This document shows, in pieces, positions 1 to 64,000 of a stretch of DNA of 64,000 bases. The stretch is taken from positions 1,503-65,502 of the forward strand of contig JAGOLX010000035.1 of NCBI GenBank assembly GCA_017993835.1, read 5' to 3'. Made by a program: the position numbers and the translations under genes. The DNA comes from Phycisphaerae bacterium (GTDB lineage: Bacteria > Planctomycetota > Phycisphaerae > Sedimentisphaerales > Anaerobacaceae). How positions within the stretch are numbered: the first letter of the stretch is position 1; each line of letters begins with the position of its first letter. The notes beneath the pieces were generated by a model. The model did no database searches. It saw nothing but the letters and a program-made list of their open reading frames with translations, and was not told the origin of the DNA.

Positions 1-14
1 GGTGTCACGGGCTG

Positions 15-169
15 GGAAGAAGGCAGATCGGAGCGGGAAGGTGAGAAGTTGAGAAGGTCAGAAGGTCGGACAGTCTGGTTCTCTCCTGGACTCCCGGCAC
101 GTTCGACCGACTCTCCGACCTTCTCACCTTCTGACCTTCTGTTCTTTCAGGCCCGACCTGCCTTTTTCC
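15..169. repeat. Palindromic repeat R1, variant copy
   Basis: The ends of this stretch (ggaagaaggcagatcgg on the left, cccgacctgcctttttcc on the right) are inverted copies of each other. They match the ends of the two full R1 elements at 6128-6290 and 9999-10162. The interior differs: it holds its own inverted repeat of gaaggtgagaag / cttctcaccttc type. It lies 3' of the HEAT-repeat gene in non-coding DNA, so it shows R1 as an intergenic element with exchangeable contents. A partial left end is also visible near 3688-3705. Confidence 0.6.
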
Positions 170-223
170 GATGGGTCGCGACCGCCGCTCGACGCACGAT
201 GCATATCCACCCCATCGCCCGAT

Positions 224-2191
224 CTACAGGCTTCGGAGCATCTCCTCGGCCCTCCTCTTGGTCCTGGCGTTCTGGGATTTCTCGACGATCGTCCTGAGGA
301 TCGTCTGCCGCTGCTCTTTGGAGACCCCCGGGATCTCCCTGCCCACGAGGTTAAGCATGGCGGAGCAGGTCTCTTCAGCGACGGCCGGATCAGCCACGAG
401 CTTCGTCAGCAGATCGAACGCTCCGCCTGCAGGGATGCCGCCCAGCACTGAGACCGCCAGGCGTTTCTCTTCCGGCCGCTGGATCTGGCCGAGCAAGTCC
501 TTGACCTTGTCCACCTTCTTGTCCGCGGCGAGGGTTTTTTCGCCTCGAAGGTACTGGAGGTAGCCGCGCAGACCGAGCACCTGGTGCGAGACCTTCTTGC
601 CCGACTTCGCCAGCGTCAGAAGGGCGTCCGCTGCAGCCGTATCCTCGGGCCAGTTGTTCGGCCAGGTGGACAACGTGCGAACGGCTTCATCCTGGACGGT
701 TTCGTCCTTGTCCTGGGTCCCGTCTTTCACCGCCGCTAGCGCGGCCGGTCCTCCGACGATGGCCATCGCGTGCAACCCGACCATGCGAAGGGTGCCGTCG
801 CTGCTCTGCATCAGCGGCAGCAGATCCGGGACGCAAGTGGCCCCCGAGCGGCCGCTGACCGCCAGGAGGGCCTTCTCGACATCCGCTCGCTCCTTGGAGT
901 CCTGGGTCTTCTGGGCGAGTGCCACGAGATCGACCACCTGGCGGGGCCCGCCGAGAATGCCGAGGGCCTGCACGGCGGCGCTGCGAATGCCCGCGTCGGC
1001 GTCCTTGATGGCTGGCAGGACCGCGCCCAGCGACCCCTCGATCTGTCGCCACCCAGCCAGCTCGATGAGGACCTGACGGGTCTTGCCGCTCGCCTGGGGC
1101 AGGCGGGCGAGCAGGTCGGCATCCACGTCTTTGCCGGGGAGTTTCGTCAGCGTGGTCTTCGCGGCCTGCGCCAGTTCCGCGTCGCTGTCGGCTGCCGCCT
1201 CCAGCAGCACGGGCACGCAGGACACGTTGCCGATCCGGGTCATCACGCCGACGGCGGCGACTCGCAAATCTTTCGAGCCGTCTTTGGCGGCTTTGACGAC
1301 CGCGGGCAATACCGCATCGTCGGTCCGATCCGCCAACGCCAACAGCAGCAGGGGCCGGCGATCAGCACTCAAGCCACCCATCGCGGTCGCCAGGGCTTCG
1401 GTCACATCGCGGCCGGGCAACTCCCGGGCCGTCCGCAGTCCGATGCCGAGCCGGCCCTTGTCGGCCGAACGCAACTGCTCGATCAGGTACGAGACGCCGG
1501 TCGAACCGCGAGCCAGGATCGCCCCGCGGGTGGCCTCGAGAATCCGCTGTTTGGGCACGTCGGCCAGGCAGACCGCGTCATACAGCTTCTTGGCTTCGGC
1601 GGCTTTCCCATCGGTCAGATACCTCTGGGCGCACCGAACACAGCCCTCGGCCACGGCCGGACGGACCGCCGGCGACGCATCCGCCAGCGCCTGCTCCAGG
1701 ACCTTGGCAGCCGGGTCGCCGCCGATGCAGCCCAAGGCCACTGCCGCCGCGGAAGCCACTTCCACATTGGCATCCTTGAGCTTCTCCGCGAGAGCGGGCA
1801 CGGCCTGTGCATCCCGGCGAACACCGATCGAGTTGATCACGCCGATCAGCACTCGACCCTGGGCCTTGCCCATCGCGTCGCGCAGGGCCGCATCGGTCGC
1901 CGGACCCGGGATTACCTCCAGAGCGATTCTTGCCCACGACGTCAGATGTTCATCCGTCAGCAGCGGCGCCAGGGCCGGGACCGCAGTCTCCGTGCCGTAG
2001 ACAGCCAACCGCTTGCACGTAATGGCTTTCTCCGCGGCCGGTGCATCCGACCGGAGCACCGCGATCAACTTCGCTTCCTGGTCCTTCGGGGAATCCTGAC
2101 CTGCGGCCGAATCGGGGCCGATCACCGTCAGGAAGGTCACGCCCGCGATCAGGGCGACACACCATGTGAAATATCGATTCATAGGCATCAT
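224..2191 (-). CDS. Exported HEAT-repeat protein
   Basis: About 655 residues. The N-terminus has a signal-peptide-like segment (MNRYFTWCVALIAGVTFL followed by an Ala/Gly-rich cleavage region). The rest is a series of about 30-residue helical repeats rich in Ala and Leu with the pattern of HEAT/PBS-lyase repeats (for example AVPALAPLLTD, VPALAEKLKDANVEV, AVQALGILGG). HEAT solenoids are protein-binding scaffolds; no catalytic motif is seen. I chose the ATG at 2191 because gagg lies 6 nt upstream. The longer frame to 2386 would read through repeat R2 and is unlikely to be coding. The next gene upstream on the same strand is the Gfo/Idh oxidoreductase, so the two may be co-transcribed. The partner and exact role are unknown. 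Confidence 0.8.
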   Translation of the reverse strand: MMPMNRYFTWCVALIAGVTFLTVIGPDSAAGQDSPKDQEAKLIAVLRSDAPAAEKAITCKRLAVYGTETAVPALAPLLTDEHLTSWARIALEVIPGPATDAALRDAMGKAQGRVLIGVINSIGVRRDAQAVPALAEKLKDANVEVASAAAVALGCIGGDPAAKVLEQALADASPAVRPAVAEGCVRCAQRYLTDGKAAEAKKLYDAVCLADVPKQRILEATRGAILARGSTGVSYLIEQLRSADKGRLGIGLRTARELPGRDVTEALATAMGGLSADRRPLLLLALADRTDDAVLPAVVKAAKDGSKDLRVAAVGVMTRIGNVSCVPVLLEAAADSDAELAQAAKTTLTKLPGKDVDADLLARLPQASGKTRQVLIELAGWRQIEGSLGAVLPAIKDADAGIRSAAVQALGILGGPRQVVDLVALAQKTQDSKERADVEKALLAVSGRSGATCVPDLLPLMQSSDGTLRMVGLHAMAIVGGPAALAAVKDGTQDKDETVQDEAVRTLSTWPNNWPEDTAAADALLTLAKSGKKVSHQVLGLRGYLQYLRGEKTLAADKKVDKVKDLLGQIQRPEEKRLAVSVLGGIPAGGAFDLLTKLVADPAVAEETCSAMLNLVGREIPGVSKEQRQTILRTIVEKSQNARTKRRAEEMLRSL

Positions 2192-2232
2192 AGTCATCCT
2201 CGTAGCAAGTAGTTCGTGAAGCGTCGTTCGCA

Positions 2233-2282
2233 GTAGCCCAGCCGCCCCCGGCTGGGGAAAAAAACGAGGGCGGCGGTGCCAC
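2233..2282. repeat. Palindromic repeat R2 (gtagcccagccgc family)
   Basis: This carries the R2 left arm gtagcccagccgcccccggc and the opposite arm cgagggcggcggtgcca. Related copies lie at 16029-16094 and, inside a reading frame, at 35533-35587. Here it occupies the spacer upstream of the HEAT gene. Confidence 0.75.
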
Positions 2283-2315
2283 TTCACGAGGCCCGCTTCA
2301 CGCGTCACGTTCTTC

Positions 2316-3608
2316 TCACAGCCGCCAGGGCTCGCGCATCGCCTCGGAGCGGAGCCGATTGGCCTGCTCATCGCCGATGAATTCATGCTTCACGGGGTCG
2401 TAGTTGACCTTGCGATTCAGGAACAGCGAGATATTGGCCGCATGACAGGCGATATGCGAATTGCAGGCGACATCGGCGTTCGCACGAGTCTGGGCCCTCG
2501 TCTTGACGCAATCGAGGAAGTCCCGAACGTGGAAGTCCGCGGGGTAGCCGGCAATCTTGGCGCCTTTGCCGACCAGCAGCGACTCGGAACTGGCAACGAT
2601 CTCGGCGTCGTCGCCCGTCTCGACCCAGCCGGTCTCGCCTTCGAACCGCACCGGGCACGAGCCCAAGGGCAGCCATCCGTCGTTACGCATGACCAGCTTG
2701 ACGCCATTGGCATAACGGGCGTGCAACTGGTCACCCACCGGCTCATACTCCACCGGCGCCGTATCGTCGGCGTTGTTTGCCCATTGGCACAGATCGACGC
2801 AGTGCGAGCCCCACTCCAGGCAGCCGCCGCCGCCGAATGCGCCGAACATGCCGCCGCCTTTTTCAAAGTTGAAACCGTCGAGGAGCCTGCGATTGAACGG
2901 CCGCCAGGCGGCGGGCCCCAGATACAGGTCCCAATCCACCTCCTCTTTCGCGGGCTCGGGCTCCTCAGGCAACCAGCCGCTCATCAAGGTCTTCAGTCCC
3001 ATCGGATGGGCGTAGAGCGTCTGGAGCTTGCCTAGCTTGCCGGTGCGGGCCAGATCGATGGCGAACATGAAGTTGGGCAGGCTCCGGCGCTGCGTGCCCG
3101 CCTGGAACACCCGCCCGGTCCGACGGAAGGTCTCCGCCAGCGCCAGGCTCTGCATGATGTTCTTCGTCGAGGGCTTCTCGCAATAGACATCCTTGCCTGC
3201 GTTGGCGGCCATGATCGAGGCGGTCGCGTGCCAGTTCGGTCCCGTGGCGATCAGGACCGCATCGATGTCGTCGCGCGCCAGCATCTCGCGCATGTCGACG
3301 TAGGTGGCGCAGTCCTGGTTGCCGTACCTGGAGTCCGCCATCTCCTTGACGGCCTTTCGTCGATTGGCCTTCACGTCGCAGATGGCGACGAACTGCACAT
3401 CCGGCTCGTGCAGGAAGCAGCCGAGGACGTACCCGCCGCGTCCACCGATTCCGATGCCGCCCAAGCGGATTCGCTCGCTCGGGGGCACGGACCCGCTGCC
3501 GGCGAGAACCGTGCTGGGAATGATCTGCGGCATGACGAACAACGCGCCGGCCTGGGCCGCGGTCTTCAAAAAGCCACGCCGGCTCAGAGGAGCCTGTCTC
3601 TTACGCAT
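2316..3608 (-). CDS. Tat-exported Gfo/Idh/MocA family oxidoreductase
   Basis: 430 residues. A twin-arginine signal (LSRRGFLKTAAQAGALF) opens the protein. A Rossmann fold follows (GIGIGGRGGYVLG near residue 52) and then the family motif CEKP (in YCEKPSTKN, near residue 145), which places the catalytic lysine. The second half has the Gfo/Idh C-terminal domain, including GGGCLEWGSHCVDLCQW. Members of this family are NAD(P)-dependent sugar or inositol dehydrogenases; the Tat-exported forms are abundant in Planctomycetota and carry a tightly bound cofactor. The substrate cannot be read from the sequence. A gaggtcatc run just before the ATG is a plausible ribosome site. It sits upstream of the HEAT gene and downstream of the DUF4832 gene on the same strand. 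Confidence 0.9.
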   Translation of the reverse strand: MRKRQAPLSRRGFLKTAAQAGALFVMPQIIPSTVLAGSGSVPPSERIRLGGIGIGGRGGYVLGCFLHEPDVQFVAICDVKANRRKAVKEMADSRYGNQDCATYVDMREMLARDDIDAVLIATGPNWHATASIMAANAGKDVYCEKPSTKNIMQSLALAETFRRTGRVFQAGTQRRSLPNFMFAIDLARTGKLGKLQTLYAHPMGLKTLMSGWLPEEPEPAKEEVDWDLYLGPAAWRPFNRRLLDGFNFEKGGGMFGAFGGGGCLEWGSHCVDLCQWANNADDTAPVEYEPVGDQLHARYANGVKLVMRNDGWLPLGSCPVRFEGETGWVETGDDAEIVASSESLLVGKGAKIAGYPADFHVRDFLDCVKTRAQTRANADVACNSHIACHAANISLFLNRKVNYDPVKHEFIGDEQANRLRSEAMREPWRL

Positions 3609-3721
3609 GATGACCTCCTAAAAGAAAACGTGATTTGTCAGCCAGCTTACCGACCGAGCGAACCGCTGTCCACCCTGAGGGCCGCGGATTGGAAAAAGGC
3701 AGATTCCTTCGCAGTCTCCTG

Positions 3722-5131
3722 TCATCGCGTCACCTCCACTGTGCCCAGGACGTACCAGCCCTCCGCCATCGGCAGATCCGTACCGAGTCGGATGTACGGC
3801 GCGACGTCCTTGCTCTTGCGGACAATCGCCAGTGCCAGGCGATACTCGCCGGCCGGAGTGTCGGAAAACACGATGTGGACCTTCTCTTCAGCCGGCTTGC
3901 CGGGCATCCATCGGTGGGGCAGGCATTCCGGCGGCCACACGACCGCTGCTCGTCTCCCTTCGCTATCCAGCAGCGCGAAGGCCGCCGCACACGGAATATA
4001 GATGGGCGCAACGCCCTGATTGATCCAGGTCAACTCCAGGTCGAGGACGCCTCCCTCCGCCCGGCGAGGACAGGAAACTCGCTGCAGATGGAAATGGTAG
4101 CCAATCCGGTTGGTGAGGCGCTCGATGAGTTCGCGGTTTTCGCGGACCATCCTCAACCCCGATTCGCCGCCGCGACTGAGGTCCACCCAGGTGGGCTTGC
4201 CGTTCTCGATGCATTCGGCAAGGGTGAAGCCGCAACCGTTCTTGTCCTTCTGGCCGTCCCACCAGCCGCGCCTCTTGAGGCCGTCGTAGTTGTCGAACAA
4301 CTCGAACACGCCCGGCGCGATCCCGAAGCCGATAGCGGTTTCACTGCCGTCGCTGTTGCCGCAGATGCCGTCCCGGCGCGGCGCGATGTGCTGGTCCAGC
4401 ACTGCCCAGTTGAAAACGGGTTTCAGCAGGCCGAATCGGCCAAGGTGAGCGTTTCTGGACAGGCAGAGCTGCGTCCTCTTGAACGCATCGAGGTGCATTT
4501 GGACGTGCTGGCGGAACTTCTCCGGCGCGATGTCCGGAACGCCGAACGGGTACATATGGGCCTCACCCCAATTGCCGTAGGAGCGGATGTCCAGCACGGC
4601 GATGCGAGGGTCGCCGTCGTAGCGACGTGCGAAGGCGCTGAGGAAGCTAGCGAACTTGTCGAGAAAGACGGGGTCGTCGAACACAGGCGCGACCTTTCGT
4701 CCGGGCGTTCCGGTCGTGGACTGGTCCGGGTCCAGCAGGATCTCGATCTTCCGGGCTCCGGCGTCGAAGACCCATTTCGGCGTGACATAGCCTTCCGAAG
4801 CCCGGCTGTGCGTGTTCGCACACATGATGCCGACGTTGCAGACCTTGCCGAGCCGACCCCAACTGTCCAGGAAGCGGTCCAGCGTGTCCCATCTGTACTG
4901 CCCTTCCTGGGGCTCGACGCTGGACCAGTCCAGACGCATGACGCCCATGCCCAGCAGTTCGAGCACCTCCTTCGGCTGCCTGTCCGGCAGGCCGCTCGCG
5001 GACCACCCTTTCCCGGGATTCAGCAATACCCCCTCGCGCGGCTTGGGCTCAAGCGTGATGCGAGCGCTCTCGCTGCCAAGAGCGGCAACCGCAGGGAACA
5101 ACAGGCAAATGACGAATCGAATCCCGTTCAT
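3722..5131 (-). CDS. Exported glycoside-hydrolase-like protein (DUF4832 type)
   Basis: 469 residues from the ATG at 5131, which begins a clear signal peptide (MNGIRFVICLLFPAVAALG). The mature start carries GVLLNPGKGWSASG, a motif typical of DUF4832/DUF4874 proteins. A TIM-barrel-like region follows (MRLDWSSVEPQEGQYRWDTL; IAVLDIRSYGNWGEAHMYPFG), with acidic residues placed as in retaining glycosidases. A C-terminal beta-sandwich (ELTWINQGVAPIYIPCAAAF) completes the protein. It is probably a secreted enzyme on plant or algal polysaccharide, but the substrate is not known. It is divergent from the GH127 gene that follows, with about 160 bp of shared upstream DNA, so the two may be co-regulated. 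Confidence 0.75.
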   Translation of the reverse strand: MNGIRFVICLLFPAVAALGSESARITLEPKPREGVLLNPGKGWSASGLPDRQPKEVLELLGMGVMRLDWSSVEPQEGQYRWDTLDRFLDSWGRLGKVCNVGIMCANTHSRASEGYVTPKWVFDAGARKIEILLDPDQSTTGTPGRKVAPVFDDPVFLDKFASFLSAFARRYDGDPRIAVLDIRSYGNWGEAHMYPFGVPDIAPEKFRQHVQMHLDAFKRTQLCLSRNAHLGRFGLLKPVFNWAVLDQHIAPRRDGICGNSDGSETAIGFGIAPGVFELFDNYDGLKRRGWWDGQKDKNGCGFTLAECIENGKPTWVDLSRGGESGLRMVRENRELIERLTNRIGYHFHLQRVSCPRRAEGGVLDLELTWINQGVAPIYIPCAAAFALLDSEGRRAAVVWPPECLPHRWMPGKPAEEKVHIVFSDTPAGEYRLALAIVRKSKDVAPYIRLGTDLPMAEGWYVLGTVEVTR

Positions 5132-5294
5132 GGCCTTTCTCCTTTGCCGATGTGGTTCCCATGGTACCACCGCCCGGACCCGTCGCCCAGACAATATGCC
5201 TTGAACAGGAGGGGTCTGGAAGCTACCATCACAGAACCAATTGGGCAGGGTCCCCAAGGACCACCGCGAACAACTGAAACGGGAGCCAATGAAC

Positions 5295-7460
5295 ATGTCC
5301 CAGATGCAACGTCGTCAATTCCTCGCTGGTCTCGCAGGGGGAGCGGCTGCAATGGTCGCAGCGCCGCTGGCCGCCCAGGAGACAAGCAGCAAGCCACGAA
5401 AGAAGACCCCGGCGGGTCTTGCGGAGCCGGCGTTCAGACCGCTGCCGCTGGGCGCGATCCGGCCCGAGGGCTGGCTCGCCCGCCAGCTCCAACTCCAGGC
5501 GGACGGCTTGAGCGGGCACCTCGATGAGTTCTGGCCTGATGTCGGCGAAAGCCAATGGTTCGGCGGCAAAGCCGAAGGCTGGGAACGCGCCCCCTACTGG
5601 CTCGACGGCGTCATCCCGCTGGCCTGGGTCCTCGACGACAAGGCCCTTCAGACGAAAGTCAAACGCTACGTCGATCACATCGTCGCCCACCAGCGGGCCG
5701 ACGGCTGGTACGCGCCCTATCCGCTCGACGCCAGCGCGAAACCCTACGATCTCTGGGCCATCCTGCTGGCCAACAAAGTCCTCGTCCAGTACCACGAAGC
5801 GACAGGCGACGACGCGGTCCTGCAGGCGGTGACGCAGAACCTCAAGGCGACGCTCGACGCGCTCGACCGAACGCCGCTGTTTGCCTGGGGCAAGTTCCGC
5901 TGGTTCGAGGGACTGATTCCGGTCTACTACGTCTACGAGCGAACCGGCGAAGCCTGGCTCCTGGACCTCGCCCGAAAGCTGTATTCGCAGGGCTTCGATT
6001 ATATGACCTTCTACGGCGGCGAGGACGTGACGCAGCCCACGCCGCGTCGCGGCCTGTGGCGATTCGACAAGCACGTTGTCAACACGGGCATGGCGATCAA
6101 AGCCTATGCCCTCGCGTGGCGCCTGACGGAAAAAGGCAGGTCGGGCCTGTATTCTTCAACGAAATCTCGCAGTTCGATTTCGTTGAAGAATGGACAGGAC
6201 AAGACCGCCGGCGCGCGACCAGGGTCTGAGGGGGAAAAATCGAACCAAGAAATTCTTCCCCCTCAAAGTAGGCCCGACCTGCCTTCTTCCGTCGGGCGCG
6301 ACGCCGAACGGGCCTTTCCAACAAGGATGCTCGATATCCTCGACCGCTACCACGGCCAGGTGACTGGCATGTTCACCGGCGATGAGTGCCTGTCCGGCAA
6401 GAGCCCGACCCAGGGCACCGAACTCTGCGCGGTGGTCGAGACGATGTACTCGCTGGAGCATCTGCTCTCGGTGACGGGCGACCCCGCCCTTGGCGACCGC
6501 TTGGAGCGAATCGCATTCAACGCCTTGCCCGCGACGTTCGCCCCTGACATGTGGTCGCACCAGTACGACCAGCAGGTCAATCAGGTCCAGTGTACGATCA
6601 ATCCCGACCACATGTGGTCAACGAACGGTCCCGAATCGAACCTCTACGGCCTGGAGCCCAACTTCGGCTGCTGCACCGCGAACATGCACCAGGGCTGGCC
6701 CAAGTTCGCCGCCCATCTCTGGATGTGTCAGGGCGACGGGATCGCTGCGATGGCCTATGCACCGAGTTCGGCCCGTTTCGAGACGCGAGGCGCACAGGTC
6801 CGTGTCGTCCTCGACACGGATTACCCTTTCCGCGACGCGGTCAAACTCACGGTGACAACGGACAAAGCGGTTCGTTTCCCGCTCGTCCTGCGCGTCCCCG
6901 CCTGGGCCGAGGGCGCGACGATCCGCCTGGCGGGCGGCTCCGCCAAACGTCTGAAGCCCGGCTCGTTCCACAGGGTCGAACGAGAATGGAAGGGCTCGGT
7001 CCAGATCGACCTTCGCTTCCCGATGCGGGTCAAGACCTCGCGCCGGTACAACGGCGCCGTCGCGGTCGAACGTGGCCCGCTCGTCTACTCGTTGAAGCTG
7101 GGCGAGACCTGGACGCGGGTGAACGCGGACAAGCCGCACCGTGAACTGCCGCATGGCGATTTCGAGGTTCGGCCCACGACGCCCTGGAACTACGGCCTGC
7201 TCGTGAACGAAGAGAAGCCCGAGACGAGCGTGGCATTCGAGGACTGCCCGGTGGGCGAGATACCGTTCTCGCCGGAAGGCGCCGGCGTGGTCGCCAAGGC
7301 CAAGGGTCGCAGACTGCCCGGTTGGAAGCTGGAGCACGGCTGGGCAGCCGAGGTCCCGCCCGAACCCCAGAGTTCGAGGGAAACCACCGAGGAGCTGACG
7401 CTCATTCCCTACGGATGCACGAACATCCGCGTGACGGAGTTTCCGCGAATCAAAGAGTGA
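5295..7460 (+). CDS. Tat-exported GH127 beta-L-arabinofuranosidase-like enzyme with in-frame repeat
   Basis: About 721 residues from ATG 5295 (gggag 9 nt upstream; ATG 5289 is an alternative). A Tat signal (MQRRQFLAGLAGGAAA) is followed by the GH127/DUF1680 alpha/alpha barrel and C-terminal beta domains. By comparison with the known family member HypBA1, the zinc ligands Glu-x-Cys and Cys-Cys are visible as E376/C378 and C459/C460 (FGCCTANMHQGW); the first Cys of that pair would be the nucleophile. The reaction is release of beta-L-arabinofuranose, or a related sugar, from glycans. About residues 278-332 are foreign: they are encoded by a complete R1 palindromic element (6128-6290), which keeps the frame open and joins ALAWRLT to the conserved MLDILDRYHGQVTGMF segment. 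Whether the enzyme tolerates this insert is unknown. Confidence 0.88.
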   Translation: MSQMQRRQFLAGLAGGAAAMVAAPLAAQETSSKPRKKTPAGLAEPAFRPLPLGAIRPEGWLARQLQLQADGLSGHLDEFWPDVGESQWFGGKAEGWERAPYWLDGVIPLAWVLDDKALQTKVKRYVDHIVAHQRADGWYAPYPLDASAKPYDLWAILLANKVLVQYHEATGDDAVLQAVTQNLKATLDALDRTPLFAWGKFRWFEGLIPVYYVYERTGEAWLLDLARKLYSQGFDYMTFYGGEDVTQPTPRRGLWRFDKHVVNTGMAIKAYALAWRLTEKGRSGLYSSTKSRSSISLKNGQDKTAGARPGSEGEKSNQEILPPQSRPDLPSSVGRDAERAFPTRMLDILDRYHGQVTGMFTGDECLSGKSPTQGTELCAVVETMYSLEHLLSVTGDPALGDRLERIAFNALPATFAPDMWSHQYDQQVNQVQCTINPDHMWSTNGPESNLYGLEPNFGCCTANMHQGWPKFAAHLWMCQGDGIAAMAYAPSSARFETRGAQVRVVLDTDYPFRDAVKLTVTTDKAVRFPLVLRVPAWAEGATIRLAGGSAKRLKPGSFHRVEREWKGSVQIDLRFPMRVKTSRRYNGAVAVERGPLVYSLKLGETWTRVNADKPHRELPHGDFEVRPTTPWNYGLLVNEEKPETSVAFEDCPVGEIPFSPEGAGVVAKAKGRRLPGWKLEHGWAAEVPPEPQSSRETTEELTLIPYGCTNIRVTEFPRIKE
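6128..6290. repeat. Palindromic repeat R1, complete copy inside the GH127 gene
   Basis: 163 bp. The outer arms ggaaaaaggcaggtcgggcc and its near-complement cccgacctgccttcttcc form a long stem. Inside are two more hairpins. The first is a perfect 16-bp stem around attcttcaacgaaatc. The second pairs gagggggaa with ttccccctc. The pairing continues outside into cgcctgac / gtcgggcg. The copy at 9999-10162 aligns along the whole length. The frame of the host gene is open through the element. Confidence 0.92.
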
Positions 7461-7466
7461 AAGCAT

Positions 7467-7534
7467 GTAGGGTGGGCTACGCCCACCGCTTCCATCCCGA
7501 GATGAACAAAGATGGTGTGCACAGCACACCCTAC
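7467..7534. repeat. Palindromic repeat R5 (gtagggtg...caccctac family)
   Basis: The left arm gtagggtgggctacgcccacc and the right arm ggtgtgcacagcacaccctac flank a short spacer between the GH127 gene and the beta-helix gene. A shorter R5 copy lies in frame in a dehydratase-like gene at 31147-31168. An ATG in the right arm opens a longer apparent frame for the next gene, which I regard as spurious. Confidence 0.75.
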
Positions 7535-7547
7535 GGAGAACCATATC

Positions 7548-9758
7548 TTGTTCACAACCAGCGTCATCATATCAACAGTCTTGGCCATGACCGCCCAGGG
7601 ATTGCCGACGGTTCATGTCACCTCGGACAACACGAGGATTACGAAGTCGTGCGTAGTCGTCATTCCTCCCGGAACGATCATCGAGGACGCCGACGGCAAC
7701 GGCGTGATTCAAATCGTCGCGTCGGGCATCACGGTCCAGTTCGTCGACGGCTCGTGCCTGCGCGGTTCCGCGAGCGACCTGCCGCCCGATGAGTACAAGG
7801 GCTATGGCATCCGCGTGAATGGACGGTCCAATGTCACGATCCGCGGCGCTCGCGTCAGCGGTTTCTGGTGCGGCCTCTGGGCCACGAAAGCCGACGGCCT
7901 CGTGCTCGGCGCGGTCGATGCCTCCGACAACCGACGGGCTCGTCTGAAGTCCACCCCTGCGGCCGAGGACGGCGGCGACTGGCTCTTCCCGCACGACAAC
8001 GATCAGAACCAATGGCTGGAGAATTACGGCGCTGCGATCTACGTCGAGGACTCGAATCAGATCACGGTGCGCGACTGCAAGGTCCGGCACGGGCAGAACG
8101 CCCTGTGCATCGACCGGGTGAACGACTCGAAGATCTACGACAACGACTTCTCTTTCAACTCCGGCTGGGGCATCGCGATGTGGCGGTCCAGCCGGAATAC
8201 GATCTCGCGGAACGCGTGCGATTTCTGCGTCCGCGGGTACAGCCATCGCGTGTACAACCGCGGCCAGGATTCCGCCGGCATCCTCATGTTCGAGCAGAAC
8301 TGCGAAAACATCATCGCGGAGAACTCCGCCACCCACGGCGGCGACAGCTTCTTCGGCTTCGCGGGCAAGGAGGCCCTGGGCGAGACGGGCGAACACTCCC
8401 TCGACTGGTACGAGCGGCGCGGCAACAGCAGGAATCTACTCATCAACAACGATTTCTCCTACGCACCCGCCCACGGGATCGAGATGACCTTCTCGTTCGG
8501 GAACGTCTTCTGGGGCAACCGCCTGGTCGAGAACGCCATCTGCGGCGTCTGGGGCGGCTACTCACAGGATACGCTGATCGCCAAGAACCAGATCGAAGGC
8601 AACGGCGAGATGGCCTACGGCCTGGAACGCGGCGGCATCAACATCGAGCACGGTCGGGGCAACCGCATCCTGGCCAACGTCTTCGCGAACAACCAGTGCG
8701 GCGTCCACCTCTGGGGCGGCCCGGTCGGCGACTTCGCACAGAAACCCTGGGCCAAGGCCAACGGCACCGACTCTAAGGACAACGTGGTCGCGGGCAACCA
8801 GTTCACGGGCGATAAGCTCGTGTTCCATCTCCGTGGGCCGGGTGAACTCACTGTCGGCGAGAACTCGTTCGAAGGCGTAGATCAACAGATGTCCCAAGAG
8901 ACCGAGCACGTCGTTCGCAGCAGCGCGGGTGTGGAGAATCCGCCGGAGCCTCAGTATTCTGTCTGCGGCAAGACGCATCCGGTCGGCGCCCGTCCGCACC
9001 TGCGGGGCCGTCAGAGCATCGTCATGACGGAGTGGGGGCCATGGGATCACGAATCGCCGCTAATTCGCATGGTCCAAGACGACGGCGACTCCATCCAGTA
9101 CGACCTGCACAACATGGCCAAGAGCACTCTCGTGGCCATCGAGGGCAGCAATGTCACATGGGAACGCTCCACATCCGCGGAGGCGGGAGGCGGGACCACG
9201 TACGCGATTCGCGCGACCGCGCCCGGCGTGCATCCGTATTTGTTGCAGGTCAAGAGCGGCGCCTGGAAGCAGGAGATTCGAGGCACGCTCGTTTCCGCGT
9301 TGTGGGATGTCACGTTCTTCAAGTGGGACAAGACGACGGACCCGCGTGAGAACCTCGACGCCTGGCGGAAGCTCAGCAAGAACGAGAAGGCGGTCTCGGG
9401 ACAGATCAAGCAGTTGACGCTCAAGTACGGCTGGAGCGGTCCCAGCGAACAGAAGCTCTCTGATGCGATTACCGCAGCCAAGCTCGGAGGTGACTACTTC
9501 GGCATGATCGCCAGAACCCGCTTGCCGCTCTCGGCGGGCACATGGGAATTCACCACGCTCAGCGACGACGGCATTCGCATCACCGTGGACGGCAAACCGG
9601 TCATCGAGAACTGGGCCTGGCACGGACCCACGCGCGACGCCGGGGTGCTCGAGCTGCACGAGGACAAGACGGTCGAAATCGTGGTCGAGCACTTCGAGAT
9701 CGACGGTTACGCCGTGCTCGAATTGGGAGTCGCTCCCGGGTCCGGACCAACACCGTAG
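7548..9758 (+). CDS. Exported right-handed beta-helix protein with C-terminal PA14-like domain
   Basis: About 736 residues. I prefer the TTG at 7548: ggag lies 9 nt upstream and the start gives a good signal peptide (FTTSVIISTVLAMTAQGLP). The ATG at 7512 lies inside repeat R5. The middle of the protein (about residues 90-430) has the repeated N-x-I/V, G-I-x and N-x-F pattern of parallel beta-helix (PbH1) domains, as in polysaccharide lyases, hydrolases and epimerases. The C-terminal part (TWEFTTLSDDGIRITVDGKP) looks like a PA14 sugar-binding domain. Given the neighbouring GH127 and DUF4832 genes, it probably binds or cleaves a plant or algal glycan. The last 52 bp overlap the convergent YkgJ gene. 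Confidence 0.85.
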   Translation: MFTTSVIISTVLAMTAQGLPTVHVTSDNTRITKSCVVVIPPGTIIEDADGNGVIQIVASGITVQFVDGSCLRGSASDLPPDEYKGYGIRVNGRSNVTIRGARVSGFWCGLWATKADGLVLGAVDASDNRRARLKSTPAAEDGGDWLFPHDNDQNQWLENYGAAIYVEDSNQITVRDCKVRHGQNALCIDRVNDSKIYDNDFSFNSGWGIAMWRSSRNTISRNACDFCVRGYSHRVYNRGQDSAGILMFEQNCENIIAENSATHGGDSFFGFAGKEALGETGEHSLDWYERRGNSRNLLINNDFSYAPAHGIEMTFSFGNVFWGNRLVENAICGVWGGYSQDTLIAKNQIEGNGEMAYGLERGGINIEHGRGNRILANVFANNQCGVHLWGGPVGDFAQKPWAKANGTDSKDNVVAGNQFTGDKLVFHLRGPGELTVGENSFEGVDQQMSQETEHVVRSSAGVENPPEPQYSVCGKTHPVGARPHLRGRQSIVMTEWGPWDHESPLIRMVQDDGDSIQYDLHNMAKSTLVAIEGSNVTWERSTSAEAGGGTTYAIRATAPGVHPYLLQVKSGAWKQEIRGTLVSALWDVTFFKWDKTTDPRENLDAWRKLSKNEKAVSGQIKQLTLKYGWSGPSEQKLSDAITAAKLGGDYFGMIARTRLPLSAGTWEFTTLSDDGIRITVDGKPVIENWAWHGPTRDAGVLELHEDKTVEIVVEHFEIDGYAVLELGVAPGSGPTP

Positions 9759-10375
9759 GACTGGATGGCGAAGGTGTTGAGGGCCGTGGGCAGGTCCTGG
9801 TAGCGGTAGGGGACCCGGAGTTCCTCGCACAACTGCTTGAGTCGCTTCAGCGCCGCTTCGCTCAGGTCGCTCTGGAAGGCCGAATCGCCGCGACAGGTGA
9901 AGATGCGACAGCCCGCGAAACGATGCTCGTGGATCGTGCACCGGTTGTCCTGCTGGTAGGGGCATCGGCCGGTGGGCATGGGCAACAGCCGGTGGCTTGG
10001 AAAAAGACAGATCGGGCCTGTATTCTTCAACGGAATCTCTGGGTTCGATTTCGTTGAAGAATGGAAGGGACGAAGCTCTCGACGCGCAATCGCCCGTTTG
10101 AGGGGGAAAAATCGAGCCAAGATATTTTTCCCCCTCAAAGCAGGCCCGATCTGCCTTTTTCCAAGCCGATCCACATTCAGCTTCACGGCCAGATAGATCA
10201 GCTCGGGTGGCGTGACGTAGAGCCGATGCTCGTAGGCGATGAAGTCGCAGCAGGCGCCGCAGGCATTGCACGAGCCCGCCCGGTGTGGCTCTCGTCGCTG
10301 CTGTGACTCGATCCACGTGTAGACGTTCGCTACTTCCTCGACGAGTCGGCGATGTCCTTCGGGTAGTCCCACCAT
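9707..10375 (-). CDS. YkgJ-family cysteine-cluster (zinc/iron-chelating) protein with in-frame repeat
   Basis: 222 residues from ATG 10375, with ggaag 8 nt upstream and inside the end of the upstream YkgJ-type gene. The family signature is split in two: CNACGACC (C36, C39, C42, C43) and, much later, CPYQQDNRCTIHEHRF followed by GCRIFTC. Between them, residues about 72-126 are encoded by a full R1 element (9999-10162), which separates two halves of a compact metal-binding fold without breaking the frame. YkgJ proteins bind Zn or Fe-S through these cysteines; their function is not settled. The 3' end overlaps the convergent beta-helix gene by 52 bp. The protein may be functional with a surface loop or may be an in-frame disrupted copy. 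Confidence 0.8.
   Translation of the reverse strand: MVGLPEGHRRLVEEVANVYTWIESQQRREPHRAGSCNACGACCDFIAYEHRLYVTPPELIYLAVKLNVDRLGKRQIGPALRGKNILARFFPLKRAIARRELRPFHSSTKSNPEIPLKNTGPICLFPSHRLLPMPTGRCPYQQDNRCTIHEHRFAGCRIFTCRGDSAFQSDLSEAALKRLKQLCEELRVPYRYQDLPTALNTFAIQSYGVGPDPGATPNSSTA
9999..10162. repeat. Palindromic repeat R1, complete copy inside a YkgJ gene
   Basis: 164 bp, aligning end to end with the copy at 6128-6290. It has the same outer arms (ggaaaaagacagatcgggcc / cccgatctgcctttttcc), the same internal attcttcaacg hairpin and the same gagggggaa / ttccccctc hairpin. The flanking ggctt / aagcc extends the stem further. The host gene is read on the minus strand. The element is open in more than one frame. 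Confidence 0.92.
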
Positions 10376-10881
10376 CTCGTGTTCTTCCGGATCTTCTCGA
10401 TTTCGTCGCAACTGTAGAGCCGGCCGCGGTTAATGCCGGGACATCGCTGGGCGGCCCGGTTCCACGCCTCCGGGCTGGCCAGATTCTCCGACCAGAACGG
10501 CCACGTCCGACACTGGCCCGGCCGAACGGAGTAGATCGCACACTGCTTGACGCCGTCGATCATCTGGAGAAAGATGCAGTCCTTGGTAATGGGCTCCTCG
10601 ATGATGGACATCCGCAGCCCGACGTGTCGCATGTACCTGCGGCACAGCTCCTCCGGCGTGAGGTTCAGATGCTCGGCGATCATCTGAACTTCCGGCTTGG
10701 CCACCCAGATATAGCCCTCGCCCGGCCCGGAGCAGCACCCGCCGCACCCGCGGCACTCGAAGTGCAGCCCCGCTGCATACCATCTTGTCGAAATCCGTTC
10801 CCTGATGAGGACACCTCTGGGATCAACCACCGACGGCATGTGTTTCCAGATGTCGCCGATCTTCCCGTGGTGGACGTTCAT
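10330..10881 (-). CDS. YkgJ-family cysteine-cluster protein
   Basis: 183 residues. The motif CRGCGGCCSGPGEG near residue 43 and later CAIYSVRPGQCRTWPFW match the YkgJ/Fe-S-cluster oxidoreductase family, which binds Zn or Fe-S through these cysteines. An agaagg ribosome site precedes the ATG. It lies 7 nt after ilvD, and its 3' end overlaps the next YkgJ gene by 46 nt, so the three genes are probably one transcript. No repeat interrupts this paralog, which makes it the natural comparison for its neighbour. Confidence 0.82.
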   Translation of the reverse strand: MNVHHGKIGDIWKHMPSVVDPRGVLIRERISTRWYAAGLHFECRGCGGCCSGPGEGYIWVAKPEVQMIAEHLNLTPEELCRRYMRHVGLRMSIIEEPITKDCIFLQMIDGVKQCAIYSVRPGQCRTWPFWSENLASPEAWNRAAQRCPGINRGRLYSCDEIEKIRKNTRWWDYPKDIADSSRK

Positions 10882-10888
10882 CCGCCTT

Positions 10889-12559
10889 CTACCACTTGAG
10901 CACGGCGCCGGTGTCGGCGCTGGTGGCCATGGCAGCGTACTTGGCCAGGCAGCCGCTCTTGATCCTCGGCTCGGGGGCCTTCCAGCTCTTCTTGCGGGCG
11001 GCCAGTTCCTTTGCGGTGAGCTGCACTTTGATCTTGTTCTTCGGGATGTCGATCTCGATGATGTCGCCGTTCTGGAGCATGGCGATGGGCCCGCCGTTCG
11101 CCGCCTCTGGGCTGATGTGCCCGATGCACGCGCCGCGGGTGCCGCCGCTGAAGCGCCCGTCGGTAATCAAGGCGACCGACTCGCCCAACCCCGCGCCCAT
11201 GATGTAGCTGGTCGGGCTGAGCATCTCCTGCATGCCGGGACCGCCCTTGGGGCCTTCGTAGCGGATGACGACCACGTCACCGGCCTTGACCTTGCCCGCC
11301 AGGATGCCCTCGCCCGCTTCTTCCTGGCTGTCGAAAATGACCGCGGGACCTTTGTGCGTGAGCATGGACGGGGCCACGCCCGCGCTCTTGACCACGCAGC
11401 CCTTCGGCGCCAGGTTGCCGCGCAGGACCGCCAGGCCGCCCGCTTGGGAGTAGGGATTCTCCAGGGAGTGGATCACCTCGGGATTCCTGATTTGCGCGTT
11501 GGCGATGTTCTCGCCGAGCGTCTTGCCGGTCACGGTGCGGCAATCGAGGTTCAGCAGGTTCGGGATCTTGCTGATTTCCTTGAGGATCGCGCTGACGCCG
11601 CCTGCGGCGTCCACGTCCTCGACGTGCACCTTGTTCGTCGAGGGCGAGACTTTGCAGATATTCGGGCATCGGGCGGAGATCGCGTTGATCCGGTCGAGGT
11701 CGTATTCGATGCCCGCTTCGCTGGCGATGGCCAGGGTGTGCAGAACGGTGTTGGTCGAGCCGCCCATCGCCATGTCGAGCATCAGGGCGTTGTCCATCGA
11801 CTTGAGGCTGATGATGTCCAGCGGCTTGACATCGTTCTTGACCAGTTCCAGGATCTGCTTGCCGACCGCCTTGTACAGGTCCTGACGCTTGGGGGCCACC
11901 GCCAGGATGGTGCCGTTGCCGGGCAGGGCCATGCCGATGGCCTCCGCCAGGCAGTTCATCGAGTTGGCGGTGAACATGCCGGAGCAACTCCCGCAGGTGG
12001 GGCAGCCGGTGGCCTCGAGCTCGTCGAGCTGGGCCTGACCGATCTTGCCCATCTTGAGCTGGGCGACGCCCTCGAAGATGCTGATCAGATCGACAGTCCG
12101 CCCGTCCTTGGTCTTGCCGGCCTTCATGGGCCCGCCGGAGACGTAGATCGTCGGGATATTCAAACGCACAGACGCCATGAGCATCCCCGGCACGATCTTG
12201 TCGCAGTTGGCGATGCAGATCAGGCCGTCAAAGCAGTGCGCGCGGGCCATCGACTCGACCGAGTCGGCGACGATCTCTCGGGAGGCCAGCGAGTACTTCA
12301 TGCCGGTGTGGCCCATGGCGACGCCGTCGCAGATGGCAATCGTGTTGAACTCGAAGGGCACTCCGCCCGCGTCGCGCACGGCCTGCTTGACGACCTCGCC
12401 CACCTTGTTCAGATGGACGTGTCCCGGGACGACCTCGCAGAAGCTGTTGGCGATCCCGATGAAGGGCTTGTTGATATCCGCATCGCCCAGACCACACGCA
12501 TGGAGCAGGGCCCTGTGCGGCGCCCGCTGGAAACCTTGTTTGACCGTATCACTTCTCAT
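10889..12559 (-). CDS. ilvD: Dihydroxy-acid dehydratase
   Basis: 556 residues, the usual length for IlvD. It catalyses dehydration of 2,3-dihydroxy-isovalerate and 2,3-dihydroxy-3-methylvalerate to the 2-oxo acids in valine, leucine and isoleucine synthesis. Family motifs are clear: [28 protein letters not shown] (Fe-S ligands), [15 protein letters not shown], and [12 protein letters not shown] near the C-terminus. The ATG at 12559 has ggag 10 nt upstream; a longer in-frame start at 12586 lacks support. The enzyme is cytosolic. It is followed closely by two YkgJ-type genes. Confidence 0.96.
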
Positions 12560-12964
12560 TGTCGATCGACTCCGAATCACAACCATAGAAACGATGTGCG
12601 TGAAAGACCTCAGTGTAGCCGGCCGCCGCGGATGAATAAAGGAAAAACGCGGCCTTCTCCGGCGGAAACCGGCTCCGGCGGGTACACGCGGTCTCTGGCA
12701 ACCGCACCTGACTTGTCATGCTGAACGCAGTGAAGCATCCGGCCCAAGAACCAGAGGTCCGCCTCGACGGCGGATCGAGCGTTCTCCTCCGATGCCCAGA
12801 TGCTTCGCTTCGCTCAGCATGACAATTCCAAGCCTCGCAAGTACGGACGTGCACCCGGCAACGAGCAACGACGCGTTTTCCCCTTTGCCATGCGGGCAAG
12901 CCGCACCTACAATAACGTGCTGGACCTGGTGACTGGAGCGCTTCCCCCGGGTGGAGAACACAGT
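12560..12964. other. Intergenic stretch with repeat R3
   Basis: This divergent spacer separates ilvD from the Tat-exported gene at 12965. The middle third is the R3 palindrome. The remainder should hold two promoters, but I cannot place convincing -35/-10 pairs. The final gggtggagaacacagt is the ribosome site of the next gene. Confidence 0.6.
12713..12825. repeat. Palindromic repeat R3 (ttgtcatgctgaac family)
   Basis: The left arm ttgtcatgctgaacgcagtg is the inverted partner of cttcgctcagcatgacaa on the right. A half copy (tgtcatgctgaacgaagtg) recurs at about 34025-34055. The element lies between divergent genes. Confidence 0.75.
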
Positions 12965-13930
12965 ATGCAAGCGAATCGTTCGAATCTGTCGCGTCGTGGT
13001 TTTCTCAGGAGTTCGTTGATCGGCTCGGCCATCGGGACCGGAGCGTTCAGCTTCGAGGAGCGGGCGCTGCTGGCCCGGGCGACCGAGAACTCCGATCCAG
13101 GCCGGCCTGCCGAGTCAACGGGCGAGATGCCCACAGGCAAGCTCGGAAAACTGAACGTCACACGTCTGATCGTCGGCGGCAACGTCACCAGCGGCTTCGC
13201 GCACAGCCGGGACCTGATCTACGTGTCCGGCCTGCTGCGACAGTACTTCACGGATAAGAAGGTCTTCGAAACCTGGGAGTTGTGCGAGGAGTGCGGGATC
13301 AACACCGCGGTGCTGCGACTGGACGACCACGTCATCGGGCTGATCACACGGTACTGGAACGAGCGGGGCGGCAAGCTCCAGTGGATCGCGCAGGTGAAAA
13401 TCACCGCGGACAGCTTCGACGAGATCAAGCGGGCGGTCGATCATGGAGCCGTCGCGGTCTACGTCCATGGCGGCGTCTGCGACAGTCTGGTCGAGGAAGG
13501 CAACGTGGACCGGATCGCGAAGGCGGTGCAGTTCATCAAGGATCAGCATGTGGTCGCGGGCGTCGCGGGCCACAAGATCGAGGTCCCGATCGCCTGCGAG
13601 AAGGCCGGCGTCGATCCCGATTTCTACATGAAGACGCTGCACCGTCTCGACTACTGGTCTGCTGCCGGCCGGCCGGAGCACGACAACGCCTGGTGCCTGA
13701 CGCCCAAGGAGACCGTCGAGTTCATGGCGACCGTGAAGAAACCCTGGATCGCCTACAAGGTCATGGCCGCGGGCGCGATCCACCCGCAGGAGGGTTTTCG
13801 CTTTGCCTACGAGAGCGGCGCGGACTTCATCTGCGCCGGCATGTTCGACTTCCAGGTCCGCGAGGACGCAATCATCGCCCGGAACATCCTCAACAGCAAC
13901 CTGCCTCGCCGGCGCCCCTGGCGAGGATAG
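12965..13930 (+). CDS. Tat-exported protein of unknown function
   Basis: 321 residues from ATG 12965, preceded by gtggagaacacagt. The N-terminus is a twin-arginine signal (LSRRGFLRSSLIGSAIG). The mature part (GKLNVTRLIVGGNVTSGFAHSR and later alternating beta/alpha segments such as AVAVYVHGG, VAGVAGHKIEVP and PWIAYKVMAAGAI) suggests a TIM barrel of aldolase or aldo/keto-reductase type. I do not recognise active-site residues, so no function is assigned. It is convergent with the sulfatase, with only about 23 bp between the two stop codons. Confidence 0.72.
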   Translation: MQANRSNLSRRGFLRSSLIGSAIGTGAFSFEERALLARATENSDPGRPAESTGEMPTGKLGKLNVTRLIVGGNVTSGFAHSRDLIYVSGLLRQYFTDKKVFETWELCEECGINTAVLRLDDHVIGLITRYWNERGGKLQWIAQVKITADSFDEIKRAVDHGAVAVYVHGGVCDSLVEEGNVDRIAKAVQFIKDQHVVAGVAGHKIEVPIACEKAGVDPDFYMKTLHRLDYWSAAGRPEHDNAWCLTPKETVEFMATVKKPWIAYKVMAAGAIHPQEGFRFAYESGADFICAGMFDFQVREDAIIARNILNSNLPRRRPWRG

Positions 13931-13953
13931 GGTGTGATGCGTACAGCTTCGTC

Positions 13954-15420
13954 TCAGGCGCCTTCTGCACGTTTGAGGGGCCAGAACTTGGACTCGGTCC
14001 GCGCCCGGGCGAGATAGGCTCGGGCTTCGGCGACCTCCTCAGGGTGGCCGGCGGCCACGTCGGTCGTCTCGCCGAGATCGTTCGCAAGATCGTACAGCTC
14101 CAGATTCCCGCTGGGCAGGCAGATCGCCTTCCACCGGCCGAATCGAACCGCCTGGGCAGAACCCCGCTCATGGAATTCCCAGTAGAGGAATTCGTGCTGC
14201 TCTTGCTTGCGGGCGTTGCCCAGCAGCGTCGGGACCAGGGACAGGCCGTCGGTGGTCTCGGGAGCCTCGGCGCCGGCCAGGGCGGCGCAGGTCGGCAGGA
14301 AGTCCCAGAAGGCCGAGACGTGGGCGCTGACGGCGCCTGCCTCGATGTGTCCCGGCCAACGGGCGATCAGCGGCACGCGGATGCCGCCTTCGTACAGATC
14401 GCGTTTGATGCCTCGCAGCGGGCCGCTGCCGGTGAAGAAGTTCGGGTCCGAGCCACCTTCGCGATGGGGACCATTGTCGCTGCCGAAGAAGACGAGCGTG
14501 TTCCCGTCGATGCCGAGGTTCTTGACCCGCCGCAGGAGTCGCCCGACGCCGCGATCCAGTCGGGAAACCATCGCGGCTCGTCCCTTCTCCGCCTGCGGCC
14601 AGTCCTGCCCCTCGTAGACGCCGTAGTCGGGCACTTCCATGCCGTTCTTGCCGGCCTCGTTGTTGGCGTGCGGCAGCGTCACTGCGAAGTACAAGAAGAA
14701 GGGGCCGTCCTTGTTCTCCGTGACGAACTGGAGCGCCTCCTGCTCCATGAGGTCATACGAGTACTCGACCTTCTCCGTGGCGACGCCTGCGCCGTCCTCC
14801 CGGCCGCCCGGGACCTTGTTCTGGAGCGGGATGCGCTGACCGTTTCGGAACAAGAACTCCGGATAGTAGTTGTGGGCGTGGCGCTGGCACAGATAGCCAA
14901 AAGAGTAGTCGAATCCTTGCTTGTTCGGCTCACCGGTGCTGTCGGGCCCGCCCAGACCCCACTTGCCGATCAGGGCAGTCTTGTAGCCGGCCTGCTGGAG
15001 CATTCTGGGCAGCGTCACTGTGTCCGCGGGCAGGGGCAACTGGCCCATCGGGCGGACCTCGCTGTTGCCGCGAATGTACGTGTGTCCCGTGTGCAGGCCG
15101 GTCATCAGGCAGCATCGCGAGGGGGCGCAGACCGTGCTGCCGGCGTAGTGATCCGTGAACCGCATCCCCTCCGCCGCCATCTGGTCGATCGCGGGCGTCT
15201 CGATCAGCTTCTGGCCGTAGCAGCCCAGGTCGCCGTAACCCAGGTCGTCCGCGAGAATGAAGATGATGTTGGGCTTGTTCGTAGTGACGCCGTGAGGCGT
15301 TTCTTTGGACCCCTTCGCGGACACGCCACGAACGGACCGGGCGCACCCCGCAAGGCCGGCCACTGCCATGCCGACACTCACCTGTTTGAGGAAGTCGCGT
15401 CTGTTGAGGTTCTGGGCCAT
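13954..15420 (-). CDS. Tat-exported sulfatase (formylglycine type)
   Basis: 488 residues from ATG 15420 (ggagg 9 nt upstream). A Tat/lipoprotein-like leader (LNRRDFLKQVSVGMAVAGLAGC) precedes the sulfatase domain, which begins at NIIFILADDLGYGDLGCYG, with metal-binding Asp residues. The catalytic motif C98-A-P-S-R102 (STVCAPSR) would have its Cys converted to formylglycine by a maturase encoded elsewhere. FGSDNGPHREGG supplies further metal ligands. It hydrolyses sulfate esters, probably on sulfated polysaccharides. The linker just before the domain (ETPHGVTTN) is encoded by a 25-bp repeat also present at 23188-23212, so the leader-domain joint carries a dispersed element. Confidence 0.92.
   Translation of the reverse strand: MAQNLNRRDFLKQVSVGMAVAGLAGCARSVRGVSAKGSKETPHGVTTNKPNIIFILADDLGYGDLGCYGQKLIETPAIDQMAAEGMRFTDHYAGSTVCAPSRCCLMTGLHTGHTYIRGNSEVRPMGQLPLPADTVTLPRMLQQAGYKTALIGKWGLGGPDSTGEPNKQGFDYSFGYLCQRHAHNYYPEFLFRNGQRIPLQNKVPGGREDGAGVATEKVEYSYDLMEQEALQFVTENKDGPFFLYFAVTLPHANNEAGKNGMEVPDYGVYEGQDWPQAEKGRAAMVSRLDRGVGRLLRRVKNLGIDGNTLVFFGSDNGPHREGGSDPNFFTGSGPLRGIKRDLYEGGIRVPLIARWPGHIEAGAVSAHVSAFWDFLPTCAALAGAEAPETTDGLSLVPTLLGNARKQEQHEFLYWEFHERGSAQAVRFGRWKAICLPSGNLELYDLANDLGETTDVAAGHPEEVAEARAYLARARTESKFWPLKRAEGA
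15277..15301. repeat. Repeat R12 core inside the sulfatase gene
   Basis: The 25-bp core, beginning gttcgtagtgacgccgtg, is identical to 23188-23212, where it is part of a longer intergenic palindrome (gtagtg...cactac). Here it is in frame between the export signal and the catalytic domain. Confidence 0.8.
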
Positions 15421-15510
15421 TCGAACGTGCCTCCATCGGGAACATCTGCCGTACTGCGTCCTCGGGCGGAACCGGACACGCACCCAGAATACCGGACACA
15501 CCGTCGATGC

Positions 15511-15951
15511 TCAAGTCTGGGGGCTGGAAGATACGGCGCCGAGCAAGTTCTCGATTCGTCGCCGGAAGAAGGGGCACCACAAGCCCAGGATCGCGAACGG
15601 CAGCGCAAACAGGAACACCATGGCTCCGGTGATGAGACCCCAGATGACAGCGGGCTCCAGAAGCACATCGACGCGGCCCAGGCTATCGGTGGTAGCGAGC
15701 AGGAAAATGAATGCGAACACCAGTGCGCCTGCGAGGCAGACGACGACATTGCCGGCCGCCTGGAACACGACAAATCGCCAGGCGCGACGCGAACGATATC
15801 CTCGGACGGCCAGTGCATAACCCAGAACCGTCGCAATCATCATGACGTCGATGAACGCTGCGGCGGAGATCGTCTGACTGGTCGCGAAGCCAAGCCGGAG
15901 TCCACGGTGACTCGAAGATCGTCGGGAATCCTGGTGAATTCTGACAGACAA
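15511..15951 (-). CDS. Small integral membrane protein, unknown
   Basis: Up to 146 residues. At least three hydrophobic segments are visible (MMIATVLGYALAV, VVVCLAGALVFAFIFLLA, AVIWGLITGAMVFLFALPFAILGL), with Arg-rich loops between them. The longest frame starts at a TTG. The internal ATG ATG at about 15843 is an equally possible start, and neither has a strong ribosome site. No family is recognised. It lies upstream of the sulfatase on the same strand, 90 bp away. Confidence 0.5.
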   Translation of the reverse strand: MSVRIHQDSRRSSSHRGLRLGFATSQTISAAAFIDVMMIATVLGYALAVRGYRSRRAWRFVVFQAAGNVVVCLAGALVFAFIFLLATTDSLGRVDVLLEPAVIWGLITGAMVFLFALPFAILGLWCPFFRRRIENLLGAVSSSPQT

Positions 15952-16028
15952 GTCCGGCAGCGTGTACCACCGCTTTGGCGGACTTCGTTCACTTGGCTCG
16001 GAGTCCCTTCAGGGGACAGTACAGTAAT

Positions 16029-16094
16029 GTAGCCCAGCCGCCCCCGGCTGGGATCACCCCCGGCTGGGATCACCCCCGAGGGCGGGGGTGCCAC
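16029..16094. repeat. Palindromic repeat R2 with internal duplication
   Basis: The left arm gtagcccagccgcccccggc and the right arm gagggcgggggtgccac are as in the other R2 copies. The unit ggctgggatcaccccc is present twice, a small internal tandem duplication. It overlaps the 3' end of the small frame at 16054-16278. Confidence 0.78.
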
Positions 16095-16278
16095 ACGGTT
16101 CAGGCGGCTCGAAAGTCGTGGTCTGGTCTTTCGGCCCCGTGAGGATCAGTTGCTCGATCCCCTGGCCCTCGATGCGAAGCTCGCCGACCGCCTCCTGCCC
16201 GCCGTACGCCGCGAGCGCCGAAATGTGGGCAAGGACCAGAGCCCGAGCAATCGGCGCACCCGTTTTGCGCCTTGCCAT
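16054..16278 (-). CDS. Possible small protein, unknown
   Basis: About 74 residues from an ATG with ggag 6 nt upstream (MARRKTGAPIARALVLAHIS). It begins about 28 nt after the true end of the UGA-containing gene at 16307. Its last 17 or so codons lie in repeat R2, so the C-terminus is probably not conserved. No family is recognised. It could be a small co-transcribed protein or a chance frame. Confidence 0.3.
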   Translation of the reverse strand: MARRKTGAPIARALVLAHISALAAYGGQEAVGELRIEGQGIEQLILTGPKDQTTTFEPPEPCGTPALGGDPSRG

Positions 16279-16306
16279 TCTCGTCTCCGCCACGAGACTG
16301 TTACAT

Positions 16307-17812
16307 TCACTTGTCCTTCGAGACCGTGAATTCCTTTGTGCCGGTTACTGTACCGTAGAGCTCGTTGGTCTCGTACGTCACCTTGATCGTGAAGGTCTCT
16401 TCGGTGCCTTTGAGCGTCAGGTCTTCCGGTACTCGCCACGAGTACCCGCAGGTGCCGCCTCAGCCAAAGGGCATCGGGCCCTCCGCAACGGTTTGGCCCG
16501 ATGAGTTCGTGATTCGGATCGCCGGAGATACGGACTCGAACAGGTCCAGGCTGCGACCGTTTGGCAACTCGGTGGAGCCCGTCTTCTTCGTCGTGTCTTC
16601 CAGGGCGGAGATCATCGTGCCGGTGGCGGTGTCGCAGAGGGTGGCCTGGACTTGCAGCGTTTCGCCCACTTTGATGCGTCCGTCGGCCGCGGGACTCCTG
16701 AAGACCACTTCCGGCTTCCCCGAGAAATCCATCACGAACGGCTTGTCCTGTCGAATTGCGATGGGGAACACCGCCGGCGCATCCTTGTGCCCGAGCCGCG
16801 AGGTGTCGGTAGCGATGCCGATGCGGCGCAGACCATACCGCACGGCTAGGCGAAACGGCCTGTAGTCGCCGACAGGCAGGCTCAGCTTGCCGTCCTTCTG
16901 CGGGCAGTCGCTGAGATCGATGAAGGCGTCTCGGCTGGATATCCAGCCGAAGTCAATCGTCGGCGCAGCGATGTTCCGACCGCCCGCGCCGGTTTCGAGG
17001 ACCCCGAACGGACCCGAATATGGCGTGACGGTGACCTGGTCTCCCGAGGGTGTTGCCGAGAGGCTGTAGAACGTGCCGTTCGCGAAGCGCCAATACCCGA
17101 GCAGGGGGAGCGACTCGTCCATACCGGACAAAAACGCGCCCATCATCGGTCTGTCATACCGGCCGGCAATCGTGTGAACCTGAGCCAGCACCAGCTCGAC
17201 CTCCTGGGAACCGAGCCGGATCTTCCCTTTGCGGGCGGTCGGAGCGGTGAAGAACATGTAGGAGGCGTCCTCTCCCACCCTCATCAGACGCGGCATGACG
17301 ACCTGCGTGAACACCCCTTGGCCGGGGCCATAGTCGAAGTGAATCTGCACGTTCTCGAACAGGACGCTCCGCGGCATTTCCTGCATGTCGCCAGCGGGAT
17401 TCCTGGCGAGACCGACTACAGGGTCGTTGGTCAGATCGGAGTCATGGTTCGCGTCGAAGTACAGCCGATCGTAGCCTGCACTCGCCGATTCATCGAGCGC
17501 GAAGCAGTATTGCAGTCCCGCCTGGGGGTCGAACAGGCTCATGTCGAACGTGACGGTCCCATAGATGGGTTTGCCCGACTTGAACGTCGGATAGACAACT
17601 CCTGGAGTGGGCGTGTCGCCACAGTCGGGCGCCACCGTGCCCGATTGCAGTTGGCCCTTGGCGGTCCCGTCGTAGTTGAAGATGGAGATTTCCTCCAGGG
17701 GAAAGACTCTGCCGGTCGCCGCCGCAGGTTCGCCCCCGCGGACGAGCATCGCCGGCAGCAGACCCAACGTCGCCACGGCTACCCACAGGGTGAACTTCAC
17801 TTTCGCATTCAT
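16307..17812 (-). CDS. Exported selenoprotein candidate with EF-hand-like repeats and U-x3-C tail
   Basis: 501 residues if the TGA at 16462-16460 is read as selenocysteine (U451); a conventional call stops there at 450. A strong ribosome site (aaggag, 7 nt) and a signal peptide (MNAKVKFTLWVAVATLGLLPA) fix the start. The middle has a calcium-loop-like YFDANHDSDLTND and a beta-rich body; the last ~100 residues form a beta-domain ending PFG-U-GGTCGYSWRVP. After the TGA the frame stays open for 50 codons to a TGA at 16307. The joint matches five paralogs in this window (UxxxC, then YSWRVP). A SECIS-like hairpin follows at 16428-16446. The function is unknown; a secreted or periplasmic thiol/selenol redox role is inferred. 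The annotated coordinates include the read-through. Confidence 0.82.
16428..16446 (-). promoter_or_regulatory. Putative bacterial SECIS hairpin
   Basis: GGTACTCG-TGG-CGAGTACC is a perfect 8-bp stem with a UGG triloop. It begins 13 nt after the UGA, with the loop 21 nt after it. Bacterial SelB recognises a hairpin at about this distance with G and U in the loop (known from E. coli fdhF). The hairpin is inside the coding sequence for YSWRV. Confidence 0.78.
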
Positions 17813-18001
17813 GTTCAGTCTCCTTCAGAGACCGTTGTCGGTTCTGCGGACTCTATTGCATCCCCTGTAATTCTACCGTGCGGACGTGCCTTGGTACATA
17901 GCGATCTCTCGCGTGCGGCAAGGCATTCGCACCGTGCAGGGCGATCATGCGTACTGCCGGCACCAGCAGTCCCGTCTCGGAAGGCACCGGCAGTAGCCCG
18001 T

Positions 18002-18694
18002 TCACACAAACAGCGGCAGGACGTACGGCAGGATGAGCGCGGTGATCAGGCCGTTGAGCATCATGCCGACGCCGCTCATGGCGCCTTCCAGCTCGCCTTC
18101 TCGCAGGGCGCGGGCGGTGCCGATCCCGTGGGCTGCGGCGCCGGTGGCCAACCCAATCGCGAATCGACTGCGAATCCCGATGAGCTTGATCACCTGCGGT
18201 GCGAACATGCCGCCCAGGATGCCGGTGAAGATCACCGCAGCCGCAGTGATGGAGGGCAGCCCGCTGATCTTCTCGGAGATCCCGATCGCGATGGGCGTCG
18301 TGACCGACTTGGGCGACAGCGAAGTTGCGATTTCCGAGGTCCCGCCCAGCAGCAGAGCCAGGCCCACGGCCGACGCGATCCCGGTGATCGAACCGACCGC
18401 GACACTCGCGAGCGTCGCAACGAGGTTCCGCTTGATCTTGTCCAGTTGGCGATAGAAGGGCACCGCCAAAGCCACGACCGCCGGTCCCAAGAGGAAGGAC
18501 AGCACTTCGCCACCTCGGTTGTAAGCTTCAAAGGGGATGTCCGCCAGCAGGAGCACGCTGATGATCGCGACCACCGACAGCATGACCGGGTCCAGCAGTG
18601 GCGTGCCCGACCGTCGCCTGATCCAGCGAGCGACGATCCACATCCCGACGCTCAGGATGATGCCGAACCACGGATGATACGCCCAAGTCTCCAT
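18002..18694 (-). CDS. lrgB: LrgB/CidB-family membrane protein
   Basis: 230 residues and strongly hydrophobic, with about six membrane segments. LrgB family features are present: SPKSVTTPIAIGISEKIGG-like (SLSPKSVTTPIAIGISEKIS) and AAHGIGTARALREGE. LrgAB pairs act in murein-hydrolase control, or as glycolate/pyruvate-type transporters in other organisms; the role here is not known. Its ATG overlaps the lrgA stop (TGATG), so the genes are translationally coupled. The UGA-containing gene at 16307-17812 is about 190 bp downstream on the same strand. Confidence 0.92.
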   Translation of the reverse strand: METWAYHPWFGIILSVGMWIVARWIRRRSGTPLLDPVMLSVVAIISVLLLADIPFEAYNRGGEVLSFLLGPAVVALAVPFYRQLDKIKRNLVATLASVAVGSITGIASAVGLALLLGGTSEIATSLSPKSVTTPIAIGISEKISGLPSITAAAVIFTGILGGMFAPQVIKLIGIRSRFAIGLATGAAAHGIGTARALREGELEGAMSGVGMMLNGLITALILPYVLPLFV

Positions 18695-19059
18695 CAGCTC
18701 TCCTCCGCATCCTTCCTTTCGAGCAGGCGGGCGGTCAACGCGGTCGCCCACAGCACCGCCAGCAGACTGCCCACGATCCCCGCCAGCAGGGGGAGCCATT
18801 GCTTGGCGATCAGGTCGAAGTAGAGCATGACCGCCACGCCGGGAGGCACGAAGAACAGGCCGATCTCCGACAACAGCATATCCGCCGCCGGCTCAACCCG
18901 CTTGATGTCGATCACCTTCGCAAGCAGGCAGACCGCCAGCAGGATCATGCCGATCACATTGCCCGGCACGTGCAGCCTGAAGCCCAGCGAAATCGCGTTG
19001 CCGATCCCCAAGAACGCCAGGAGCAGCGCGAACGAGTAGACCGTTTCTTTTCGAATCAT
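18694..19059 (-). CDS. lrgA: LrgA/CidA-family membrane protein
   Basis: 121 residues with four hydrophobic segments and the LrgA motif FFVPPGVAVMLY (SEIGLFFVPPGVAVMLYFDL). It is a holin-like partner of LrgB. The stop shares one base with the lrgB start. A tttcctaagaa stretch precedes the ATG, so the ribosome site is weak to moderate. The small selenoprotein of the selAB operon lies upstream on the same strand, separated by repeat R4. Confidence 0.92.
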   Translation of the reverse strand: MIRKETVYSFALLLAFLGIGNAISLGFRLHVPGNVIGMILLAVCLLAKVIDIKRVEPAADMLLSEIGLFFVPPGVAVMLYFDLIAKQWLPLLAGIVGSLLAVLWATALTARLLERKDAEES

Positions 19060-19116
19060 TCTCTTTCCTAAGAACCCTTGACCTGGATTCAGCAGAACCC
19101 ACGCACAGGCACCTTC

Positions 19117-19208
19117 TTGTCATCCTGAGGCGCAGCCGAAGGATCCGGGCATCGGTCAAGAGGTCCCTCTCTGCCGCAGGCCAGATCCTCAGCTCCGCTC
19201 AGGATAAC
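19117..19208. repeat. Palindromic repeat R4 (ttgtcatcctgaggc family)
   Basis: The arm ttgtcatcctgaggcgcagc pairs with agctccgctcaggataaca at the other end. A half copy (cttcgcctgcggctcaggat) is at about 34112-34133. It lies in the 288-bp spacer between the small UGA gene and lrgA; I see nothing else convincing in that spacer. Confidence 0.72.
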
Positions 19209-19347
19209 ATGCATCGCACGGGCTGCTCAGAATCCGTATGACACTCACCCCGAACAGAGCCAGCGGCGGCAATTTTGACCTCGCGGCCTGCGGACCGCAA
19301 GTCGGATCTTGGGTGGAGACAGTCTTTGGGAGGATTGGCGGGTCGGG

Positions 19348-19632
19348 TTAGCGTCCCAAGGCCGACACGACAGACATGACATCGCCCGGGCTCGCCAGGA
19401 ACAGGATCGTGAACGCGCCGGAGACCAGGAGCGTGACGAGCGACAGCAGCCTTCGCCTGTCCCGGCGTACGCCCACAATGCTCAATCCCAGGGCCAGGAC
19501 CAGACACAACAGGCACGGCGGCCCTACAAGGGCCGGGATTGGATTGCCTCAGCCAGGCTGCAGGACAATCAGCAGCGTCAGCATCCCACCGGCTGCTGCA
19601 AGGACGAGCGTCGCTATGATGCCATAACGCAT
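19348..19632 (-). CDS. Small three-helix membrane selenoprotein candidate
   Basis: 94 residues if the TGA at 19551-19549 is selenocysteine (U28). A conventional search finds only a 27-codon stub, so the gene would be missed. The start has agagg 5 nt upstream and lies 39 nt after the selB stop, making a selA-selB-this-gene operon likely. The sequence reads MRYGIIATLVLAAAGG... helix 1, then QPG-U-GNP, then PPCLLC leading into helix 2 and a third helix near the C-terminus. U28 sits at the end of helix 1 and the CLLC pair at the start of helix 2, so a membrane-side thiol/selenol redox centre is a reasonable inference. A hairpin with a UGU loop follows the UGA at SECIS distance. No family is recognised. 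Confidence 0.72.
19519..19535 (-). promoter_or_regulatory. Putative bacterial SECIS hairpin
   Basis: CGGCCCT-TGT-AGGGCCG is a perfect 7-bp stem with a UGU triloop, the loop lying 20 nt after the in-frame UGA. The sequence is unrelated to the YSWR-family hairpins, but the geometry and the UG start of the loop are the same. Confidence 0.72.
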
Positions 19633-19671
19633 GAGTACCTCTTCCAGAAGAGAGGACGCGTGGTACGCACC

Positions 19672-21579
19672 CTACTTGAGAAGACGCGTATAGCCGACGC
19701 GCCGCGTCAGGCCGATCTTGTCGAAGTAATCCAGAAGCGGAATCGCGTATTTTCGCGTCGTGTCGAGGACGTACTTGAACTGGACGCTCTCCAGGCCGTT
19801 GTGCTCTTTGATGTACGCGATCAGCCGCTGGCGGGCGTCGGCGACCGCATCCGCGTGGAAGTACAAGTCCTGCTCGACCCGAACGAGTTTCTGTTGTTCG
19901 ATGAGGATTCGGATGGCCCGCTGGACCTGAGGGAGCGTGGTTCGGGTCTTGTCCGCGACCTCCTGCGGGCCGGGCGGACTGAACGGATGCATCTTGAACA
20001 TGGACTCGACGCTCTGCAACAGTTGCTGTTCGGCATCGTTGAACTGCTCGCGGTGTTCCGGCAAGGCCAGGCAGCCCTTCCGCTCGACCAGCCTGCCTTC
20101 GGACCGCAGACGTTCGATCAACGCGTCGAACACCTCCTTGCGGACCGCGGATTCCGCCATCAATTGCTCGCGAGCGATGCCGGGACTCTCCGGCCGCTGG
20201 CGGTGGAAGGCGAGGACGAGATCGAGCAACTGCTGTCGCACCCGCTGGGCGGTCTCGATGTGGACGTAGAGCCTGCCGCTCACAGGGAGGATGCGACCAG
20301 CGCCGGTCAGCTCCGCCAGCAGGGGGGCGAGTTCCTTCAGCGGGGTCTTCGTGCGGACGGAGATCTGCTTCTCATCGGCCGCGACCGACTCGGCGGTCCT
20401 GATGGAGTACTCGACGAAGTCCTTCGGATTGGCGGCAGCCTTGGCCCGCTCGGCCACATCCGCGAGAACGTCGGGATGGGTCCGCTTCAGACGGCGCTCG
20501 ATGGCCTCGACGACGATGCCGCCGCCGAGCGTTCGCATCGGAGACAGCGACCGCAGGATGAAATGGTCTCGCGGCCCGGCCACCACCGACTCATTCAAGA
20601 ACACCTGGATCAGGCATCGTTGACCGGGCTTGAGACTGCCTTCCTGGAACAGGTACACAGCCGCCGTGGTCTCCGAGGTCCCTGTATGGAACTTGACTCG
20701 CGCGCCGTTCTTGAAATCGGCCCGTTCATCGTCGAGCAGCTTGAACTCGCACAGGTACCACTGGTGCGGGGCGAAATAGCCGCTCATGCTGATGACGTTG
20801 CCGCGCTGGATGTCCTTGTGGTCCCATTGGGGGATGTTGATCGCGGCGCACTGGCCTGCCATGGCGCGGGTGCTGTCCCGGCCGTAGACCTGGACTGCCC
20901 GGACGCGACCCTTGTTCCGCTGGGGCAACAGCTCGACCTCGTCGCCGATGCCGATGGAGCCGCAGGTGGGAATCCCGGCCACGATGGTCCCGTAGCCCTT
21001 CGCGGCGAACGCCCGCTCGACCGGGACGCGGAAGATGCCGCTCGCCGTTTTGGGCGTGATGGCCGCCACCATCGTCTTGAGGGCCTCGTAGAATTCCTCG
21101 AAGCCCTGGCCTGTGATATTGGAAATCGGCAGGATCGGGGCATCCTGGAGGAATGTCCCCGTGACAAACTGCCGGATTTCCTGCGTCGCCGCCTGCGTTC
21201 GCTCGGGGGGGACCGCGTCCACCTTCGTCAGCGCGACGATCCCGTGCCGAACGCCTGACAGAGTCAGAATATCGAAGTGTTCGCGGGTCTGGGGCATCAC
21301 TCCGTCGTCGGCGGCCACGACGAGGATGCAACCGTCGATCCCGCTGGCGCCCGCCACCATGGTCTTGACGAAGTTCTCGTGGCCGGGGACGTCGACGATG
21401 CCGACCTCCAGGTCGGCGATCACGCACGGCGCGAAGCCCAGCTCGATCGACATGCCGCGTTCCTTCTCGATCTTGAGCCGGTCGGTGTCACAGCCGGTCA
21501 GGAGCTTGACGAGCGCGGTCTTGCCGTGGTCGACGTGGCCCGCGGTGCCGATGGTGATGTTGTGTTGCTGTGTGGTCAT
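19672..21579 (-). CDS. selB: Selenocysteine-specific elongation factor SelB
   Basis: 635 residues from ATG 21579; the longer frame to 21822 runs through repeat R10 and into selA and is rejected. The G domain opens with GTAGHVDHGKTALVKLLTGCDTD-type motifs (P-loop GHVDHGKT at residues 14-21), then DVPGHENFVKTM and LTKVDAV. EF-Tu-like beta domains follow, and the C-terminus has the winged-helix repeats of SelB (ending near LDYFDKIGLTRRVGYTRLL) that bind the SECIS hairpin. It delivers Sec-tRNA(Sec) to UGA codons in the cytosol. It is downstream of selA, with 85 bp of repeat-bearing DNA between them. Confidence 0.97.
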   Translation of the reverse strand: MTTQQHNITIGTAGHVDHGKTALVKLLTGCDTDRLKIEKERGMSIELGFAPCVIADLEVGIVDVPGHENFVKTMVAGASGIDGCILVVAADDGVMPQTREHFDILTLSGVRHGIVALTKVDAVPPERTQAATQEIRQFVTGTFLQDAPILPISNITGQGFEEFYEALKTMVAAITPKTASGIFRVPVERAFAAKGYGTIVAGIPTCGSIGIGDEVELLPQRNKGRVRAVQVYGRDSTRAMAGQCAAINIPQWDHKDIQRGNVISMSGYFAPHQWYLCEFKLLDDERADFKNGARVKFHTGTSETTAAVYLFQEGSLKPGQRCLIQVFLNESVVAGPRDHFILRSLSPMRTLGGGIVVEAIERRLKRTHPDVLADVAERAKAAANPKDFVEYSIRTAESVAADEKQISVRTKTPLKELAPLLAELTGAGRILPVSGRLYVHIETAQRVRQQLLDLVLAFHRQRPESPGIAREQLMAESAVRKEVFDALIERLRSEGRLVERKGCLALPEHREQFNDAEQQLLQSVESMFKMHPFSPPGPQEVADKTRTTLPQVQRAIRILIEQQKLVRVEQDLYFHADAVADARQRLIAYIKEHNGLESVQFKYVLDTTRKYAIPLLDYFDKIGLTRRVGYTRLLK

Positions 21580-21650
21580 CCGTCCTATTCGTCCTATCCG
21601 TCCCACAAGTCCCATAGGACGGATGGGACCTATGGGACCAATAGGACGTG
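21580..21650. repeat. Palindromic repeat R10 (cctattcgtcctat / atgggacctatgggac)
   Basis: The arms ccgtcctattcgtcctatcc and gggacctatgggaccaatag are imperfect inverted copies of a short unit. The element fills the selA-selB spacer and is open in the selB frame, which creates a false N-terminal extension rich in GPIGPIRPMG. Confidence 0.65.
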
Positions 21651-21664
21651 TTCTCGTGTGCTTT

Positions 21665-23089
21665 TCACGCGCCCGCCGAGAGCGCCGCGGCCACCGCCTC
21701 GACAAGGATCGCATCGTCGCCATCCCGCAGCGTTCGCGGGTCGAGGAGGACCTGGTCGTTCTGAATCCTGGCGAAAACCGGAGTCTCGTGGAGCCGCAAT
21801 CCTTTGGCCAGCGAATCGGCACTGATCTTCCTGGGCGTGATCGCCACGAGCGTCGTCGCCAGATTCTGCGAGGGCAACGACCCGCTGCCCATCTGTGAGA
21901 ATCCGCTGATCGTGGTCACGTCCGCGGCAACGTTCGTTTCGCGCAACTGCGAGGCCAGTCGCTCCGCGTGCCTGCGGATCTCGTCCGCGCTGCGCCGCAG
22001 CATTTGCAGCGTCGGCACCTCGCGCAGCGCGACGGCCTCGTCGAGGAACAGCTTGAGCGTCGCCTCCAGGACCGCCATCGTGAGCTTGCCCACGCGAACG
22101 ATCCGTGCGAACTGGTTCTTGCGGACCTTCTCGATCAGGGTCTTTCTGCCCAGGATGATGCCACCCTGCGAGGCGCCGATCAGCTTGTCGGCGCTGCTGG
22201 TGATGATGTCGGCCCCCGTGCGGACCGAGTCGGGAAGCGTGGGCTCCGGCTCGAACCCGAACTGAGAGAAATCGACCAAGGCGCCCGCCCCCACGTCGTC
22301 GATCATCACGAGGTTGTGCCGGTGTGCGATCTCGACCATGGCGTCGAGCGGGACCTCCGCGGAGAATCCCTGGATCTTGTAGTTGCTCGGGTGTACGCGG
22401 AGGATCGCGGCGGTGTTCTCGGTGATCGCGTTCTCGTAGTCGCGAGGGTGCGTCTTGTTCGTCGTGCCGACCTCGACCAGCTTGGCGCCGCTGAAGGCCA
22501 TCACCTCAGGCAGCCGGAACGAGCCGCCGATCTCGACGAGCTGGCCGCGAGAGACGATCACCTCCTTGCCCTTGGCCACCGTGTTGAGCACGATGGCGGT
22601 GGCTGCCGCGTTGTTGTTCACCACGGTCGCCGCCTCCGCGCCGGTGAGCCGCTGGAGGAGCCGCTCGATCTGCTCGTCGCGCCGGGACCGTTTGCCGGTG
22701 TCACGATCCACCTGGAGCAGGGAATAGCTTCGCAGGGTCGCCTGGATCTGCTCGACCGCCCTGGCGGAGAGCACCGCCCGGCCCAATCCCGTGTGCAGGA
22801 TGATCCCGGTGGCGTTCACCGCCCGGCGATAGAACGGCGCCGCCAGCGTCTCGATTCCGCGTGTCGCCGCCGAGACGACCTGCGCACGAATCGTCGCTTC
22901 ATCCGCATCGGGCGTTGGCTGGGCCAGAAGCCGCCGGCGAATCTCCTCGACCGCTTCGCGAACGCAGTCCGCGACGAGTTGACGCCCGTGCTCGGCCGCG
23001 AGGGATTCCATCTCGGGCTCCCTCAGGACCGAATCCACCGAAGGGACCCTCCGCATCAATTGTTGGGTCTGTGCATCCATGAAGATCAT
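21665..23089 (-). CDS. selA: L-seryl-tRNA(Sec) selenium transferase
   Basis: 474 residues, the usual SelA length. SelA converts Ser-tRNA(Sec) to Sec-tRNA(Sec) using selenophosphate and PLP. Motifs include TGIILHTGLGRAVLS, the VVNNNAAA segment, and the PLP lysine K302 in SSADKLIGASQGG. The ATG at 23089 has aggagg 6 nt upstream. It forms an operon with selB and the small UGA gene, and is divergent from the four-gene selenoprotein operon starting at 23405. Confidence 0.97.
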   Translation of the reverse strand: MIFMDAQTQQLMRRVPSVDSVLREPEMESLAAEHGRQLVADCVREAVEEIRRRLLAQPTPDADEATIRAQVVSAATRGIETLAAPFYRRAVNATGIILHTGLGRAVLSARAVEQIQATLRSYSLLQVDRDTGKRSRRDEQIERLLQRLTGAEAATVVNNNAAATAIVLNTVAKGKEVIVSRGQLVEIGGSFRLPEVMAFSGAKLVEVGTTNKTHPRDYENAITENTAAILRVHPSNYKIQGFSAEVPLDAMVEIAHRHNLVMIDDVGAGALVDFSQFGFEPEPTLPDSVRTGADIITSSADKLIGASQGGIILGRKTLIEKVRKNQFARIVRVGKLTMAVLEATLKLFLDEAVALREVPTLQMLRRSADEIRRHAERLASQLRETNVAADVTTISGFSQMGSGSLPSQNLATTLVAITPRKISADSLAKGLRLHETPVFARIQNDQVLLDPRTLRDGDDAILVEAVAAALSAGA

Positions 23090-23191
23090 TGTACGCCTCC
23101 TCGCCGGGCAGACAAGTCGATTTCCCAGGCCAATCGCACGTTCCCCTCCGCAACATCCGCCGGGGATGAGAACGGCGAAATGGCCCGGTTC

Positions 23192-23254
23192 GTAGTGACG
23201 CCGTGAGGCGTTGTCTTCTGTGCGTTGGAAGATATGCCCTTACGGGCACACTAC
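23192..23254. repeat. Palindromic repeat R12 (gtagtgacgcc...cactac)
   Basis: The ends gtagtg and cactac are inverted, with internal hairpins gacgccgtgaggcgt and gcccttacgggc. The left 25 bp recur exactly in the sulfatase gene (15277-15301). Confidence 0.75.
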
Positions 23255-23351
23255 AAGCTGTTCCGAGAAAACGGTCAGAAACCATGTAACAATGCGGCCT
23301 CTGCCGCGTCTGATAGAAGGCGGGCGTGTGATGTTCTGCGCCGTTGCCATA

Positions 23352-23380
23352 TTGACAACGGACCCGATCGGCGGTAGAAG
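23352..23380 (+). promoter_or_regulatory. Probable sigma70-type promoter of the selenoprotein operon
   Basis: A perfect TTGACA at 23352-23357, then 17 bp, then TAGAAG (4/6 match to TATAAT) at 23375-23380. This would start the transcript roughly 18 nt before the ATG at 23405. Confidence 0.5.
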
Positions 23381-23404
23381 AGCCCAAAACGAGAGGCCGA
23401 TATC

Positions 23405-23944
23405 ATGAACAGAAGAGAACTCATCGCCACCGGCGTCGTCATCGTGCTCGGCATGCTCGTGGCGTTCCCTCTCAGCAGGTTGTTCATCCCGTCGGCCCCA
23501 CGACAGGCAAGTCTCGTCGGCTCCGAGACGTCGATCCACCAGACGGACCACCAGGGGAACGACTGGTTCATCACGCCGGTGCGGGGGCAACCCGCGGTCG
23601 TGGATCCCAACGCGGCTCAGGCAAAACCTGTGATCGTCGTGAAGACCAACGTCAGCATGAACGGGCGGGAGGCATGGATCGGACTGGTCCTCCAGGATCG
23701 CGATGGCCGGCAGTACCAGCCGATCATCGTCAAGAGCGGGGTCCGGCTGTCGCCCCCGAAACTGAGAATCGTCAACGAAGCCGGAGAGGTGCTCCTCCAT
23801 GACAGTTTCCAATATGGCTGAGGTGGCACCTGTCGGCGCTCGTGGCGAGTGCCAGAGGGGTTCAAGGGCGACTTCCAGGTGCAAGTGGACATCGATCTTG
23901 GTCCGTTCCAGGTCGAGCACGAACGACCTTGGCATTCCCTCTGA
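23405..23944 (+). CDS. Small anchored selenoprotein candidate, copy 1
   Basis: 179 residues when the TGA at 23819-23821 is read as selenocysteine (U139); otherwise 138. gagagg precedes the ATG. One N-terminal membrane anchor or signal (ELIATGVVIVLGMLVAFPLS) is followed by a single beta-rich domain (AWIGLVLQDRDGRQYQPIIV) ending FQYG-U-GGTCRRSWRVP. The frame then continues as a conserved tail (EGFKGDFQVQVDIDLGPF) ending PWHSL. The next gene starts exactly 30 nt after this true end, the same spacing as the other two junctions in the operon. Its paralog at 25427 has the same length and the same U position. The role is unknown; an exported redox protein is inferred from the U-x3-C motif. Confidence 0.82.
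23835..23853 (+). promoter_or_regulatory. Putative bacterial SECIS hairpin
   Basis: GGCGCTCG-TGG-CGAGTGCC, 8 bp with one G-U pair and a UGG triloop, the loop 21 nt after UGA. Compared with the other copies the stem differs at two positions, and pairing is kept. Confidence 0.78.
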
Positions 23945-23974
23945 CAAGGCGCCGGGCCGACGCGGAGGGCCCAG

Positions 23975-25396
23975 ATGACCAAGCGACGCTGGACCATCCT
24001 GCTCGCGGCGATCCTCCTCGGCGTGGGATTGCTATGGCTCGTCCTCGGCCGCGAGCCCATCCAGGAGGGACGATGCAGGCTCAAACTCAAGCGGGTCGGC
24101 CAGCCCGGCGGACTGACCGGAATTGCATACCGTTTCCTGGACCGGCCAACCTCAGACAGTAACGGCATCCGCGACCTGCCGGAGGGGTTCGACAAGCCCT
24201 ACTATTATCGCGTCCGAGCCAATGACGCCGAAATTGCCCTCGTTGTGAATGGGACCAATCCATGGACCCTGTGTCTGGATACCGATCAAGACGGCCTCCT
24301 GTCCAACGAGAAGCTGTTTCAGGGCAAGATCCGCCAGATACGCGACTGGGGCAAGGACCAGCGGCATTATCTCTTCGGACCAGTCGAACTGGCCTTGCCA
24401 GATGAGTCAAGTGCACGCACCACAAGGTTCTGGTTGCTTGGATCCAGGATGGACGTCGCCGGGCAGCACGTGACCGAGTTGCCAAGAGTATTTGCGATCT
24501 ACCCCGCGGGGTATCGCACGGGACGGCTTCGCATCCAGGGACAGGCATACAACGTGGCCATCCTCGACGGGGACTATGATGGCTTGTTCAGCCCGGTCGA
24601 TCTTGCCAAGCGAGACCACATGAGACGGCCCGTGTGCGACTACTTCGCCATCGATCTCGACAAGAACGGCACATTTGAGCAAGACCTGTACCAACGTAAT
24701 GAGACCAGACCACTTGGCAGACTGGTGCTGCTCGGGGGCGTCTATTATGCGATTGACATCAGCGGCAATGGCCAGGAACTCGCGCTTTGGCCGATCGACC
24801 CCGAGAGAGGCACGCTCATCCTGGATCACGCGGATTGCGAAATCCAATGCAGGCTGTGGTCCGACGCCGCAGACCAGTGGATGACTGTGCCGGCCGGCCA
24901 AAAAGAACTGTCGCTGCCGGTTGGGAAGTACAGCATGGCTCGCGTCATCGTACGGGCCGCAGATGCGTCCGGCAGCACCTTAGAAGCCGCGTGTACGCGG
25001 GACTTTGGCACTCTGTCCCTGTTCGAAGTCAAAGCGGGGGAGACGACGCGACTCGACATCGGTCCGCCGTTCACCTGCACACCCAGAGTTGCCAAGACAG
25101 ACGACGGGACGGTCTCCATCGAGCCGATTCTCACGGGCCGCGCGGGGGAGGAGTATTCCATCATCGTGAAGCGAAACGGCAAGTCTGTGCCTGCCCCGGC
25201 CATGACAATCGTGGATGAGAAAGGGACCGTGTTGGAGACGGGCAAGTTCGAGTATGGCTGAGGTGGCACCTGCCGGTACTCGTGGCGAGTGCCAGAAGGG
25301 TTCAAAAGCAAGTTTCAGGTGCAGGTGGACATCGACCTCGGACCGTTCGAGGTCACGCACGAGCGACCGTGGCATTCGACCGGATCGGCCGATTAA
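23975..25396 (+). CDS. Large exported selenoprotein candidate with EF-hand-like loops, copy 1
   Basis: 473 residues with the TGA at 25259-25261 as selenocysteine (U429); otherwise 428. A ggagg ribosome site precedes the ATG. A membrane anchor (WTILLAAILLGVGLLWLVLG) leads into a body with three calcium-loop-like motifs (DTDQDGLLSNEK, DGDYDGLFSPVD, DLDKNGTFEQD). The C-terminal beta-domain (RAGEEYSIIVKRNG) is the same as in the small copies and ends KFEYG-U-GGTCRYSWRVP, then the tail EGFKSKFQVQVDIDLGPF. The stop is TAA at 25394. It is a paralog of the gene at 25997; the pair small-large is tandemly duplicated. Calcium binding is suggested by sequence only. Confidence 0.83.
25275..25293 (+). promoter_or_regulatory. 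Putative bacterial SECIS hairpin
   Basis: GGTACTCG-TGG-CGAGTGCC, 8 bp with one U-G pair and a UGG triloop, 21 nt after the UGA at 25259. Confidence 0.78.
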
Positions 25397-25426
25397 GAGG
25401 GCTGTGGAATATGACGATAGAAAGAC

Positions 25427-25966
25427 ATGCATACAAAGAGGAGCAATCTGCCCTATATCGTCGTTGGCGTCATTGCCGCAGCCATTCCATTATCGGCCCT
25501 GGTCACCGCGCCGCCAAGTGCGGCCGATGCTTCGTCCGTTTTGCAGGAGGAGCCGGGAATCCTCCGGCAGACCGACGAACTTGGCAACAACTGGGTCCTG
25601 CAACAGGCCGGCGGACCGTCGGTTCTGAGCTTCCACAAGCCGGGCTCGCCCATCACGGTGAAGACGGACGTTCGCAACACCGGTTCGGGCGTCGTGCTGA
25701 TCGGGCTGGTGCTGGAGGGCCGGGCCGGGGAAACTTACCGGCCGACCGCCATCAGAAACCGGGTCCCGGCGGACCCCGCGCATTTGCAGATTGTGGATAG
25801 GCAAGGCAATGTGCTCGACGAGGGCTACTTCGAATATGGCTGAGGCGGCGCCTGCCGGTACTCGTGGCGAGTACCCTCGGATGCCTCCGGCAAGTTCCAG
25901 GTGCAGGTGGACATCGACCTGGGCCCATTCAGCGTCAAGCACGACAGACCCTGGCATTCCCTCTGA
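25427..25966 (+). CDS. Small exported selenoprotein candidate, copy 2
   Basis: 179 residues with the TGA at 25841-25843 as selenocysteine (U139), identical in length and U position to copy 1; otherwise 138. The N-terminus is a signal or anchor (LPYIVVGVIAAAIPLSALV). The beta-domain (VLIGLVLEGRAGETYRPTAI) ends YFEYG-U-GGACRYSWRVP and continues to the tail KFQVQVDIDLGPF and PWHSL before TGA at 25964. The ribosome site is weak (gatagaaag), which fits translational coupling to the gene 30 nt upstream. This terminal TGA is a real stop: the next gene begins 30 nt later and the frame after it has no family similarity. Confidence 0.82.
25857..25875 (+). promoter_or_regulatory. Putative bacterial SECIS hairpin
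   Basis: GGTACTCG-TGG-CGAGTACC, a perfect 8-bp stem with a UGG triloop 21 nt after the UGA at 25841. Confidence 0.78.
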
Positions 25967-25996
25967 CCCAGCGCCGGGCCGGCGCGGAGGGTCCAG

Positions 25997-27388
25997 ATGA
26001 CGAAGCGACGCTGGACCATCCTGCTCGCGGCGGTCGTCCTGGGCGGAGGACTGCTCTGGGCACTCGTCGGCCGGGAGCCCGTCCTGGAGGGGCGGTGCAA
26101 GCTGACTCTCAGGAAGGCCGATTCGCACAGTCAACTGATGTCGCTGGCCTCTCAGATCATCCTTCCCTTGGATGGCAAGCCGGATCGCGCGCAGGACCTC
26201 CCCGACGGCTTCAGGCGGCCGACCTTCTATGAGATCAAGGGCGCCGACGGCCCGGTCCTGATGGCCGTGGACTACTCCCGGGACCTCCGACTGTGCATCG
26301 ACACGGATGGCGACGGCATTCTCTCGGAGGAGCGGTGTCTTGTGCCTACGGTCGTCACGGCTACGCGGAGAATGAGCCAATTCTACCGGTTCGGACCGAT
26401 CTCGCTGTCTTCCCGCACGAGTGGGGGCAGGATCGACGGCCGGTTCCACATCCGGTGCAATCGTGCAGATACGCCGGAGACGCTGACCGCACACCCGGTA
26501 TTCCTTCGCACGGGCAAGCTCCGCCTGGCCGGACGAACGTACCGAGTGGCCCTGGTGGATGGCGATCACGACGCTTCGTATCACTCGATGCTTTCGTTGC
26601 CCCTGGATCGTCCATGGCGAGTGCCCGCCTGTGACGTGTTCGCCATCGATCTGAATGGCGATGGGACATTCGAGTACTCGATGTCCGATCGATCCGAGGT
26701 CATGCCGCTCGGAAGGCTGGCAAAGGTCGAGGACGCCTATTACGCCGTCGATGTCGCCTCGGACGGACGGAGTCTTGCCCTTTCCAGGACCGAGCCGCAA
26801 TTCGGGACCCTGGTCGTGGAACCGGACGATGCGACCATGGAGTTGAGACTGTGGTCCGACGCCGCGGATCAGCATCTTCCTCAGGGCCGCCAGTGGCAAC
26901 TGCCCGCCGCCAGGTACAAAGCGGTTCATGCCATCCTCAAGAAGACGGATGCCTCGGGAGATGAATGGACGTTCTCGTCGAACCTCTCCTCGCCTTTCAC
27001 CTATCTTGGACCGTGCGAGTTCTTCACGATCGAGCCGGGCAAGACGACGTCGATTCGGATCGGGCCGCCTTTCGTCGTGCGAGCGGACGTGCGGAAGATC
27101 GACGCCGTGACGGTGGAGATCGGTCCCGTCCTCGTTGGCTGTGCGGGAGAGCAATACCGGGCGGACTTCCGACGAAACAACCGTCGCCCGCCTGAACGAG
27201 AATTCAAGATCGTGGACGAGAAAGGGACCGTGTTGGAAACGGGCAAGTTCGAGTATGGCTGAGGTGGCACCTGCCGGTACTCGTGGCGAGTGCCAGAAGG
27301 TTTCAAGGGCAAGTTCCAGGTGCAGATCGAGATGGACCTGGGGCCCTTCGAAGTCACCCAAGAAAGGAGTTGGCACTCCATCGAGTAG
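25997..27388 (+). CDS. Large exported selenoprotein candidate with EF-hand-like loops, copy 2
   Basis: 463 residues with the TGA at 27260-27262 as selenocysteine (U422); otherwise 421. It has the same plan as the gene at 23975: an N-terminal anchor (WTILLAAVVLGGGLLWALVG), calcium-loop-like motifs (DTDGDGILSEER, DLNGDGTFEYS), and a C-terminal beta-domain ending KFEYG-U-GGTCRYSWRVP with the tail FKGKFQVQIEMDLGPF. The stop is TAG at 27386. It is the last gene of the operon: a strong terminator follows 25 nt later. The upstream leader (gcgccgggcc..gcgcggaggg) is nearly the same as before copy 1, which marks the duplication unit. Confidence 0.83.
27276..27294 (+). promoter_or_regulatory. Putative bacterial SECIS hairpin
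   Basis: GGTACTCG-TGG-CGAGTGCC, 8 bp with one U-G pair and a UGG triloop, 21 nt after the UGA at 27260. Confidence 0.78.
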
Positions 27389-27413
27389 TCGCATCGCGAT
27401 CCCAGCGTGTACC

Positions 27414-27450
27414 GGCGGGTTCAGAGATGTCTCTGGCCCGCCTTTTTTAT
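27414..27450 (+). terminator. Rho-independent terminator of the selenoprotein operon
   Basis: GGCGGG-TT-CAGAGA-TG-TCTCTG-G-CCCGCC forms a 12-bp interrupted stem followed directly by TTTTTT. It lies 25 nt after the TAG that ends the fourth gene in the read-through model, and about 150 nt after its UGA. Confidence 0.9.
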
Positions 27451-27481
27451 TGGTCAAGGATGTTTTCCAGGAGGTACGAGA

Positions 27482-28396
27482 ATGTGGACATCATGTGAGC
27501 GGGAGAGAATCGTGGAGATGGCACTGATGATCGCGGTGCTGCTGTGCGCAGGCGCCTATGCCGGGCCGCCGTTGCCGACGCACCAGGTCGAGGGCAACAG
27601 CGGCGTGTTCATCACGCCGACTGCGTATTTCGCCAATCCGGCCGAGGAGGGTCAGGCCTTTGGCTTGCCCAGCGTCTCGGGCACCTACGCCTACATCGGT
27701 CAGAAGGACTTCGAGGCCTTCGTCATCACCGAGAACCTCTGGGGCCGGATCGAGCTCGGATACGGACTCGAACGGATCGGCCTGGGCGACTGGCCCGACG
27801 ACGTGAAGGCTGCCATGGATATGAGCGTTCAGGACGATGCGTACCTGCACAATTTCAACGCCCGCCTGCTGGCTGTCAAGGAAGGGTCGTTCGACTGCCC
27901 CTGGATGCCTGCGGTATCCGTGGGGGCGCACTACAAGTGGAATCAGGACCACGATGACATCAACGAGCAACTGAACGGCACGTGCGAGGCGCTCGGCGTG
28001 GACCACGACAGCGGCATCGAGTTCACCCTCACGGCCACCAAGACGATCGCGAAGCTGCTGCCGCGACCTCTGATCGTCTCTGCGGGCCTTCGCAACGGGG
28101 ACGCCATCCACACCGGCCTGCTCGGTTTCGCCGGCGAGCGCCGCACCACGGTCGAGGGCAGCGTGATCTGCCTGCTCACCGACAAGCTCCTGATCGCCGG
28201 TGAGTACCGCCAGAAATCCGATCTGTGCAAGCACGCCGGCGACCTCGTCCGAGGCGAGGACGATTGGTGGGACATTTGCCTGGGCTATATCGTCGACGAC
28301 CACATCACCGTCGCAGGCGGATACGCCAATTTCGGCGACATCCTCAACCACAAGGAAGACAACGTGTGGGCCATCCAGGTCAAGTATGAGTTCTGA
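27482..28396 (+). CDS. DUF3034-type exported beta-barrel-like protein
   Basis: 304 residues from ATG 27482, which has aggagg 8 nt upstream. A signal peptide (MALMIAVLLCAGAYAG) is preceded by a short hydrophilic N-terminus. The mature protein (GNSGVFITPTAYFANPAEEG; RIELGYGLERIGLGDW; ITVAGGYANFGDI; ending in VKYEF) has alternating beta strands and a C-terminal aromatic residue, as in outer-membrane barrels, and resembles DUF3034. The function is unknown. It follows the selenoprotein operon after a terminator, so it is probably a separate transcript. Confidence 0.78.
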   Translation: MWTSCERERIVEMALMIAVLLCAGAYAGPPLPTHQVEGNSGVFITPTAYFANPAEEGQAFGLPSVSGTYAYIGQKDFEAFVITENLWGRIELGYGLERIGLGDWPDDVKAAMDMSVQDDAYLHNFNARLLAVKEGSFDCPWMPAVSVGAHYKWNQDHDDINEQLNGTCEALGVDHDSGIEFTLTATKTIAKLLPRPLIVSAGLRNGDAIHTGLLGFAGERRTTVEGSVICLLTDKLLIAGEYRQKSDLCKHAGDLVRGEDDWWDICLGYIVDDHITVAGGYANFGDILNHKEDNVWAIQVKYEF

Positions 28397-28442
28397 TAGC
28401 CGTCTGATGAAATGATCGGAGCATAGGCGGAGTTCTCTGTGC

Positions 28443-28510
28443 TGTCACCCCCGCGAAAGCGGGGGTCCACCCGATGGACTCTGTGGATTCCCGCCTTTGC
28501 GGGAGTGACA
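28443..28510. repeat. Palindromic repeat R7 (tgtcacccccgcgaaagcgg...)
   Basis: The left arm tgtcacccccgcgaaagcgg and the right arm cccgcctttgcgggagtgaca are inverted copies, each with its own small hairpin. It sits between the DUF3034 gene and the methyltransferase. Confidence 0.75.
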
Positions 28511-28567
28511 CCGGCGTGCTCTGCGACCAAGTCGTGATCACATTGGAGATTCGAAAGGAGATAGATC

Positions 28568-29371
28568 GTGAAGAGCGTCAGTGGAATCGGTTTGAAGGAT
28601 GTGCAGGGGGTCTACAGCGGACCCGAGGGGAAACTGTGGGAACTGATTATGGGCGAGCAGATCCACATCGGGGGCCTCACCTCGTCGATGGATCTGTCGG
28701 AGCAGGCGGGGATCAAAGCCGGGAGCACAGGCGTCGATCTATGCTGCTGCAGCGGCGCCGGGATGCGATTCCTCGTTCGCTTCCGCAACGTCGCCCGGAT
28801 GCGCGGCGTGGACGCCACCCCGACGGTCGTCGAGCTGGGCATACAGCGGTGCCAGCAGGCGGGTCTGGCCGACCGGATCGACTTCACCCTGGCCGACGTG
28901 TGCAGCAGCGGGCTACCGGCCAACAGCGCCGACTTCGTCTGGGGCGAGGACGCCTGGTGCTACGTCGTGGACAAGAACAAGCTGATCGCGGAGGCGGCCC
29001 GGGTCGTCAAGCCCGGCGGCGTCATCGCGTTCACCGACTGGGTCGAGGGCGAAGGCCTGTCGCAGGCAGAGGCCCAGCGGTTCCTTCGCTTCATGAAGTT
29101 CCAGAACATCGAGAGCATTGGCGGATACAGCGATCTTCTGAAGGCCAACGGCTGCGAGGTGATCGCCGCCAAGGACACCGGCCGGTTCGCACCGTACATG
29201 GATCTGTACCTCAACATGATCGGCATGCAGTTGACGTATGACGCATTGCAGATTATTGGTTTCGATCAGGCCATGATGGCGGCCCTGGCGGCGGAGATGA
29301 CCTTCGCGCAGCAACTCGCCCACGCGGGCAAGATCGTCCAGGGCCTGTTCGTCGCACGAAAGAACAAATGA
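28568..29371 (+). CDS. SAM-dependent class I methyltransferase
   Basis: 267 residues from a GTG with aaggag 7 nt upstream. The class I fold is visible: motif I VDLCCCSGAGMRFLV near residue 59 (a Cys-rich variant of the usual D-x-G-x-G), then VDATPTVVELG, a DVCSSGLPANSADFVWGEDAW stretch for motif IV, and RVVKPGGVIAFTDW for post-motif. The general plan is that of small-molecule N-methyltransferases. Its substrate is unknown. It is upstream of three 2-hydroxyacyl-CoA dehydratase-like genes, an activase and selD on the same strand, so a shared pathway is plausible. Confidence 0.82.
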   Translation: MKSVSGIGLKDVQGVYSGPEGKLWELIMGEQIHIGGLTSSMDLSEQAGIKAGSTGVDLCCCSGAGMRFLVRFRNVARMRGVDATPTVVELGIQRCQQAGLADRIDFTLADVCSSGLPANSADFVWGEDAWCYVVDKNKLIAEAARVVKPGGVIAFTDWVEGEGLSQAEAQRFLRFMKFQNIESIGGYSDLLKANGCEVIAAKDTGRFAPYMDLYLNMIGMQLTYDALQIIGFDQAMMAALAAEMTFAQQLAHAGKIVQGLFVARKNK

Positions 29372-29379
29372 CAAGAGGA

Positions 29380-29455
29380 ACTCACCACAGAGGCACGGAG
29401 GGCACAGAGCAGAACAAGGAACGCACTCGGTGTTCTCTGTGTCTCTGTGGTGTGG
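29380..29455. repeat. Palindromic repeat R6 (caccacagaggcac family)
   Basis: The arm caccacagaggcacggaggg is mirrored by ctctgtgtctctgtggtgtg at the other end. It occupies nearly all of the methyltransferase-dehydratase spacer. Confidence 0.72.
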
Positions 29456-29485
29456 ACTTGAGTGGTGATTAGAAGGGAGAACATG

Positions 29486-30733
29486 ATGGGAAACTGCTGT
29501 GACAAGCGGGATGTGAAGATCGATCCGACCGATCCGTGTCACCCGCCGCAGGTGTCGTGCGGGTCGAAGAGCGCGACGGCGGCGATGGCGACTGGATGTC
29601 CGCTGGCGTGGTTCGAGCAGATGATCCCGAACTGCCTGCAATACGCCCAGGATGCCAAGGCCAAGGGCAAACGGATCGTCGGGATCATGTGCGAGTACAC
29701 GCCGCGGGAACTGATCATGGCGGCGGGCGCTGTGCCGGTCTGCCTGTGCGGCGGCTCGGCCCAGACCATCGGCCCGGCCGAGGAGCACCTGCCCGCCAAT
29801 CTCTGTCCGCTCATCAAATCCACTTACGGCTATCACGTCCAGAAGGCGAATCCGTTCCTGGAGATGGCGGACCTGATCGTCGCGGAGACCACCTGCGACG
29901 GCAAAAAGAAGATGTACGAGCTAATGGCCCAGACCCGCGCGATGCACGTGCTGGAGCTTCCTCAGAAGCCCGACGACCCCGATGCCATGGCCCACTGGGT
30001 CCGCGAGCTGCACAAGCTCAAGGCCCGGCTCGAGGACACCTTCGGCGTCGCGATCTGCGACGAGAAGATCCGCCAGGCGATCCGCACGATGAATCGCGAG
30101 CGCCTCCTCCGTCGGCAGTTGGCGGAGCTGATGAAAGCGGACCATCCGCCGCTGACCGGTCGACAGTTGCTCCAGTACAAGAGCAGCATCTCGGGCCTCT
30201 GCGCCGACCTCGCACAGTACGAGCGGGCGCTGGGCATGTATGCAGCCAAGAAGCCCGCCGGGAATTCCGCAGTCCGCGTCCTGATGACGGGCGTCCCCAT
30301 GGCGCACGGCGCCGAGCGAGTGATCGAGATCATCGAATCACACGGCGGGCTCGTCGTCTGCACCGACAACTGCACGGGATTGAAGCCGGTCCTCGAAGAC
30401 GTGGACGAGACAGCGCCCGATCCCATCGTCGCACTGGCCGAGAAGTACTTCCATCTGCCGTGCTCGGTCATGACGAAGAACACGCGCCGGTTCGATATCC
30501 TGCGGGACCTGGCGAGGGAGTATCGCGCCCAGTGCGTGATCGACCTCGTCTGGCAGGCGTGCCTGACGTACGACGTCGAGTCGTTCTTCGTCAAGCAGTT
30601 GACGGAGAAGGAACTGGGCGTCCCGTATTTGCGAATCGAGACGGATTACTCGCCCTCCGATTCCGCACGGATCGCGCTGCGGGTCGAGGCGCTGTTCGAG
30701 ACCGTCGGGCAGAGGGCCTCTGCGAAGGCATGA
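29486..30733 (+). CDS. 2-hydroxyacyl-CoA dehydratase / double-cubane-cluster-like protein
   Basis: 415 residues. aagggag precedes two adjacent ATGs; I use the second. The N-terminus is unusually Cys-rich (MGNCCDK, DPCHPP, VSCGSK, ATGCPLAW). The HgdB/BcrB/YjiM core follows, with GIMCEYTPRELIMAAGAVPVCL, LCPLIKSTYG and DLIVAETTCDGKKKM, the last a family hallmark placing Fe-S ligands. The C-terminal half has CVIDLVWQACLTYDVES. Enzymes of this group accept low-potential electrons from an ATP-driven activase to reduce or dehydrate difficult substrates. The substrate is unknown. The gene overlaps the next by 4 nt. Confidence 0.86.
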   Translation: MGNCCDKRDVKIDPTDPCHPPQVSCGSKSATAAMATGCPLAWFEQMIPNCLQYAQDAKAKGKRIVGIMCEYTPRELIMAAGAVPVCLCGGSAQTIGPAEEHLPANLCPLIKSTYGYHVQKANPFLEMADLIVAETTCDGKKKMYELMAQTRAMHVLELPQKPDDPDAMAHWVRELHKLKARLEDTFGVAICDEKIRQAIRTMNRERLLRRQLAELMKADHPPLTGRQLLQYKSSISGLCADLAQYERALGMYAAKKPAGNSAVRVLMTGVPMAHGAERVIEIIESHGGLVVCTDNCTGLKPVLEDVDETAPDPIVALAEKYFHLPCSVMTKNTRRFDILRDLAREYRAQCVIDLVWQACLTYDVESFFVKQLTEKELGVPYLRIETDYSPSDSARIALRVEALFETVGQRASAKA

Positions 30734-31632
30734 CAGATCCGACTGGAACCATCGTGTATACGTGTCCTTACGTGCCGGCGGAGTGGATCGCGGCGCACGG
30801 CCTCCGGCCGCGCCGGCTGATCCCGCTGCCGACCGAGAGCCAATCCGTCGCACTGCGGCTGGAGGGCCTGTGCCCCTACGCCCGGGCCTTTGTCAACGAC
30901 GCCGCAGCCGAGAACGCCGACGGAATCGTCGTCACAACCCTGTGCGACCAGATGCGCCGGGTCTACGATCTGCTCGTTCGCGACAGCGGCAAGCCTGCGT
31001 TCCTGCTGAACGTGCCGAAGACCTGGCAGACGGTCGCCGCACAAAGGCTCTACGTGGACGAACTGAAACGCCTGGGGCGCTTTCTGATCCGCCTCGGCGG
31101 TCGGACGCCATCCAACGAAGACCTCGCGAAGACAATGGTCGAATATGTAGGGTGTGCTGTGCACACCATCTCTCCTATGCCTCGGAAAGACGGCGTGCCG
31201 ATCGCGGTGGTCGGAGGCCCCTTGATGCAGCGAGATCGCGTCCTCTTCAATCTTATCGAGGACAGCGGCGGACGGGTCGTCCTCGACGCCACCGAGACCG
31301 GTCTGCGAGGACAACGACGACCCTTCGACCGCAGACGTCTCGTCGAAGATCCGCTGCTGGAACTTGCCGATGCGTATTTCAGCATTCCCGATGCCTCCCG
31401 CAGACCCAACAGCGGATTGTACAAATGGCTCAAAAACGAACTCGTCAAAACGAACGCCAGGGGGATCGTCTTTCATCATTACCTGTGGTGCGACGCCTGG
31501 CGGGCGGAGCTGTCGAGATTGAGAGAGTGGGCGAGCCTGCCCGTGCTCGGGCTCGACGGCGATGCGTATGATGAGACGAATCTGGCCCGTTCGCAGAACC
31601 GCATTCGGGCGTTTCTGGAGATGTTGCATTGA
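30730..31632 (+). CDS. 2-hydroxyacyl-CoA dehydratase-like subunit, short form, with in-frame repeat
   Basis: 300 residues. It is a shorter relative of the HgdB fold (TIVYTCPYVPAEWIAAHG; LEGLCPYARAFVNDA; ADGIVVTTLCDQMRRVYDL). Four-base ATGA overlaps or similar coupling join it to both neighbours. Codons for VGCAVHT near residue 141 come from a piece of repeat R5 (31147-31168), in a region between the two lobes of the fold. It probably forms a heteromer with the flanking subunits; the substrate is unknown. Confidence 0.8.
   Translation: MTDPTGTIVYTCPYVPAEWIAAHGLRPRRLIPLPTESQSVALRLEGLCPYARAFVNDAAAENADGIVVTTLCDQMRRVYDLLVRDSGKPAFLLNVPKTWQTVAAQRLYVDELKRLGRFLIRLGGRTPSNEDLAKTMVEYVGCAVHTISPMPRKDGVPIAVVGGPLMQRDRVLFNLIEDSGGRVVLDATETGLRGQRRPFDRRRLVEDPLLELADAYFSIPDASRRPNSGLYKWLKNELVKTNARGIVFHHYLWCDAWRAELSRLREWASLPVLGLDGDAYDETNLARSQNRIRAFLEMLH
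31147..31168. repeat. Repeat R5, partial copy in frame
   Basis: gtagggtgtgctgtgcacac is the same unit as the arms of the R5 palindrome at 7467-7534. It is read through in the short dehydratase-like gene. Confidence 0.7.
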
Positions 31633-33008
31633 CCGACGCGCCGGCACAGATCAGCTTGGAGCAGTGGGACCGCCGATACGACCGCTTGCACGCGGCGGGC
31701 TTGAGCGAGCCCGTCTATGGCGGACCGCTCAGCCGGCACGTGGCCGACGGCGACACCCGACTGCTCAAGCTCCGCTATGACAATTCGCCCGCGGCCCTGC
31801 GACTGTGGAACTTCCTCCTGACCGAGGAGGATCGGCTCCAGGCCGCCCGCGCCAGCGGCAAGAGACTCGTCGGCACGATGAAGGACCTCGGCACCGTGCC
31901 CGTGATGGCGTACAGCCTCGAGAATGTCACTGCGTTCTACCCCGACGGCGCCTGGTGGATCCCCTGCGTGATGGAGCTGAACGCGGGTCTGCTCCAGATC
32001 GCCGACTCGCTCGGCATCGACGAGTCGTTCTGCCCGGTCCGCGCGATGCTCGGCGCATTCGTCACCGAGGCGCACTTCCCCATTCCCGACTTGCTGACGT
32101 GCAGCGTCGGCGCGACGTGCGATGATTTCTCCGCGATCGCCCAGCGCCTCAATGGGCTGGGCTACCCGATTCTGTGGTGGGAGATCCCGCACCGCAGGAC
32201 CCCCGAGCCCGGTGAGGAGGTCGTGACGCTGCCCGGCGGCTTCTCGGCGCCGAGGAACCAGGTCAGATTCGTTGAATCAGAGTTGTGCCGAGTTCGCGCG
32301 GCACTGGAGGAGACCGCCGGCCGGACCCTCGATGAAACAACGCTCGCCCAGGGAATCGCGAAGGCGAATCGCGTGCGCGACCTGCTCGATCGACTTCGAC
32401 ATCTGGCGTTCACGGCCCCGCGATGTCCGATGCCTGCCCTGGAGATGCTGATTGCGGAAATGCTCGCGATTCACTTCTGCTCCGATCGCGAGGAGACGAT
32501 CCGGGTCCTGGAGGAGCTGCTCGACGAGGTCAACCATCGCGTGGCGGCGCGGACAGGGTACCTGTCGCCCGACGCAGCCCGAATCTTCTGGGTGAACCCG
32601 GTGGCCGATTTGCAGGTGATGAACCTGCTGGAGGACTGCGGCGGGCGGGTCTGCGGCACGGAGTACCTCTTCACCCACGCGCTCGACGCCATCCCGACGA
32701 CCCTGCCTCCGATGGAGGCGCTGGCCCAGATGGCGTTGGCCGACCCGATGGTCGGCTCGGCAATCGATCGCGCGACGAGGATCGTCTCCGATATCGGGCG
32801 ATTCGGCGCGGAAGGCGTGCTCATCTCCCGCATCCCGGGCGCAAGCCACTGCGCTCTCGAGGGCGAAATCATCGGCCAGATCGTTCGAGAGCAGTGCGAC
32901 GTGCCTGTCGTGGAGGTCGAGGTGCCCTCCATCACGGACGCGACGCAGGCGACGCTGTGCACCCGGCTGGAGGCGCTCGTGGAAACGGTCAGGGAGAAGA
33001 GACAATGA
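31629..33008 (+). CDS. 2-hydroxyacyl-CoA dehydratase-like subunit, third
   Basis: 459 residues from a TTG that overlaps the upstream stop (TTGA). The body has the two-lobe HgdB-type plan (GTVPVMAYSLENVTAFYPDG; DLLTCSVGATCDDFS; then RIFWVNPVADLQVMNLLEDC and GVLISRIPGASHCALEGE). Cys residues in CSVGATC, CGTEY and HCALEGE could bind an Fe-S cluster. Together with the two upstream subunits and the downstream activase it forms a four-gene unit of unknown substrate. Confidence 0.8.
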   Translation: MTDAPAQISLEQWDRRYDRLHAAGLSEPVYGGPLSRHVADGDTRLLKLRYDNSPAALRLWNFLLTEEDRLQAARASGKRLVGTMKDLGTVPVMAYSLENVTAFYPDGAWWIPCVMELNAGLLQIADSLGIDESFCPVRAMLGAFVTEAHFPIPDLLTCSVGATCDDFSAIAQRLNGLGYPILWWEIPHRRTPEPGEEVVTLPGGFSAPRNQVRFVESELCRVRAALEETAGRTLDETTLAQGIAKANRVRDLLDRLRHLAFTAPRCPMPALEMLIAEMLAIHFCSDREETIRVLEELLDEVNHRVAARTGYLSPDAARIFWVNPVADLQVMNLLEDCGGRVCGTEYLFTHALDAIPTTLPPMEALAQMALADPMVGSAIDRATRIVSDIGRFGAEGVLISRIPGASHCALEGEIIGQIVREQCDVPVVEVEVPSITDATQATLCTRLEALVETVREKRQ

Positions 33009-33016
33009 AGAGAAAC

Positions 33017-33190
33017 TCGAAATGCGAAATGCGAAACAAGCACAAATGACCCAAACCCAAAATCCCAAACAAACCATCGGAAGGGCGACAGCGTTTCTGT
33101 CATTTGGATTTTGGACCTTTGGATTTGTTTCGGATTTCGAGCTTCGGATTTCGGGTTTCCGCGCCTCGCGGCTTTGGATTTTGTGCTTCT
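33017..33190. repeat. Palindromic repeat R11 (cgaaatgcg / ttcggattt family)
   Basis: The left part (gaaatgcgaaatgcgaaaca, then caaatgacccaaacccaaaa) is roughly mirrored by gtcatttggattttggacct and tcggatttcgagcttcggat on the right. It fills the spacer before the activase gene, and the false upstream extension of that frame (FGFRASDFGFPRL) comes from it. Confidence 0.7.
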
Positions 33191-33200
33191 GAGGAATGAC

Positions 33201-33992
33201 ATGACGGTCTATGCAGGAATCGACGCCGGGTCGAGAGCGATCAAGGTCGTGCTGATCGACGTGAACGGCTCACGGATCATCGCCAAGGCCCAGGCCGATC
33301 AGGGCATCGAGCAGGACAGGCTTGCCTGCGGGCTGTTCGCCAGGACTCTCGCGGACAACGGCATCGGCGAGTCCGACGTTCGGCGCATCGTCGCGACCGG
33401 CTACGGACGCAGCGCGATCCACCTCGCCCATACGACGATCACCGAGATCACCTGCCACGCGGCGGGCGTACGCCACCTCGTTCCCGATGCCAAGACCATC
33501 ATCGACATCGGCGGGCAGGACAGCAAGCTCATTCGCCTGGACGGCGCCGGCAAGGTGCGGGATTTCGCCATGAACGACCGCTGTGCCGCGGGCACGGGCC
33601 GGTTCCTCGAAGTGGTGGCCGACCGACTGAGCGTCCCGGTCGATAGTCTCGGTCGAATGGCGTCAAAGAGTCGCAACCCCGCCGCGATCAGCAGCATGTG
33701 CGTGGTCTTCGCGGAAACCGAGATCATCGGTCTGCTGGCAGGAGGGCGGCCGGGAGAGGACATCGTCGCAGGCGTCCAGAACGCGATTGCCTCGCGGATC
33801 GTCGCGATGGCGGGTCGCAGCGTCGAACCGCCCATCCTCTTCACCGGCGGCGTCGCGCGGATCTCGGGCATGGAGACCGCCTTGCAGACCGCTCTGGGGC
33901 AACCGGTCTCGATCTCCCCCGCGCCGCAGATGACCGGCGCGCTCGGCGCCGCCTTGCTCGCGCGACGGTTTTGTGAAAACGACGAGGCGTGA
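33201..33992 (+). CDS. ATP-dependent activase of 2-hydroxyacyl-CoA dehydratases (HgdC/BadF type)
   Basis: 263 residues from ATG 33201 (gagg 6 nt upstream). It has the ASKHA ATPase fold: YAGIDAGSRAIKVVLID phosphate loop, IIDIGGQDSKLI second loop. The two Cys that hold the subunit-bridging [4Fe-4S] cluster are in NDRCAAGTGRF and SSMCVVFAETEII, as in HgdC. Each ATP-driven cycle passes one low-potential electron to the dehydratase partner. It follows the three dehydratase-like genes and precedes selD on the same strand. This system requires anoxic conditions. Confidence 0.93.
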   Translation: MTVYAGIDAGSRAIKVVLIDVNGSRIIAKAQADQGIEQDRLACGLFARTLADNGIGESDVRRIVATGYGRSAIHLAHTTITEITCHAAGVRHLVPDAKTIIDIGGQDSKLIRLDGAGKVRDFAMNDRCAAGTGRFLEVVADRLSVPVDSLGRMASKSRNPAAISSMCVVFAETEIIGLLAGGRPGEDIVAGVQNAIASRIVAMAGRSVEPPILFTGGVARISGMETALQTALGQPVSISPAPQMTGALGAALLARRFCENDEA

Positions 33993-34024
33993 GACATACG
34001 GATTGACAGCGTTCGTCGTATCGT

Positions 34025-34137
34025 GTCATGCTGAACGAAGTGAAGCATCCGGCCTGCGAGCGGAACGTGCTCTGGAGCCTTCGCGGGCACATCCAACTCC
34101 TGGGCCAGATTCCTTCGCCTGCGGCTCAGGATGACGG
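34025..34137. repeat. Hybrid of repeat halves R3 and R4
   Basis: The left end tgtcatgctgaacgaagtga matches the R3 arm; the right end cttcgcctgcggctcaggat matches an R4 arm. This looks like two different palindrome families joined. It lies between the activase gene and selD. Confidence 0.6.
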
Positions 34138-34221
34138 AGTCGGCGTGAGGATTTACGTCGGCGACAAGCGTGCGAATGAATACCAGGCGGAGAAACCAGT
34201 GGCGACACGGAGAATTCGATC

Positions 34222-35859
34222 ATGATCGATAGGGAACGAAGGAAACGAGTGATGCAGCGGTCCATCAGGCTGGGGCACTGCATCTGCGACGCGAAGCAGC
34301 CTTGTCCCTGCCCGACATTCAAACAGAAGGGCATCTGCTCCTGTGCAGGCGAGCGGGAAGACAGTCCGACCGGGCCGGTCCGCCTGACCAAGCTCGTCGA
34401 GAAAGCGGGATGCGCGTCGAAGATCGACCAGGCGTTTCTCAAGAGCGTGCTGAAGGACCTGCCGCCGGTGGACGATCCCCGCGTCCTGGTGGGCATGGCC
34501 GCCGGCGACGACGCAGGCATTTACGACATGGGCGACGGCCAGGCCCTGGTGCAGACGGTCGATGTCTTCACCCCCTCGGTGGACGATCCGTACACCTTCG
34601 GCCAGGTCGCGGCGGCCAACTCCGTCAGCGACATCTACGCCATGGGCGGCACGCCGATGACCGCGTTGTCCGTCATCGGATTCCCCGTGCGGAAGATCCC
34701 CGATCAGGCCATGCTCGAGATCCTCCGTGGCGGCATCGACAAGATGAAGGAGGCCGGCTGCGCCATTATCGGCGGCCACAGCATCAACGATCCCGAGGTC
34801 AAAGCGGGCTTCGCGGTCACTGGGCGGATTGACAAGGGCCGCGTCGTCACGAATGCCGGCGCGAGGCCGGGCGATGTACTGATCCTGACGAAGCCTCTGG
34901 GCACAGGGATCGTCGCGTTCGCCGCCCAGATCGACCGGGCCCGGCCCGAGAGCGTCGCGGCCACGGCTGCGTCGATGACCTCCCTGAACAAGACCGCCGC
35001 GGAACTGATGGTCGAGTTCGGCGCGCATGCCTGCACCGATGTGACGGGCTTCAGTCTCATGGGCCACCTGGCGGAGATGGCACGCTCGAGCGGTGTGGAC
35101 GTGCGAATCATCTGGGACGATCTGCCCCTGTTCGAAGGCGTGCTGGAATACGCAGCGGGTGGCATCCTGCCCGGCGCGATCGAGCGGAACAAGGAATCCT
35201 GCGCCGACCGGGTCGTGCCCTCCGAGCGTCTGCCGCAGGAGATGGTAGATATCTGCTTCGACGCCCAGACCTCGGGCGGATTGTTGATAGCAATCGAGCA
35301 GGCCAAAGCAGCGCAGTTGTTGAAGGCCCTCCACAATCGCGGCGTCCCGGCGGCAACGATCATCGGCAAGGTCGCAAGCAAAGGGGCAGGCCTGATTCAT
35401 CTCGAAACCACGGGCGCACGCAAGATCCCGTCGCCCGAGTCTGCTCGTACGGCCGAGTCCCCTCAATCATCAATCATAAATCGTCAATCATCAATGCAAG
35501 AGGTTCCCTGCTGTGCCGACGCCATCAGCAATGTAGCACCCCCGCCCTCGGGGGTGAGTTCCACCCAGCCGGGGGCGGCTGGGCTACACGAGACGGCCCA
35601 GGTCCAGGCGGCGTTCAAGCAGTTCCTCAGCGCCGCCAGTTCGCCGCATGGTCTGGATGCCTATACGAAGCAGGCCATGGCGCTGGCGCTGTCGGTTGCG
35701 CTGCGGTGCGAGCCGTGTCTGAAAATGCACTTGACGAACGCTCGCAAGAAGGGCTTCACGCAGGCGGAGATCGACGAGGCCGCCTGGATGGGCATCAGTT
35801 TCGCAGGTTCGCCTGCGATGGTGTTCTACCAGCAGGTTCTTGAAGCCGCAGACAAGTAG
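34222..35859 (+). CDS. selD: Selenide, water dikinase fused to an AhpD-like domain through repeat DNA
   Basis: 545 residues in one frame. SelD makes selenophosphate from selenide and ATP, the selenium donor for SelA. The catalytic pair is C64 and K67 (KAGCASKI), followed by AAGDDAGIY and VFTPSVDDPYTFG metal/ATP motifs. Odd features are a Cys-rich N-terminal extension of about 45 residues (GHCICDAKQPCPCP; ICSCAGE) and a C-terminal AhpD/carboxymuconolactone-decarboxylase-like domain with C496-E-P-C499 (ALRCEPCLKMH). The joint, about residues 416-456, is low-complexity and is encoded by a gtcaatcatcaat repeat and by R2 (35533-35587), so a real fusion and two genes with a chance open spacer are both possible. 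The start at 34222 has ggag 9 nt upstream. Confidence 0.92.
   Translation: MIDRERRKRVMQRSIRLGHCICDAKQPCPCPTFKQKGICSCAGEREDSPTGPVRLTKLVEKAGCASKIDQAFLKSVLKDLPPVDDPRVLVGMAAGDDAGIYDMGDGQALVQTVDVFTPSVDDPYTFGQVAAANSVSDIYAMGGTPMTALSVIGFPVRKIPDQAMLEILRGGIDKMKEAGCAIIGGHSINDPEVKAGFAVTGRIDKGRVVTNAGARPGDVLILTKPLGTGIVAFAAQIDRARPESVAATAASMTSLNKTAAELMVEFGAHACTDVTGFSLMGHLAEMARSSGVDVRIIWDDLPLFEGVLEYAAGGILPGAIERNKESCADRVVPSERLPQEMVDICFDAQTSGGLLIAIEQAKAAQLLKALHNRGVPAATIIGKVASKGAGLIHLETTGARKIPSPESARTAESPQSSIINRQSSMQEVPCCADAISNVAPPPSGVSSTQPGAAGLHETAQVQAAFKQFLSAASSPHGLDAYTKQAMALALSVALRCEPCLKMHLTNARKKGFTQAEIDEAAWMGISFAGSPAMVFYQQVLEAADK
35533..35587. repeat. Palindromic repeat R2 inside the selD-ahpD frame
   Basis: gtagcacccccgccctcggg on the left and cagccgggggcggctgggct on the right match R2 in reversed orientation. 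It is translated as about VAPPPSGVSSTQPGAAGL. Confidence 0.85.
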
Positions 35860-35866
35860 GCGAATG

Positions 35867-37285
35867 CTACTTGTCCATCGGGGGCACGTACCGGCCATCT
35901 TTGAGGTGGATGGTCGTATCAACGGCCTTCGCCTCGAAGGGACGGAAGTCGATCACCGCCGTGATCGTGCAGGTTCCTGTGAGATTCTGGGGTATTCGCC
36001 ACGAATACGCACAGAAGGAGCTTCACCCATACTCCAGATTCGCCTCGGCAATCTGCTTGCCGTCAGCGTCCTTGACCAGCAGTTTCGCCGGTGGCTCGTG
36101 CCGACTGTTGTTTCTTCGCAGGGTGCTGAACGAGCCGCCGAAGGCATCCACAATCTGCGGCTCCAGCTCGATGACTGCGGGCTCGGAGGTCTGTCGCACG
36201 TCCACCCGGATCGTGAGCGGCAGCACGCTCGCCAGAGTCGCTGCGTGATTCGGCTCGATGGCAACTTGTGGCCCTGCTTGGCCATATCGTCCGCGCGAGG
36301 TCCAGCGCGCGCCGTTGCTATCGACAATCTCCATCGCGATGTTGCGGACTTCGTATGTGCCAGCGAGTGCTTTCGCCTGGCCGTCCTTGAACTCAAGCTG
36401 TTGGAACTGCTTAGGCGAGCTGAGCCCGACGGACTTCACGTTGGCAGGAGCCTTGACCGTGCCGAAGGTCGGCCGGGCGGTTCGGATCTGGAGCGTCCCG
36501 CCGTCGGGCGAGGCCTCCAAGGCGTACCACGTCCCCGCGATTTCCGTGTACCGCGCGTAGGAGAAGCTCTCCGTGAGACCACGCGCGTGCGAGAAGGAAC
36601 CGTTTTCGTCGAGGTCCACGAAGAAACGGTCCCCGCGGAACACGCCTTGTTCGTAATCGTTGAACAGGCCGTTGGAGTCCAAGTCGGCCAAGGCCACCTT
36701 GCACCGTTTGCCGCCGAATGTCGCTTCGCCCATCATGATGGTCGAGTCGCGACAATTGGCATGGATTCTCTCTACCGGATTGTCCGTGTCTTTGTAGGGA
36801 AAGGCGGTGAAGTCGAAGGCGTAGGGGATCGTCTTTCCGCCGGCAGAGACGGAGAGCGTGATTCGCACCGGTTCCGCGCCGCGAGTTGTGCCGAGTTGGA
36901 ATCCGAACCTCTCGTTCTCCGGCGTGATCCGATTGTCGTTGTTCAGGTCCGCGTAGAGCGTGTCGTGGCCGGTCCCGGTGCCGCGGCTCTCGTCGAGGAC
37001 GAGCGTGAAGACGCTGTCTGGCGCATCACCGTACCTGGCGGCGTAATACACCCGCCTCCCGGACTGGTAGTCCGGCTCGGAGATGAGCTTCTCGTCGGGC
37101 CCTTCTCGTGGGTAGAGCCATTGGCAATTGCCATAGTGGATCAGGCCGATGACGTTCGGTCCGTGAAACGGCATCAGTTGGACGGTCTGGGAATTCTCCG
37201 CTGCTTGGGCCTGGGCCAAACTGTTGCTCGCCATCGCCAAGCCAACACCTATGCGAAACAGGATGTTTGCTGCAAGGCTCCGCAT
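35867..37285 (-). CDS. Exported selenoprotein candidate with EF-hand-like loops (divergent member)
   Basis: 472 residues from ATG 37285 with the TGA at 36025-36023 as selenocysteine (U421); conventional reading ends at 420. The signal peptide is LAANILFRIGVGLAMASNSLAQA. Calcium-loop-like motifs are DLNNDNRITPE, DLDSNGLFNDYEQ and DLDENGSFSH. The C-terminal beta-domain ends NLEYG-U-SSFCAYSWRIP and continues through a 51-residue tail (QNLTGTCTITAVIDFRPF) to TAG at 35867. It is the most divergent copy, yet keeps U-x3-C, YSWR and a covarying hairpin. It is convergent with selD (7 bp between stops), and its start is about 110 bp from selC. The ribosome site is weak. Confidence 0.82.
35991..36009 (-). 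promoter_or_regulatory. Putative bacterial SECIS hairpin with compensatory changes
   Basis: GTATTCG-TGG-CGAATAC, a 7-bp stem with a UGG triloop 21 nt after the UGA. Relative to the other copies, a C-G pair has become T-A on both sides, together with the codon changes TAC to TAT and GTA to ATA. Confidence 0.8.
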
Positions 37286-37395
37286 GGCCTGTATTCTATT
37301 GTACCGGTCCTCACAACGCAAGATTGTGGAAAGATCTTCCGTTTCGGCCCGCCATGACGTATACTTGAGTAGGTGACTGGGGCACTACGAATCGC

Positions 37396-37490
37396 GGAGG
37401 TGACTGGCGTCTGGTGGCGCTCCTGGTCTTCAAAACCAGTGTAGGGCCGAGAAGGTCCTGGGTGGGTTCGATTCCCATTCGCCTCCGCCA
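37396..37490 (+). tRNA. selC: tRNA-Sec (anticodon TCA)
   Basis: 95 nt with an encoded CCA end. The acceptor stem has eight pairs (ggaggtga with tcgcctcc), a hallmark of bacterial tRNA-Sec. The anticodon arm ctggt-cttcaaa-accag presents TCA, which reads UGA. A long variable arm (tgtagggccgagaaggtcct) and a T arm (tgggttcgattccca) follow. The 75-bp spacer to the divergent selenoprotein gene contains TATACT at 37360-37365, a possible -10 box for selC. Immediately downstream lies the small CPTU protein. Confidence 0.97.
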
Positions 37491-37507
37491 TTTTTGGGAT
37501 TGTGGCT

Positions 37508-37777
37508 ATGGAAAAGCATAGAACAGGCGCATCGGTCGTGCTGATCGCTATCGGGGCTGCCCTGCTGCTCTATGGCCTTTCTTTGAGGGCCGAGGTTGCA
37601 GCACCCTCCGACGAGCAGAGTCAGGTCCAGGTTCAAGTCCCGTCGGCGCCTGAGCCGCCTGCCTCGCAGGGAACTGTCGCCAAGGACGAGGTCACGCAAG
37701 GGGAGCCAAACCGGGTCAAGCCGCCGGCCAAGGAGCCGACGAAGACCCCTGCGGCCTGCCCTACCTGAGGCAAGTAA
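37508..37777 (+). CDS. Small membrane-anchored selenoprotein candidate ending in CPTU
   Basis: 89 residues when the TGA at 37766-37768 is read as selenocysteine (U87); the stop is then TAA two codons later. An N-terminal anchor (VVLIAIGAALLLYGLSL) is followed by about 55 residues of Pro/Gln/Glu-rich linker and the tail AACPT-U-GK. Cys84-x-x-Sec87 is a classic CxxU redox pair carried at the end of a flexible tether, as in thioredoxin-reductase-type tails. A UGU-loop hairpin follows the UGA at SECIS distance, beyond the TAA. It starts 17 nt after selC and is followed, 64 nt later, by a NapH-like ferredoxin-type membrane protein, a possible redox partner. ATG 37508 is preferred over GTG 37502. 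Confidence 0.65.
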
Positions 37778-37783
37778 CTCCCC

Positions 37784-37800
37784 GCCGTGGTGTCCACGGC
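37784..37800 (+). promoter_or_regulatory. Putative bacterial SECIS hairpin
   Basis: GCCGTGG-TGT-CCACGGC, a perfect 7-bp stem with a UGU triloop, the loop 22 nt after the UGA. It lies after the TAA, so it is under no protein-coding constraint. Confidence 0.68.
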
Positions 37801-37841
37801 TCAGACAGACTCAGATCGACACTCCCCCCGAACAAGGAGCC

Positions 37842-38720
37842 ATGGCAATCGCTGCCCATAAGACGAGACTCGCGGGTGTTTTCGCCAGACTGCAACCATA
37901 CCGGCTGTGGATTCAAACCGCATTTCTTGCGGTCTGGCTGCTCCCCATCGGCACGCGCCTTCACGGCATCTGCGCCCCGGTCTTCCACTGCTATGGCTGT
38001 CCGCTCGCGACCTTCGGCTGTCCCATCGGCATGTTGGCGCATGCCAGCGCGTTGCACCTGATCCCCTTCATCACAATCGGCCTGCTGGTTCTGTTCGGCG
38101 CCTTCGTGGGCAGCCTGTTCTGCGGCTGGGCCTGTCCCTTCGGGTGGCTCCAGGACCTCGCGGCCAAGATCCCCACGCCCAAATTCGAACTGCCTCGCTG
38201 GATAGGGCACTTCCGCTTCGTCGTGCTGGGCGCGACCGTCCTGGCGATCCCCTACTTCTTCGGCATTGAGCATCCGCTGTCCGTCTGCATGGTCTGTCCG
38301 GCCGGCGGGCTGGAAGCGGGCCTTCCGAACGTCGTGAAGCAGGCCGCGGCCGGCCAGCCAATCGACTGGCCCAACACCCTGAAACTGACGATTACCGGCC
38401 TGTTCTTCGTCGCCATCCTCTTCTTCCGACGGCCCTGGTGCCGGATTCTGTGCCCGCTGGGGGCGATCCTCTCCGTGTTCAACAAGGGCTCCGCCTTCTT
38501 CCTGCGATTCGACGCCAACCACTGCACCGAGTGCGGCCGCTGCAACAAGCTGTGCAAGTACAACATCGAGCCCGAAAAGAGCCCGAACGACCTCCGCTGC
38601 ATCCGTTGCCTCGAATGCACCCGTTGCGCCCTGGGCGCGCTGACCCCTTCCACAATCCTGCACCGCCAAAAAGGATCGCCCGCCCCAACGCCGCCAGCGG
38701 ACCCGGGAATCCCGACGTAA
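37842..38720 (+). CDS. NapH-like membrane ferredoxin-type protein
   Basis: 292 residues from ATG 37842 (aaggag 4 nt upstream). Four to five membrane segments carry the NapH/RnfC-type motifs CYGCPLATFGCPIG and FCGWACPFGWLQD (4-Fe-4-S-like or quinol-site cysteines), then RILCPLGAILS. At the C-terminus are two 4Fe-4S ferredoxin motifs, CTECGRCNKLCKYNIEP and CIRCLECTRCALGAL. Such proteins pass electrons between the quinone pool and periplasmic or cytosolic partners. The pairing with a CPTU-tailed anchored protein 64 nt upstream suggests thiol/selenol electron transfer (inference). A longer upstream frame lacks homology and is rejected. Confidence 0.88.
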   Translation: MAIAAHKTRLAGVFARLQPYRLWIQTAFLAVWLLPIGTRLHGICAPVFHCYGCPLATFGCPIGMLAHASALHLIPFITIGLLVLFGAFVGSLFCGWACPFGWLQDLAAKIPTPKFELPRWIGHFRFVVLGATVLAIPYFFGIEHPLSVCMVCPAGGLEAGLPNVVKQAAAGQPIDWPNTLKLTITGLFFVAILFFRRPWCRILCPLGAILSVFNKGSAFFLRFDANHCTECGRCNKLCKYNIEPEKSPNDLRCIRCLECTRCALGALTPSTILHRQKGSPAPTPPADPGIPT

Positions 38721-39311
38721 CAGCGATCGCGACGGGGTTTTGGACCGCGAAGGTGCAACTGACACAAGTGCTTTCTAATCCAGGAGTTGTGGTTCACGCC
38801 GAGACGCAGGGACGCTGAGCTTGAGAGACAGTTGCTATCTTCTTTATCTCTGCGGCTCCGCGTGAGCACGTTTCGGTTGCGGCCGAAGGCCGCATTGGGC
38901 CTCTCTGGCGCATCCATCCCGCTCTCCCCCAGAAACCCTGCCACGCGCTCTTCCGCGTCCGAGAGCAGACCGAAAACCGTTTGGGGAGTATCTACGTTTG
39001 ACCCCGAGTTTCCGCACCACCGTCCTCGACCGCACCCAGAGGACACCGAGCCAAACCGAACCACGAACCACGAGCTACGACTCTGATCCGCCGATTACGC
39101 CGATTGACGCCGATTCCGAACGAAGCACGGGCCACAGGTCATGCCCTTGCTGCCGCCGACCACCCGAAACGGAAGACAATCAGATGGGGGAAATGCTAAA
39201 GGGTATCCGATGGGCAGGCCCCGGATGTCCTCGATGAATTCCCTTGCTGCTGATGTTTTTTTTCATTCGCGCCTTGACAATAGATTGACACAACATTATC
39301 GTTGTGTTATT
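38721..39311. other. Long intergenic region at the boundary of an accessory block
   Basis: About 590 bp. At 38791-38870 lies a palindrome (R8: cacgccgagacgcagggacg and ctctgcggctccgcgtgagc). The rest is moderate-GC DNA, including cgccgattacgccgattgac; I find no gene or RNA. Near 39280 the base composition becomes clearly AT-richer (gacacaacattatcgttgtg, itself a short palindrome that could be an operator upstream of the next gene). Confidence 0.55.
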
Positions 39312-39779
39312 ATGATACCTGATTTCATCGACGTCGGTGGTCCGTGGCAAGTTCTGCCGCCTGGTGTGCATGATGCGACTCTTGAGGAAATTGAGGGAAG
39401 GTTCGCCACGCCTGCCCGACGGAGGCAACTGTTCTTGGGGCTCAAGAACGCGGTGGCGGCTCTTCAACATGCTGGCTGCCGGGAAGTACTCGTTGATGGC
39501 AGTTTTGTTACGGCCAAGCCGCTACCGGGCGACTTCGACGCTTGCTGGGACCCAGTTGGCGTGGACGCTGCGAAGCTCGATCCTGTGTTCTTAGATTTCT
39601 CGGATGGGCGTAAGGAGCAGAAGAGACGTTTCGCTGGCGAGTTGTTCCCGAGCACGGCTCGCGCAGATGGTACGCATTTCTTCCGGGACTTCTTTCAGAT
39701 TGACAAGTACACCGGGAATGCCAAAGGCATTATCCGCGTGCACCTCTCCCCAAAGCAACGGAGAAAGGTAGTATCATGA
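39312..39779 (+). CDS. NTase-fold protein (DUF6932-like)
   Basis: 155 residues from ATG 39312. The motif LVDGSFVTAKPLPGDFDAC matches the nucleotidyltransferase signature G-S-x(n)-D-x-D used by MNT/AbiEii-type toxins. It overlaps the XRE-ImmA gene by 4 nt. The pair resembles a toxin-antitoxin or defence unit. No ribosome site is obvious; the short palindrome upstream (acacaacattatcgttgtgt) could be an autorepression operator. Confidence 0.68.
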   Translation: MIPDFIDVGGPWQVLPPGVHDATLEEIEGRFATPARRRQLFLGLKNAVAALQHAGCREVLVDGSFVTAKPLPGDFDACWDPVGVDAAKLDPVFLDFSDGRKEQKRRFAGELFPSTARADGTHFFRDFFQIDKYTGNAKGIIRVHLSPKQRRKVVS

Positions 39780-41062
39780 TAATGAATGAGCGCCAATATC
39801 GCATTAGTAGAGTACAGACGGAGAAGCTGCGAAGCCTCGTTGATTCTTTCGATGTCAAGGCCGCTACTCAACGGTTGAGATCTGATGTGTTGGCGAAGGC
39901 CGAATTGGATGCACTTCGCAGTCAGTATGAAGACCTTGCACAGCAGATCCAGGAATATGAAACCCTGAAATCCGGCACTGTCGAAGTATTGAAGGCATCG
40001 AGCCTTGAGGAACTGCCAAGAATTCTCATACAGGCCCGCATTGCTAAAGGGCTCTCGCAACGGCAGCTTGCAGAGGCCGTCGGCCTAAAGGAGCAGCAGA
40101 TACAAAGATATGAAGCAGAAGAGTACATATCTGCGAGTCTCCGACGTCTTGCTGACGTTGCCGCCACACTTGGTCTGAATATCAGTGAGGTTGGCGAGTT
40201 CAAGGAAGTGCGGCAGCATTCCGACAGTGGCACGGATGATCTACCATGGGATCAGTTTCCAATCAAGGAGATGTATCGACGTAATTGGTTTGAAGGTTTC
40301 TCTGGTTCTCTTTCGACGGCTGTTGCGAATTCTGATGAGCTTCTCAAGACATTCGTTATAGATGCCCTAGATAGGCCTGTGCGGGCTGCGGCACGACACC
40401 GCGTGCGTTCCGGGGGGCTTGTGAATTGGTATGCTCTTCTTGCATGGCAATGCCGGGTCATCGCTATAGCTAAGAAACAGGCGCTCGCGGCACAATACAG
40501 ACCGAATACAATCAGTCAGGAATGGCTGACGAAGCTTTTGCGTCTGAGTCGTGAAGGAGATGGACCCAAGAAGGCAATTGAGTATCTGCATCATTTCGGC
40601 ATTCGAGTGGTTATCGAGCCACATCTTCCTCAGACGCATCTGGATGGGGCGGCATTTCTCCTGTCTGATGGTCTACCAGTCATCGGGTTGACCTTACGGT
40701 ACGATAGACTTGACAACTTCTGGTTTGTACTAATTCACGAACTCGTCCACATAAGGGAGCATTTACACAAAGGTGATATCGAAAGCATTTTTGATGATCT
40801 TGATGCGCAGGCTGATAAGATCGAGCAAGTAGCCGATAATATGGCGGGTGAGATCTTGGTCCCTGAGGCCAAATGGGAGGTAGCCTTGGCTCGTTACGTG
40901 AGAAGTAAGGATGCAATAGAGACCGTTGCAGAGCAACTGTACGTTCATCCGGCGATAGTCGCGGGGAAGATACGGAGAGAAGCAGACAATTACACGATCC
41001 TTGTGGAAATGGTCGGCCAAGGGGAAGTGCGAAAACTGTTTCCGCAGATTCACTTTTCTTAG
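39776..41062 (+). CDS. XRE-family regulator fused to ImmA/IrrE-type metallopeptidase
   Basis: 428 residues. The first 70 residues are a coiled-coil-like helix (RSQYEDLAQQIQEYETL). A Cro/C1-type HTH follows at about 85-135 (AKGLSQRQLAEAVGLKEQQIQRYEAEEY). The C-terminal third is an ImmA/IrrE peptidase domain with zinc motif HELVH near residue 320 (VLIHELVHIREHL). Such proteins regulate mobile elements or serve as antitoxins. It overlaps the NTase gene by 4 nt and is followed 13 nt later by the Beta-like gene, so the three are probably one operon. Codon use is AT-richer than the flanks. Confidence 0.85.
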   Translation: MIMNERQYRISRVQTEKLRSLVDSFDVKAATQRLRSDVLAKAELDALRSQYEDLAQQIQEYETLKSGTVEVLKASSLEELPRILIQARIAKGLSQRQLAEAVGLKEQQIQRYEAEEYISASLRRLADVAATLGLNISEVGEFKEVRQHSDSGTDDLPWDQFPIKEMYRRNWFEGFSGSLSTAVANSDELLKTFVIDALDRPVRAAARHRVRSGGLVNWYALLAWQCRVIAIAKKQALAAQYRPNTISQEWLTKLLRLSREGDGPKKAIEYLHHFGIRVVIEPHLPQTHLDGAAFLLSDGLPVIGLTLRYDRLDNFWFVLIHELVHIREHLHKGDIESIFDDLDAQADKIEQVADNMAGEILVPEAKWEVALARYVRSKDAIETVAEQLYVHPAIVAGKIRREADNYTILVEMVGQGEVRKLFPQIHFS

Positions 41063-41075
41063 GAGCGGACGGATA

Positions 41076-42176
41076 ATGCAATTCACTCATATCCATTACG
41101 TGCCGTGCCTTCGGTGGAAACTGGGTGAGTACCAAGGCCTATTGCGATTGTCACCCAGGACGCGATGTTTCTTAACACCACTGATAGAAGTGCCGAGAAT
41201 CGGATACGATTTTGAGAACGCAACAGCTACAAAGACAATAGACCAGCACTTAGCTCCCTTTGCCAAGAGGGTTCACGAGAAGTGGGGAAGATCGGCATGC
41301 TTCGTTGACCTCAATCTCATTGAACCTGATGCGCGAATGGATACAGGGATTCACCCAGTGCGATTCATATCAGATTGCCTTCGAGCGAAGATGTGTTCAT
41401 TCATAATGGTTACCGGATTAGACAGGGATGCAGCGTATCAGCGAGAAATCAGAGCCGCCGCGATCCAGAGTCAATCAGGAGTGTGCTTGAGGCTATCTAT
41501 AGAACGGGCGGCAAGAGGATCGGTCAGACAGGATCTCAATTCGTTACTATCAGAACTGAAGGTCGATGTGCATCTGTGCGACGTAATCGTGGACTTGCAG
41601 GCACCCAACTTCCTTCCTCTTGAAGGGTTTGCTCAGGCGATTCAGGCCATTCTCAGTCCATTTCCCCATCTGAAGGATTGGCGAAGTCTTACACTCCTTG
41701 GTACGTCGTTTCCGAAGACTATGCAGGGAATAAGAAAAAGGGGCGAAGTCGTGCCTCGCCATGAGTGGCAACTGTATAGGACCGTCATTGCTGACTTCAA
41801 GAAGGCTGGATTACGTCTTCCCACCTTTGGCGATTATGCCATTAGCCACCCGGATGGCTCTGAACTCGATTGGCGAGTAGTGAAGCCTCCGGCAACTATA
41901 AGATATACCATCGATGACGGATGGTATATTGTGAAAGGAGATAATGTCAGAGATTATGGTTTTGAGCAGTATCATGAACTCAGCCGCCTTCTCACGAGTT
42001 CGCGGTACTACCAGGGACCATCTATGTCCTGGGGAGATGACTATATCGAAAGGTGCGCAAATGGAGATGTTAGAACGGGTAATCTCTCCACGTGGCGACA
42101 GGTTGGCACCAACCATCATATAGAGAAGGTTACGCGCGATATCGCCAGTTTCTACGGGTCCTCAAGTACTTCCTGA
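41076..42176 (+). CDS. Beta-family protein (sce7725-like)
   Basis: 366 residues from ATG 41076 with taggag upstream. It opens FTHIHYVPCLRWKLGEYQGL and carries CFLTPLIEVP, matching the Beta protein / sce7725 family related to phage T4 Beta. The function is not established, but it is typically paired with sce7726-type genes, as here. The two genes overlap at their 3' ends (42130-42176) and are convergent. Confidence 0.78.
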   Translation: MQFTHIHYVPCLRWKLGEYQGLLRLSPRTRCFLTPLIEVPRIGYDFENATATKTIDQHLAPFAKRVHEKWGRSACFVDLNLIEPDARMDTGIHPVRFISDCLRAKMCSFIMVTGLDRDAAYQREIRAAAIQSQSGVCLRLSIERAARGSVRQDLNSLLSELKVDVHLCDVIVDLQAPNFLPLEGFAQAIQAILSPFPHLKDWRSLTLLGTSFPKTMQGIRKRGEVVPRHEWQLYRTVIADFKKAGLRLPTFGDYAISHPDGSELDWRVVKPPATIRYTIDDGWYIVKGDNVRDYGFEQYHELSRLLTSSRYYQGPSMSWGDDYIERCANGDVRTGNLSTWRQVGTNHHIEKVTRDIASFYGSSSTS

Positions 42177-42702
42177 CGGTCCTACGGAGTCCTTGTATGT
42201 CCAAGACGCTTGTGAGGTGTTCATACAAATGGGCCCGGGGCTGACGAAGGACATGTGGAGGTACTCCTCTGCGGTGTAATATCTCCACAACTTCGTTACG
42301 CCATAGAAGCCGAGCAACCGATATGGGATCTTGGCGTGTGTTTCTTCTGGCGTTGCGCAGTGTTCTAAAATTGATTGCTCCCCTTGGGCCTCTAACAAAT
42401 AGGATCAAGCCCCACCACTGGGGGACCTGCTTCCGAGCGTTCTCAAGATGACGCTCCCCCACAATCATGAACACCCGATCAAAGACAGCGTTATATGACT
42501 TGACCTGTCCGTCCAATCTCCTGAGGGAATCTTCGTCGCTCTTTATCTCATATCCCACAAGTTGGCCGTTGATTATCGCGATGTCCGCTCGGCATCTCCC
42601 ATGGTTCAAACCGAGTTCATTCACAACAAGCGTCCTGCTGTGAGCATGTTGCCGTCGCAGTCTCTTCCTATGAAAGTTTTCTCGAACCTGAACATCGTTC
42701 AT
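42130..42702 (-). CDS. sce7726-family protein, nuclease-like
   Basis: 190 residues. The motif CRADIAIINGQLVGYEIKSDED (D...E-I-K-S) resembles a PD-(D/E)XK nuclease core and is the sce7726 family signature. The rest is basic (RKRLRRQHAHSR; RTVRKYLRTRRNW), consistent with nucleic-acid binding. It is convergent with the Beta-like gene. The spacer to the next gene (42703-42982, 280 bp) holds nothing recognised. Confidence 0.78.
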   Translation of the reverse strand: MNDVQVRENFHRKRLRRQHAHSRTLVVNELGLNHGRCRADIAIINGQLVGYEIKSDEDSLRRLDGQVKSYNAVFDRVFMIVGERHLENARKQVPQWWGLILFVRGPRGAINFRTLRNARRNTRQDPISVARLLWRNEVVEILHRRGVPPHVLRQPRAHLYEHLTSVLDIQGLRRTVRKYLRTRRNWRYRA

Positions 42703-42982
42703 GGCAAGGTAACTCGTGAAACAACCAGCCTTTTTTGTCTAATCATAGCATCGTTGAACAAGAAGTAAAGGTGGTATTTCGCGTATGTGCGAGGAACGGG
42801 ACGGCGTCAACTACTTCCCTCGAGATCAGCTTCGCACGGTTCACCATTGAAGTTGCCTCTCATAGTGTCAAGGATCGGGTAAAACCAGCCAGTCGGGGGT
42901 CCTTGCGGTCAGGCATGGAAACACGCCTCAAAGCACCGTCAAGTTCCGAGAGAGCGTCGTCAGGACCAGCCGTCGCCAGGGC

Positions 42983-43711
42983 TCACCCGCCGGGGTCGGG
43001 GCCCGCTTCGCGCTCGCGGGCTTGGCGTTCGGCGTGGACCTGGGCCCGTCGCTGGGGCGGCCATTCGTCGGGGAAGTTCAGCCTCGCGAACTCACCGAAG
43101 CACTCGACCGCCTTGCGGTCGTACAGCCGCGCCGCTTCGACCTCCTCCGCAACGTACGGCGTCGCGTGGCACTTGCCTTCGAACCAGCATTGCGCATACC
43201 ACTTGTGCCGCCGGCGGTTGTAGAAGACGCCTTTGAAAGCAGAGACCGAGCCCGCGTGCTTGCGCCGGTTGCGCTGGTTCTCCTGGCGGGTGCAGACGCG
43301 GAGATTGGATCGGCAGTTGTTGGCCTGGTTGCCGTCCCTGTGGTCCACGACCATGCCCGCAGGCGCCTGCATGATCTGGCGGTGCATGAGGATGGTCCTG
43401 CCCTTCTCCTTGCGTGCGGCGTATCCGTTCTCCAGGTGCCACTTGTACCGGCTGAGCCCTTCGTAATCGGCGGCCTCCACGTAGACATAGCACCCCTCGC
43501 TCAACGGGATCTGCCTGACGTCGCCCTTCGGCGCCGCGGGCTTGGGCCGGTAGTTCCGGCGGGGAACGCCCGTGACCTCTCGCATCTGTCCCGGCCAGCA
43601 CGGATGGTTCGCGCATCGCGGCAGGAGCGGCTCGCCCCGCCAGACGTTCCGAAGCCACAGCTCAGGATCGCAGCACGAATAGACGCAATGGTGACAATTC
43701 GGTCCCGACAT
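42983..43711 (-). CDS. HNH endonuclease with AP2-like DNA-binding region
   Basis: 242 residues from an ATG with ggagg upstream. An N-terminal Cys/His cluster (CHHCVYSCCDPE) is unusual. The HNH core is GMVVDHRDGNQANNCRSNLRVC, followed by an AP2-type segment (SAFKGVFYNRRRHKWYAQC). This architecture is common in phage and mobile-element homing enzymes. It may be a solitary mobile gene at the edge of the accessory block. Confidence 0.85.
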   Translation of the reverse strand: MSGPNCHHCVYSCCDPELWLRNVWRGEPLLPRCANHPCWPGQMREVTGVPRRNYRPKPAAPKGDVRQIPLSEGCYVYVEAADYEGLSRYKWHLENGYAARKEKGRTILMHRQIMQAPAGMVVDHRDGNQANNCRSNLRVCTRQENQRNRRKHAGSVSAFKGVFYNRRRHKWYAQCWFEGKCHATPYVAEEVEAARLYDRKAVECFGEFARLNFPDEWPPQRRAQVHAERQAREREAGPDPGG

Positions 43712-44095
43712 GGTTCCTCCCTTCCATTCTCATTTCCAGCCGGGGCCCGCGTCCCGGCGCACCATCAATCTCTCACTACAAACTGCGATAAAGTATAAAA
43801 GTTCGGCTGTTATGTGTCAACACAAATACGCACAAATAACCATAAGACATCCGTAAGTCCTTGCCTACAAGGGAGTTGCCGCCGTGTTTTTGTCGTACCC
43901 GCGAAAGGCCTGCCCTCGCCGCGACACGCCTCTCGATTCGACAGCAGACGGCAGCGCGATGAATCCTGTAACACGCGGGCTTCGTCGGCGTCTATAAGAT
44001 GGTGGGCCGGGGAGTGTCTGCGCGCTTGGTTCATCCCGGCTTGGCCGTGTCTGCGGAGAGCGAAACCTGTCTGGCTGAAACGAAAGACTGCTGCC
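43712..44095. other. Intergenic stretch, nothing recognised
   Basis: 384 bp between the HNH gene and the next exported protein. The left half is AT-richer (gcgataaagtataaaagttc) and could hold divergent promoters. A longer in-frame extension of the next gene runs back to 43814 but has no signal peptide or ribosome site and is not used. Confidence 0.5.
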
Positions 44096-45685
44096 ATGAT
44101 CCACGTGGCCCGGATGGTCGTGATTTCGACGGCGTTGATGGCAGTATGGTCTGGTGCGACCCTCCGAGCAGACGAACCGCCCGGGGCGAGTGCAGACGAT
44201 CCCTCATCGAAGCAGCCGTCGGGAGAGACGTTCACAATGACCTGGCACGCGGGCGATCCGAGCCAACGAGACGGCCTGAACGCCGGCATGTTGCGGGTCT
44301 TCGAGATCCACCTGGCTGATGTCCCGCCGGCGGGGGCCGAGAAGCTGCCGACGGCCAATGCCAAGTTCGGGATTGTGCAGTTCGCCGATGAGGGACAGTC
44401 TCGCTTCGCCTGCGGACTGCGAGAGACGTCCCTCGACGGGAGGAAGGACAGCAGTTTCTTCATCGATCTGAACCGCAACGGCGCCCTGGAGGATGGGGAG
44501 GTGCTCCAAGGCACGGCGGTCTTCGCAGGCCTGACAGCGGTGGAACTCGGCGCCGCCGACCTCCTGCTCGGGAGTCCGGATCGCCCACGCAAGCACCGGG
44601 TCTTCGTTCACACCAATGCCTACGGGCCCCTCTACCTGACCTCGCACTGCTACACGCGAGGGCGCATCCGCCTGGGCGACCGGGAGATCGAGGCGACGCT
44701 GCTGGACTACAACTGCGACGGGCGGTACGCCTCGGGAAGAGTCGTGGAAGAGGCCATCGGAAGCCTGGGACCGCGCGAGTCTGACTTCGACCGCATCAGT
44801 TGGGATGCCGACGGCGACGGGCAAATCGGCATGACGGAGCAGCATTTCATCGGCAGCTACGTCCTCAGCGGCGAGAAGGCGTACCGAATTGACTGTTCCA
44901 CCGATGGCCTGAGCGTCAGGGTTGCGCCTCTGGATCTGCCGATGGGCCGGTTGCAGATGCCGCCGGGATATGCCTACGTCTGTCTGGTCGGTCCTCTGGG
45001 CCCGTTCAGCGTGCGCATGCCGGACGCTTCCGTCGCAGTGCCGGCGGGCACGTATCGCGTGGACTATGCGGGCGTCTGGGAAACGCCGCAGATGACCGGC
45101 ATGCCCAAGTCCCGCAAGCTGGGCATGTTCTTCCAGAACCCGTGGACGATCCGCCCCGGTGCGACGACGGTCATCGAGCCCAGTGAGCTGGTCGTGACCG
45201 CGGACGACCAGGAGCAATACCGAGCGAGACGCGCGGCGCGACTCACCGTCCGTCAGGAGCCGCAGGTGCGTTCGCTCCTGGGCACATTCCTCGACGACCT
45301 GAAGGAATTCAAGATCGACCTCGACGATGCCGCGACCGGCAGACCCATCCTCCTGTGTTTCTTCGACGCCGACCAGCGGCCCTCGCGATACTGCATGACA
45401 CAGCTCGTCCTTCGGCGCGAAGAGCTCGGGCAGAAGGCCCCTGTCTTCGCCGCGGTCAACGCGTCGCCGCAATCGCCGTCCTCGCAGAAATGGCTGGCCG
45501 AGCAAACCTTCCCATTCGCGCTCGGTCGGATCGAGGGCGATGGCGAGCAAGTGAAAACGAAATGGGGCGTGCAGTCCCTGCCGTGGTTGATTCTGGCCGA
45601 CGAAGACCACGTCGTGCGGGCCGAAGGGTTTCAGCTTGGCGAGCTTGACGGTATGCTGGGTCAGACCATCGAGGTGCAGAAATAG
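44096..45685 (+). CDS. Exported protein: selenoprotein-like body with thioredoxin-like C-terminus
   Basis: 529 residues from ATG 44096 (signal MVVISTALMAVWSGATLRA). The body resembles the large UGA proteins: DLNRNGALEDGEVLQ and SWDADGDGQIGMTEQ are calcium-loop-like motifs in the same kind of context (GRIRLGDREIEATLLDYNCDGRY). Instead of the EYG-U tail it ends in a thioredoxin-like domain: LLCFFDADQRPSRYC occupies the CxxC strand-helix, and GVQSLPWLIL gives the cis-Pro loop. The active-site CxxC is replaced by QRPS, with one nearby Cys. The function is unknown. It is first in a run of four genes that share this C-terminus. Confidence 0.8.
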   Translation: MIHVARMVVISTALMAVWSGATLRADEPPGASADDPSSKQPSGETFTMTWHAGDPSQRDGLNAGMLRVFEIHLADVPPAGAEKLPTANAKFGIVQFADEGQSRFACGLRETSLDGRKDSSFFIDLNRNGALEDGEVLQGTAVFAGLTAVELGAADLLLGSPDRPRKHRVFVHTNAYGPLYLTSHCYTRGRIRLGDREIEATLLDYNCDGRYASGRVVEEAIGSLGPRESDFDRISWDADGDGQIGMTEQHFIGSYVLSGEKAYRIDCSTDGLSVRVAPLDLPMGRLQMPPGYAYVCLVGPLGPFSVRMPDASVAVPAGTYRVDYAGVWETPQMTGMPKSRKLGMFFQNPWTIRPGATTVIEPSELVVTADDQEQYRARRAARLTVRQEPQVRSLLGTFLDDLKEFKIDLDDAATGRPILLCFFDADQRPSRYCMTQLVLRREELGQKAPVFAAVNASPQSPSSQKWLAEQTFPFALGRIEGDGEQVKTKWGVQSLPWLILADEDHVVRAEGFQLGELDGMLGQTIEVQK

Positions 45686-45712
45686 GGGAGTTCGTCTTTT
45701 GCGGAGGCTAGC

Positions 45713-48196
45713 ATGGCTTATTGGTTGCGCGGATTGGTCGCGGCAATGGTCGTTTCTTCTGTCACGGGCCTGTCGTCGGGCCAGGGGCACTTGGAACAGG
45801 TGGAGTGCACCGGCGTCGTGCTGGATGACGAAGGCCATCTTGTCTCGGAGGCCGACGTGGTTTGTGCCGAGCAGCGTTACGACTACGGGGCGGGCTCGAT
45901 TACGTGGGGGACACCCCGCCGGACAACCTCGGACTCCAGTGGCAGGTTCCGGACGCAGGTCCGCGCCGAGCGGAAGGACCACGTCTGGGTCGTCGCCTGG
46001 AAGAAAGGGCACTCTCTGGGGTGGCAACGGATGCGGAACACCGGCTCGGCCAAGAATCTCACGATCCGGCTCTCCCAGCCGGCTATTCTGGCGGGTGTCG
46101 TCGTCGATGAGAGCGGTAAAGCGGTCCCCGGGGCCACGGTCCGGCCCTGCCTGAAGATGGATTGGATGGGCGGGTTGCTCGGCGTTCGTTTCGACGAGCC
46201 TCGCGAGTGGTTCACCGTCCAGACCGACGCACAGGGTCGTTTCCAGTTTGACAACATCCCCGTCGCGGCCTCGGCGGACTTCTGGGTCGAGGCCCCCGGC
46301 TGGGCCTCCTCTTGGACGTACTGGGAGAAGGAACTGTCCGATTCCGCGGGAAGCCAGTTCAAAGCGGGACAGACCGATGTCCGCATCGTCCTGAAGCCAG
46401 AGGCGATCGTCGAGGGCAGGGTGATCGACGAGGACAGCGGCAAAGGCATTGCAGGCGTCGTAGTCCTGGCCCGCCCGAACGCCCGATACGCCAACTACTC
46501 GTGCGTCGATCCGGTCACTTCCGGCCCGGACGGCGCCTTCGTCTACCGCGGTCTGACCGCCGGTGACTACTCGCTCCAGATCGTCGCGCCGCACGAGCAT
46601 ACCGCCGAATGGACCGGCCAGGACGTGAGAGTCACGGCCGTCGCGAGGCAGACGGTCGATGTCAAGATCCCCGTGGGCAAAGGCGGACTGATCGAGGTCA
46701 CGGTTCTGGATGCCGCGACGGGACGAGCCATCGAGAGCGCGCAAGCGGCCGTCAGCCAGCAAGCCAATTTCGGCATCCACCCCTGCTGGTGGCATTCGGC
46801 ATACGCCGATCCGAACGGAGTCGTCCGCCTCCGCGCGCCGGCGGGAGAATGCCATCTGGCCACGTGGGCAGAGGCATACGCCGACTTCAGCGATTCGGAG
46901 CCGGCCATTGTGACCGAGGGCCAAGTGCTTCGCCGGAAGGTCAGGTTGGACGCCTTCCCCGTCGTGACGGGGATCGTGCGCAATCCGGACGGACAGCCTG
47001 CCGCGGGTGTGCTCGTGGCTTCCAAACCGATCTGCGAGGAACCTGCGACCACAGACGAACAGGGCCGGTTCCGAGTCACATGGCCGCCTAGCGAGAGTGT
47101 GGAGAACGTGCTGGTGCTGGCCCGAGACCCCGACCATAATCTGGCGGGCCTGGCGGATGTGAAGGACCAATCCCGGCCCGTCGAGGTGACGCTGGCGCCC
47201 GCCTTCGCGGTCGGGGGCCGCATCACGGACCCCAATGGCAAGCCAATCCGCCAGGCCGTGATTTCATTGTGCGCCTCCATGCCCGGCTGGTGGACCGGTG
47301 CGGCGCCAGACGTCCTGAGCGACGCCAACGGTTTCTATGAAGCGCGTGCGATCCCCGCGCCCCGCGACGATTTTACCTACCGACTGCAGGTGAAAGCGCA
47401 GGGCTACGGCCCAACGGCGCTGACGACCTTGCCCTTTGACAGCGCCCGGGATGGGCGGGTCACGGTGGGGACGATCAGCCTGCCGGTAGCGGACAAGTCC
47501 ATCTCCGGCGTGGTGGTCGATGCGAACGGAGCCCCGGGCGCGGGCCTGCCCATCTTCATCACCGGGCCGAATGGCAGCTACATAGCAGGCCAGCCGCAGA
47601 TTCAGACCGTCAGCGACGCGCAGGGTCGATTCTCCGTCGAGGGCGTGTGCGCCGGTCCGCTGCAAATCCAGGCCAGTTTCAGCAGCAGTCCGGGCGGCAT
47701 GGGAATGCTCGACGCCCAGGGCGGCGACCAGAATGCCAAGGTCATCCTCGGCCGCAGCGGTGTACACATCGAAGTCACATCCCTGCTCGGCAAGCCCCTG
47801 CCGGACACCAGACCACTGCTCGATCTGCCCGCGGAGCAGATGCAGGGCAAAGCGGTCCTCCTGTGCTTCTTCGACATGAACCAGCGACCGTCGCGGTACT
47901 GCCTGACCGCGCTGGCCAAGCGGGCGGAGGAACTCGGTCAGAAGGGCGTGATGCTGATTGCGGTTCAGGCCGCTGATACAAATCGCGCTGCCCTGGAACA
48001 GTGGTTCAAGGAGCAGAATATCACTGTGCCCGTCGGATCGATCCAGGGGGACGCAAAGAAAGTGACATCCGCCTGGGGCGTCCAGTCCCTGCCATGGCTG
48101 ATTCTGACGGACAAGGACCACAGAGTGATTGCGGAAGGGTTCACGGTGGATGAATTGAGCGAGAAGATGAAGGCGACGGAGTTACCGGCGCGGTGA
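45713..48196 (+). CDS. Exported multi-domain protein with carboxypeptidase-regulatory-like repeats and thioredoxin-like C-terminus
   Basis: 827 residues (ggagg ribosome site; signal GLVAAMVVSSVTGLSSG). Several beta-sandwich repeats of the CarboxypepD_reg type are visible (for example ILAGVVVDESGKAVPGATVR, VEGRVIDEDSGKGIAGVVVL, ISGVVVDANGAPGAGLPIF), each with G-x-V-x-D and a later D-x-x-G-x-F. The last ~115 residues are a thioredoxin-like domain with LLCFFDMNQRPSRYCLT in place of CxxC and SLPWLIL. It is probably periplasmic or surface-located. It starts 27 nt after the previous gene. Confidence 0.83.
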   Translation: MAYWLRGLVAAMVVSSVTGLSSGQGHLEQVECTGVVLDDEGHLVSEADVVCAEQRYDYGAGSITWGTPRRTTSDSSGRFRTQVRAERKDHVWVVAWKKGHSLGWQRMRNTGSAKNLTIRLSQPAILAGVVVDESGKAVPGATVRPCLKMDWMGGLLGVRFDEPREWFTVQTDAQGRFQFDNIPVAASADFWVEAPGWASSWTYWEKELSDSAGSQFKAGQTDVRIVLKPEAIVEGRVIDEDSGKGIAGVVVLARPNARYANYSCVDPVTSGPDGAFVYRGLTAGDYSLQIVAPHEHTAEWTGQDVRVTAVARQTVDVKIPVGKGGLIEVTVLDAATGRAIESAQAAVSQQANFGIHPCWWHSAYADPNGVVRLRAPAGECHLATWAEAYADFSDSEPAIVTEGQVLRRKVRLDAFPVVTGIVRNPDGQPAAGVLVASKPICEEPATTDEQGRFRVTWPPSESVENVLVLARDPDHNLAGLADVKDQSRPVEVTLAPAFAVGGRITDPNGKPIRQAVISLCASMPGWWTGAAPDVLSDANGFYEARAIPAPRDDFTYRLQVKAQGYGPTALTTLPFDSARDGRVTVGTISLPVADKSISGVVVDANGAPGAGLPIFITGPNGSYIAGQPQIQTVSDAQGRFSVEGVCAGPLQIQASFSSSPGGMGMLDAQGGDQNAKVILGRSGVHIEVTSLLGKPLPDTRPLLDLPAEQMQGKAVLLCFFDMNQRPSRYCLTALAKRAEELGQKGVMLIAVQAADTNRAALEQWFKEQNITVPVGSIQGDAKKVTSAWGVQSLPWLILTDKDHRVIAEGFTVDELSEKMKATELPAR

Positions 48197-48216
48197 CTTG
48201 GAAAGGACGATGTCTG

Positions 48217-50754
48217 ATGCGAAGAACGATCGTGGGCGGCTGTGTGGTCCTTCTGTGGGCCGGCGTCTGTTTTGCTCGTGGCGTCACGATCACTGGCAGG
48301 GTCGTCGATTACGAGGCCCGGTTGGTGAGTGAAGCGGAGGTGGCAGTCATCGAGAACGGTCCGGACTGGGACACCCAGCTCCAGGAGGCCAGGGTGTGCG
48401 GACCGATCGGGCGGACGGATGGTCAAGGTCGGTTCGAGGTCAAGGCGGACGTTGAGTCCTTGCGCAACGTGTTCGTCGTCATCCGGAAGCCGGGTCTGGC
48501 TATGGCCTGGGACAAAGCCCCGACGGAAGCCGGCAGCGCGAGTGATATCCGTTTCCACCTGGTCATGGAAAAACCGTTGGCAATCTCGGGCAAAGTAGTG
48601 GACAGCTCAGGCCAGGCGGTCGCTGGGGCGAACGTGCGGGCCGTGCCTAAAACCTCCTATCTGACGACACTGGACCAGAGTCCGATCTCCATGCCGGCGT
48701 CGTGGCTATCCACCACAAGCGACGCAGAGGGCCGTTTTCGATTCGACTTCTTTTCCGCCGACTCGATCTGTGACTTCTGGGTCCGGGCTGAGGGCTATCA
48801 CTGTGTGCACCTGTTCACCACGAACTATCTTCCGGGCTGCGGTTACGAGGTCGGACGTTCGGACATTCGACTGGTCCTGCCCGTCGAGCGCCGGGTTCAG
48901 GGTCGGGTAGTGGAGCAAGGCACGGATCGGCCGGTCGCCGACGTGGAGTTGGCGATCTCGATTCCGGGATACCAGCGGGAGGACACCAGGAATCCGTATG
49001 TGCCGTATCGAGTGCGGTCGGACGCCAACGGGGTATTCGTGTTTCCCGGGGTGCCGGAGGGCGAACATGAAATCGAGCCGACGCAGCCTGAGCATAAACT
49101 ACCCGCGTGGTTCGCGGAGGCGATCTCTGTCCAGGTCGCGCCGGACTCGGCCACCGAGGATCTGACTGTGGAGGCAGTGGAAGGCGGAATCGTCGAGATC
49201 CTCGTGCGCGACGCGAAGACGCAGGGGAGCCTTTCCGGCATCCGCGTGTCCTTGCCCAACATGCCCGTCTCTCGTATGCCCGTCACGGACAGCCACGGCG
49301 TGGCCCGGGCTTGCCTTCGGCCGGGGAAATCCAGGGCGTTGATCTCGAGCGGCGTCGGCTCCAACCGCGAGTACCAGAGCTGGGGGCTCCGTGGACAGAA
49401 CGACGGGTTTTTCGTGATCCGTGGGGAAACACTTCGGATCGAAGTGGATCTGGAGCCCGCCAACTGGGTGCGTGGGACTGTCGTGGACCCGGACGGGAAG
49501 GCGGCTGGTGGGGTCGCGGTCAAGGTCCATCCCCTGGGAACCGGCAGCCGGCTCATCTCGAACGTGGGAGACGAAACTGGCACGGACGCCGCGGGTCGAT
49601 TTGAGTTCCCCTGCGGTGAGGCAGACCCTGTCGGCTGGTACGTGACTGCCTGCTGCGAAGAGCGAGGTCTGGCCGGCGTCGCCGAGATCACCACGTTTCA
49701 AGAGCCTGTGAAGATCGCACTCAGGCCGGCCGTGACCGTCAAGGGGACCGTTGTCACGGAAGACGGCATCGGAATCCCCTCGGCCCGCGTGGCGGTGTTG
49801 ACCCATGTCAGTGGGGCGGTATCCAGCGTGACGACGGAGACCCTGTGCGATGGCGGCGGCGTCTTTTCCATCCCGGCTGTGCTGCCGACCGATGCCGCGG
49901 TCACACACAGGTTGTGCGTAGATGCCTCTGGCTATGGCCCGAAATCGTATGTGGACATCGAGGTCTCGGATCAGGCCGGGGCGACGACCGATCTGGGCAG
50001 GATCGCCCTCCCTGTCGCCAACGAATCCCTCTCGGGAATCGTGGTGGATGCCAATGACCACCCCGCGGCGGGAATTCCGATCTTCCTGCGCAGGGCTTCT
50101 CGCGAGGTAATCCAGCCCCAGAAGACGACAGCCACGGACGAGGGCGGCCGGTTCCGCTTCGAGCGGATATGCAAAGGCCCGGTGCACCTCCAGGCCAGTT
50201 TCTCCAACAGTCCTCGCGGCTGGGCCAGCACGAAAGTCGAAGCTGGCCGGCAGGACGTCCGGATCGTGTTGAAGCCTGGAGAACAGTCCGCGAACCTTCG
50301 CATCGCGGCCGGCCTCTCGCAGGGCTCTCCGCAGTACGTGAGCTTGGCGGGCAAGCAACTGGCCCAGGTCAAGGGCCTGGAATCCCTGGCGCCGCCGGAG
50401 ACCGCGGACAAGCCTGTGCTCATCTTGTTCATGGACCAGCAACAGCGCCCGTCTCGCAGGATCGCGCCGGAACTGGCTGGGCGGATGGATCTCCTCCGAG
50501 AAAAGGGGATCGAGATCGTGGCCATGCAGGTCGCGCCAGTAGATCGTGTGGAGCTCGACCGGTGGTTCGCCGACCAGAAGATCCCGTTCAAAGCTCAGCT
50601 TCTCGAAGGCGACTTCAACAAACAGCGGTATGCCTGGGGGGTCCAGTCCCTGCCGTGGCTGATCCTGACGGACAAGAATCACACGGTCCGAGCGGAGGGG
50701 TTCGGCCTCGACGAACTGAACGAGAAGATTAGATCGACCGAGTCGACGAAATAG
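48217..50754 (+). CDS. Exported multi-domain protein of the same family, Cys-less thioredoxin-like end
   Basis: 845 residues from ATG 48217 (signal IVGGCVVLLWAGVCFA). Repeats of the same beta-sandwich type (VQGRVVEQGTDRPVADVEL; VRGTVVDPDGKAAGGVAVK; LSGIVVDANDHPAAGIPIF). The terminal domain reads LILFMDQQQRPSRRI and GVQSLPWLIL: the thioredoxin fold is kept, but both active-site Cys and the extra Cys are gone, so a thiol redox role is unlikely for this copy. It starts 20 nt after the previous gene and is followed closely by the next, so an operon of four is likely. Confidence 0.83.
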   Translation: MRRTIVGGCVVLLWAGVCFARGVTITGRVVDYEARLVSEAEVAVIENGPDWDTQLQEARVCGPIGRTDGQGRFEVKADVESLRNVFVVIRKPGLAMAWDKAPTEAGSASDIRFHLVMEKPLAISGKVVDSSGQAVAGANVRAVPKTSYLTTLDQSPISMPASWLSTTSDAEGRFRFDFFSADSICDFWVRAEGYHCVHLFTTNYLPGCGYEVGRSDIRLVLPVERRVQGRVVEQGTDRPVADVELAISIPGYQREDTRNPYVPYRVRSDANGVFVFPGVPEGEHEIEPTQPEHKLPAWFAEAISVQVAPDSATEDLTVEAVEGGIVEILVRDAKTQGSLSGIRVSLPNMPVSRMPVTDSHGVARACLRPGKSRALISSGVGSNREYQSWGLRGQNDGFFVIRGETLRIEVDLEPANWVRGTVVDPDGKAAGGVAVKVHPLGTGSRLISNVGDETGTDAAGRFEFPCGEADPVGWYVTACCEERGLAGVAEITTFQEPVKIALRPAVTVKGTVVTEDGIGIPSARVAVLTHVSGAVSSVTTETLCDGGGVFSIPAVLPTDAAVTHRLCVDASGYGPKSYVDIEVSDQAGATTDLGRIALPVANESLSGIVVDANDHPAAGIPIFLRRASREVIQPQKTTATDEGGRFRFERICKGPVHLQASFSNSPRGWASTKVEAGRQDVRIVLKPGEQSANLRIAAGLSQGSPQYVSLAGKQLAQVKGLESLAPPETADKPVLILFMDQQQRPSRRIAPELAGRMDLLREKGIEIVAMQVAPVDRVELDRWFADQKIPFKAQLLEGDFNKQRYAWGVQSLPWLILTDKNHTVRAEGFGLDELNEKIRSTESTK

Positions 50755-50775
50755 GCTGTGCGAAAGGGGAATCGT

Positions 50776-53541
50776 ATGAGATGGATGTGGCATCATCTGA
50801 CGATGGAGGTCGCTGCGAGCGTTCTTGCTCTGTCGCCTGCGGTCGTTGCACAGGCTGGAGAAATGCGTGGATCGACCTCATCCAGCGGGGTGTTGGAGCT
50901 TCAAGCCGTCGCGAGGCAGACGAGAGAGCCCATTGCCGGTGCGAAACTCGATATCCGGATCGACAGCCAGACCCGCGAGGACGTCACAGACGAGCAGGGC
51001 CGGTGCCGGATCGAGTATGGGTCGCAGCCGGATTACTTGAGCGTACGCGCGAGCAAGCAGGGTCTCGTCCCCGTTCAGATCGCGTGGCGCTCGCGGGAAT
51101 CGCCCATCAAAATCCCCGCCGACTACACCCTGGCGATGGACCCGGGGACGAGCATCGGAGGCATCCTCCAGGACGAACAAGGCAAGCCGATCGCGGGGGC
51201 AGTCGTGCACCTGCTTGTGCCATCCGGGGGCGACAACGACATCGAGCGGGTCTCCATCTGGGACCACCCGGAGAAGACCGATGCCGAGGGCCGATGGCGG
51301 TGTGACATCGTGCCGGCCCAGCTCAATGAGGTCGCGATTCGTCTGGAGCATCCGGACTACATCAGCGACGAGATGTACGGCGCGTCCGCGAGACCTTCGG
51401 TCGAGTCCCTTCGCACCCTGACCGGCGTGGTAGTCATGAAGAAAGGCGTCGTCGTAGCCGGCCGCGTCCTGGACACGGACGGCCGACCCATCGAAGGGGC
51501 GACGGTATCGCAGGGCTCGGACCGTTTCGGCACCAGCTATCCGAGCACCCGAACGGACAAAGACGGCCGGTTCGAATTCAAGAACGCCAAGCTGGAACAA
51601 ATGATTCTGACCGTCCAGGCCCGTGGCTATTCCCCCGACCTGGAACAAGTCCTGCCTCAAAAGGAGATGCCGCCGGTCGAATTCCGCCTTGAACCAGGGC
51701 ACACGCTCCGCGGGCGGATCGTGGACAGGGCAGGCAATCCGGTCGCGGGCGCTTTCGTGGCGGCTGACACTTGGCGCGGACACCGGTCTCTGGAATGGCG
51801 GGTGGATACGGATGCCGAAGGGCGGTTCCGTTGGGACGACGCACCGGCGGACGAGATCCTCATCGACATGGGCAAGCAGCGCTACATGAGCATTCGCCAC
51901 TATGGCATGACCGCCGCGGAGCAGGAGCACACGATCACGATGCTCCCGCTGTTGCGGATCAAAGGGCGAGCCATTGACGAGGAGACCGGGCAGACGATTC
52001 CCACGTTCACCGTGTGCCCGGGCGTCGACTGGGGCGATGGTCGGGCCATCTACTGGGAACGCCGGCAAAAGAAGTCGTATACCGACGGCGTCTACGAAGT
52101 CGCCTTCAGCGAGCCCCGTTCAGCCCACTACGTCCTGGTGGAGGCCGAGGGATATCTGCCGGGCGTGTCCCGTCCCTTCGAGGATGGGGAAGGCGAAGTG
52201 ACATACGACCTGGCGCTGAAGAAGGGCGCGGGCGTGAGCGGAACGATTCGGTTCGCCGATGGACAGCCGGTCATCGGAGCGGAGGTCGTCCTCTGTACTC
52301 CCTCCCAAGGAGTCTACATTCGCAACGGGCGAATCCAGCAGAGGCTTGACAACGTGTCCGTGCGGACCGGCCAGGACGGCCGATTCGCCTTCGCGGCACA
52401 GACCGACGCGTACTGCCTCGTTGTGCTTCACGACAAGGGCTGTGCGGAGGTGACGGAAGACGACCTGGCCGCGTCGCCGGACGTGACGCTGCAACCCTGG
52501 GGGCGCGTGGAAGGCAAGGTCCTGATTGGCAGCAAGCCCGGCGCGGATGAAGAAATCCGAGTGATCTTCGTCAGACCTTACGACCAGGGCGCCCCCAGAG
52601 TCCAGTTCGATTGCAGCTCCGTGGCGGACAAGGAAGGCCGTTTTGGCTTCGATCGGGTCCCGGCTGGCGATGCGAGGGTGTGCCGCATGGTCGGGCGTAT
52701 GTTCAGTCATGGCGTGCCGGTCGAGGTCAAGGCCGGAGAGACGACGAACGTCACGATTGGAGGCGTAGGCCGTCCCGTCATCGGCAAGGTGGCCATCGCC
52801 GACGCAGTGAAGGATAGGATCGACTGGCAGAACCTCGACTGCCTCGTGCGGAGCCAATCGGCCAAAGGGTTCAGGCAAACCCTGGGTATGACGGTCGCGC
52901 CAGACGGGACGTTTCGCATCGACGATGTCCCGGCCGGAGACTACTCCCTGAGTTTCACCGCCTACGCACCCGCTGCAACCCCTCGGTCCCTTCGCGGAGA
53001 GCGTCTCGGCGCTTTGAACCATTCCTTCAGCGTTCCCGAGATGCCGGGGGGCCGAAGCGACGAGCCGTTGGACTTGGGTGTTCTCGATCTGCTGACCCTT
53101 GGCGGCCCCGCAGCCGGCCCGATCCTGACCGGCAAGGCCGTGCCCGACCTGAAGGAATTGCAGTTGGGGGTCTCGCTGGAGGAACTGAACGGAAAACGGT
53201 TGGTTCTCTGCTTCTTCGACATGAATCAGCGCCCCTCGCGGAACACGGTCGCACAGTTGGCCAGGCAGGCGGAGGCCCTGAAGGCCAAGGGCATTGCGGC
53301 TGTCGCTGTGCAGACCTCCCAGACGGACGAAACGGCGCTGAAGGAATGGGTTCGACAGAACGCCGTCGGCCTGGCGGTCGGCGTCATCGCGAGCGGCGAG
53401 AGCAAGGCACGCTCGGCCTGGGGCGTGCGTTCCCTGCCATGGTTGATCCTGGCCGACAAAGACCACGTCGTGCGGGCGGAGGGGTTCCAGCTCGACGAAC
53501 TGGACGGCGTCCTGGCTCAAGCCGCGGAGAGGCAGAAATAG
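50776..53541 (+). CDS. Exported multi-domain protein of the same family, last of four
   Basis: 921 residues from ATG 50776 (aaagggg 6 nt upstream; signal VAASVLALSPAVVAQA). Seven or so beta-sandwich repeats (IGGILQDEQGKPIAGAVVHL; VAGRVLDTDGRPIEGATV; LRGRIVDRAGNPVAGAFV; VSGTIRFADGQPVIGAEV). The terminal thioredoxin-like domain has LCFFDMNQRPSRNT and GVRSLPWLIL; again there is no CxxC. The repeat domains are known from surface and outer-membrane proteins and probably bind glycans or proteins. Confidence 0.83.
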   Translation: MRWMWHHLTMEVAASVLALSPAVVAQAGEMRGSTSSSGVLELQAVARQTREPIAGAKLDIRIDSQTREDVTDEQGRCRIEYGSQPDYLSVRASKQGLVPVQIAWRSRESPIKIPADYTLAMDPGTSIGGILQDEQGKPIAGAVVHLLVPSGGDNDIERVSIWDHPEKTDAEGRWRCDIVPAQLNEVAIRLEHPDYISDEMYGASARPSVESLRTLTGVVVMKKGVVVAGRVLDTDGRPIEGATVSQGSDRFGTSYPSTRTDKDGRFEFKNAKLEQMILTVQARGYSPDLEQVLPQKEMPPVEFRLEPGHTLRGRIVDRAGNPVAGAFVAADTWRGHRSLEWRVDTDAEGRFRWDDAPADEILIDMGKQRYMSIRHYGMTAAEQEHTITMLPLLRIKGRAIDEETGQTIPTFTVCPGVDWGDGRAIYWERRQKKSYTDGVYEVAFSEPRSAHYVLVEAEGYLPGVSRPFEDGEGEVTYDLALKKGAGVSGTIRFADGQPVIGAEVVLCTPSQGVYIRNGRIQQRLDNVSVRTGQDGRFAFAAQTDAYCLVVLHDKGCAEVTEDDLAASPDVTLQPWGRVEGKVLIGSKPGADEEIRVIFVRPYDQGAPRVQFDCSSVADKEGRFGFDRVPAGDARVCRMVGRMFSHGVPVEVKAGETTNVTIGGVGRPVIGKVAIADAVKDRIDWQNLDCLVRSQSAKGFRQTLGMTVAPDGTFRIDDVPAGDYSLSFTAYAPAATPRSLRGERLGALNHSFSVPEMPGGRSDEPLDLGVLDLLTLGGPAAGPILTGKAVPDLKELQLGVSLEELNGKRLVLCFFDMNQRPSRNTVAQLARQAEALKAKGIAAVAVQTSQTDETALKEWVRQNAVGLAVGVIASGESKARSAWGVRSLPWLILADKDHVVRAEGFQLDELDGVLAQAAERQK

Positions 53542-54314
53542 GGCAGCTCATGCTCTGAAGAGTGAGCCTCACACAAAGGCACGAAGCAAATCCCGATTCT
53601 GACCTCCGTGGCTTCGTGGCTCAGTGTGAGACCGCCCTTGGCGAGATGCCTGCGGAAGCCCGCCCTCAACCCGATCGCGGGCGGGAATCCGAGCTTCTGC
53701 GTACGACGCTTCGCCCTGTGAGCTTGTCCGCCTCGGCCTGCCGCATCCGCGATTCGGCCTGGGCCTCTACGATGCTGTCCAGGTATTCGACCTCGATCAT
53801 GTGGACGCAGTACGGGGATGAGAGGTAGATGTCCACGTCACGACCGCCGATGACGGGCTTCGCCGCCCTTTTCCTGAATACCGCGGACAGCCACCTTGTC
53901 TTGCGCGTCGTTCTGTCGCAATTGGGTCGAGTTCTTCCGAAAGACGCCGCAGAAATGGAAAGAACAACAAGGCAGCTCCGTCCCGAGAGCCAGTCCACTC
54001 AGTGGGCCACTGGATAGCCATTGCATGGCTCTCGGCCAAGCCCTGACGAGCATGGCCGGATTGGGATACTGTTTGAGGATCAGCGCCAAGCAGGGCGCCA
54101 AGTCAGCCTGCGACTCATCCGTAAGTTGTTGTCTTGAAAAGGAGTTAGCGTCGTCCTGACCTGGTATTTGAACCAGGGGTTATGGGTTTGAATCCCAACG
54201 TTGGCTTGTCCAGCAGGCCGTGTGGAATCCCCATTCTGTCTATTTGGCAAAGCGGAGAATTCGTGTTGACACGCCGCGAGGACTGGCTTAGAATACTGCG
54301 TCTAGACAAGTATC
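53542..54314. other. Intergenic region before the tRNA cluster
   Basis: 773 bp. At 53563-53632 lies a palindrome (R9: gagcctcacacaaaggcacg and cgtggctcagtgtgagacc). On the minus strand a short frame over about 53666-53998 (containing GGRDVDIYLSSPYCVHMIEV) may be a gene remnant; no family is recognised. Near 54160-54210 cctggtatttgaaccagg and atgggtttgaatccca look like the anticodon and T arms of a decayed tRNA. No intact gene is supported. Confidence 0.5.
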
Positions 54315-54388
54315 GGCGGTGTAGCTCAGTTGGTTAGAGCATGGGATTCATAAGCCCAGGGTCGGTGGTTCGAATCCACCCGCCGCTA
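54315..54388 (+). tRNA. tRNA-Met (anticodon CAT)
   Basis: 74 nt, no encoded CCA. A seven-pair acceptor, D arm agctcagttggttagagc, anticodon arm gggatt-CAT-aagccc and T arm ggtggttcgaatccacc are all present. A CAT tRNA could also be the lysidine-modified Ile type; I cannot exclude that by eye. Confidence 0.93.
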
Positions 54389-54448
54389 GTGACGCGTGTC
54401 TTTCGCGGCGCTGAGCGTCCTGGAACGCCGATGACGGATACAAATGGG

Positions 54449-54521
54449 GCCCCCATCGTCTAGTGGCCTAGGATATCAGGTTCTCATCCTGGAGACAGGG
54501 GTTCGACTCCCCTTGGGGGTA
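54449..54521 (+). tRNA. tRNA-Glu (anticodon CTC), attachment-site candidate
   Basis: 73 nt: acceptor gccccca with tgggggt, anticodon arm caggtt-CTC-atcctg, T arm ggggttcgactcccc. The integrase gene on the other strand ends inside it (54476), which is the usual arrangement when a tRNA 3' half is the integration site of a mobile element. Confidence 0.93.
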
Positions 54522-55813
54522 TAGGGTGCGATATCTTGTGTTCGCAAGGTATCGCACCCTCTTGTTTTTTGGCCGCAAAACGCGGTTTTGCCATCTTCGT
54601 TCCCCTGGTCCTGCGATGTCCTGCAAGGTTCTGCGTGCACTGACTGCACGGATTCTGCACGGATTTGTGAAGGCGCGATTACGCCTGCGACCGCCCGGGC
54701 GATATGCTCGGCCGGAACGGACATGTAGTGCTCCGCGGCAACCTCTCGGCTGTGCCCCATCCATGTGCAGACCGTGAACCACGGGAAGACCTCGCTCAAC
54801 TCGACCTCCCGGCTGCTCCGTAAGTCTTGGAACGGACAGCCCCACGGCTCTTGCCCAGACCGCCGGATAAGCCGCTCGAACTGAGTCCGCCAGTTCCCGC
54901 TACCGTTCCGGAGCCTGCCATGAATGACAAAGTCGTTCCCCTCCGGGCTCTCCGCATGGGCCCGCAGGAGGACCGGCTGCAACTCGACAAACAGCGGGAT
55001 CGTCCGGGTGGCGTGTCGCTCCAGCCGCTCCAGCTTCGGGCAGCGGACCGTAATCAGATTGTTCGCCCAATCGATGTCCGACCAGCGCAAGGCCAGCGTC
55101 TCGCTTGGCGTCCGCAATCCGCCGTATCTCGCCAGAGCGATGATCGTTTGCCACTGGATATCGTCCTCGCACACAGCCAGAACGCGGTCAATCACCTCAC
55201 GGGCGATGGACTCCCGCCGATCAGGGTTGCCCCGGACGGCAACCTTGATCTGCTTGTGGACGAACGGATTCCTCTGGATAAGCTCCTTGTCGATGGCCGC
55301 CGCGAAGAACTGCCGGGCCCGGCCCAGATGCCGGCGGACCGTGTTATCGGCCAGCCTACGGCCCAGCATGGCCGAACGGAACTCAATGGCGTGGCCGCTC
55401 GTGATCTCCCCCATGGCCCGATCTTCGCCGAAGAACCCGACCAGCTCCTTGCGGCTCATACCCAGGTTGATGATCGTCCGGGGCTTGGTGTCCCCTCGCC
55501 GCGACTTGATATAGTCGGCGGTGAACTTCCCCAGCGCCGTGACCGGAACCCTGCTCCGGGGCTCGACCAGACCCACCCCGGCCAGCCGCTCGTGCAGCGC
55601 ATCGCCGATATCGGTCAGCCACGCCGCCGTGGCCGGATTGATGGCATGGCCCCGGATCTTGGCGGAAACGAGCTCCTCCACGTGCCGGCAGACGCCCTCG
55701 GCTGCCCGTTCAGAGCACTTGCCGAGCCTGAGTGTCCGTCTGCGTCCATCGGTCGGGTCCATGAACAGGATGCGTCGTCGCCCACCGTTGCCGTCTTTCG
55801 CCACACTCGCCAT
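54476..55813 (-). CDS. Tyrosine recombinase / site-specific integrase
   Basis: 445 residues from ATG 55813 (gagagagg 5 nt upstream). An N-terminal SAM-like core-binding domain (FTADYIKSRRGDTKPRTI) precedes the catalytic domain: Arg in ARYGGLRTPSETLALRW, the second box in FQDLRSSREVEL, His in CTWMGHSREV and the nucleophile Y363 in AAEHYMSVP. About 80 residues follow Y363, and the last ~15 are the antisense of tRNA-Glu (ending SRTPVSRMRT). The C-terminus is therefore partly supplied by the attachment site. It catalyses integration or excision of a mobile element at the tRNA. Its start overlaps the stop of the DUF3631 fragment. Confidence 0.92.
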   Translation of the reverse strand: MASVAKDGNGGRRRILFMDPTDGRRRTLRLGKCSERAAEGVCRHVEELVSAKIRGHAINPATAAWLTDIGDALHERLAGVGLVEPRSRVPVTALGKFTADYIKSRRGDTKPRTIINLGMSRKELVGFFGEDRAMGEITSGHAIEFRSAMLGRRLADNTVRRHLGRARQFFAAAIDKELIQRNPFVHKQIKVAVRGNPDRRESIAREVIDRVLAVCEDDIQWQTIIALARYGGLRTPSETLALRWSDIDWANNLITVRCPKLERLERHATRTIPLFVELQPVLLRAHAESPEGNDFVIHGRLRNGSGNWRTQFERLIRRSGQEPWGCPFQDLRSSREVELSEVFPWFTVCTWMGHSREVAAEHYMSVPAEHIARAVAGVIAPSQIRAESVQSVHAEPCRTSQDQGNEDGKTAFCGQKTRGCDTLRTQDIAPYTPKGSRTPVSRMRT

Positions 55814-56424
55814 CACTGCCTCTCTCTCTTGCCACAGGGTTTCAACTTCAGGCCCAGGTACTTCCATAGCTCGTCCGCCGTCTGCATGCTGCACGTCCCC
55901 CCGGCCGCAATCTTGCACAGAACGGCCGACTCGATCTCCTTGGCCGCACGGAGCACCTCGCCTGCCGTGACACCCCATGACCTGTCTTCCTGCATCTGTT
56001 TGAGGGTGCGCAGCAGCAGTTCGTCTATCTCAGGCATGGCACTTTCGTGGGCGGATTCCATGGACTTGATGGCGTGTTGTTCCACCTCCGCTACGAGTCC
56101 TTGCAGGCCGGCGTCCTCGACAAGGGCTGCTATCGCCAGAATCGGCAACCAGAGTTCGAGGTTACGTCCATTGAGGGATTCACAACCAGGCTGCCAGCCG
56201 GCCATCGTCGTCAAGCGCGCTCCATAAGACAGCGCCATGCAGTGAAGGTCGTCACGCAGGTCCGTCCATGCGGATGCTGAAGGATCTATCCGGCGTCTGG
56301 GAACGGGGGAGTCCTTGCCGGCTCGGAACATCGTGATCCGGATGCACCGGGATGCCAAGGCCGCCGGCATGCTGGATATCCCTGCAATGGCCTTCGGTTC
56401 ATAGCCTCGGCTTCGACGTCCATC
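55813..56424 (-). pseudogene. C-terminal fragment of a DUF3631-type helicase/primase-associated protein
   Basis: The frame is open from a TAG at about 56424 to the TGA that overlaps the integrase start. It contains KAIAGISSMPAALASRCIRI and LNGRNLELWLPILAIAALVE, which match the C-terminal half of DUF3631 domains found in phage/ICE replication proteins. The ATPase part that should precede it is absent, and upstream of 56424 the frame is unrelated DNA leading to the CRISPR operon. An ATG at 56370 would give 185 residues. It is best read as a decayed part of the integrated element. Confidence 0.65.
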
Positions 56425-56657
56425 CTATTCTTCCCCTTGAATCTGCCCATTTGTCGTCATTCTGCGCGAATTGCCTTTGCCTGGTGAGCCAAATCCCCTA
56501 AAATGTGGTGGAGAATTTCGGAGACTGTTGTCGGAAGGGAAAGAACATGGCAAAGAGCGTCGAGGGGCCATGAGAGCCAGACAGCTCACGGCGAGGACTT
56601 TCTGCGCATGTGGGAGAAGACACAAATCGTACGATACACACAATGAAAGGGTATCCA

Positions 56658-57992
56658 ATGGAATTGACGTTCAAGACTCTTCAAGAAGCAGTGCGAGGAA
56701 CCGCATGTGCATTCCGCTGCCGCTGTCAGCTTCAGCCCGCCGGCGGACCCGGCGACAAGGTGTTCCCTCCTACCTATGCGGGGGCAGTGTATGCCAAAGA
56801 GCAAAGGCGCGTGCCCGGATGCAACGACGCGGTTGAATGCGTTCTGCTGGATTCGGTGCAGTCGCAGGCGAACCGAATGGAGGACGCGCTCCAGGCCGCA
56901 GTGGATCAGGGCCGGCTGACCATCCCAGTGATTGAAGTCGACTTCGGCAGGAGTTCTCTACCGGTGCCAATCGGCAAGGTGACGAGCCTCCAAGCTCCGC
57001 ATCGCATTGCGGACGCAATCCTGCGGGACAGCCTTCTCGATGATGTCTCGTTCCGCAAGACGGAGCTTGGCCAGAGCCTTGACGCAGCCAGCATACACAA
57101 TGCCACGCCTCTATACAGACTGTGCCCGACGGCATTGATCCTGGGCATGTGGGATTCCACCGGTCCCAAGGGCGGGATGGGAGTGAAGTTCCAACGAGCG
57201 ATGGTCAGTGAAATTGTTGGGATAGACGCTGTCTTTGGCGTCAAGACAAGTAGCAGGATCGATCCGTTGCAGGTCACCAAGAATGCGGGGCCACTCTTTA
57301 GGACACCCGACGGAGGGTGGACGCTGGATCAGCAAGCTGCCATCCGCGAGGAAAACAAGTTGGTGTTGTATAAGAAAGACAAAGGCAAGGATGTCCTGTG
57401 GGATCCTCAGACTGACGCGGGGAAAATCCCAGATCAAGGACGCCCTTCTGTTGCCAATCACGGAAACAGGACCCCAGACATAGACTATCGCCGGGACCCG
57501 AACGGCAGGCTCGTCTATGATGGCAACGGTAGTCCGATTGCAGTTGGCGGCGTAACGCTAACCCAGGCCGAGCAACTCACAGTACTGTCGTTGCCAGCCC
57601 TACGGCGTCTCCATTTCCCCATCCCTGGTAAATCCAAGGATGAACAGATCCGCGTCGATGCTGCTGGACAGACGGTGCTGGCTGCACTGGGGCTCTGTGC
57701 CGCTGCGCTCGCTGGCGAGAGGGGTCTTGATCTGCGTTCACGCTGTCTGCTATGGCCAACAGAAACGATGGAATGGGAACTGTTGGATCGACCAGGACAG
57801 ACACCTGCAAATATGGCCTTGACGGCGGACAACGCCATTGCTGTGCTGAATGATGCCGTTGCTGCTGCCGAAGAAATCGGATTGTCTTGGCGAACCGAGC
57901 CATTAGTACTGATGCCCTCACCTCAGTTGGTGGAACTCGTGAGAAGGAGCCAGGAACTCGCAGCCGTCAGCGCTGGGACTGAGGAGGGCTGA
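56658..57992 (+). CDS. csb1: Type I-G CRISPR Cas7 (Csb1, GSU0053 family)
   Basis: 444 residues from ATG 56658 (aaaggg upstream). It forms the backbone of the type I-G (formerly I-U) Cascade along the crRNA. Family features are visible: VECVLLDSVQSQANRMEDAL near residue 55, HRIADAILRDS, GMWDSTGPKGGMGVKFQRA and SEIVGIDA. It is the first gene of the operon; csb2 begins 2 nt after it. The preceding 233 bp (56425-56657) should contain the promoter, but no clear boxes are seen. Confidence 0.93.
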   Translation: MELTFKTLQEAVRGTACAFRCRCQLQPAGGPGDKVFPPTYAGAVYAKEQRRVPGCNDAVECVLLDSVQSQANRMEDALQAAVDQGRLTIPVIEVDFGRSSLPVPIGKVTSLQAPHRIADAILRDSLLDDVSFRKTELGQSLDAASIHNATPLYRLCPTALILGMWDSTGPKGGMGVKFQRAMVSEIVGIDAVFGVKTSSRIDPLQVTKNAGPLFRTPDGGWTLDQQAAIREENKLVLYKKDKGKDVLWDPQTDAGKIPDQGRPSVANHGNRTPDIDYRRDPNGRLVYDGNGSPIAVGGVTLTQAEQLTVLSLPALRRLHFPIPGKSKDEQIRVDAAGQTVLAALGLCAAALAGERGLDLRSRCLLWPTETMEWELLDRPGQTPANMALTADNAIAVLNDAVAAAEEIGLSWRTEPLVLMPSPQLVELVRRSQELAAVSAGTEEG

Positions 57993-57994
57993 GC

Positions 57995-59557
57995 ATGTTC
58001 GCGATGGGAATCCGCTACCTGACTGGCTATGCGGTGGCGACCGACGTTTCCAACCGTGAACGAGCAGAATGGCCACCGCATCCTGCCCGCGTGTTCATGG
58101 CGCTGGCGGCCGCGCACTTTGAAACGGGTGAGGATGCGGAAGAGCAAGCGTCGCTCATGTGGCTGGAGAAACAGGGTCCTCCCGCAATGCGGTTCTCCGA
58201 ATCCGATCGTCGAGACGTTGTGAAGCATTTCGTGCCGGTTAATGACAAAGCTGGCCCGAGCAAGACGATGCTCCAGTCGGCACCGAATCTCCCGCGAGAC
58301 CGCAAGGAGAGGTTCTTCCCGCGGGTTCGTCCCGTCGACGACGCCATATACCTGCATTGGGCCGAATCGCAACCGAGCAAGGAATACGCTGATGCACTGG
58401 ATCGTCTCTGTCGCAAGGTGATCTGTATCGGCCATTCGTCATCGCTTGTGCAGATGTGGGTTGAGGACAACCCACCCGAAGCGAACCATCTGCCAGATAC
58501 GATTGGATCTCTACGATTGCGCGTTGTCGGTGATGGAACGCTCGGTTACCTGAGGGAACAGTTCAATGCCAAGGAGATCCGGGCCTATGCCGAGTTGACT
58601 AGCCGTATGGCTCAGGCGAAAGGCAAGCAGAAGTCCGCATCAAAAAGGGAACTGGACGAGCGTTTCCCGAGTGGCGAGCCGACAACACGCCGGCCAGTCA
58701 TAAGTCTATGGCAAGCATATCACCCCAACGATACCTTCTGCCAAGTTGAGTTGTCTGCTTCAGGAGCTTTCGACAGAAACCTCATGGTCCTGTCGATTCA
58801 TGACGGTCCAGTCATTGGCTTGGAAACCACATGGCAGTTCCTGACCGGGCTACGAGATACGATCCTGGCGCAGTGCAATCCCGCACCGGAATGGGTGAGC
58901 GGGCACCGGCCCGACAAGACGCCCTCTCAGCGGCCACATTTGGCGCTGCTACCGTTGGCATTCGTGGGGCACCCTCATGCCGATGGTCATCTTCTTGGAG
59001 TGGGGCTCGCCTTTCCCAAGGAGGTCACGCCCCGAGACCGTGGAAGTGTCCTGCGAAAGCTGCTGTACGATCATGTGGGTAATCCGACTCCCATCGATCT
59101 GAAACTCGGTCGGCTGGGCTGTTGGCGGATTGTGCGAGAAACGCGTGAGTCGCCCCCGTTGGCTCTCCAGATCCGGACATGGACAAAGCGCAGCCACACG
59201 TGGGCCACTATGACGCCGATCGTCTTGGACCATCATCCCAGGGCAGATTACGTGAAGGATCGTCATGGTTGGGCACGAGAGGTCGCTGACGCAATTGCCG
59301 AGAGCTGCCGCAAGCAGGGCTTGCCTGAACCTGTAGGGATCGATGTCGGCAGGAACTGTTGGCACAGGGGCGTGCCGCGTGCGACTCCCGGCAAGAGCGG
59401 TTTTCCTCTGATGCCGGTCAAGTCCGACCAGTGCTCCCGGCAGCAAGTACACGCCTGCCTGTGGTTCAGTTGCGACGTGGAAGGCCCCCTATTACTCGGG
59501 GCCGGGCGGTATCGGGGTTACGGCGTGTGCAAGCCCCTCTGTGGAGATAACCAATGA
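57995..59557 (+). CDS. csb2: Type I-G CRISPR Cas5-Cas6-type protein (Csb2, GSU0054 family)
   Basis: 520 residues. The N-terminus (IRYLTGYAVATDVSNRERAEWPPHPARVFMALAAAH) is the typical RAMP start of Csb2. The C-terminal part includes KSGFPLMPVKSDQC, HACLWFSCDVEGPLLLGAGRYRGYG, a glycine-rich loop as in Cas6. In type I-G this protein combines the Cas5 role (5' handle) with crRNA processing. gaggaggg overlaps the csb1 stop as its ribosome site. It overlaps cas3 by 4 nt. Confidence 0.93.
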   Translation: MFAMGIRYLTGYAVATDVSNRERAEWPPHPARVFMALAAAHFETGEDAEEQASLMWLEKQGPPAMRFSESDRRDVVKHFVPVNDKAGPSKTMLQSAPNLPRDRKERFFPRVRPVDDAIYLHWAESQPSKEYADALDRLCRKVICIGHSSSLVQMWVEDNPPEANHLPDTIGSLRLRVVGDGTLGYLREQFNAKEIRAYAELTSRMAQAKGKQKSASKRELDERFPSGEPTTRRPVISLWQAYHPNDTFCQVELSASGAFDRNLMVLSIHDGPVIGLETTWQFLTGLRDTILAQCNPAPEWVSGHRPDKTPSQRPHLALLPLAFVGHPHADGHLLGVGLAFPKEVTPRDRGSVLRKLLYDHVGNPTPIDLKLGRLGCWRIVRETRESPPLALQIRTWTKRSHTWATMTPIVLDHHPRADYVKDRHGWAREVADAIAESCRKQGLPEPVGIDVGRNCWHRGVPRATPGKSGFPLMPVKSDQCSRQQVHACLWFSCDVEGPLLLGAGRYRGYGVCKPLCGDNQ

Positions 59558-62511
59558 CGGTCCAATCGCATCAATTTGCCCAGTTCTTCAAAGAACTGTG
59601 GGGCCATGACCGATTCCCGTGGCAGCGGCGCTTGGCGCGTCGTGTTTGTGCAGGTACTTGGCCGCAAGTTATCGACCTGCCCACGGCCAGTGGCAAGACA
59701 GCGTGTCTTGATGTAGCCGTGTTCGCGATGGCAGCGCAGGCAGGGCTTCCGCCGTCAGAACGGACCGTAGGCCGACGCATCTTCTTCGTGGTGAACCGCC
59801 GTGTCATTGTGGATGAAGCCCACGAACGGGCGTGCGAGATCGCGCGCAGGTTGTATGATGCTCCTGCGGGCAGCGTACTCCGCGATGTAGCCGACGCACT
59901 CCGGCAGATCAGTGGAGATCCCGAAGCTCCACCACTGGATGTGGCGATTCTAAGGGGCGGGATCTATCGGGACAACCGATGGGCCAGATCAATCACACAG
60001 CCAACAATCATCACCAGCACTATCGACCAGGTGGGTTCACGGCTCCTGTTTCGCGGTTACGGTGTTTCGCAAGCCGCGCAGCCACTGCACGCCGCCCTGA
60101 TCGCCCATGATAGTGTGCTATTCCTGGACGAGGCTCACATCTGCCGGCCTTTTGGCCAGACCCTCGATGCTGTGCAACGGTATCGGGACCGATCATGGGC
60201 ACAGGCTCCAGTGGTCACTCCTTTTGCCGTGGTCCAAATGACCGCGACACCCAACAAGGCTACTGGAGACATATTCCGGCTCAGTATCGCCGACAGGAAA
60301 CACCCCGTCCTTGCGGCTCGAGGCAAGAGTAAACCCGTTCTACTGGTACGGGCCAAAAAAGCAAAAGGAACCGGGTCACTGGATGAATTGGCAAAGGTCC
60401 TTGTCTCGCAGGCCGAGCGGCTGCAATCCGGAGATCGAAGAACAGTCGCCGTCATCGTCAACCGTGTAGCCACGGCTCGCAGAGTCTACGATCTGCTCAG
60501 AAGTGAACAGGTGGCCAACAGAGAGGTCCACCTGGCCATCGGACGCATGCGACCTTTGGATCGTGATGATCTCACGGCAGCGATCCAAGGGCGGGTGAGC
60601 AATCCGCAGCCGGCGCCAGGCGATAAACCACTCTTTGTCGTGGCCACACAGTGCCTGGAAGTGGGTGCGGATTATGACTTTGATGCGATGGTCTGTGAAT
60701 GCGCATCAATCGATGCCTTGCGGCAGCGTTTCGGACGGCTGAACCGCGGGGGGCGGGATATCGACGCGAAGGGCTGTGTGGTGCTTGCCGAAGACCAGAA
60801 GAACAGCGATGATGACCCGATCTACGGTCCCGCATTGGCTGAGACGTGGAAGTGGCTCATCTCCGTCGCTCATGATGAGATCACGGATTTCGGGTTGGCC
60901 GCGATGGAACAGTTGCTCCAAGGTGTGGACCTTGAGCCCATGCTGGCCCCATCGGCTGATGCCCCTGTGATGTTTCCAGCCTACGTAGACGCTTGGGCAC
61001 AGACAAATCCGCATCCTGCGCCAGACCCGGACGTATCGCTCTTCCTGCACGGTCCTCAACACGGGGAACCGGACGTACAGGTCTGCTGGCGTGCGGATCT
61101 ACCGAAGAAGGTCGACGGTGACGTATGGGCGCAGATCATCAGCCTCTGTCCACCTTCCTCACCGGAGTGTATGCCTGTACCTATTGGCGTAGTGAAGTCA
61201 TGGCTGACAAAACAGGAGGCAACCGATGCCCTGCGGAGTGATTTGCTCAGTGCCAGGGCCGCAGATGAGGACACGGAGAATGGTGCCATCGCCACGCGAG
61301 TCGGTATGATCTGGCGAGGTATATCCGAGAGCAGGTTGATTCGCTCCGCCGATGACATACGCCCGGGTGACACAATCGTGCTGCCGGTCAGAACGGGCGG
61401 ATGGTCTGTGTTTGGCCATGTCCCAAGCATGCATGACGAGACTTCCGCAACAGACCAACTGGATATAGCGGAGCGGGCGTTTCGCCAGTCGAGGGGGCGT
61501 GCCATTCTGCGGCTGACGCCGTCGCGTGTTGCCACCTGGCCTGCCAACGAAGCCGTAACAACCCTGAAAACGTGGCTTGGTGATGCTGAGTCAGACTTGC
61601 CTGCGATCTGCGATATACTCCGGCAGATCGGCGAGGTCCTGCCCCCGACGTTTGCGGTTGAGGCAGAAACCTTGAGCACATTGGCAGAGAGGCGACTCGG
61701 TCTGGTGTGGGAGCGGTATCCCGAGTCACAGAAGGGTATCGTATTGACGACCCGACACCCCGTCATCGCGCACCATCCTTTCCTTCCGGCGTTGGACGAC
61801 GGAGAAGATGAGACATCCAGCCTCGCACGCCAGGAGCCGGTATCGCTCAAGAATCACACCGCTCACGTTTGCGGGGTCATGGACAAGACACTGCCTCTGC
61901 TGGCCGTATCATCCTTGAAGGAGACCCTGCTGACGGCAGCAAGACTGCACGACATGGGCAAGGCTGATGAACGATTCCAGGCCCTGCTCCTGAATGGCGA
62001 TCTGACCGACGCATGGGCACAGCCCAGGATATGGGCCAAGTCCGCCAGGTTGCCTCTAACGACAGAACAGCGACGTGCCGCCTATCGGCGCAGCACGCTG
62101 CCCGTGGGATTCCGTCATGAGATGCTCTCAACTCAACTGGCTGAATCTGTTCTTGATCTGCCACAAGACCCTGTGCTCAGGGATCTGACGCTTCACTTGA
62201 TCGCGAGCCATCACGGTTACGGTCGCCCCTTTGCCCCGGTGGTCGTCGATGACGATCCACCCGATGTGGTTCTCCCCGATCTGGCCGTGGGCCTCACGTC
62301 TAAACAACGCATTGACCGACCGCCCCATCGTCTTGATTCTGGCATTGCAGAGCGTTTCTGGTCACTGACACGACGCTATGGATGGTGGGGTCTGGCGTAT
62401 CTTGAGACCGCCTTGCGACTCGCCGACCAGCGTGCCAGCCAATTGGAGGACGACGGCAGCATGGCTATCGATGATCCATCTCAAACAGTGGAGGTGACGG
62501 TATGTCCTTGA
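59554..62511 (+). CDS. cas3: Type I-G CRISPR helicase-nuclease Cas3
   Basis: 985 residues. SF2 helicase motifs: Walker A DLPTASGKT (residues 41-49), DEAH (LDEAHI, D192-H195), QMTATPNKAT motif III-like, and ALRQRFGRLNRGG motif VI near residue 390. The HD nuclease domain is at the C-terminal side, with HTAHVCGV and AARLHDMGKADERF (H799, D800), the order known for type I-G. It unwinds and degrades target DNA recruited by Cascade. It overlaps csb2 by 4 nt and the next gene by 10 nt. Confidence 0.95.
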   Translation: MTVQSHQFAQFFKELWGHDRFPWQRRLARRVCAGTWPQVIDLPTASGKTACLDVAVFAMAAQAGLPPSERTVGRRIFFVVNRRVIVDEAHERACEIARRLYDAPAGSVLRDVADALRQISGDPEAPPLDVAILRGGIYRDNRWARSITQPTIITSTIDQVGSRLLFRGYGVSQAAQPLHAALIAHDSVLFLDEAHICRPFGQTLDAVQRYRDRSWAQAPVVTPFAVVQMTATPNKATGDIFRLSIADRKHPVLAARGKSKPVLLVRAKKAKGTGSLDELAKVLVSQAERLQSGDRRTVAVIVNRVATARRVYDLLRSEQVANREVHLAIGRMRPLDRDDLTAAIQGRVSNPQPAPGDKPLFVVATQCLEVGADYDFDAMVCECASIDALRQRFGRLNRGGRDIDAKGCVVLAEDQKNSDDDPIYGPALAETWKWLISVAHDEITDFGLAAMEQLLQGVDLEPMLAPSADAPVMFPAYVDAWAQTNPHPAPDPDVSLFLHGPQHGEPDVQVCWRADLPKKVDGDVWAQIISLCPPSSPECMPVPIGVVKSWLTKQEATDALRSDLLSARAADEDTENGAIATRVGMIWRGISESRLIRSADDIRPGDTIVLPVRTGGWSVFGHVPSMHDETSATDQLDIAERAFRQSRGRAILRLTPSRVATWPANEAVTTLKTWLGDAESDLPAICDILRQIGEVLPPTFAVEAETLSTLAERRLGLVWERYPESQKGIVLTTRHPVIAHHPFLPALDDGEDETSSLARQEPVSLKNHTAHVCGVMDKTLPLLAVSSLKETLLTAARLHDMGKADERFQALLLNGDLTDAWAQPRIWAKSARLPLTTEQRRAAYRRSTLPVGFRHEMLSTQLAESVLDLPQDPVLRDLTLHLIASHHGYGRPFAPVVVDDDPPDVVLPDLAVGLTSKQRIDRPPHRLDSGIAERFWSLTRRYGWWGLAYLETALRLADQRASQLEDDGSMAIDDPSQTVEVTVCP

Positions 62512-63437
62512 TGCTCAGTGGACTTGACGGCAGCAATCCCCTGGCGTTTCTCGCCGCGCTCGGGACACTCCGCATCCTAACTGGCGCTTTGCCAGACGTG
62601 CAGGTCAAGATGTCCTGGAGCAGGCACACCGGGGCGTATCGTCCTGCCGTACACACCTTGCAGGCACTGACTGAGGATGATGTTGTTGCCCGATTGGACG
62701 AACAACTCAAGGCAATGAACGGTCACATTGCATTCGGCCTTGGGGACAATCTGGCGGTGGCGAGCGAAGCATATCGCTGCTATGCGCAGACGTGTGTTGA
62801 TGCCGCCCGCCCGTTGCAGGGGGACCGTATTGCTGCCGATTTCGCCGCGGCCTTTGCTTGCGATGCACTGCTGAATGAGCAGGGTACGGTCCAGGATACC
62901 GCCTTACGCACGATGAGCGGAGCTGGTCACCAGCACTTCTTGCGGTCGATGCGACAGATCATATCTCAAACAACCGCTGAACACGTGCGCAAAGCCCTCT
63001 TTGCACCTTGGGCCTATGATGATCCAGTCGCTAACCAGACTCTGCGATGGGACCCATCCGATGATAGCCGATACGCCCTGCAATGGCGTGACCCAAGCGG
63101 CGATCCTGACCGCAAACGACGTGGCAGCATGCTCGGAGCCAATCGATTAGCTATGGAAGGTCTACCCCTTCTGCCCTGCGCGCCGGTTGGCAAACATCTT
63201 GAGACGACCGGTTTCGTCGGACGTGGCCGCCGAGACACATACTGGACTTGGCCGATCTGGTCCGCCCCGATCTGTCTTGCTGTCTGCCGCAGCGTTCTGT
63301 CGCAAGCGGCACAGAAGGGCGGCAATCCGATCGGGAGCGATTGGTTCCGAGCGGTGGGGATTGTCGCCGGTTTTCGATGTCAACGCATTACGGTTGGCAA
63401 GTTCCGGAACTTTGCCCCCGCCGTCGCCGTGTTCTGA
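62502..63437 (+). CDS. Type I-G CRISPR Cas8-like subunit (GSU0052-like)
   Basis: 311 residues. It starts LSGLDGSNPLAFLAALGTLRIL, a motif shared by large-subunit-type proteins of type I-G loci. VSEA-type helices and a C-terminal GFRCQRITVGKFRNFAP follow. It is shorter than the ~700-residue Csx17, so it is the small Cas8g or Cas3-associated family version. Position between cas3 and cas4-cas1 supports this. Assignment is by context and N-terminal motif, not a full domain match. Confidence 0.8.
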   Translation: MSLMLSGLDGSNPLAFLAALGTLRILTGALPDVQVKMSWSRHTGAYRPAVHTLQALTEDDVVARLDEQLKAMNGHIAFGLGDNLAVASEAYRCYAQTCVDAARPLQGDRIAADFAAAFACDALLNEQGTVQDTALRTMSGAGHQHFLRSMRQIISQTTAEHVRKALFAPWAYDDPVANQTLRWDPSDDSRYALQWRDPSGDPDRKRRGSMLGANRLAMEGLPLLPCAPVGKHLETTGFVGRGRRDTYWTWPIWSAPICLAVCRSVLSQAAQKGGNPIGSDWFRAVGIVAGFRCQRITVGKFRNFAPAVAVF

Positions 63438-63570
63438 CGTAGGTCAAACCAGAACACGCCGGGCGGCATTGCGGGCTGGGTTTGTTTGTCGCGGCGGAAT
63501 CTTACTAAAGGCGGTCCGCTTCTTTGTCGATCTTTGACAAGTGAATAGCGTCTTTTGGGAGGGCGGAAGT

Positions 63571-64000
63571 ATGATTCAGTCAGCGGATGCTCATGAATCC
63601 ATCGACGCCGACGGCGAGGGGCCGGACCTGCTGCCCGTGCGGATGCTCAACGAGTACGCCTATTGCCCGCGTCTGTTTCACCTGATGCACGTCGAGGGCC
63701 GGTGGGCGGACAATGCCTATACCGTGGACGGCCGGAACGTCCACCGCCGGGCGGATCGGCTCGACCACGTCCTGCCCGATCCTGAGAACCGCGACTCCGA
63801 CGATTCGGACGCCGCATCCGAAGGCGGCAACGGCAACGGGCACAAGACCGGGGCCGACGGCGACGAGCCGCCGACTGTCACCCGGTCCGTGATGCTGGGC
63901 AGCGTGGCTCTCGGGCTCACCGGCAAGCTTGATCTGGTCTCCACCGCCGACGAGGTCGCGGTGCCCGTCGAGACCAAGCGCGGCCGCGTGCCCAACAACG
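63571..64000 (+). CDS. Type I-G Cas4-Cas1 fusion, Cas4 part (cut by window edge)
   Basis: The frame runs from ATG 63571 (gggagg 8 nt upstream) off the end of the window, so no stop is seen. 143 residues are visible. LNEYAYCPRLFHL holds the first Fe-S cysteine (C32) of the Cas4 domain, and LTGKLDLV and VPVETKRGR are its PD-(D/E)XK nuclease motifs. An acidic, Gly-rich loop (about residues 70-100) is an insertion typical of I-G Cas4. In type I-G, Cas4 is fused to Cas1 and selects PAM-proximal prespacers; the Cas1 part, Cas2 and the array should lie beyond 64000. A 133-bp spacer precedes it. Confidence 0.9.
   Translation, partial: MIQSADAHESIDADGEGPDLLPVRMLNEYAYCPRLFHLMHVEGRWADNAYTVDGRNVHRRADRLDHVLPDPENRDSDDSDAASEGGNGNGHKTGADGDEPPTVTRSVMLGSVALGLTGKLDLVSTADEVAVPVETKRGRVPNN

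Follow-up and report, generated by a model that had tools for sequence, protein, structure and literature searches.

The locus examined here carries four consecutive genes, each interrupted by an in-frame TGA, and raises the question of whether these codons end four proteins early or specify selenocysteine (Sec) in four longer ones, and what such proteins would do. Our analysis of the window, the whole 64,000-nucleotide stretch of a Phycisphaerae bacterium, supports, with a probability of roughly 0.8, the reading of the four products as genuine selenoproteins, from a family apparently undescribed so far and with an extracytoplasmic selenol redox site.

Decoding of the in-frame UGA

The four tandem genes (Table 1) each place the TGA at one shared position, within the motif YG-U-GG-x-C-x-x-SWRVP, and the coordinates given for it in the preliminary description match. 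That description also holds for the gene layout: with the distal stops all three inter-gene spacers are exactly 30 nt and the two small copies, genes 1 and 3, both have 179 residues with U139, while termination at the TGA would leave gaps of 153, 165 and 153 nt. The frames of genes 1–4 stay open for 40, 44, 40 and 41 codons past the TGA and share a tail ending in (D)LGPF...W-H-S. Openness past the TGA was dropped as evidence for Sec, since the window is GC-rich and 80 of its 136 long TGA-terminated frames (~59%) run on for at least 40 codons anyway. Openness alone being weak, the argument draws instead on the conserved tail, the SECIS hairpin, the homologues and the Cys switch.

Table 1. Positions of the selenoprotein genes, SECIS hairpins, Sec machinery and neighboring genes in the window
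Feature	Position	Strand	Remarks
Selenoprotein gene 1, small A-type, 179 aa	23405..23944	+	U139 = 23819-23821; true stop TGA 23942-23944
Selenoprotein gene 2, B-type, 473 aa	23975..25396	+	U429 = 25259-25261; stop TAA
Selenoprotein gene 3, A-type, 179 aa	25427..25966	+	U139 = 25841-25843; stop TGA
Selenoprotein gene 4, B-type, 463 aa	25997..27388	+	U422 = 27260-27262; stop TAG
Fifth copy, C-type, 501 aa	16307..17812	-	MPFG-U-GGTCGYSWRVP; U451 = 16460-16462
Sixth copy, 472 aa	35867..37285	-	LEYG-U-SSFCAYSWRIP; U421 = 36023-36025; start codon picked by inference
SECIS hairpin, gene 1	23836..23852	+	6 bp, loop GUGGC
SECIS hairpin, gene 2	25276..25292	+	covariation/position analysis
SECIS hairpin, gene 3	25858..25874	+	covariation/position analysis
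SECIS hairpin, gene 4	27277..27293	+	covariation/position analysis
SECIS hairpin, fifth copy	16429..16445	-	covariation/position analysis
SECIS hairpin, sixth copy	35992..36008	-	GUAUUC/GAAUAC
selA	21665..23089	-	TIGR00474 over cut-off; divergent from operon
selB	19672..21822	-	TIGR00475 over cut-off
selD fused to C-terminal CMD/AhpD-like domain	34222..35859	+	TIGR00476, PF02627
tRNA-Sec (selC)	37396..37486	+	RF01852 76.1 bits; ARAGORN
DVU_1556/ArsM-like SAM methyltransferase, conserved neighbor	28568..29371	+	below curated cut-offs
Double-cubane-cluster anaerobic reductase (DCCP), conserved neighbor	29462..30733	+	NF040772 over cut-off
Second HGD-D/double-cubane-like reductase	31629..33008	+	PF06050
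BadF-type activase (DCCP reductase)	33111..33992	+	TIGR00241 over cut-off
NapH/NosR-like ferredoxin-type membrane protein	37596..38720	+	PF12801

The SECIS hairpin, with a 6 bp stem and an R-U-G-G-C loop, begins 17 nt past the first base of the UGA. Its stem positions pair in 92.4% of cases, with double changes at 6 of 6 pairs and 36 compensated cells; the covariation signal was matched in 0 of 500 shuffles and collapses once the hairpin is slid. A bSECIS-like hairpin with covariation thus lies at the distance expected of a bacterial selenoprotein, and the UGA itself stands in frame within conserved coding sequence. Differences past the UGA fall at the codon positions as 3078/2245/5619, a third-position bias, and the median pN/pS beyond the hairpin is 0.33. 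Furthermore, a conserved 7-TM domain lies wholly past the UGA in 32 proteins, and in one member Laminin_G_3 and F5_F8_type_C domains, both over cut-off, lie wholly past U395.

A pattern that left the codon at the Sec position unspecified was run against 84,980 species, and TGA precedes GGTC[RSG]YSWR in 71 of 71 copies; this count is biased towards Sec forms, since part of the SECIS is built into the GGTCxYSWR pattern. The copies come from Planctomycetota, Verrucomicrobiota, Lentisphaerota, Hydrogenedentota, BRC1 and Riflebacteria, and this cross-phylum occurrence rules out a family confined to the four-gene operon. Homologues ending at this codon with TAA or TAG, which would speak for termination, were looked for, and none is present among those listed. 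In one A/B copy the codon at the Sec position is AGA (Arg), and Cys nearly never replaces Sec where sel genes exist.

The Sec machinery is present in the same genome, as in other bacterial selenoprotein systems; profile and RNA searches located selA, selB, selC and selD in the window, as previously reported. SelB scores over cut-off in 32 of 119 relatives, and the family domain is found in all 32 of them (Fisher 6e-20). Four MAGs with a UGA copy (G019, G047, G065 and G070; 79–90% complete) yielded no sel genes. At the phylum level SelA occurs in 236 of 392 genomes and is seen in only 18 of the 20 UGA genomes, so that SelA was dropped as a perfect marker at this level and the tight sel link holds in the order, not in the whole phylum; the 21/392 returned by this search is a lower bound, few candidates having been scored per genome.

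Cys homologues where the machinery is absent, a further hallmark of bacterial selenoproteins, occur within the single genus g64. G521, which has SelA, carries UGA and the SECIS, whereas G096, G102, G520 and G523, all without SelA, carry TGC (Cys) at this position and no SECIS; in G096 and G102, SelB over cut-off and tRNA-Sec are absent as well. The preliminary description had named exactly this replacement as a check on its proposal. The Cys form of the domain carries a vicinal CC.

A reading of the TGAs as normal stops or sequencing errors, with an untranslated downstream likeness, would fit the many frames of the window that stay open by chance, but it is very improbable in the face of TGA in 71 of 71 copies across phyla, Cys codons in SelA-less congeners, coding constraint past the SECIS, and the Pfam domains and seven TM helices beyond the UGA. 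Equally improbable is decoding as a residue other than Sec by a suppressor tRNA or a code change: genes 1 and 3 and the fifth copy, at the same locus, themselves end in TGA, which rules out a changed code, and the SECIS is conserved, the sel genes co-occur and the replacing residue is Cys. Decoding of the UGA as Sec, the original proposal, is thus upheld by SECIS covariation, coding conservation past the UGA, sel co-occurrence, Cys replacement and the lack of TAA/TAG among the listed homologues, and is as certain as sequence allows.

A probably exported family with a predicted beta-sandwich Sec domain

The family was described as not known, and this stands against Pfam, NCBIfam 2026 and the accessible part of a 2026 review table (PMC13188914), in which it is not recognizable. 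There is no NCBIfam match over cut-off for 12 proteins, no Pfam match over cut-off at the Sec domain for 14 proteins, and no match to the Sec domain in a PDB sequence search. The family of exported selenoproteins therefore appears to be undescribed so far.

The source genome holds 11 copies, comprising the four of the operon, two on the minus strand of the window and five elsewhere; the latter seven had been overlooked. The sixth copy is convergent with selD and adjoins tRNA-Sec. The breadth of the family had also been understated, as it spans at least six architectures and six phyla. Ca-loop-like DTDGDG repeats, with a weak EF-hand match, are present as well. Signal and TM segments bear out the earlier suggestion of export, and the Sec domain very probably resides on exported proteins.

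The Sec domain is all-beta in both AF2 models, of a B-type and a 7-TM member (pLDDT 89.5 for the gene 2 product), and a confident model predicts an Ig/FnIII-like beta-sandwich. Among its structure matches is 4zjh (Z 8.2, rmsd 2.4 over 79 residues, ~9% identity), and VIA Z values of 7–8 are in the range typical of common beta-sandwich arrangements. Foldseek returned generic beta-sandwich matches only for both models, and no clear match for the 7-TM part, which does not by itself establish a new fold. Matches to such common sandwiches carry no information on function.

The U-x3-C motif proposed earlier proved usual, not universal: Cys is found at U+4 in 156 of 166 copies and is absent in the C2 copy of the same genome (SUGAARYSW) and in the divergent GUGGGGWAS and GUGSQATGTW.

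A possible redox role at the cell envelope

In our model, SelB brings Sec-tRNA to the in-frame UGA by way of the short hairpin (6 bp, loop R-U-G-G-C), a step established as far as sequence evidence goes, and Sec is placed in the loop F/M-x-Y/F-G-U-G-G-x-C of a mobile domain predicted to be Ig/FnIII-like. Sec and the neighboring Cys would most likely form a reversible selenenylsulfide, in line with the frequent Cys at U+4 and the vicinal CC of the Cys form; on balance we favor a redox pair, and an extracytoplasmic selenol redox role is our best inference. The 7-TM member may serve as a membrane anchor for the redox site, with the NapH-like Fe-S membrane protein as a conceivable electron source, and the A-, B- and C-type copies could act as soluble or tethered partners or as terminal reductants. 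A NapH-like homologue adjoins the 7-TM selenoprotein in other phyla, although in some loci only, and a NapH-linked electron chain is a tentative proposal. A full Se-dependent extracytoplasmic chain, in which the NapH-like Fe-S protein feeds the 7-TM selenoprotein and this in turn reduces a set of Ig-like selenoproteins secreted to the cell envelope, is rather unlikely. If it were true, the family would be the main reason for keeping the Sec machinery in the order, since every SelB-positive relative has the family and the source genome has no formate dehydrogenase alpha subunit.

A different function for genuine selenoproteins is also conceivable, if improbable: the Sec/Cys site may bind or trap a soft metal(loid) or an organoselenium or mercury species at the cell surface for detoxification, capture or selenium acquisition, with no electron cycling. 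The selenium island, with its double-cubane reductases, ArsM/DVU_1556-like methyltransferase and SelD-CMD fusion, would suit such a trap, as would the vicinal CC of the Cys form; HGD-D and activase genes were earlier tied to selenium genes (PMC5322559) and double-cubane proteins count among the putative selenium genes (PMC10418091). However, copies of the C-, D- and E-types are often found off the sel island, and no further conserved Cys/His ligands are prominent in the aligned domain.

Less probable again is a structural role, in which these would be surface or S-layer/adhesin-like proteins and Sec–Cys would serve as a structural selenenylsulfide or as a covalent tether. Ig-like beta-sandwiches do resemble adhesin, S-layer and macroglobulin domains, and the Ca-loop-like repeats and the F5/8C and LamG domains of one member are in keeping with this, but Sec would be an expensive choice for a static bond, its near-complete retention over Cys where sel genes exist argues against it, and the conserved 7-TM member with its NapH neighbor suggests more than a scaffold.

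Comparison with known selenoproteins and selenium islands

As in selenoproteins of the SelB/bSECIS type (E. coli fdhF-type), the in-frame UGA of the new family is followed by a hairpin just downstream within the CDS, selA/B/C/D are in the genome, and Cys homologues occur where the machinery is absent. The new family differs in protein family, fold and location, and in the great rarity of its Cys homologues, which would hide it from searches based on Cys/Sec pairs. Its members are truncated by gene finders that read UGA as a stop, so that standard annotation misses what appears to be a large family. The switch between Sec and Cys within one genus makes the loss of Sec use directly traceable.

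Thioredoxin-like UxxC/CxxU proteins (DsbA-like, TlpA-like UGC, deiodinase-like) likewise combine Sec with a nearby Cys, and some are extracytoplasmic. This is distinct from the new family, which has U-x3-C spacing and no NCBIfam/Pfam match, and whose domain is all-beta in both models and predicted to be Ig/FnIII-like, not a thioredoxin alpha/beta fold with CxxU/UxxC. The alpha-2-macroglobulin MG1, FnIII and Ig-like domains share the predicted beta-sandwich topology, but at ~9% identity and without Sec or the YGUGG loop. Sec would be placed in a mobile Ig-like exported module, which is present in up to ~11 copies per genome and recurs in at least six architectures, one of them a 7-TM membrane protein.

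The DCCP/DCCPR selenium islands resemble this locus in their DCCP, activase and methyltransferase neighbors, which earlier genomics tied to selenium genes; those reports, as far as examined, lack this exported selenoprotein family. The loci described here connect the use of selenium with double-cubane reductases and with electron transfer of the NapH-like kind, and offer an experimentally tractable system in Planctomycetota and Verrucomicrobiota.

Operon, genomic copies and spread

Recomputation in the window reproduces the TGA positions, lengths and spacers described for the four consecutive frames, all of which close on the shared tail DLGPF...WHS. The frames do stay open after the TGA, as first described, but this is weak evidence on its own, since 80 of 136 long TGA-terminated frames in this GC-rich window are equally open (at least 40 codons); the case for Sec is therefore built on breadth, SECIS, downstream coding, and the sel genes and Cys switch. 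Around the UGA and SECIS, a segment of ~95 nt is almost the same in genes 2 and 4, a match far closer than in the remainder and suggestive of local gene conversion or of a strong constraint on the RNA.

Our genome search identified 11 family copies in this genome, each with one TGA: six in the window and five on contigs C112, C2, C68, C26 and C9.

Features of the window in and around the operon
Feature	Position	Strand	Remark
Extra family copy	16307-17812	minus	overlooked in the preliminary description
Four-gene operon	23405-27388		U139, U429, U139, U422
Near-identical segments, genes 2 and 4	25219-25311; 27222-27314
DUF3034 protein	27407-28396		directly downstream of operon
Cluster adjoining operon	28568-35859		methyltransferase, two double-cubane-type reductases, BadF activase, SelD-CMD fusion
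SelD fusion	34222-35859		Cys-rich N-terminal extension, C-terminal CMD/AhpD-like domain; uncommon fusion
Extra family copy	35867-37285	minus	overlooked in the preliminary description

Profile searches found the family in 43 of 119 relatives; among the matches listed, two lack a stop at the site and none has the TAA or TAG that the preliminary description held would argue against Sec. In a scan of a named GTDB collection for GGTC[RSG]YSWR, with the preceding codon left unspecified, TGA precedes 71/71 distinct copies (Planctomycetota, Verrucomicrobiota, Lentisphaerota, Hydrogenedentota, BRC1 and Riflebacteria), a result biased to Sec forms because YSWRVP is partly the hairpin itself; the profile searches, which rely on more than this motif, agree with it. 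Contigs in common with named records put the organism in Planctomycetota, probably Sedimentisphaerales. A paralogue, the 467-aa frame at locus L094, has AGA (Arg) where its relatives have UGA (FEYG-R-NWMCQYRWRVP) and is otherwise intact. A stop-less copy, L189 (YEYGGRFGHCGYWW; contig C186), has an indel at the Sec site; its genome, G165, contains UGA copies and gave no SelA match.

SECIS, downstream coding and Sec machinery

The SECIS has a 6-bp stem and an R-U-G-G-C loop at +17 to +33, counted from the U of UGA. Across 44 diverse copies, 92.4% of stem cells are paired, with double compensatory changes at 6/6 stem pairs (36 cells); 0/500 shuffles match the observed pairing, and the signal is abolished on sliding. 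In the C26 copy the stem is retained (GCUCCG-GUGGC-CGGAGC) despite the peptide change SWRVP to RWPEP, so that conservation at this site is of RNA rather than peptide.

Past the hairpin, differences among copies at codon positions 1, 2 and 3 number 3078, 2245 and 5619, with a median pN/pS of 0.33. In the C26 copy, an F5_F8_type_C domain (485-587) and a Laminin_G_3 domain (758-892) both score over cut-off and lie wholly after U395. In D-type members, ~275-325 codons past the UGA encode a conserved membrane domain of ~7 TM helices, alignable across 32 proteins from several phyla and predicted with confidence (mean pLDDT of the model, 86.9). At loci L119, L121, L123, L129 and L131, the 7-TM D-type gene is followed immediately by an E-type gene (EQWLQYRS..., one C-terminal TM), a conserved two-gene membrane unit with UGA in both.

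SelB exceeds the cut-off in 32 of the 119 relatives, and the domain is present in 32/32 of these (Fisher 6e-20); G001, G004, G025, G034 and G112 are accounted for by partial selB, SelA or tRNA-Sec. Searches for sel genes found none in four incomplete MAGs with a UGA copy (G019, G047, G065 and G070), reflecting either incomplete assembly or relics of recent Sec loss; the UGA copies at L074, L075 and L076 come from this set.

The key case is the Sec/Cys switch of genus g64, in which G521 has SelA and a UGA with SECIS, and G096, G102, G520 and G523, all without SelA, have TGC at the aligned position and no hairpin. SelB over cut-off and tRNA-Sec were both sought in G096 and G102, and neither was found. 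The preliminary description had put this test forward, and the outcome is as predicted there. The TGC-form protein is homologous on both sides of the site, and its membrane domain after the site is 42% identical to a UGA copy of the window's own genome. The formate dehydrogenase alpha subunit is the commonest Sec client; a search for it in this genome found none.

Sec site, neighbours and probable function

G precedes U in 162/166 copies and Cys occupies U+4 in 156/166, with exceptions that include the C2 copy (SUGAARYSW) and the divergent GUGGGGWAS and GUGSQATGTW; the Cys form carries two vicinal cysteines (CC). A second chalcogen near Sec is thus usual and its position movable, which would speak for a redox pair rather than a fixed metal site. 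The family is probably exported, to judge from its N-terminal hydrophobic segments and TM domains. Our best inference is that these proteins are exported selenol redox modules, possibly fed electrons via the NapH-like protein and then the 7-TM selenoprotein; the rival proposals are that they capture metal(loid) or organoselenium species, or that they are surface proteins with a structural selenenylsulfide.

Across loci, the adjoining genes encode SelA, SelB, SelD, HGD-D/double-cubane reductases (14/110 sampled neighbours), BadF activase, a DVU_1556/ArsM-like methyltransferase and a NapH-like Fer4_5 protein, the last lying between selB and the 7-TM selenoprotein at L124, L135, L136, L143 and L146 (Verrucomicrobiota, Hydrogenedentota, BRC1 and Riflebacteria). 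HGD-D and activase genes were tied earlier to selenium genes (PMC5322559), and double-cubane proteins appear as putative selenium genes (PMC10418091). A cluster like that adjoining the operon recurs in many phyla, and the DUF3034 gene is also downstream at several other loci.

Pfam and NCBIfam gave no match over cut-off at the Sec domain, and the family is not recognisable in deep-Sep (PMC12013277), the accessible part of a 2026 review table (PMC13188914) or the main text of a planctomycete selenoprotein paper (PMC4807772). What appears new is the protein family, together with its scale and modular spread, with earlier mention possible beyond the open-access literature. Both models fold the Sec domain into an all-beta Ig/FnIII/MG1-like sandwich, whose match to these folds (Z 7-8) reflects a common arrangement only. 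The Sec decoding mechanism is the textbook one, not a new one.

What the first reader, a model, noticed from the sequence alone, without database searches (positions are those of the whole stretch)
35867..37285. Sixth, most divergent paralog next to selC shows compensatory change across the UGA joint
Seen: here the joint is EYG-TGA-SSFCAYSWRIP. Val to Ile (GTA to ATA) is matched by TAC to TAT on the other side of the hairpin, which keeps the stem paired. Both protein motif and RNA pairing are retained although flanking residues have diverged, which argues for dual selection on protein and RNA.
Basis: seen in the sequence. Interest (0 to 1): 0.85.

Follow-up and report, generated by a model that had tools for sequence, protein, structure and literature searches.

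The report
Undescribed selenoprotein family with hairpin-dictated codons
This gene belongs to a large, apparently undescribed family of exported bacterial proteins that read one UGA stop codon as the rare amino acid selenocysteine, and the RNA hairpin that appears to mark that UGA is preserved even where this forces paired changes in the protein itself.

Summary
The minus-strand gene (35867-37285) has one in-frame UGA (36023-36025) followed by a 7-bp hairpin (35992-36008), and the noted pair (TAT/ATA where relatives have TAC/GTA) is a true C-G to U-A double change. It was tested on 211 distinct UGA-bearing domains from Planctomycetota. The stem is 96-97% paired, against 82% when the 3' arms are shuffled among sequences and 56% after synonymous recoding. 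Five or six of the pairs change on both sides. Arg codons switch CGA/CGG to CGT exactly when the paired codon starts with A instead of T. Cys orthologs exist only in genomes of one genus in which no SelA was found, and there the hairpin is gone (1-3 of 7 pairs); a congener with SelA keeps UGA and 7/7 pairs. All 131 sites of a UGA-plus-hairpin DNA pattern returned from 257 Gb of genomes lie in frame in this family. selA, selB, selC and selD are all in the window. This is a new bacterial selenoprotein family (macroglobulin-like Ig domain, up to 11 copies per genome), not in Pfam, NCBIfam or a 2026 catalogue. Dual selection is supported, but at the stem codons RNA outweighs protein. Selenium incorporation and function are untested.

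The parts
35867..37285 (-). The gene of the finding: 472-aa predicted secreted or membrane-anchored selenoprotein; N-terminal hydrophobic segment, C-terminal macroglobulin/Ig-like domain (about residues 355-464) carrying Sec421 and Cys425
36023..36025 (-). In-frame UGA (Sec421)
   Evidence: TGA at this site in 211 distinct homologous domains
35992..36008 (-). Hairpin read as the bacterial SECIS: 7-bp stem GUAUUCG/CGAAUAC, UGG loop, 21 nt from UGA to UGG; pair 36005-35995 is the compensatory change
37396..37490 (+). selC, tRNA-Sec (UCA anticodon)
   Evidence: ARAGORN; Rfam RF01852 76.1 bits
23405..23947 (+). Short paralog; UGA 23819-23821, stem-loop 23836-23852; terminal stop is also TGA
23975..25396 (+). 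Long paralog; UGA 25259-25261, stem-loop 25276-25292
25427..25966 (+). Short paralog; UGA 25841-25843, stem-loop 25858-25874; terminal stop is also TGA
25997..27388 (+). Long paralog; UGA 27260-27262, stem-loop 27277-27293
16307..17812 (-). Long paralog (subfamily MPFGUGGTCGYSWRVP); UGA 16460-16462, stem-loop 16429-16445
19672..21822 (-). selB, Sec-specific elongation factor
   Evidence: PF09107/PF25461/PF00009
21665..23089 (-). selA
   Evidence: PF03841 E 4.5e-140; TIGR00474
34222..35859 (+). selD fused to a C-terminal CMD/AhpD-like domain
37596..38720 (+). NapH/MauN-like membrane ferredoxin; related genes (or part of one) found in nine other loci that carry selC or family members; candidate electron donor (inference)

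Best explanation
The gene encodes a selenoprotein of an undescribed family (provisionally 'Sec-MG' proteins) widespread in Planctomycetota and present in related phyla. SelB with Sec-tRNA(Sec) reads the UGA as selenocysteine because of the stem-loop 21 nt downstream (7-8 bp around a UGG loop), a coding-region bacterial SECIS. The hairpin encodes [X1]-S-W-R-[X2]-P, so the codons on either side of the Trp codon must be reverse complements of each other; this makes amino-acid positions covary and sets synonymous codons. The mature protein is predicted to be exported and to show Sec, usually with a Cys four residues on (UxxxC), on a loop of a macroglobulin-like Ig domain. The most likely role is an extracytoplasmic Sec/Cys redox or metal/chalcogen-handling centre, possibly reduced through the linked NapH-like ferredoxin (role: about 0.4 likely). 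Shown here: conserved UGA, RNA covariation, sel machinery, Sec/Cys ortholog switch with loss of the hairpin, predicted fold. Inferred: actual Sec insertion, export and biochemical role.
For: 211 distinct domains carry TGA at one column; among the sequences collected the exceptions were one Cys, one Arg and one Tyr member plus one true alpha-2-macroglobulin. RNAalifold finds the stem unprompted, with 5 of 6 pairs doubly changed; seven-pair count 96.6% paired, 86 against 14.5 double-change cells; 96% paired against 56% under synonymous recoding, 98 of 110 sequences individually p<0.05. Arg CGA/CGG-CGT coupling. Tree-based contrasts about 18 to 0.1. Sec to Cys: G439, G500, G503 and G498 have TGC and 1-3 of 7 pairs and no SelA match, while congener G501 has TGA, 7 of 7 pairs and SelA. 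selA, selB, selC and selD in the window, with synteny in other genomes. Published bSECIS rules (PMC13188914) met: spacer 18-24 nt in all 191 scored members, G among the first two loop positions, 173 of 191 at or below -7.5 kcal/mol. UGA-plus-hairpin DNA pattern: 131 of 131 returned sites in frame in the family. Fold: pLDDT 90 and 83.6 models, macroglobulin-like C-terminal domain.
Against: No selenium labelling or mass spectrometry exists here. This member's isolated hairpin (-6.0 kcal/mol) is just above the usual -7.5 cut-off. Of 26 TGA-bearing genomes in the phylum sample, five drafts lack a convincing tRNA-Sec; four of those have SelA and G110 has only a weak SelA fragment. Two further draft genomes with TGA members have no SelA (G525) or only a fragment of it (G524). 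The Cys at +4 is not universal (170 of 191 have exactly that; 7 have none), which weakens a strict UxxxC mechanism. Structure matches have Z 7-7.7, where common Ig arrangements also score. The functional role rests only on gene linkage and fold.
Confidence: 0.95

Rival explanations
1. The UGA is a true stop (or a regulated one): two products or a truncated protein, with the downstream part a separate or decaying frame.
For: Standard annotation would end the gene there; downstream parts are often short (40-50 aa).
Against: The downstream 40-120 aa are conserved as one domain with the upstream strands and fold with high confidence; the same codon is a stop at the 3' end of two paralogs, so the two UGAs are told apart by context; Cys orthologs read straight through.
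Confidence: 0.02
2. UGA is decoded as another amino acid, by code reassignment or a suppressor, and the hairpin is incidental.
For: One member has Arg (AGA) and one Tyr (TAT) at this column.
Against: UGA also ends genes in the same cluster; UGA forms go with selA/selC and the Cys form with their absence in one genus; the hairpin is lost in every non-UGA member examined.
Confidence: 0.02
3. The nucleotide conservation reflects protein constraint on C-x-x-S-W-R-[VI]-P only; the pairing is a by-product.
For: Trp and Pro are kept even in Cys orthologs and in a true alpha-2-macroglobulin (WRVP).
Against: Synonymous recoding of the same peptides gives 56% pairing against 96%; radical residue pairs (S/R to R/P, L/Q, T/R) change together; codon choice far from background (TCG 86 of 89 Ser against 22%; CGA 81 of 94 Arg against 13%).
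Confidence: 0.01
4. The hairpin is conserved for another RNA function (terminator, regulator, mRNA stability) rather than as SECIS.
For: A hairpin alone does not prove SelB binding; the loop is UGG with no bulged U like that of E. coli fdhF (own knowledge).
Against: Fixed distance to the UGA (21 nt in 181 of 191, always a multiple of 3), loss exactly when UGA is lost, no T-run, and fit to the bSECIS rules.
Confidence: 0.03

Closest known systems
Bacterial selenoproteins with coding-region bSECIS (catalogue of 119 families, PMC13188914)
   Same: In-frame UGA, hairpin 16-37 nt downstream with G near the start of a small loop, sel machinery, Cys homologs at the Sec site
   Different: No family in the catalogue has this motif or domain and NCBIfam gives no hit at E up to 10; Ig/macroglobulin-like rather than thioredoxin-like domain; up to 11 copies per genome; Cys forms very rare
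Macroglobulin (MG) domains of alpha-2-macroglobulin (PF01835 MG2; PDB 2p9r, 4zjh, 4u4j)
   Same: C-terminal domain fold (Foldseek probability 1.00 to 2p9r, Z about 7); a true bacterial alpha-2-macroglobulin is picked up by the family profile, aligned at '..YG....W+VP'
   Different: Pfam MG2 score below its curated cut-off; no thioester protein architecture; Sec/Cys loop absent from the alpha-2-macroglobulin found
E. coli fdhF SECIS
   Same: Hairpin inside the coding region just after UGA, recognised through the apical loop (own knowledge)
   Different: UGG loop closed by a continuous 7-8 bp stem, no bulged U; here the stem constrains the protein sequence across a phylum

Membership tests
Bacterial selenoprotein | In-frame UGA at one conserved position with coding conservation on both sides | tested here: met
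   211 distinct TGA domains; alignments
Bacterial selenoprotein | Homologs with Cys at the Sec position | tested here: met
   Four Cys orthologs in one genus; Cys forms otherwise not found in the sequences sampled
[quoted passage not shown]
   Family: spacer 18-24 nt, UGG/GUGGC loop, 173 of 191 pass the energy rule. This member: isolated hairpin -6.0, -11.0 over 41 nt
Bacterial selenoprotein | Sec machinery (selA, selB, selC, selD) in the genome | tested here: met
   All four in the window
Bacterial selenoprotein | Selenium present in the purified protein | not testable with these tools
   No experimental data
A selenoprotein family already described | Match to a curated selenoprotein model or listed motif | tested here: not met
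   NCBIfam no hit for five members at E up to 10; Pfam no hit above cut-off; no corresponding entry among 119 families in PMC13188914
Alpha-2-macroglobulin MG2 domain (PF01835) | Profile score over the curated cut-off | tested here: not met
   12.9-14.8 bits against 32.8
Alpha-2-macroglobulin MG2 domain (PF01835) | Macroglobulin/Ig beta-sandwich fold | tested here: inconclusive
   Foldseek probability 1.00 to 2p9r_B; VIA Z 7.0-7.4, below the level that excludes a common Ig arrangement

The most novel reading that the evidence does not exclude
Planctomycetota and related phyla run a dedicated extracytoplasmic selenium redox system: many paralogous Sec-bearing macroglobulin-like proteins, encoded with the whole sel operon and reduced through a NapH-like membrane ferredoxin, in which the SECIS hairpin has become a lasting determinant of protein sequence by enforcing reverse-complementary codon pairs around one Trp.
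Probability: 0.3. Interest if true: 0.85.

Novelty: new member of a known kind. Interest (0 to 1): 0.68.

Why it matters
It adds a large selenoprotein family (211 distinct domains collected here; 62 of 161 genomes of the window's order; titles of further hits name Verrucomicrobia and Lentisphaerae) that annotation pipelines would cut at the UGA. It is a clean natural case for asking how an RNA element inside a gene shapes a protein: hundreds of paralogs and orthologs, radical amino-acid pairs that change together because their codons pair, synonymous switches that follow the pairing, and Sec-to-Cys reversion with loss of the hairpin within one genus. Because Cys homologs are so rare, search methods that need Cys homologs would tend to miss the family; deep-Sep states this limitation (PMC12013277).

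Tried and rejected
Protein-pattern search of genome contigs failed because the back-translated pattern encoded Cys, not UGA; the DNA pattern scan replaced it. Minimum-free-energy z-scores of single 63-nt windows were mostly weak (-0.6 to -2.6), and mean MFE under synonymous recoding is only modestly better (-13.9 against -12.0), so folding energy was not used as the main evidence; paired-column counts were. Rfam tRNA-Sec hits at E about 1e-7 are mostly other tRNAs (they ring in 13 of 14 control genomes), so only strong hits plus SelA were counted. The G236 'no stop' match is a true alpha-2-macroglobulin, not a Cys form. The L037 pattern hit in the own genome is not in an open frame of the family. 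Pair -6/+6 was uninformative in the tree contrasts because U-G is common there. No PDB match explained the N-terminal part of the long protein.

Full report
Observation. The minus-strand frame 35867-37285 gives 472 aa with one internal TGA at residue 421. The context is EYG-U-SSFCAYSWRIP as reported, and tRNA-Sec lies about 110 bp away on the other strand. On the RNA, UGA is at 36025-36023 and is followed by GUAUUCG-UGG-CGAAUAC (36008-35992). By profile score the last is the more divergent; next to the UGA this one is.

Size of the family. The genome has 11 matches to the domain profile. The family is in 28 of 392 sampled Planctomycetota genomes (one of these matches, G236, is a true alpha-2-macroglobulin and one, G439, a Cys form) and in 62 of 161 genomes of the window's order. 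I collected 211 distinct TGA-bearing domains; the only others were one Cys, one Arg, one Tyr and one alpha-2-macroglobulin.

Covariation. RNAalifold on 97 members finds the stem unprompted, with 5 of 6 pairs doubly changed. The seven-pair stem is 96.6% paired against 81.8 +/- 0.8% shuffled, with 86 double-change cells against 14.5 +/- 6.5; sliding the partner by one base drops pairing to 22-34%. Keeping each peptide and drawing synonymous codons at family usage gives 56% pairing, and 98 of 110 sequences differ individually at p<0.05. Across 210 members the codons around the Trp pair as reverse complements: TCG/CGA 145, ACG/CGT 12, TTG/CAA 6, CGG/CCG 5, GCG/CGC 2 for the inner pair; TAC/GTA 66, CTC/GAG 44, TAC/GTG 40, GCC/GGC 5, TTC/GAA 4, TAT/ATA 3 for the outer pair. 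The purely synonymous part is decisive: Arg is CGA or CGG in 88 of 88 nonredundant members whose preceding codon starts with T, and CGT in 6 of 6 where it starts with A. On a tree made without the hairpin codons, contrasts at pairs -1 to -5 sum to about 18 compensating against about 0.1 opposing, though no single pair reaches significance alone.

Natural controls. In one genus of the order, four genomes without a SelA match (G439, G498, G500, G503) carry an ortholog reading QCCGNYR[LF][SN]WTPP with TGC at the Sec site and only 1-3 of 7 pairs, while congener G501, which has SelA, carries the TGA form with 7 of 7. The Arg and Tyr members have also lost stem pairs (sequences). In these RNA-free forms Trp and Pro persist, so those two are protein-constrained; the flanking stem codons are mainly RNA-constrained.

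Machinery and context. selB, selA, selD (fused to a CMD domain) and selC are all in the window, and family members sit beside sel genes in other genomes: in G058 the closest relative of this gene (33% identity) starts about 325 bp from selC in the same divergent layout. A NapH-like membrane ferredoxin recurs in nine loci with selC or members, and a double-cubane reductase with BcrAD ATPase recurs between members and selD. Of 26 TGA-bearing genomes in the phylum sample, 21 have a strong tRNA-Sec; of the other five drafts four have SelA.

Protein. The AlphaFold model of this protein has mean pLDDT 90 and pTM 0.83; its C-terminal domain and the model of a 179-aa paralog (pLDDT 83.6) resemble macroglobulin MG domains (2p9r Foldseek probability 1.00; Z 7.0-7.4). 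Sec lies between two strands, and in 184 of 191 members a Cys follows before the Trp, 170 of them with it exactly four residues on and no other. Many members have an N-terminal hydrophobic segment, and some a C-terminal transmembrane segment, so an extracytoplasmic location is inferred.

Against what is known. [quoted passage not shown] This member alone scores -6.0 for the bare hairpin and -11.0 over 41 nt. No NCBIfam model matches five members even at E 10, no Pfam family passes its cut-off, and none of the 119 catalogued families has this motif. Literature searches found no planctomycete family of this kind; the library lacks many subscription papers and preprints, and one relevant paper was not held.

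Verdict. An undescribed selenoprotein family, new member of a known kind, with unusually clear evidence that a coding-region SECIS constrains protein sequence. Sec insertion itself and the function remain to be shown by experiment.

Noticed in passing
window 34222-35859 (+): SelD is fused at its C-terminus to a carboxymuconolactone decarboxylase/AhpD-like domain; the full-length fusion recurs in L093, L209, L216 and L219.
   Followed up: partly
window 29462-33992 (+): Double-cubane anaerobic reductase (NF040772), a second HGD-D protein and a BcrAD ATPase lie between the selenoprotein cluster and selD; the set recurs in L209, L212 and L093/L215, with the first gene also in L131. Could it supply strongly reduced selenium or electrons to SelD?
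   Followed up: partly
window 45713-48196 (+): Large protein whose relatives (CarboxypepD_reg/Ig-repeat in L093) recur next to family members in L212, L093, L086, L085, L217 and L019.
   Followed up: no
L080 (G110:C186): Tandem duplicate in which one copy keeps UGA and the other has lost it (TAT) together with its hairpin: a possible natural gain or loss pair.
   Followed up: partly
L052, L032, L004, L094: Some members carry further domains or 180-535 residues after the Sec domain (for example F5/8-type C, Laminin_G_3 in L032), so the UGA there lies far from the C-terminus.
   Followed up: no
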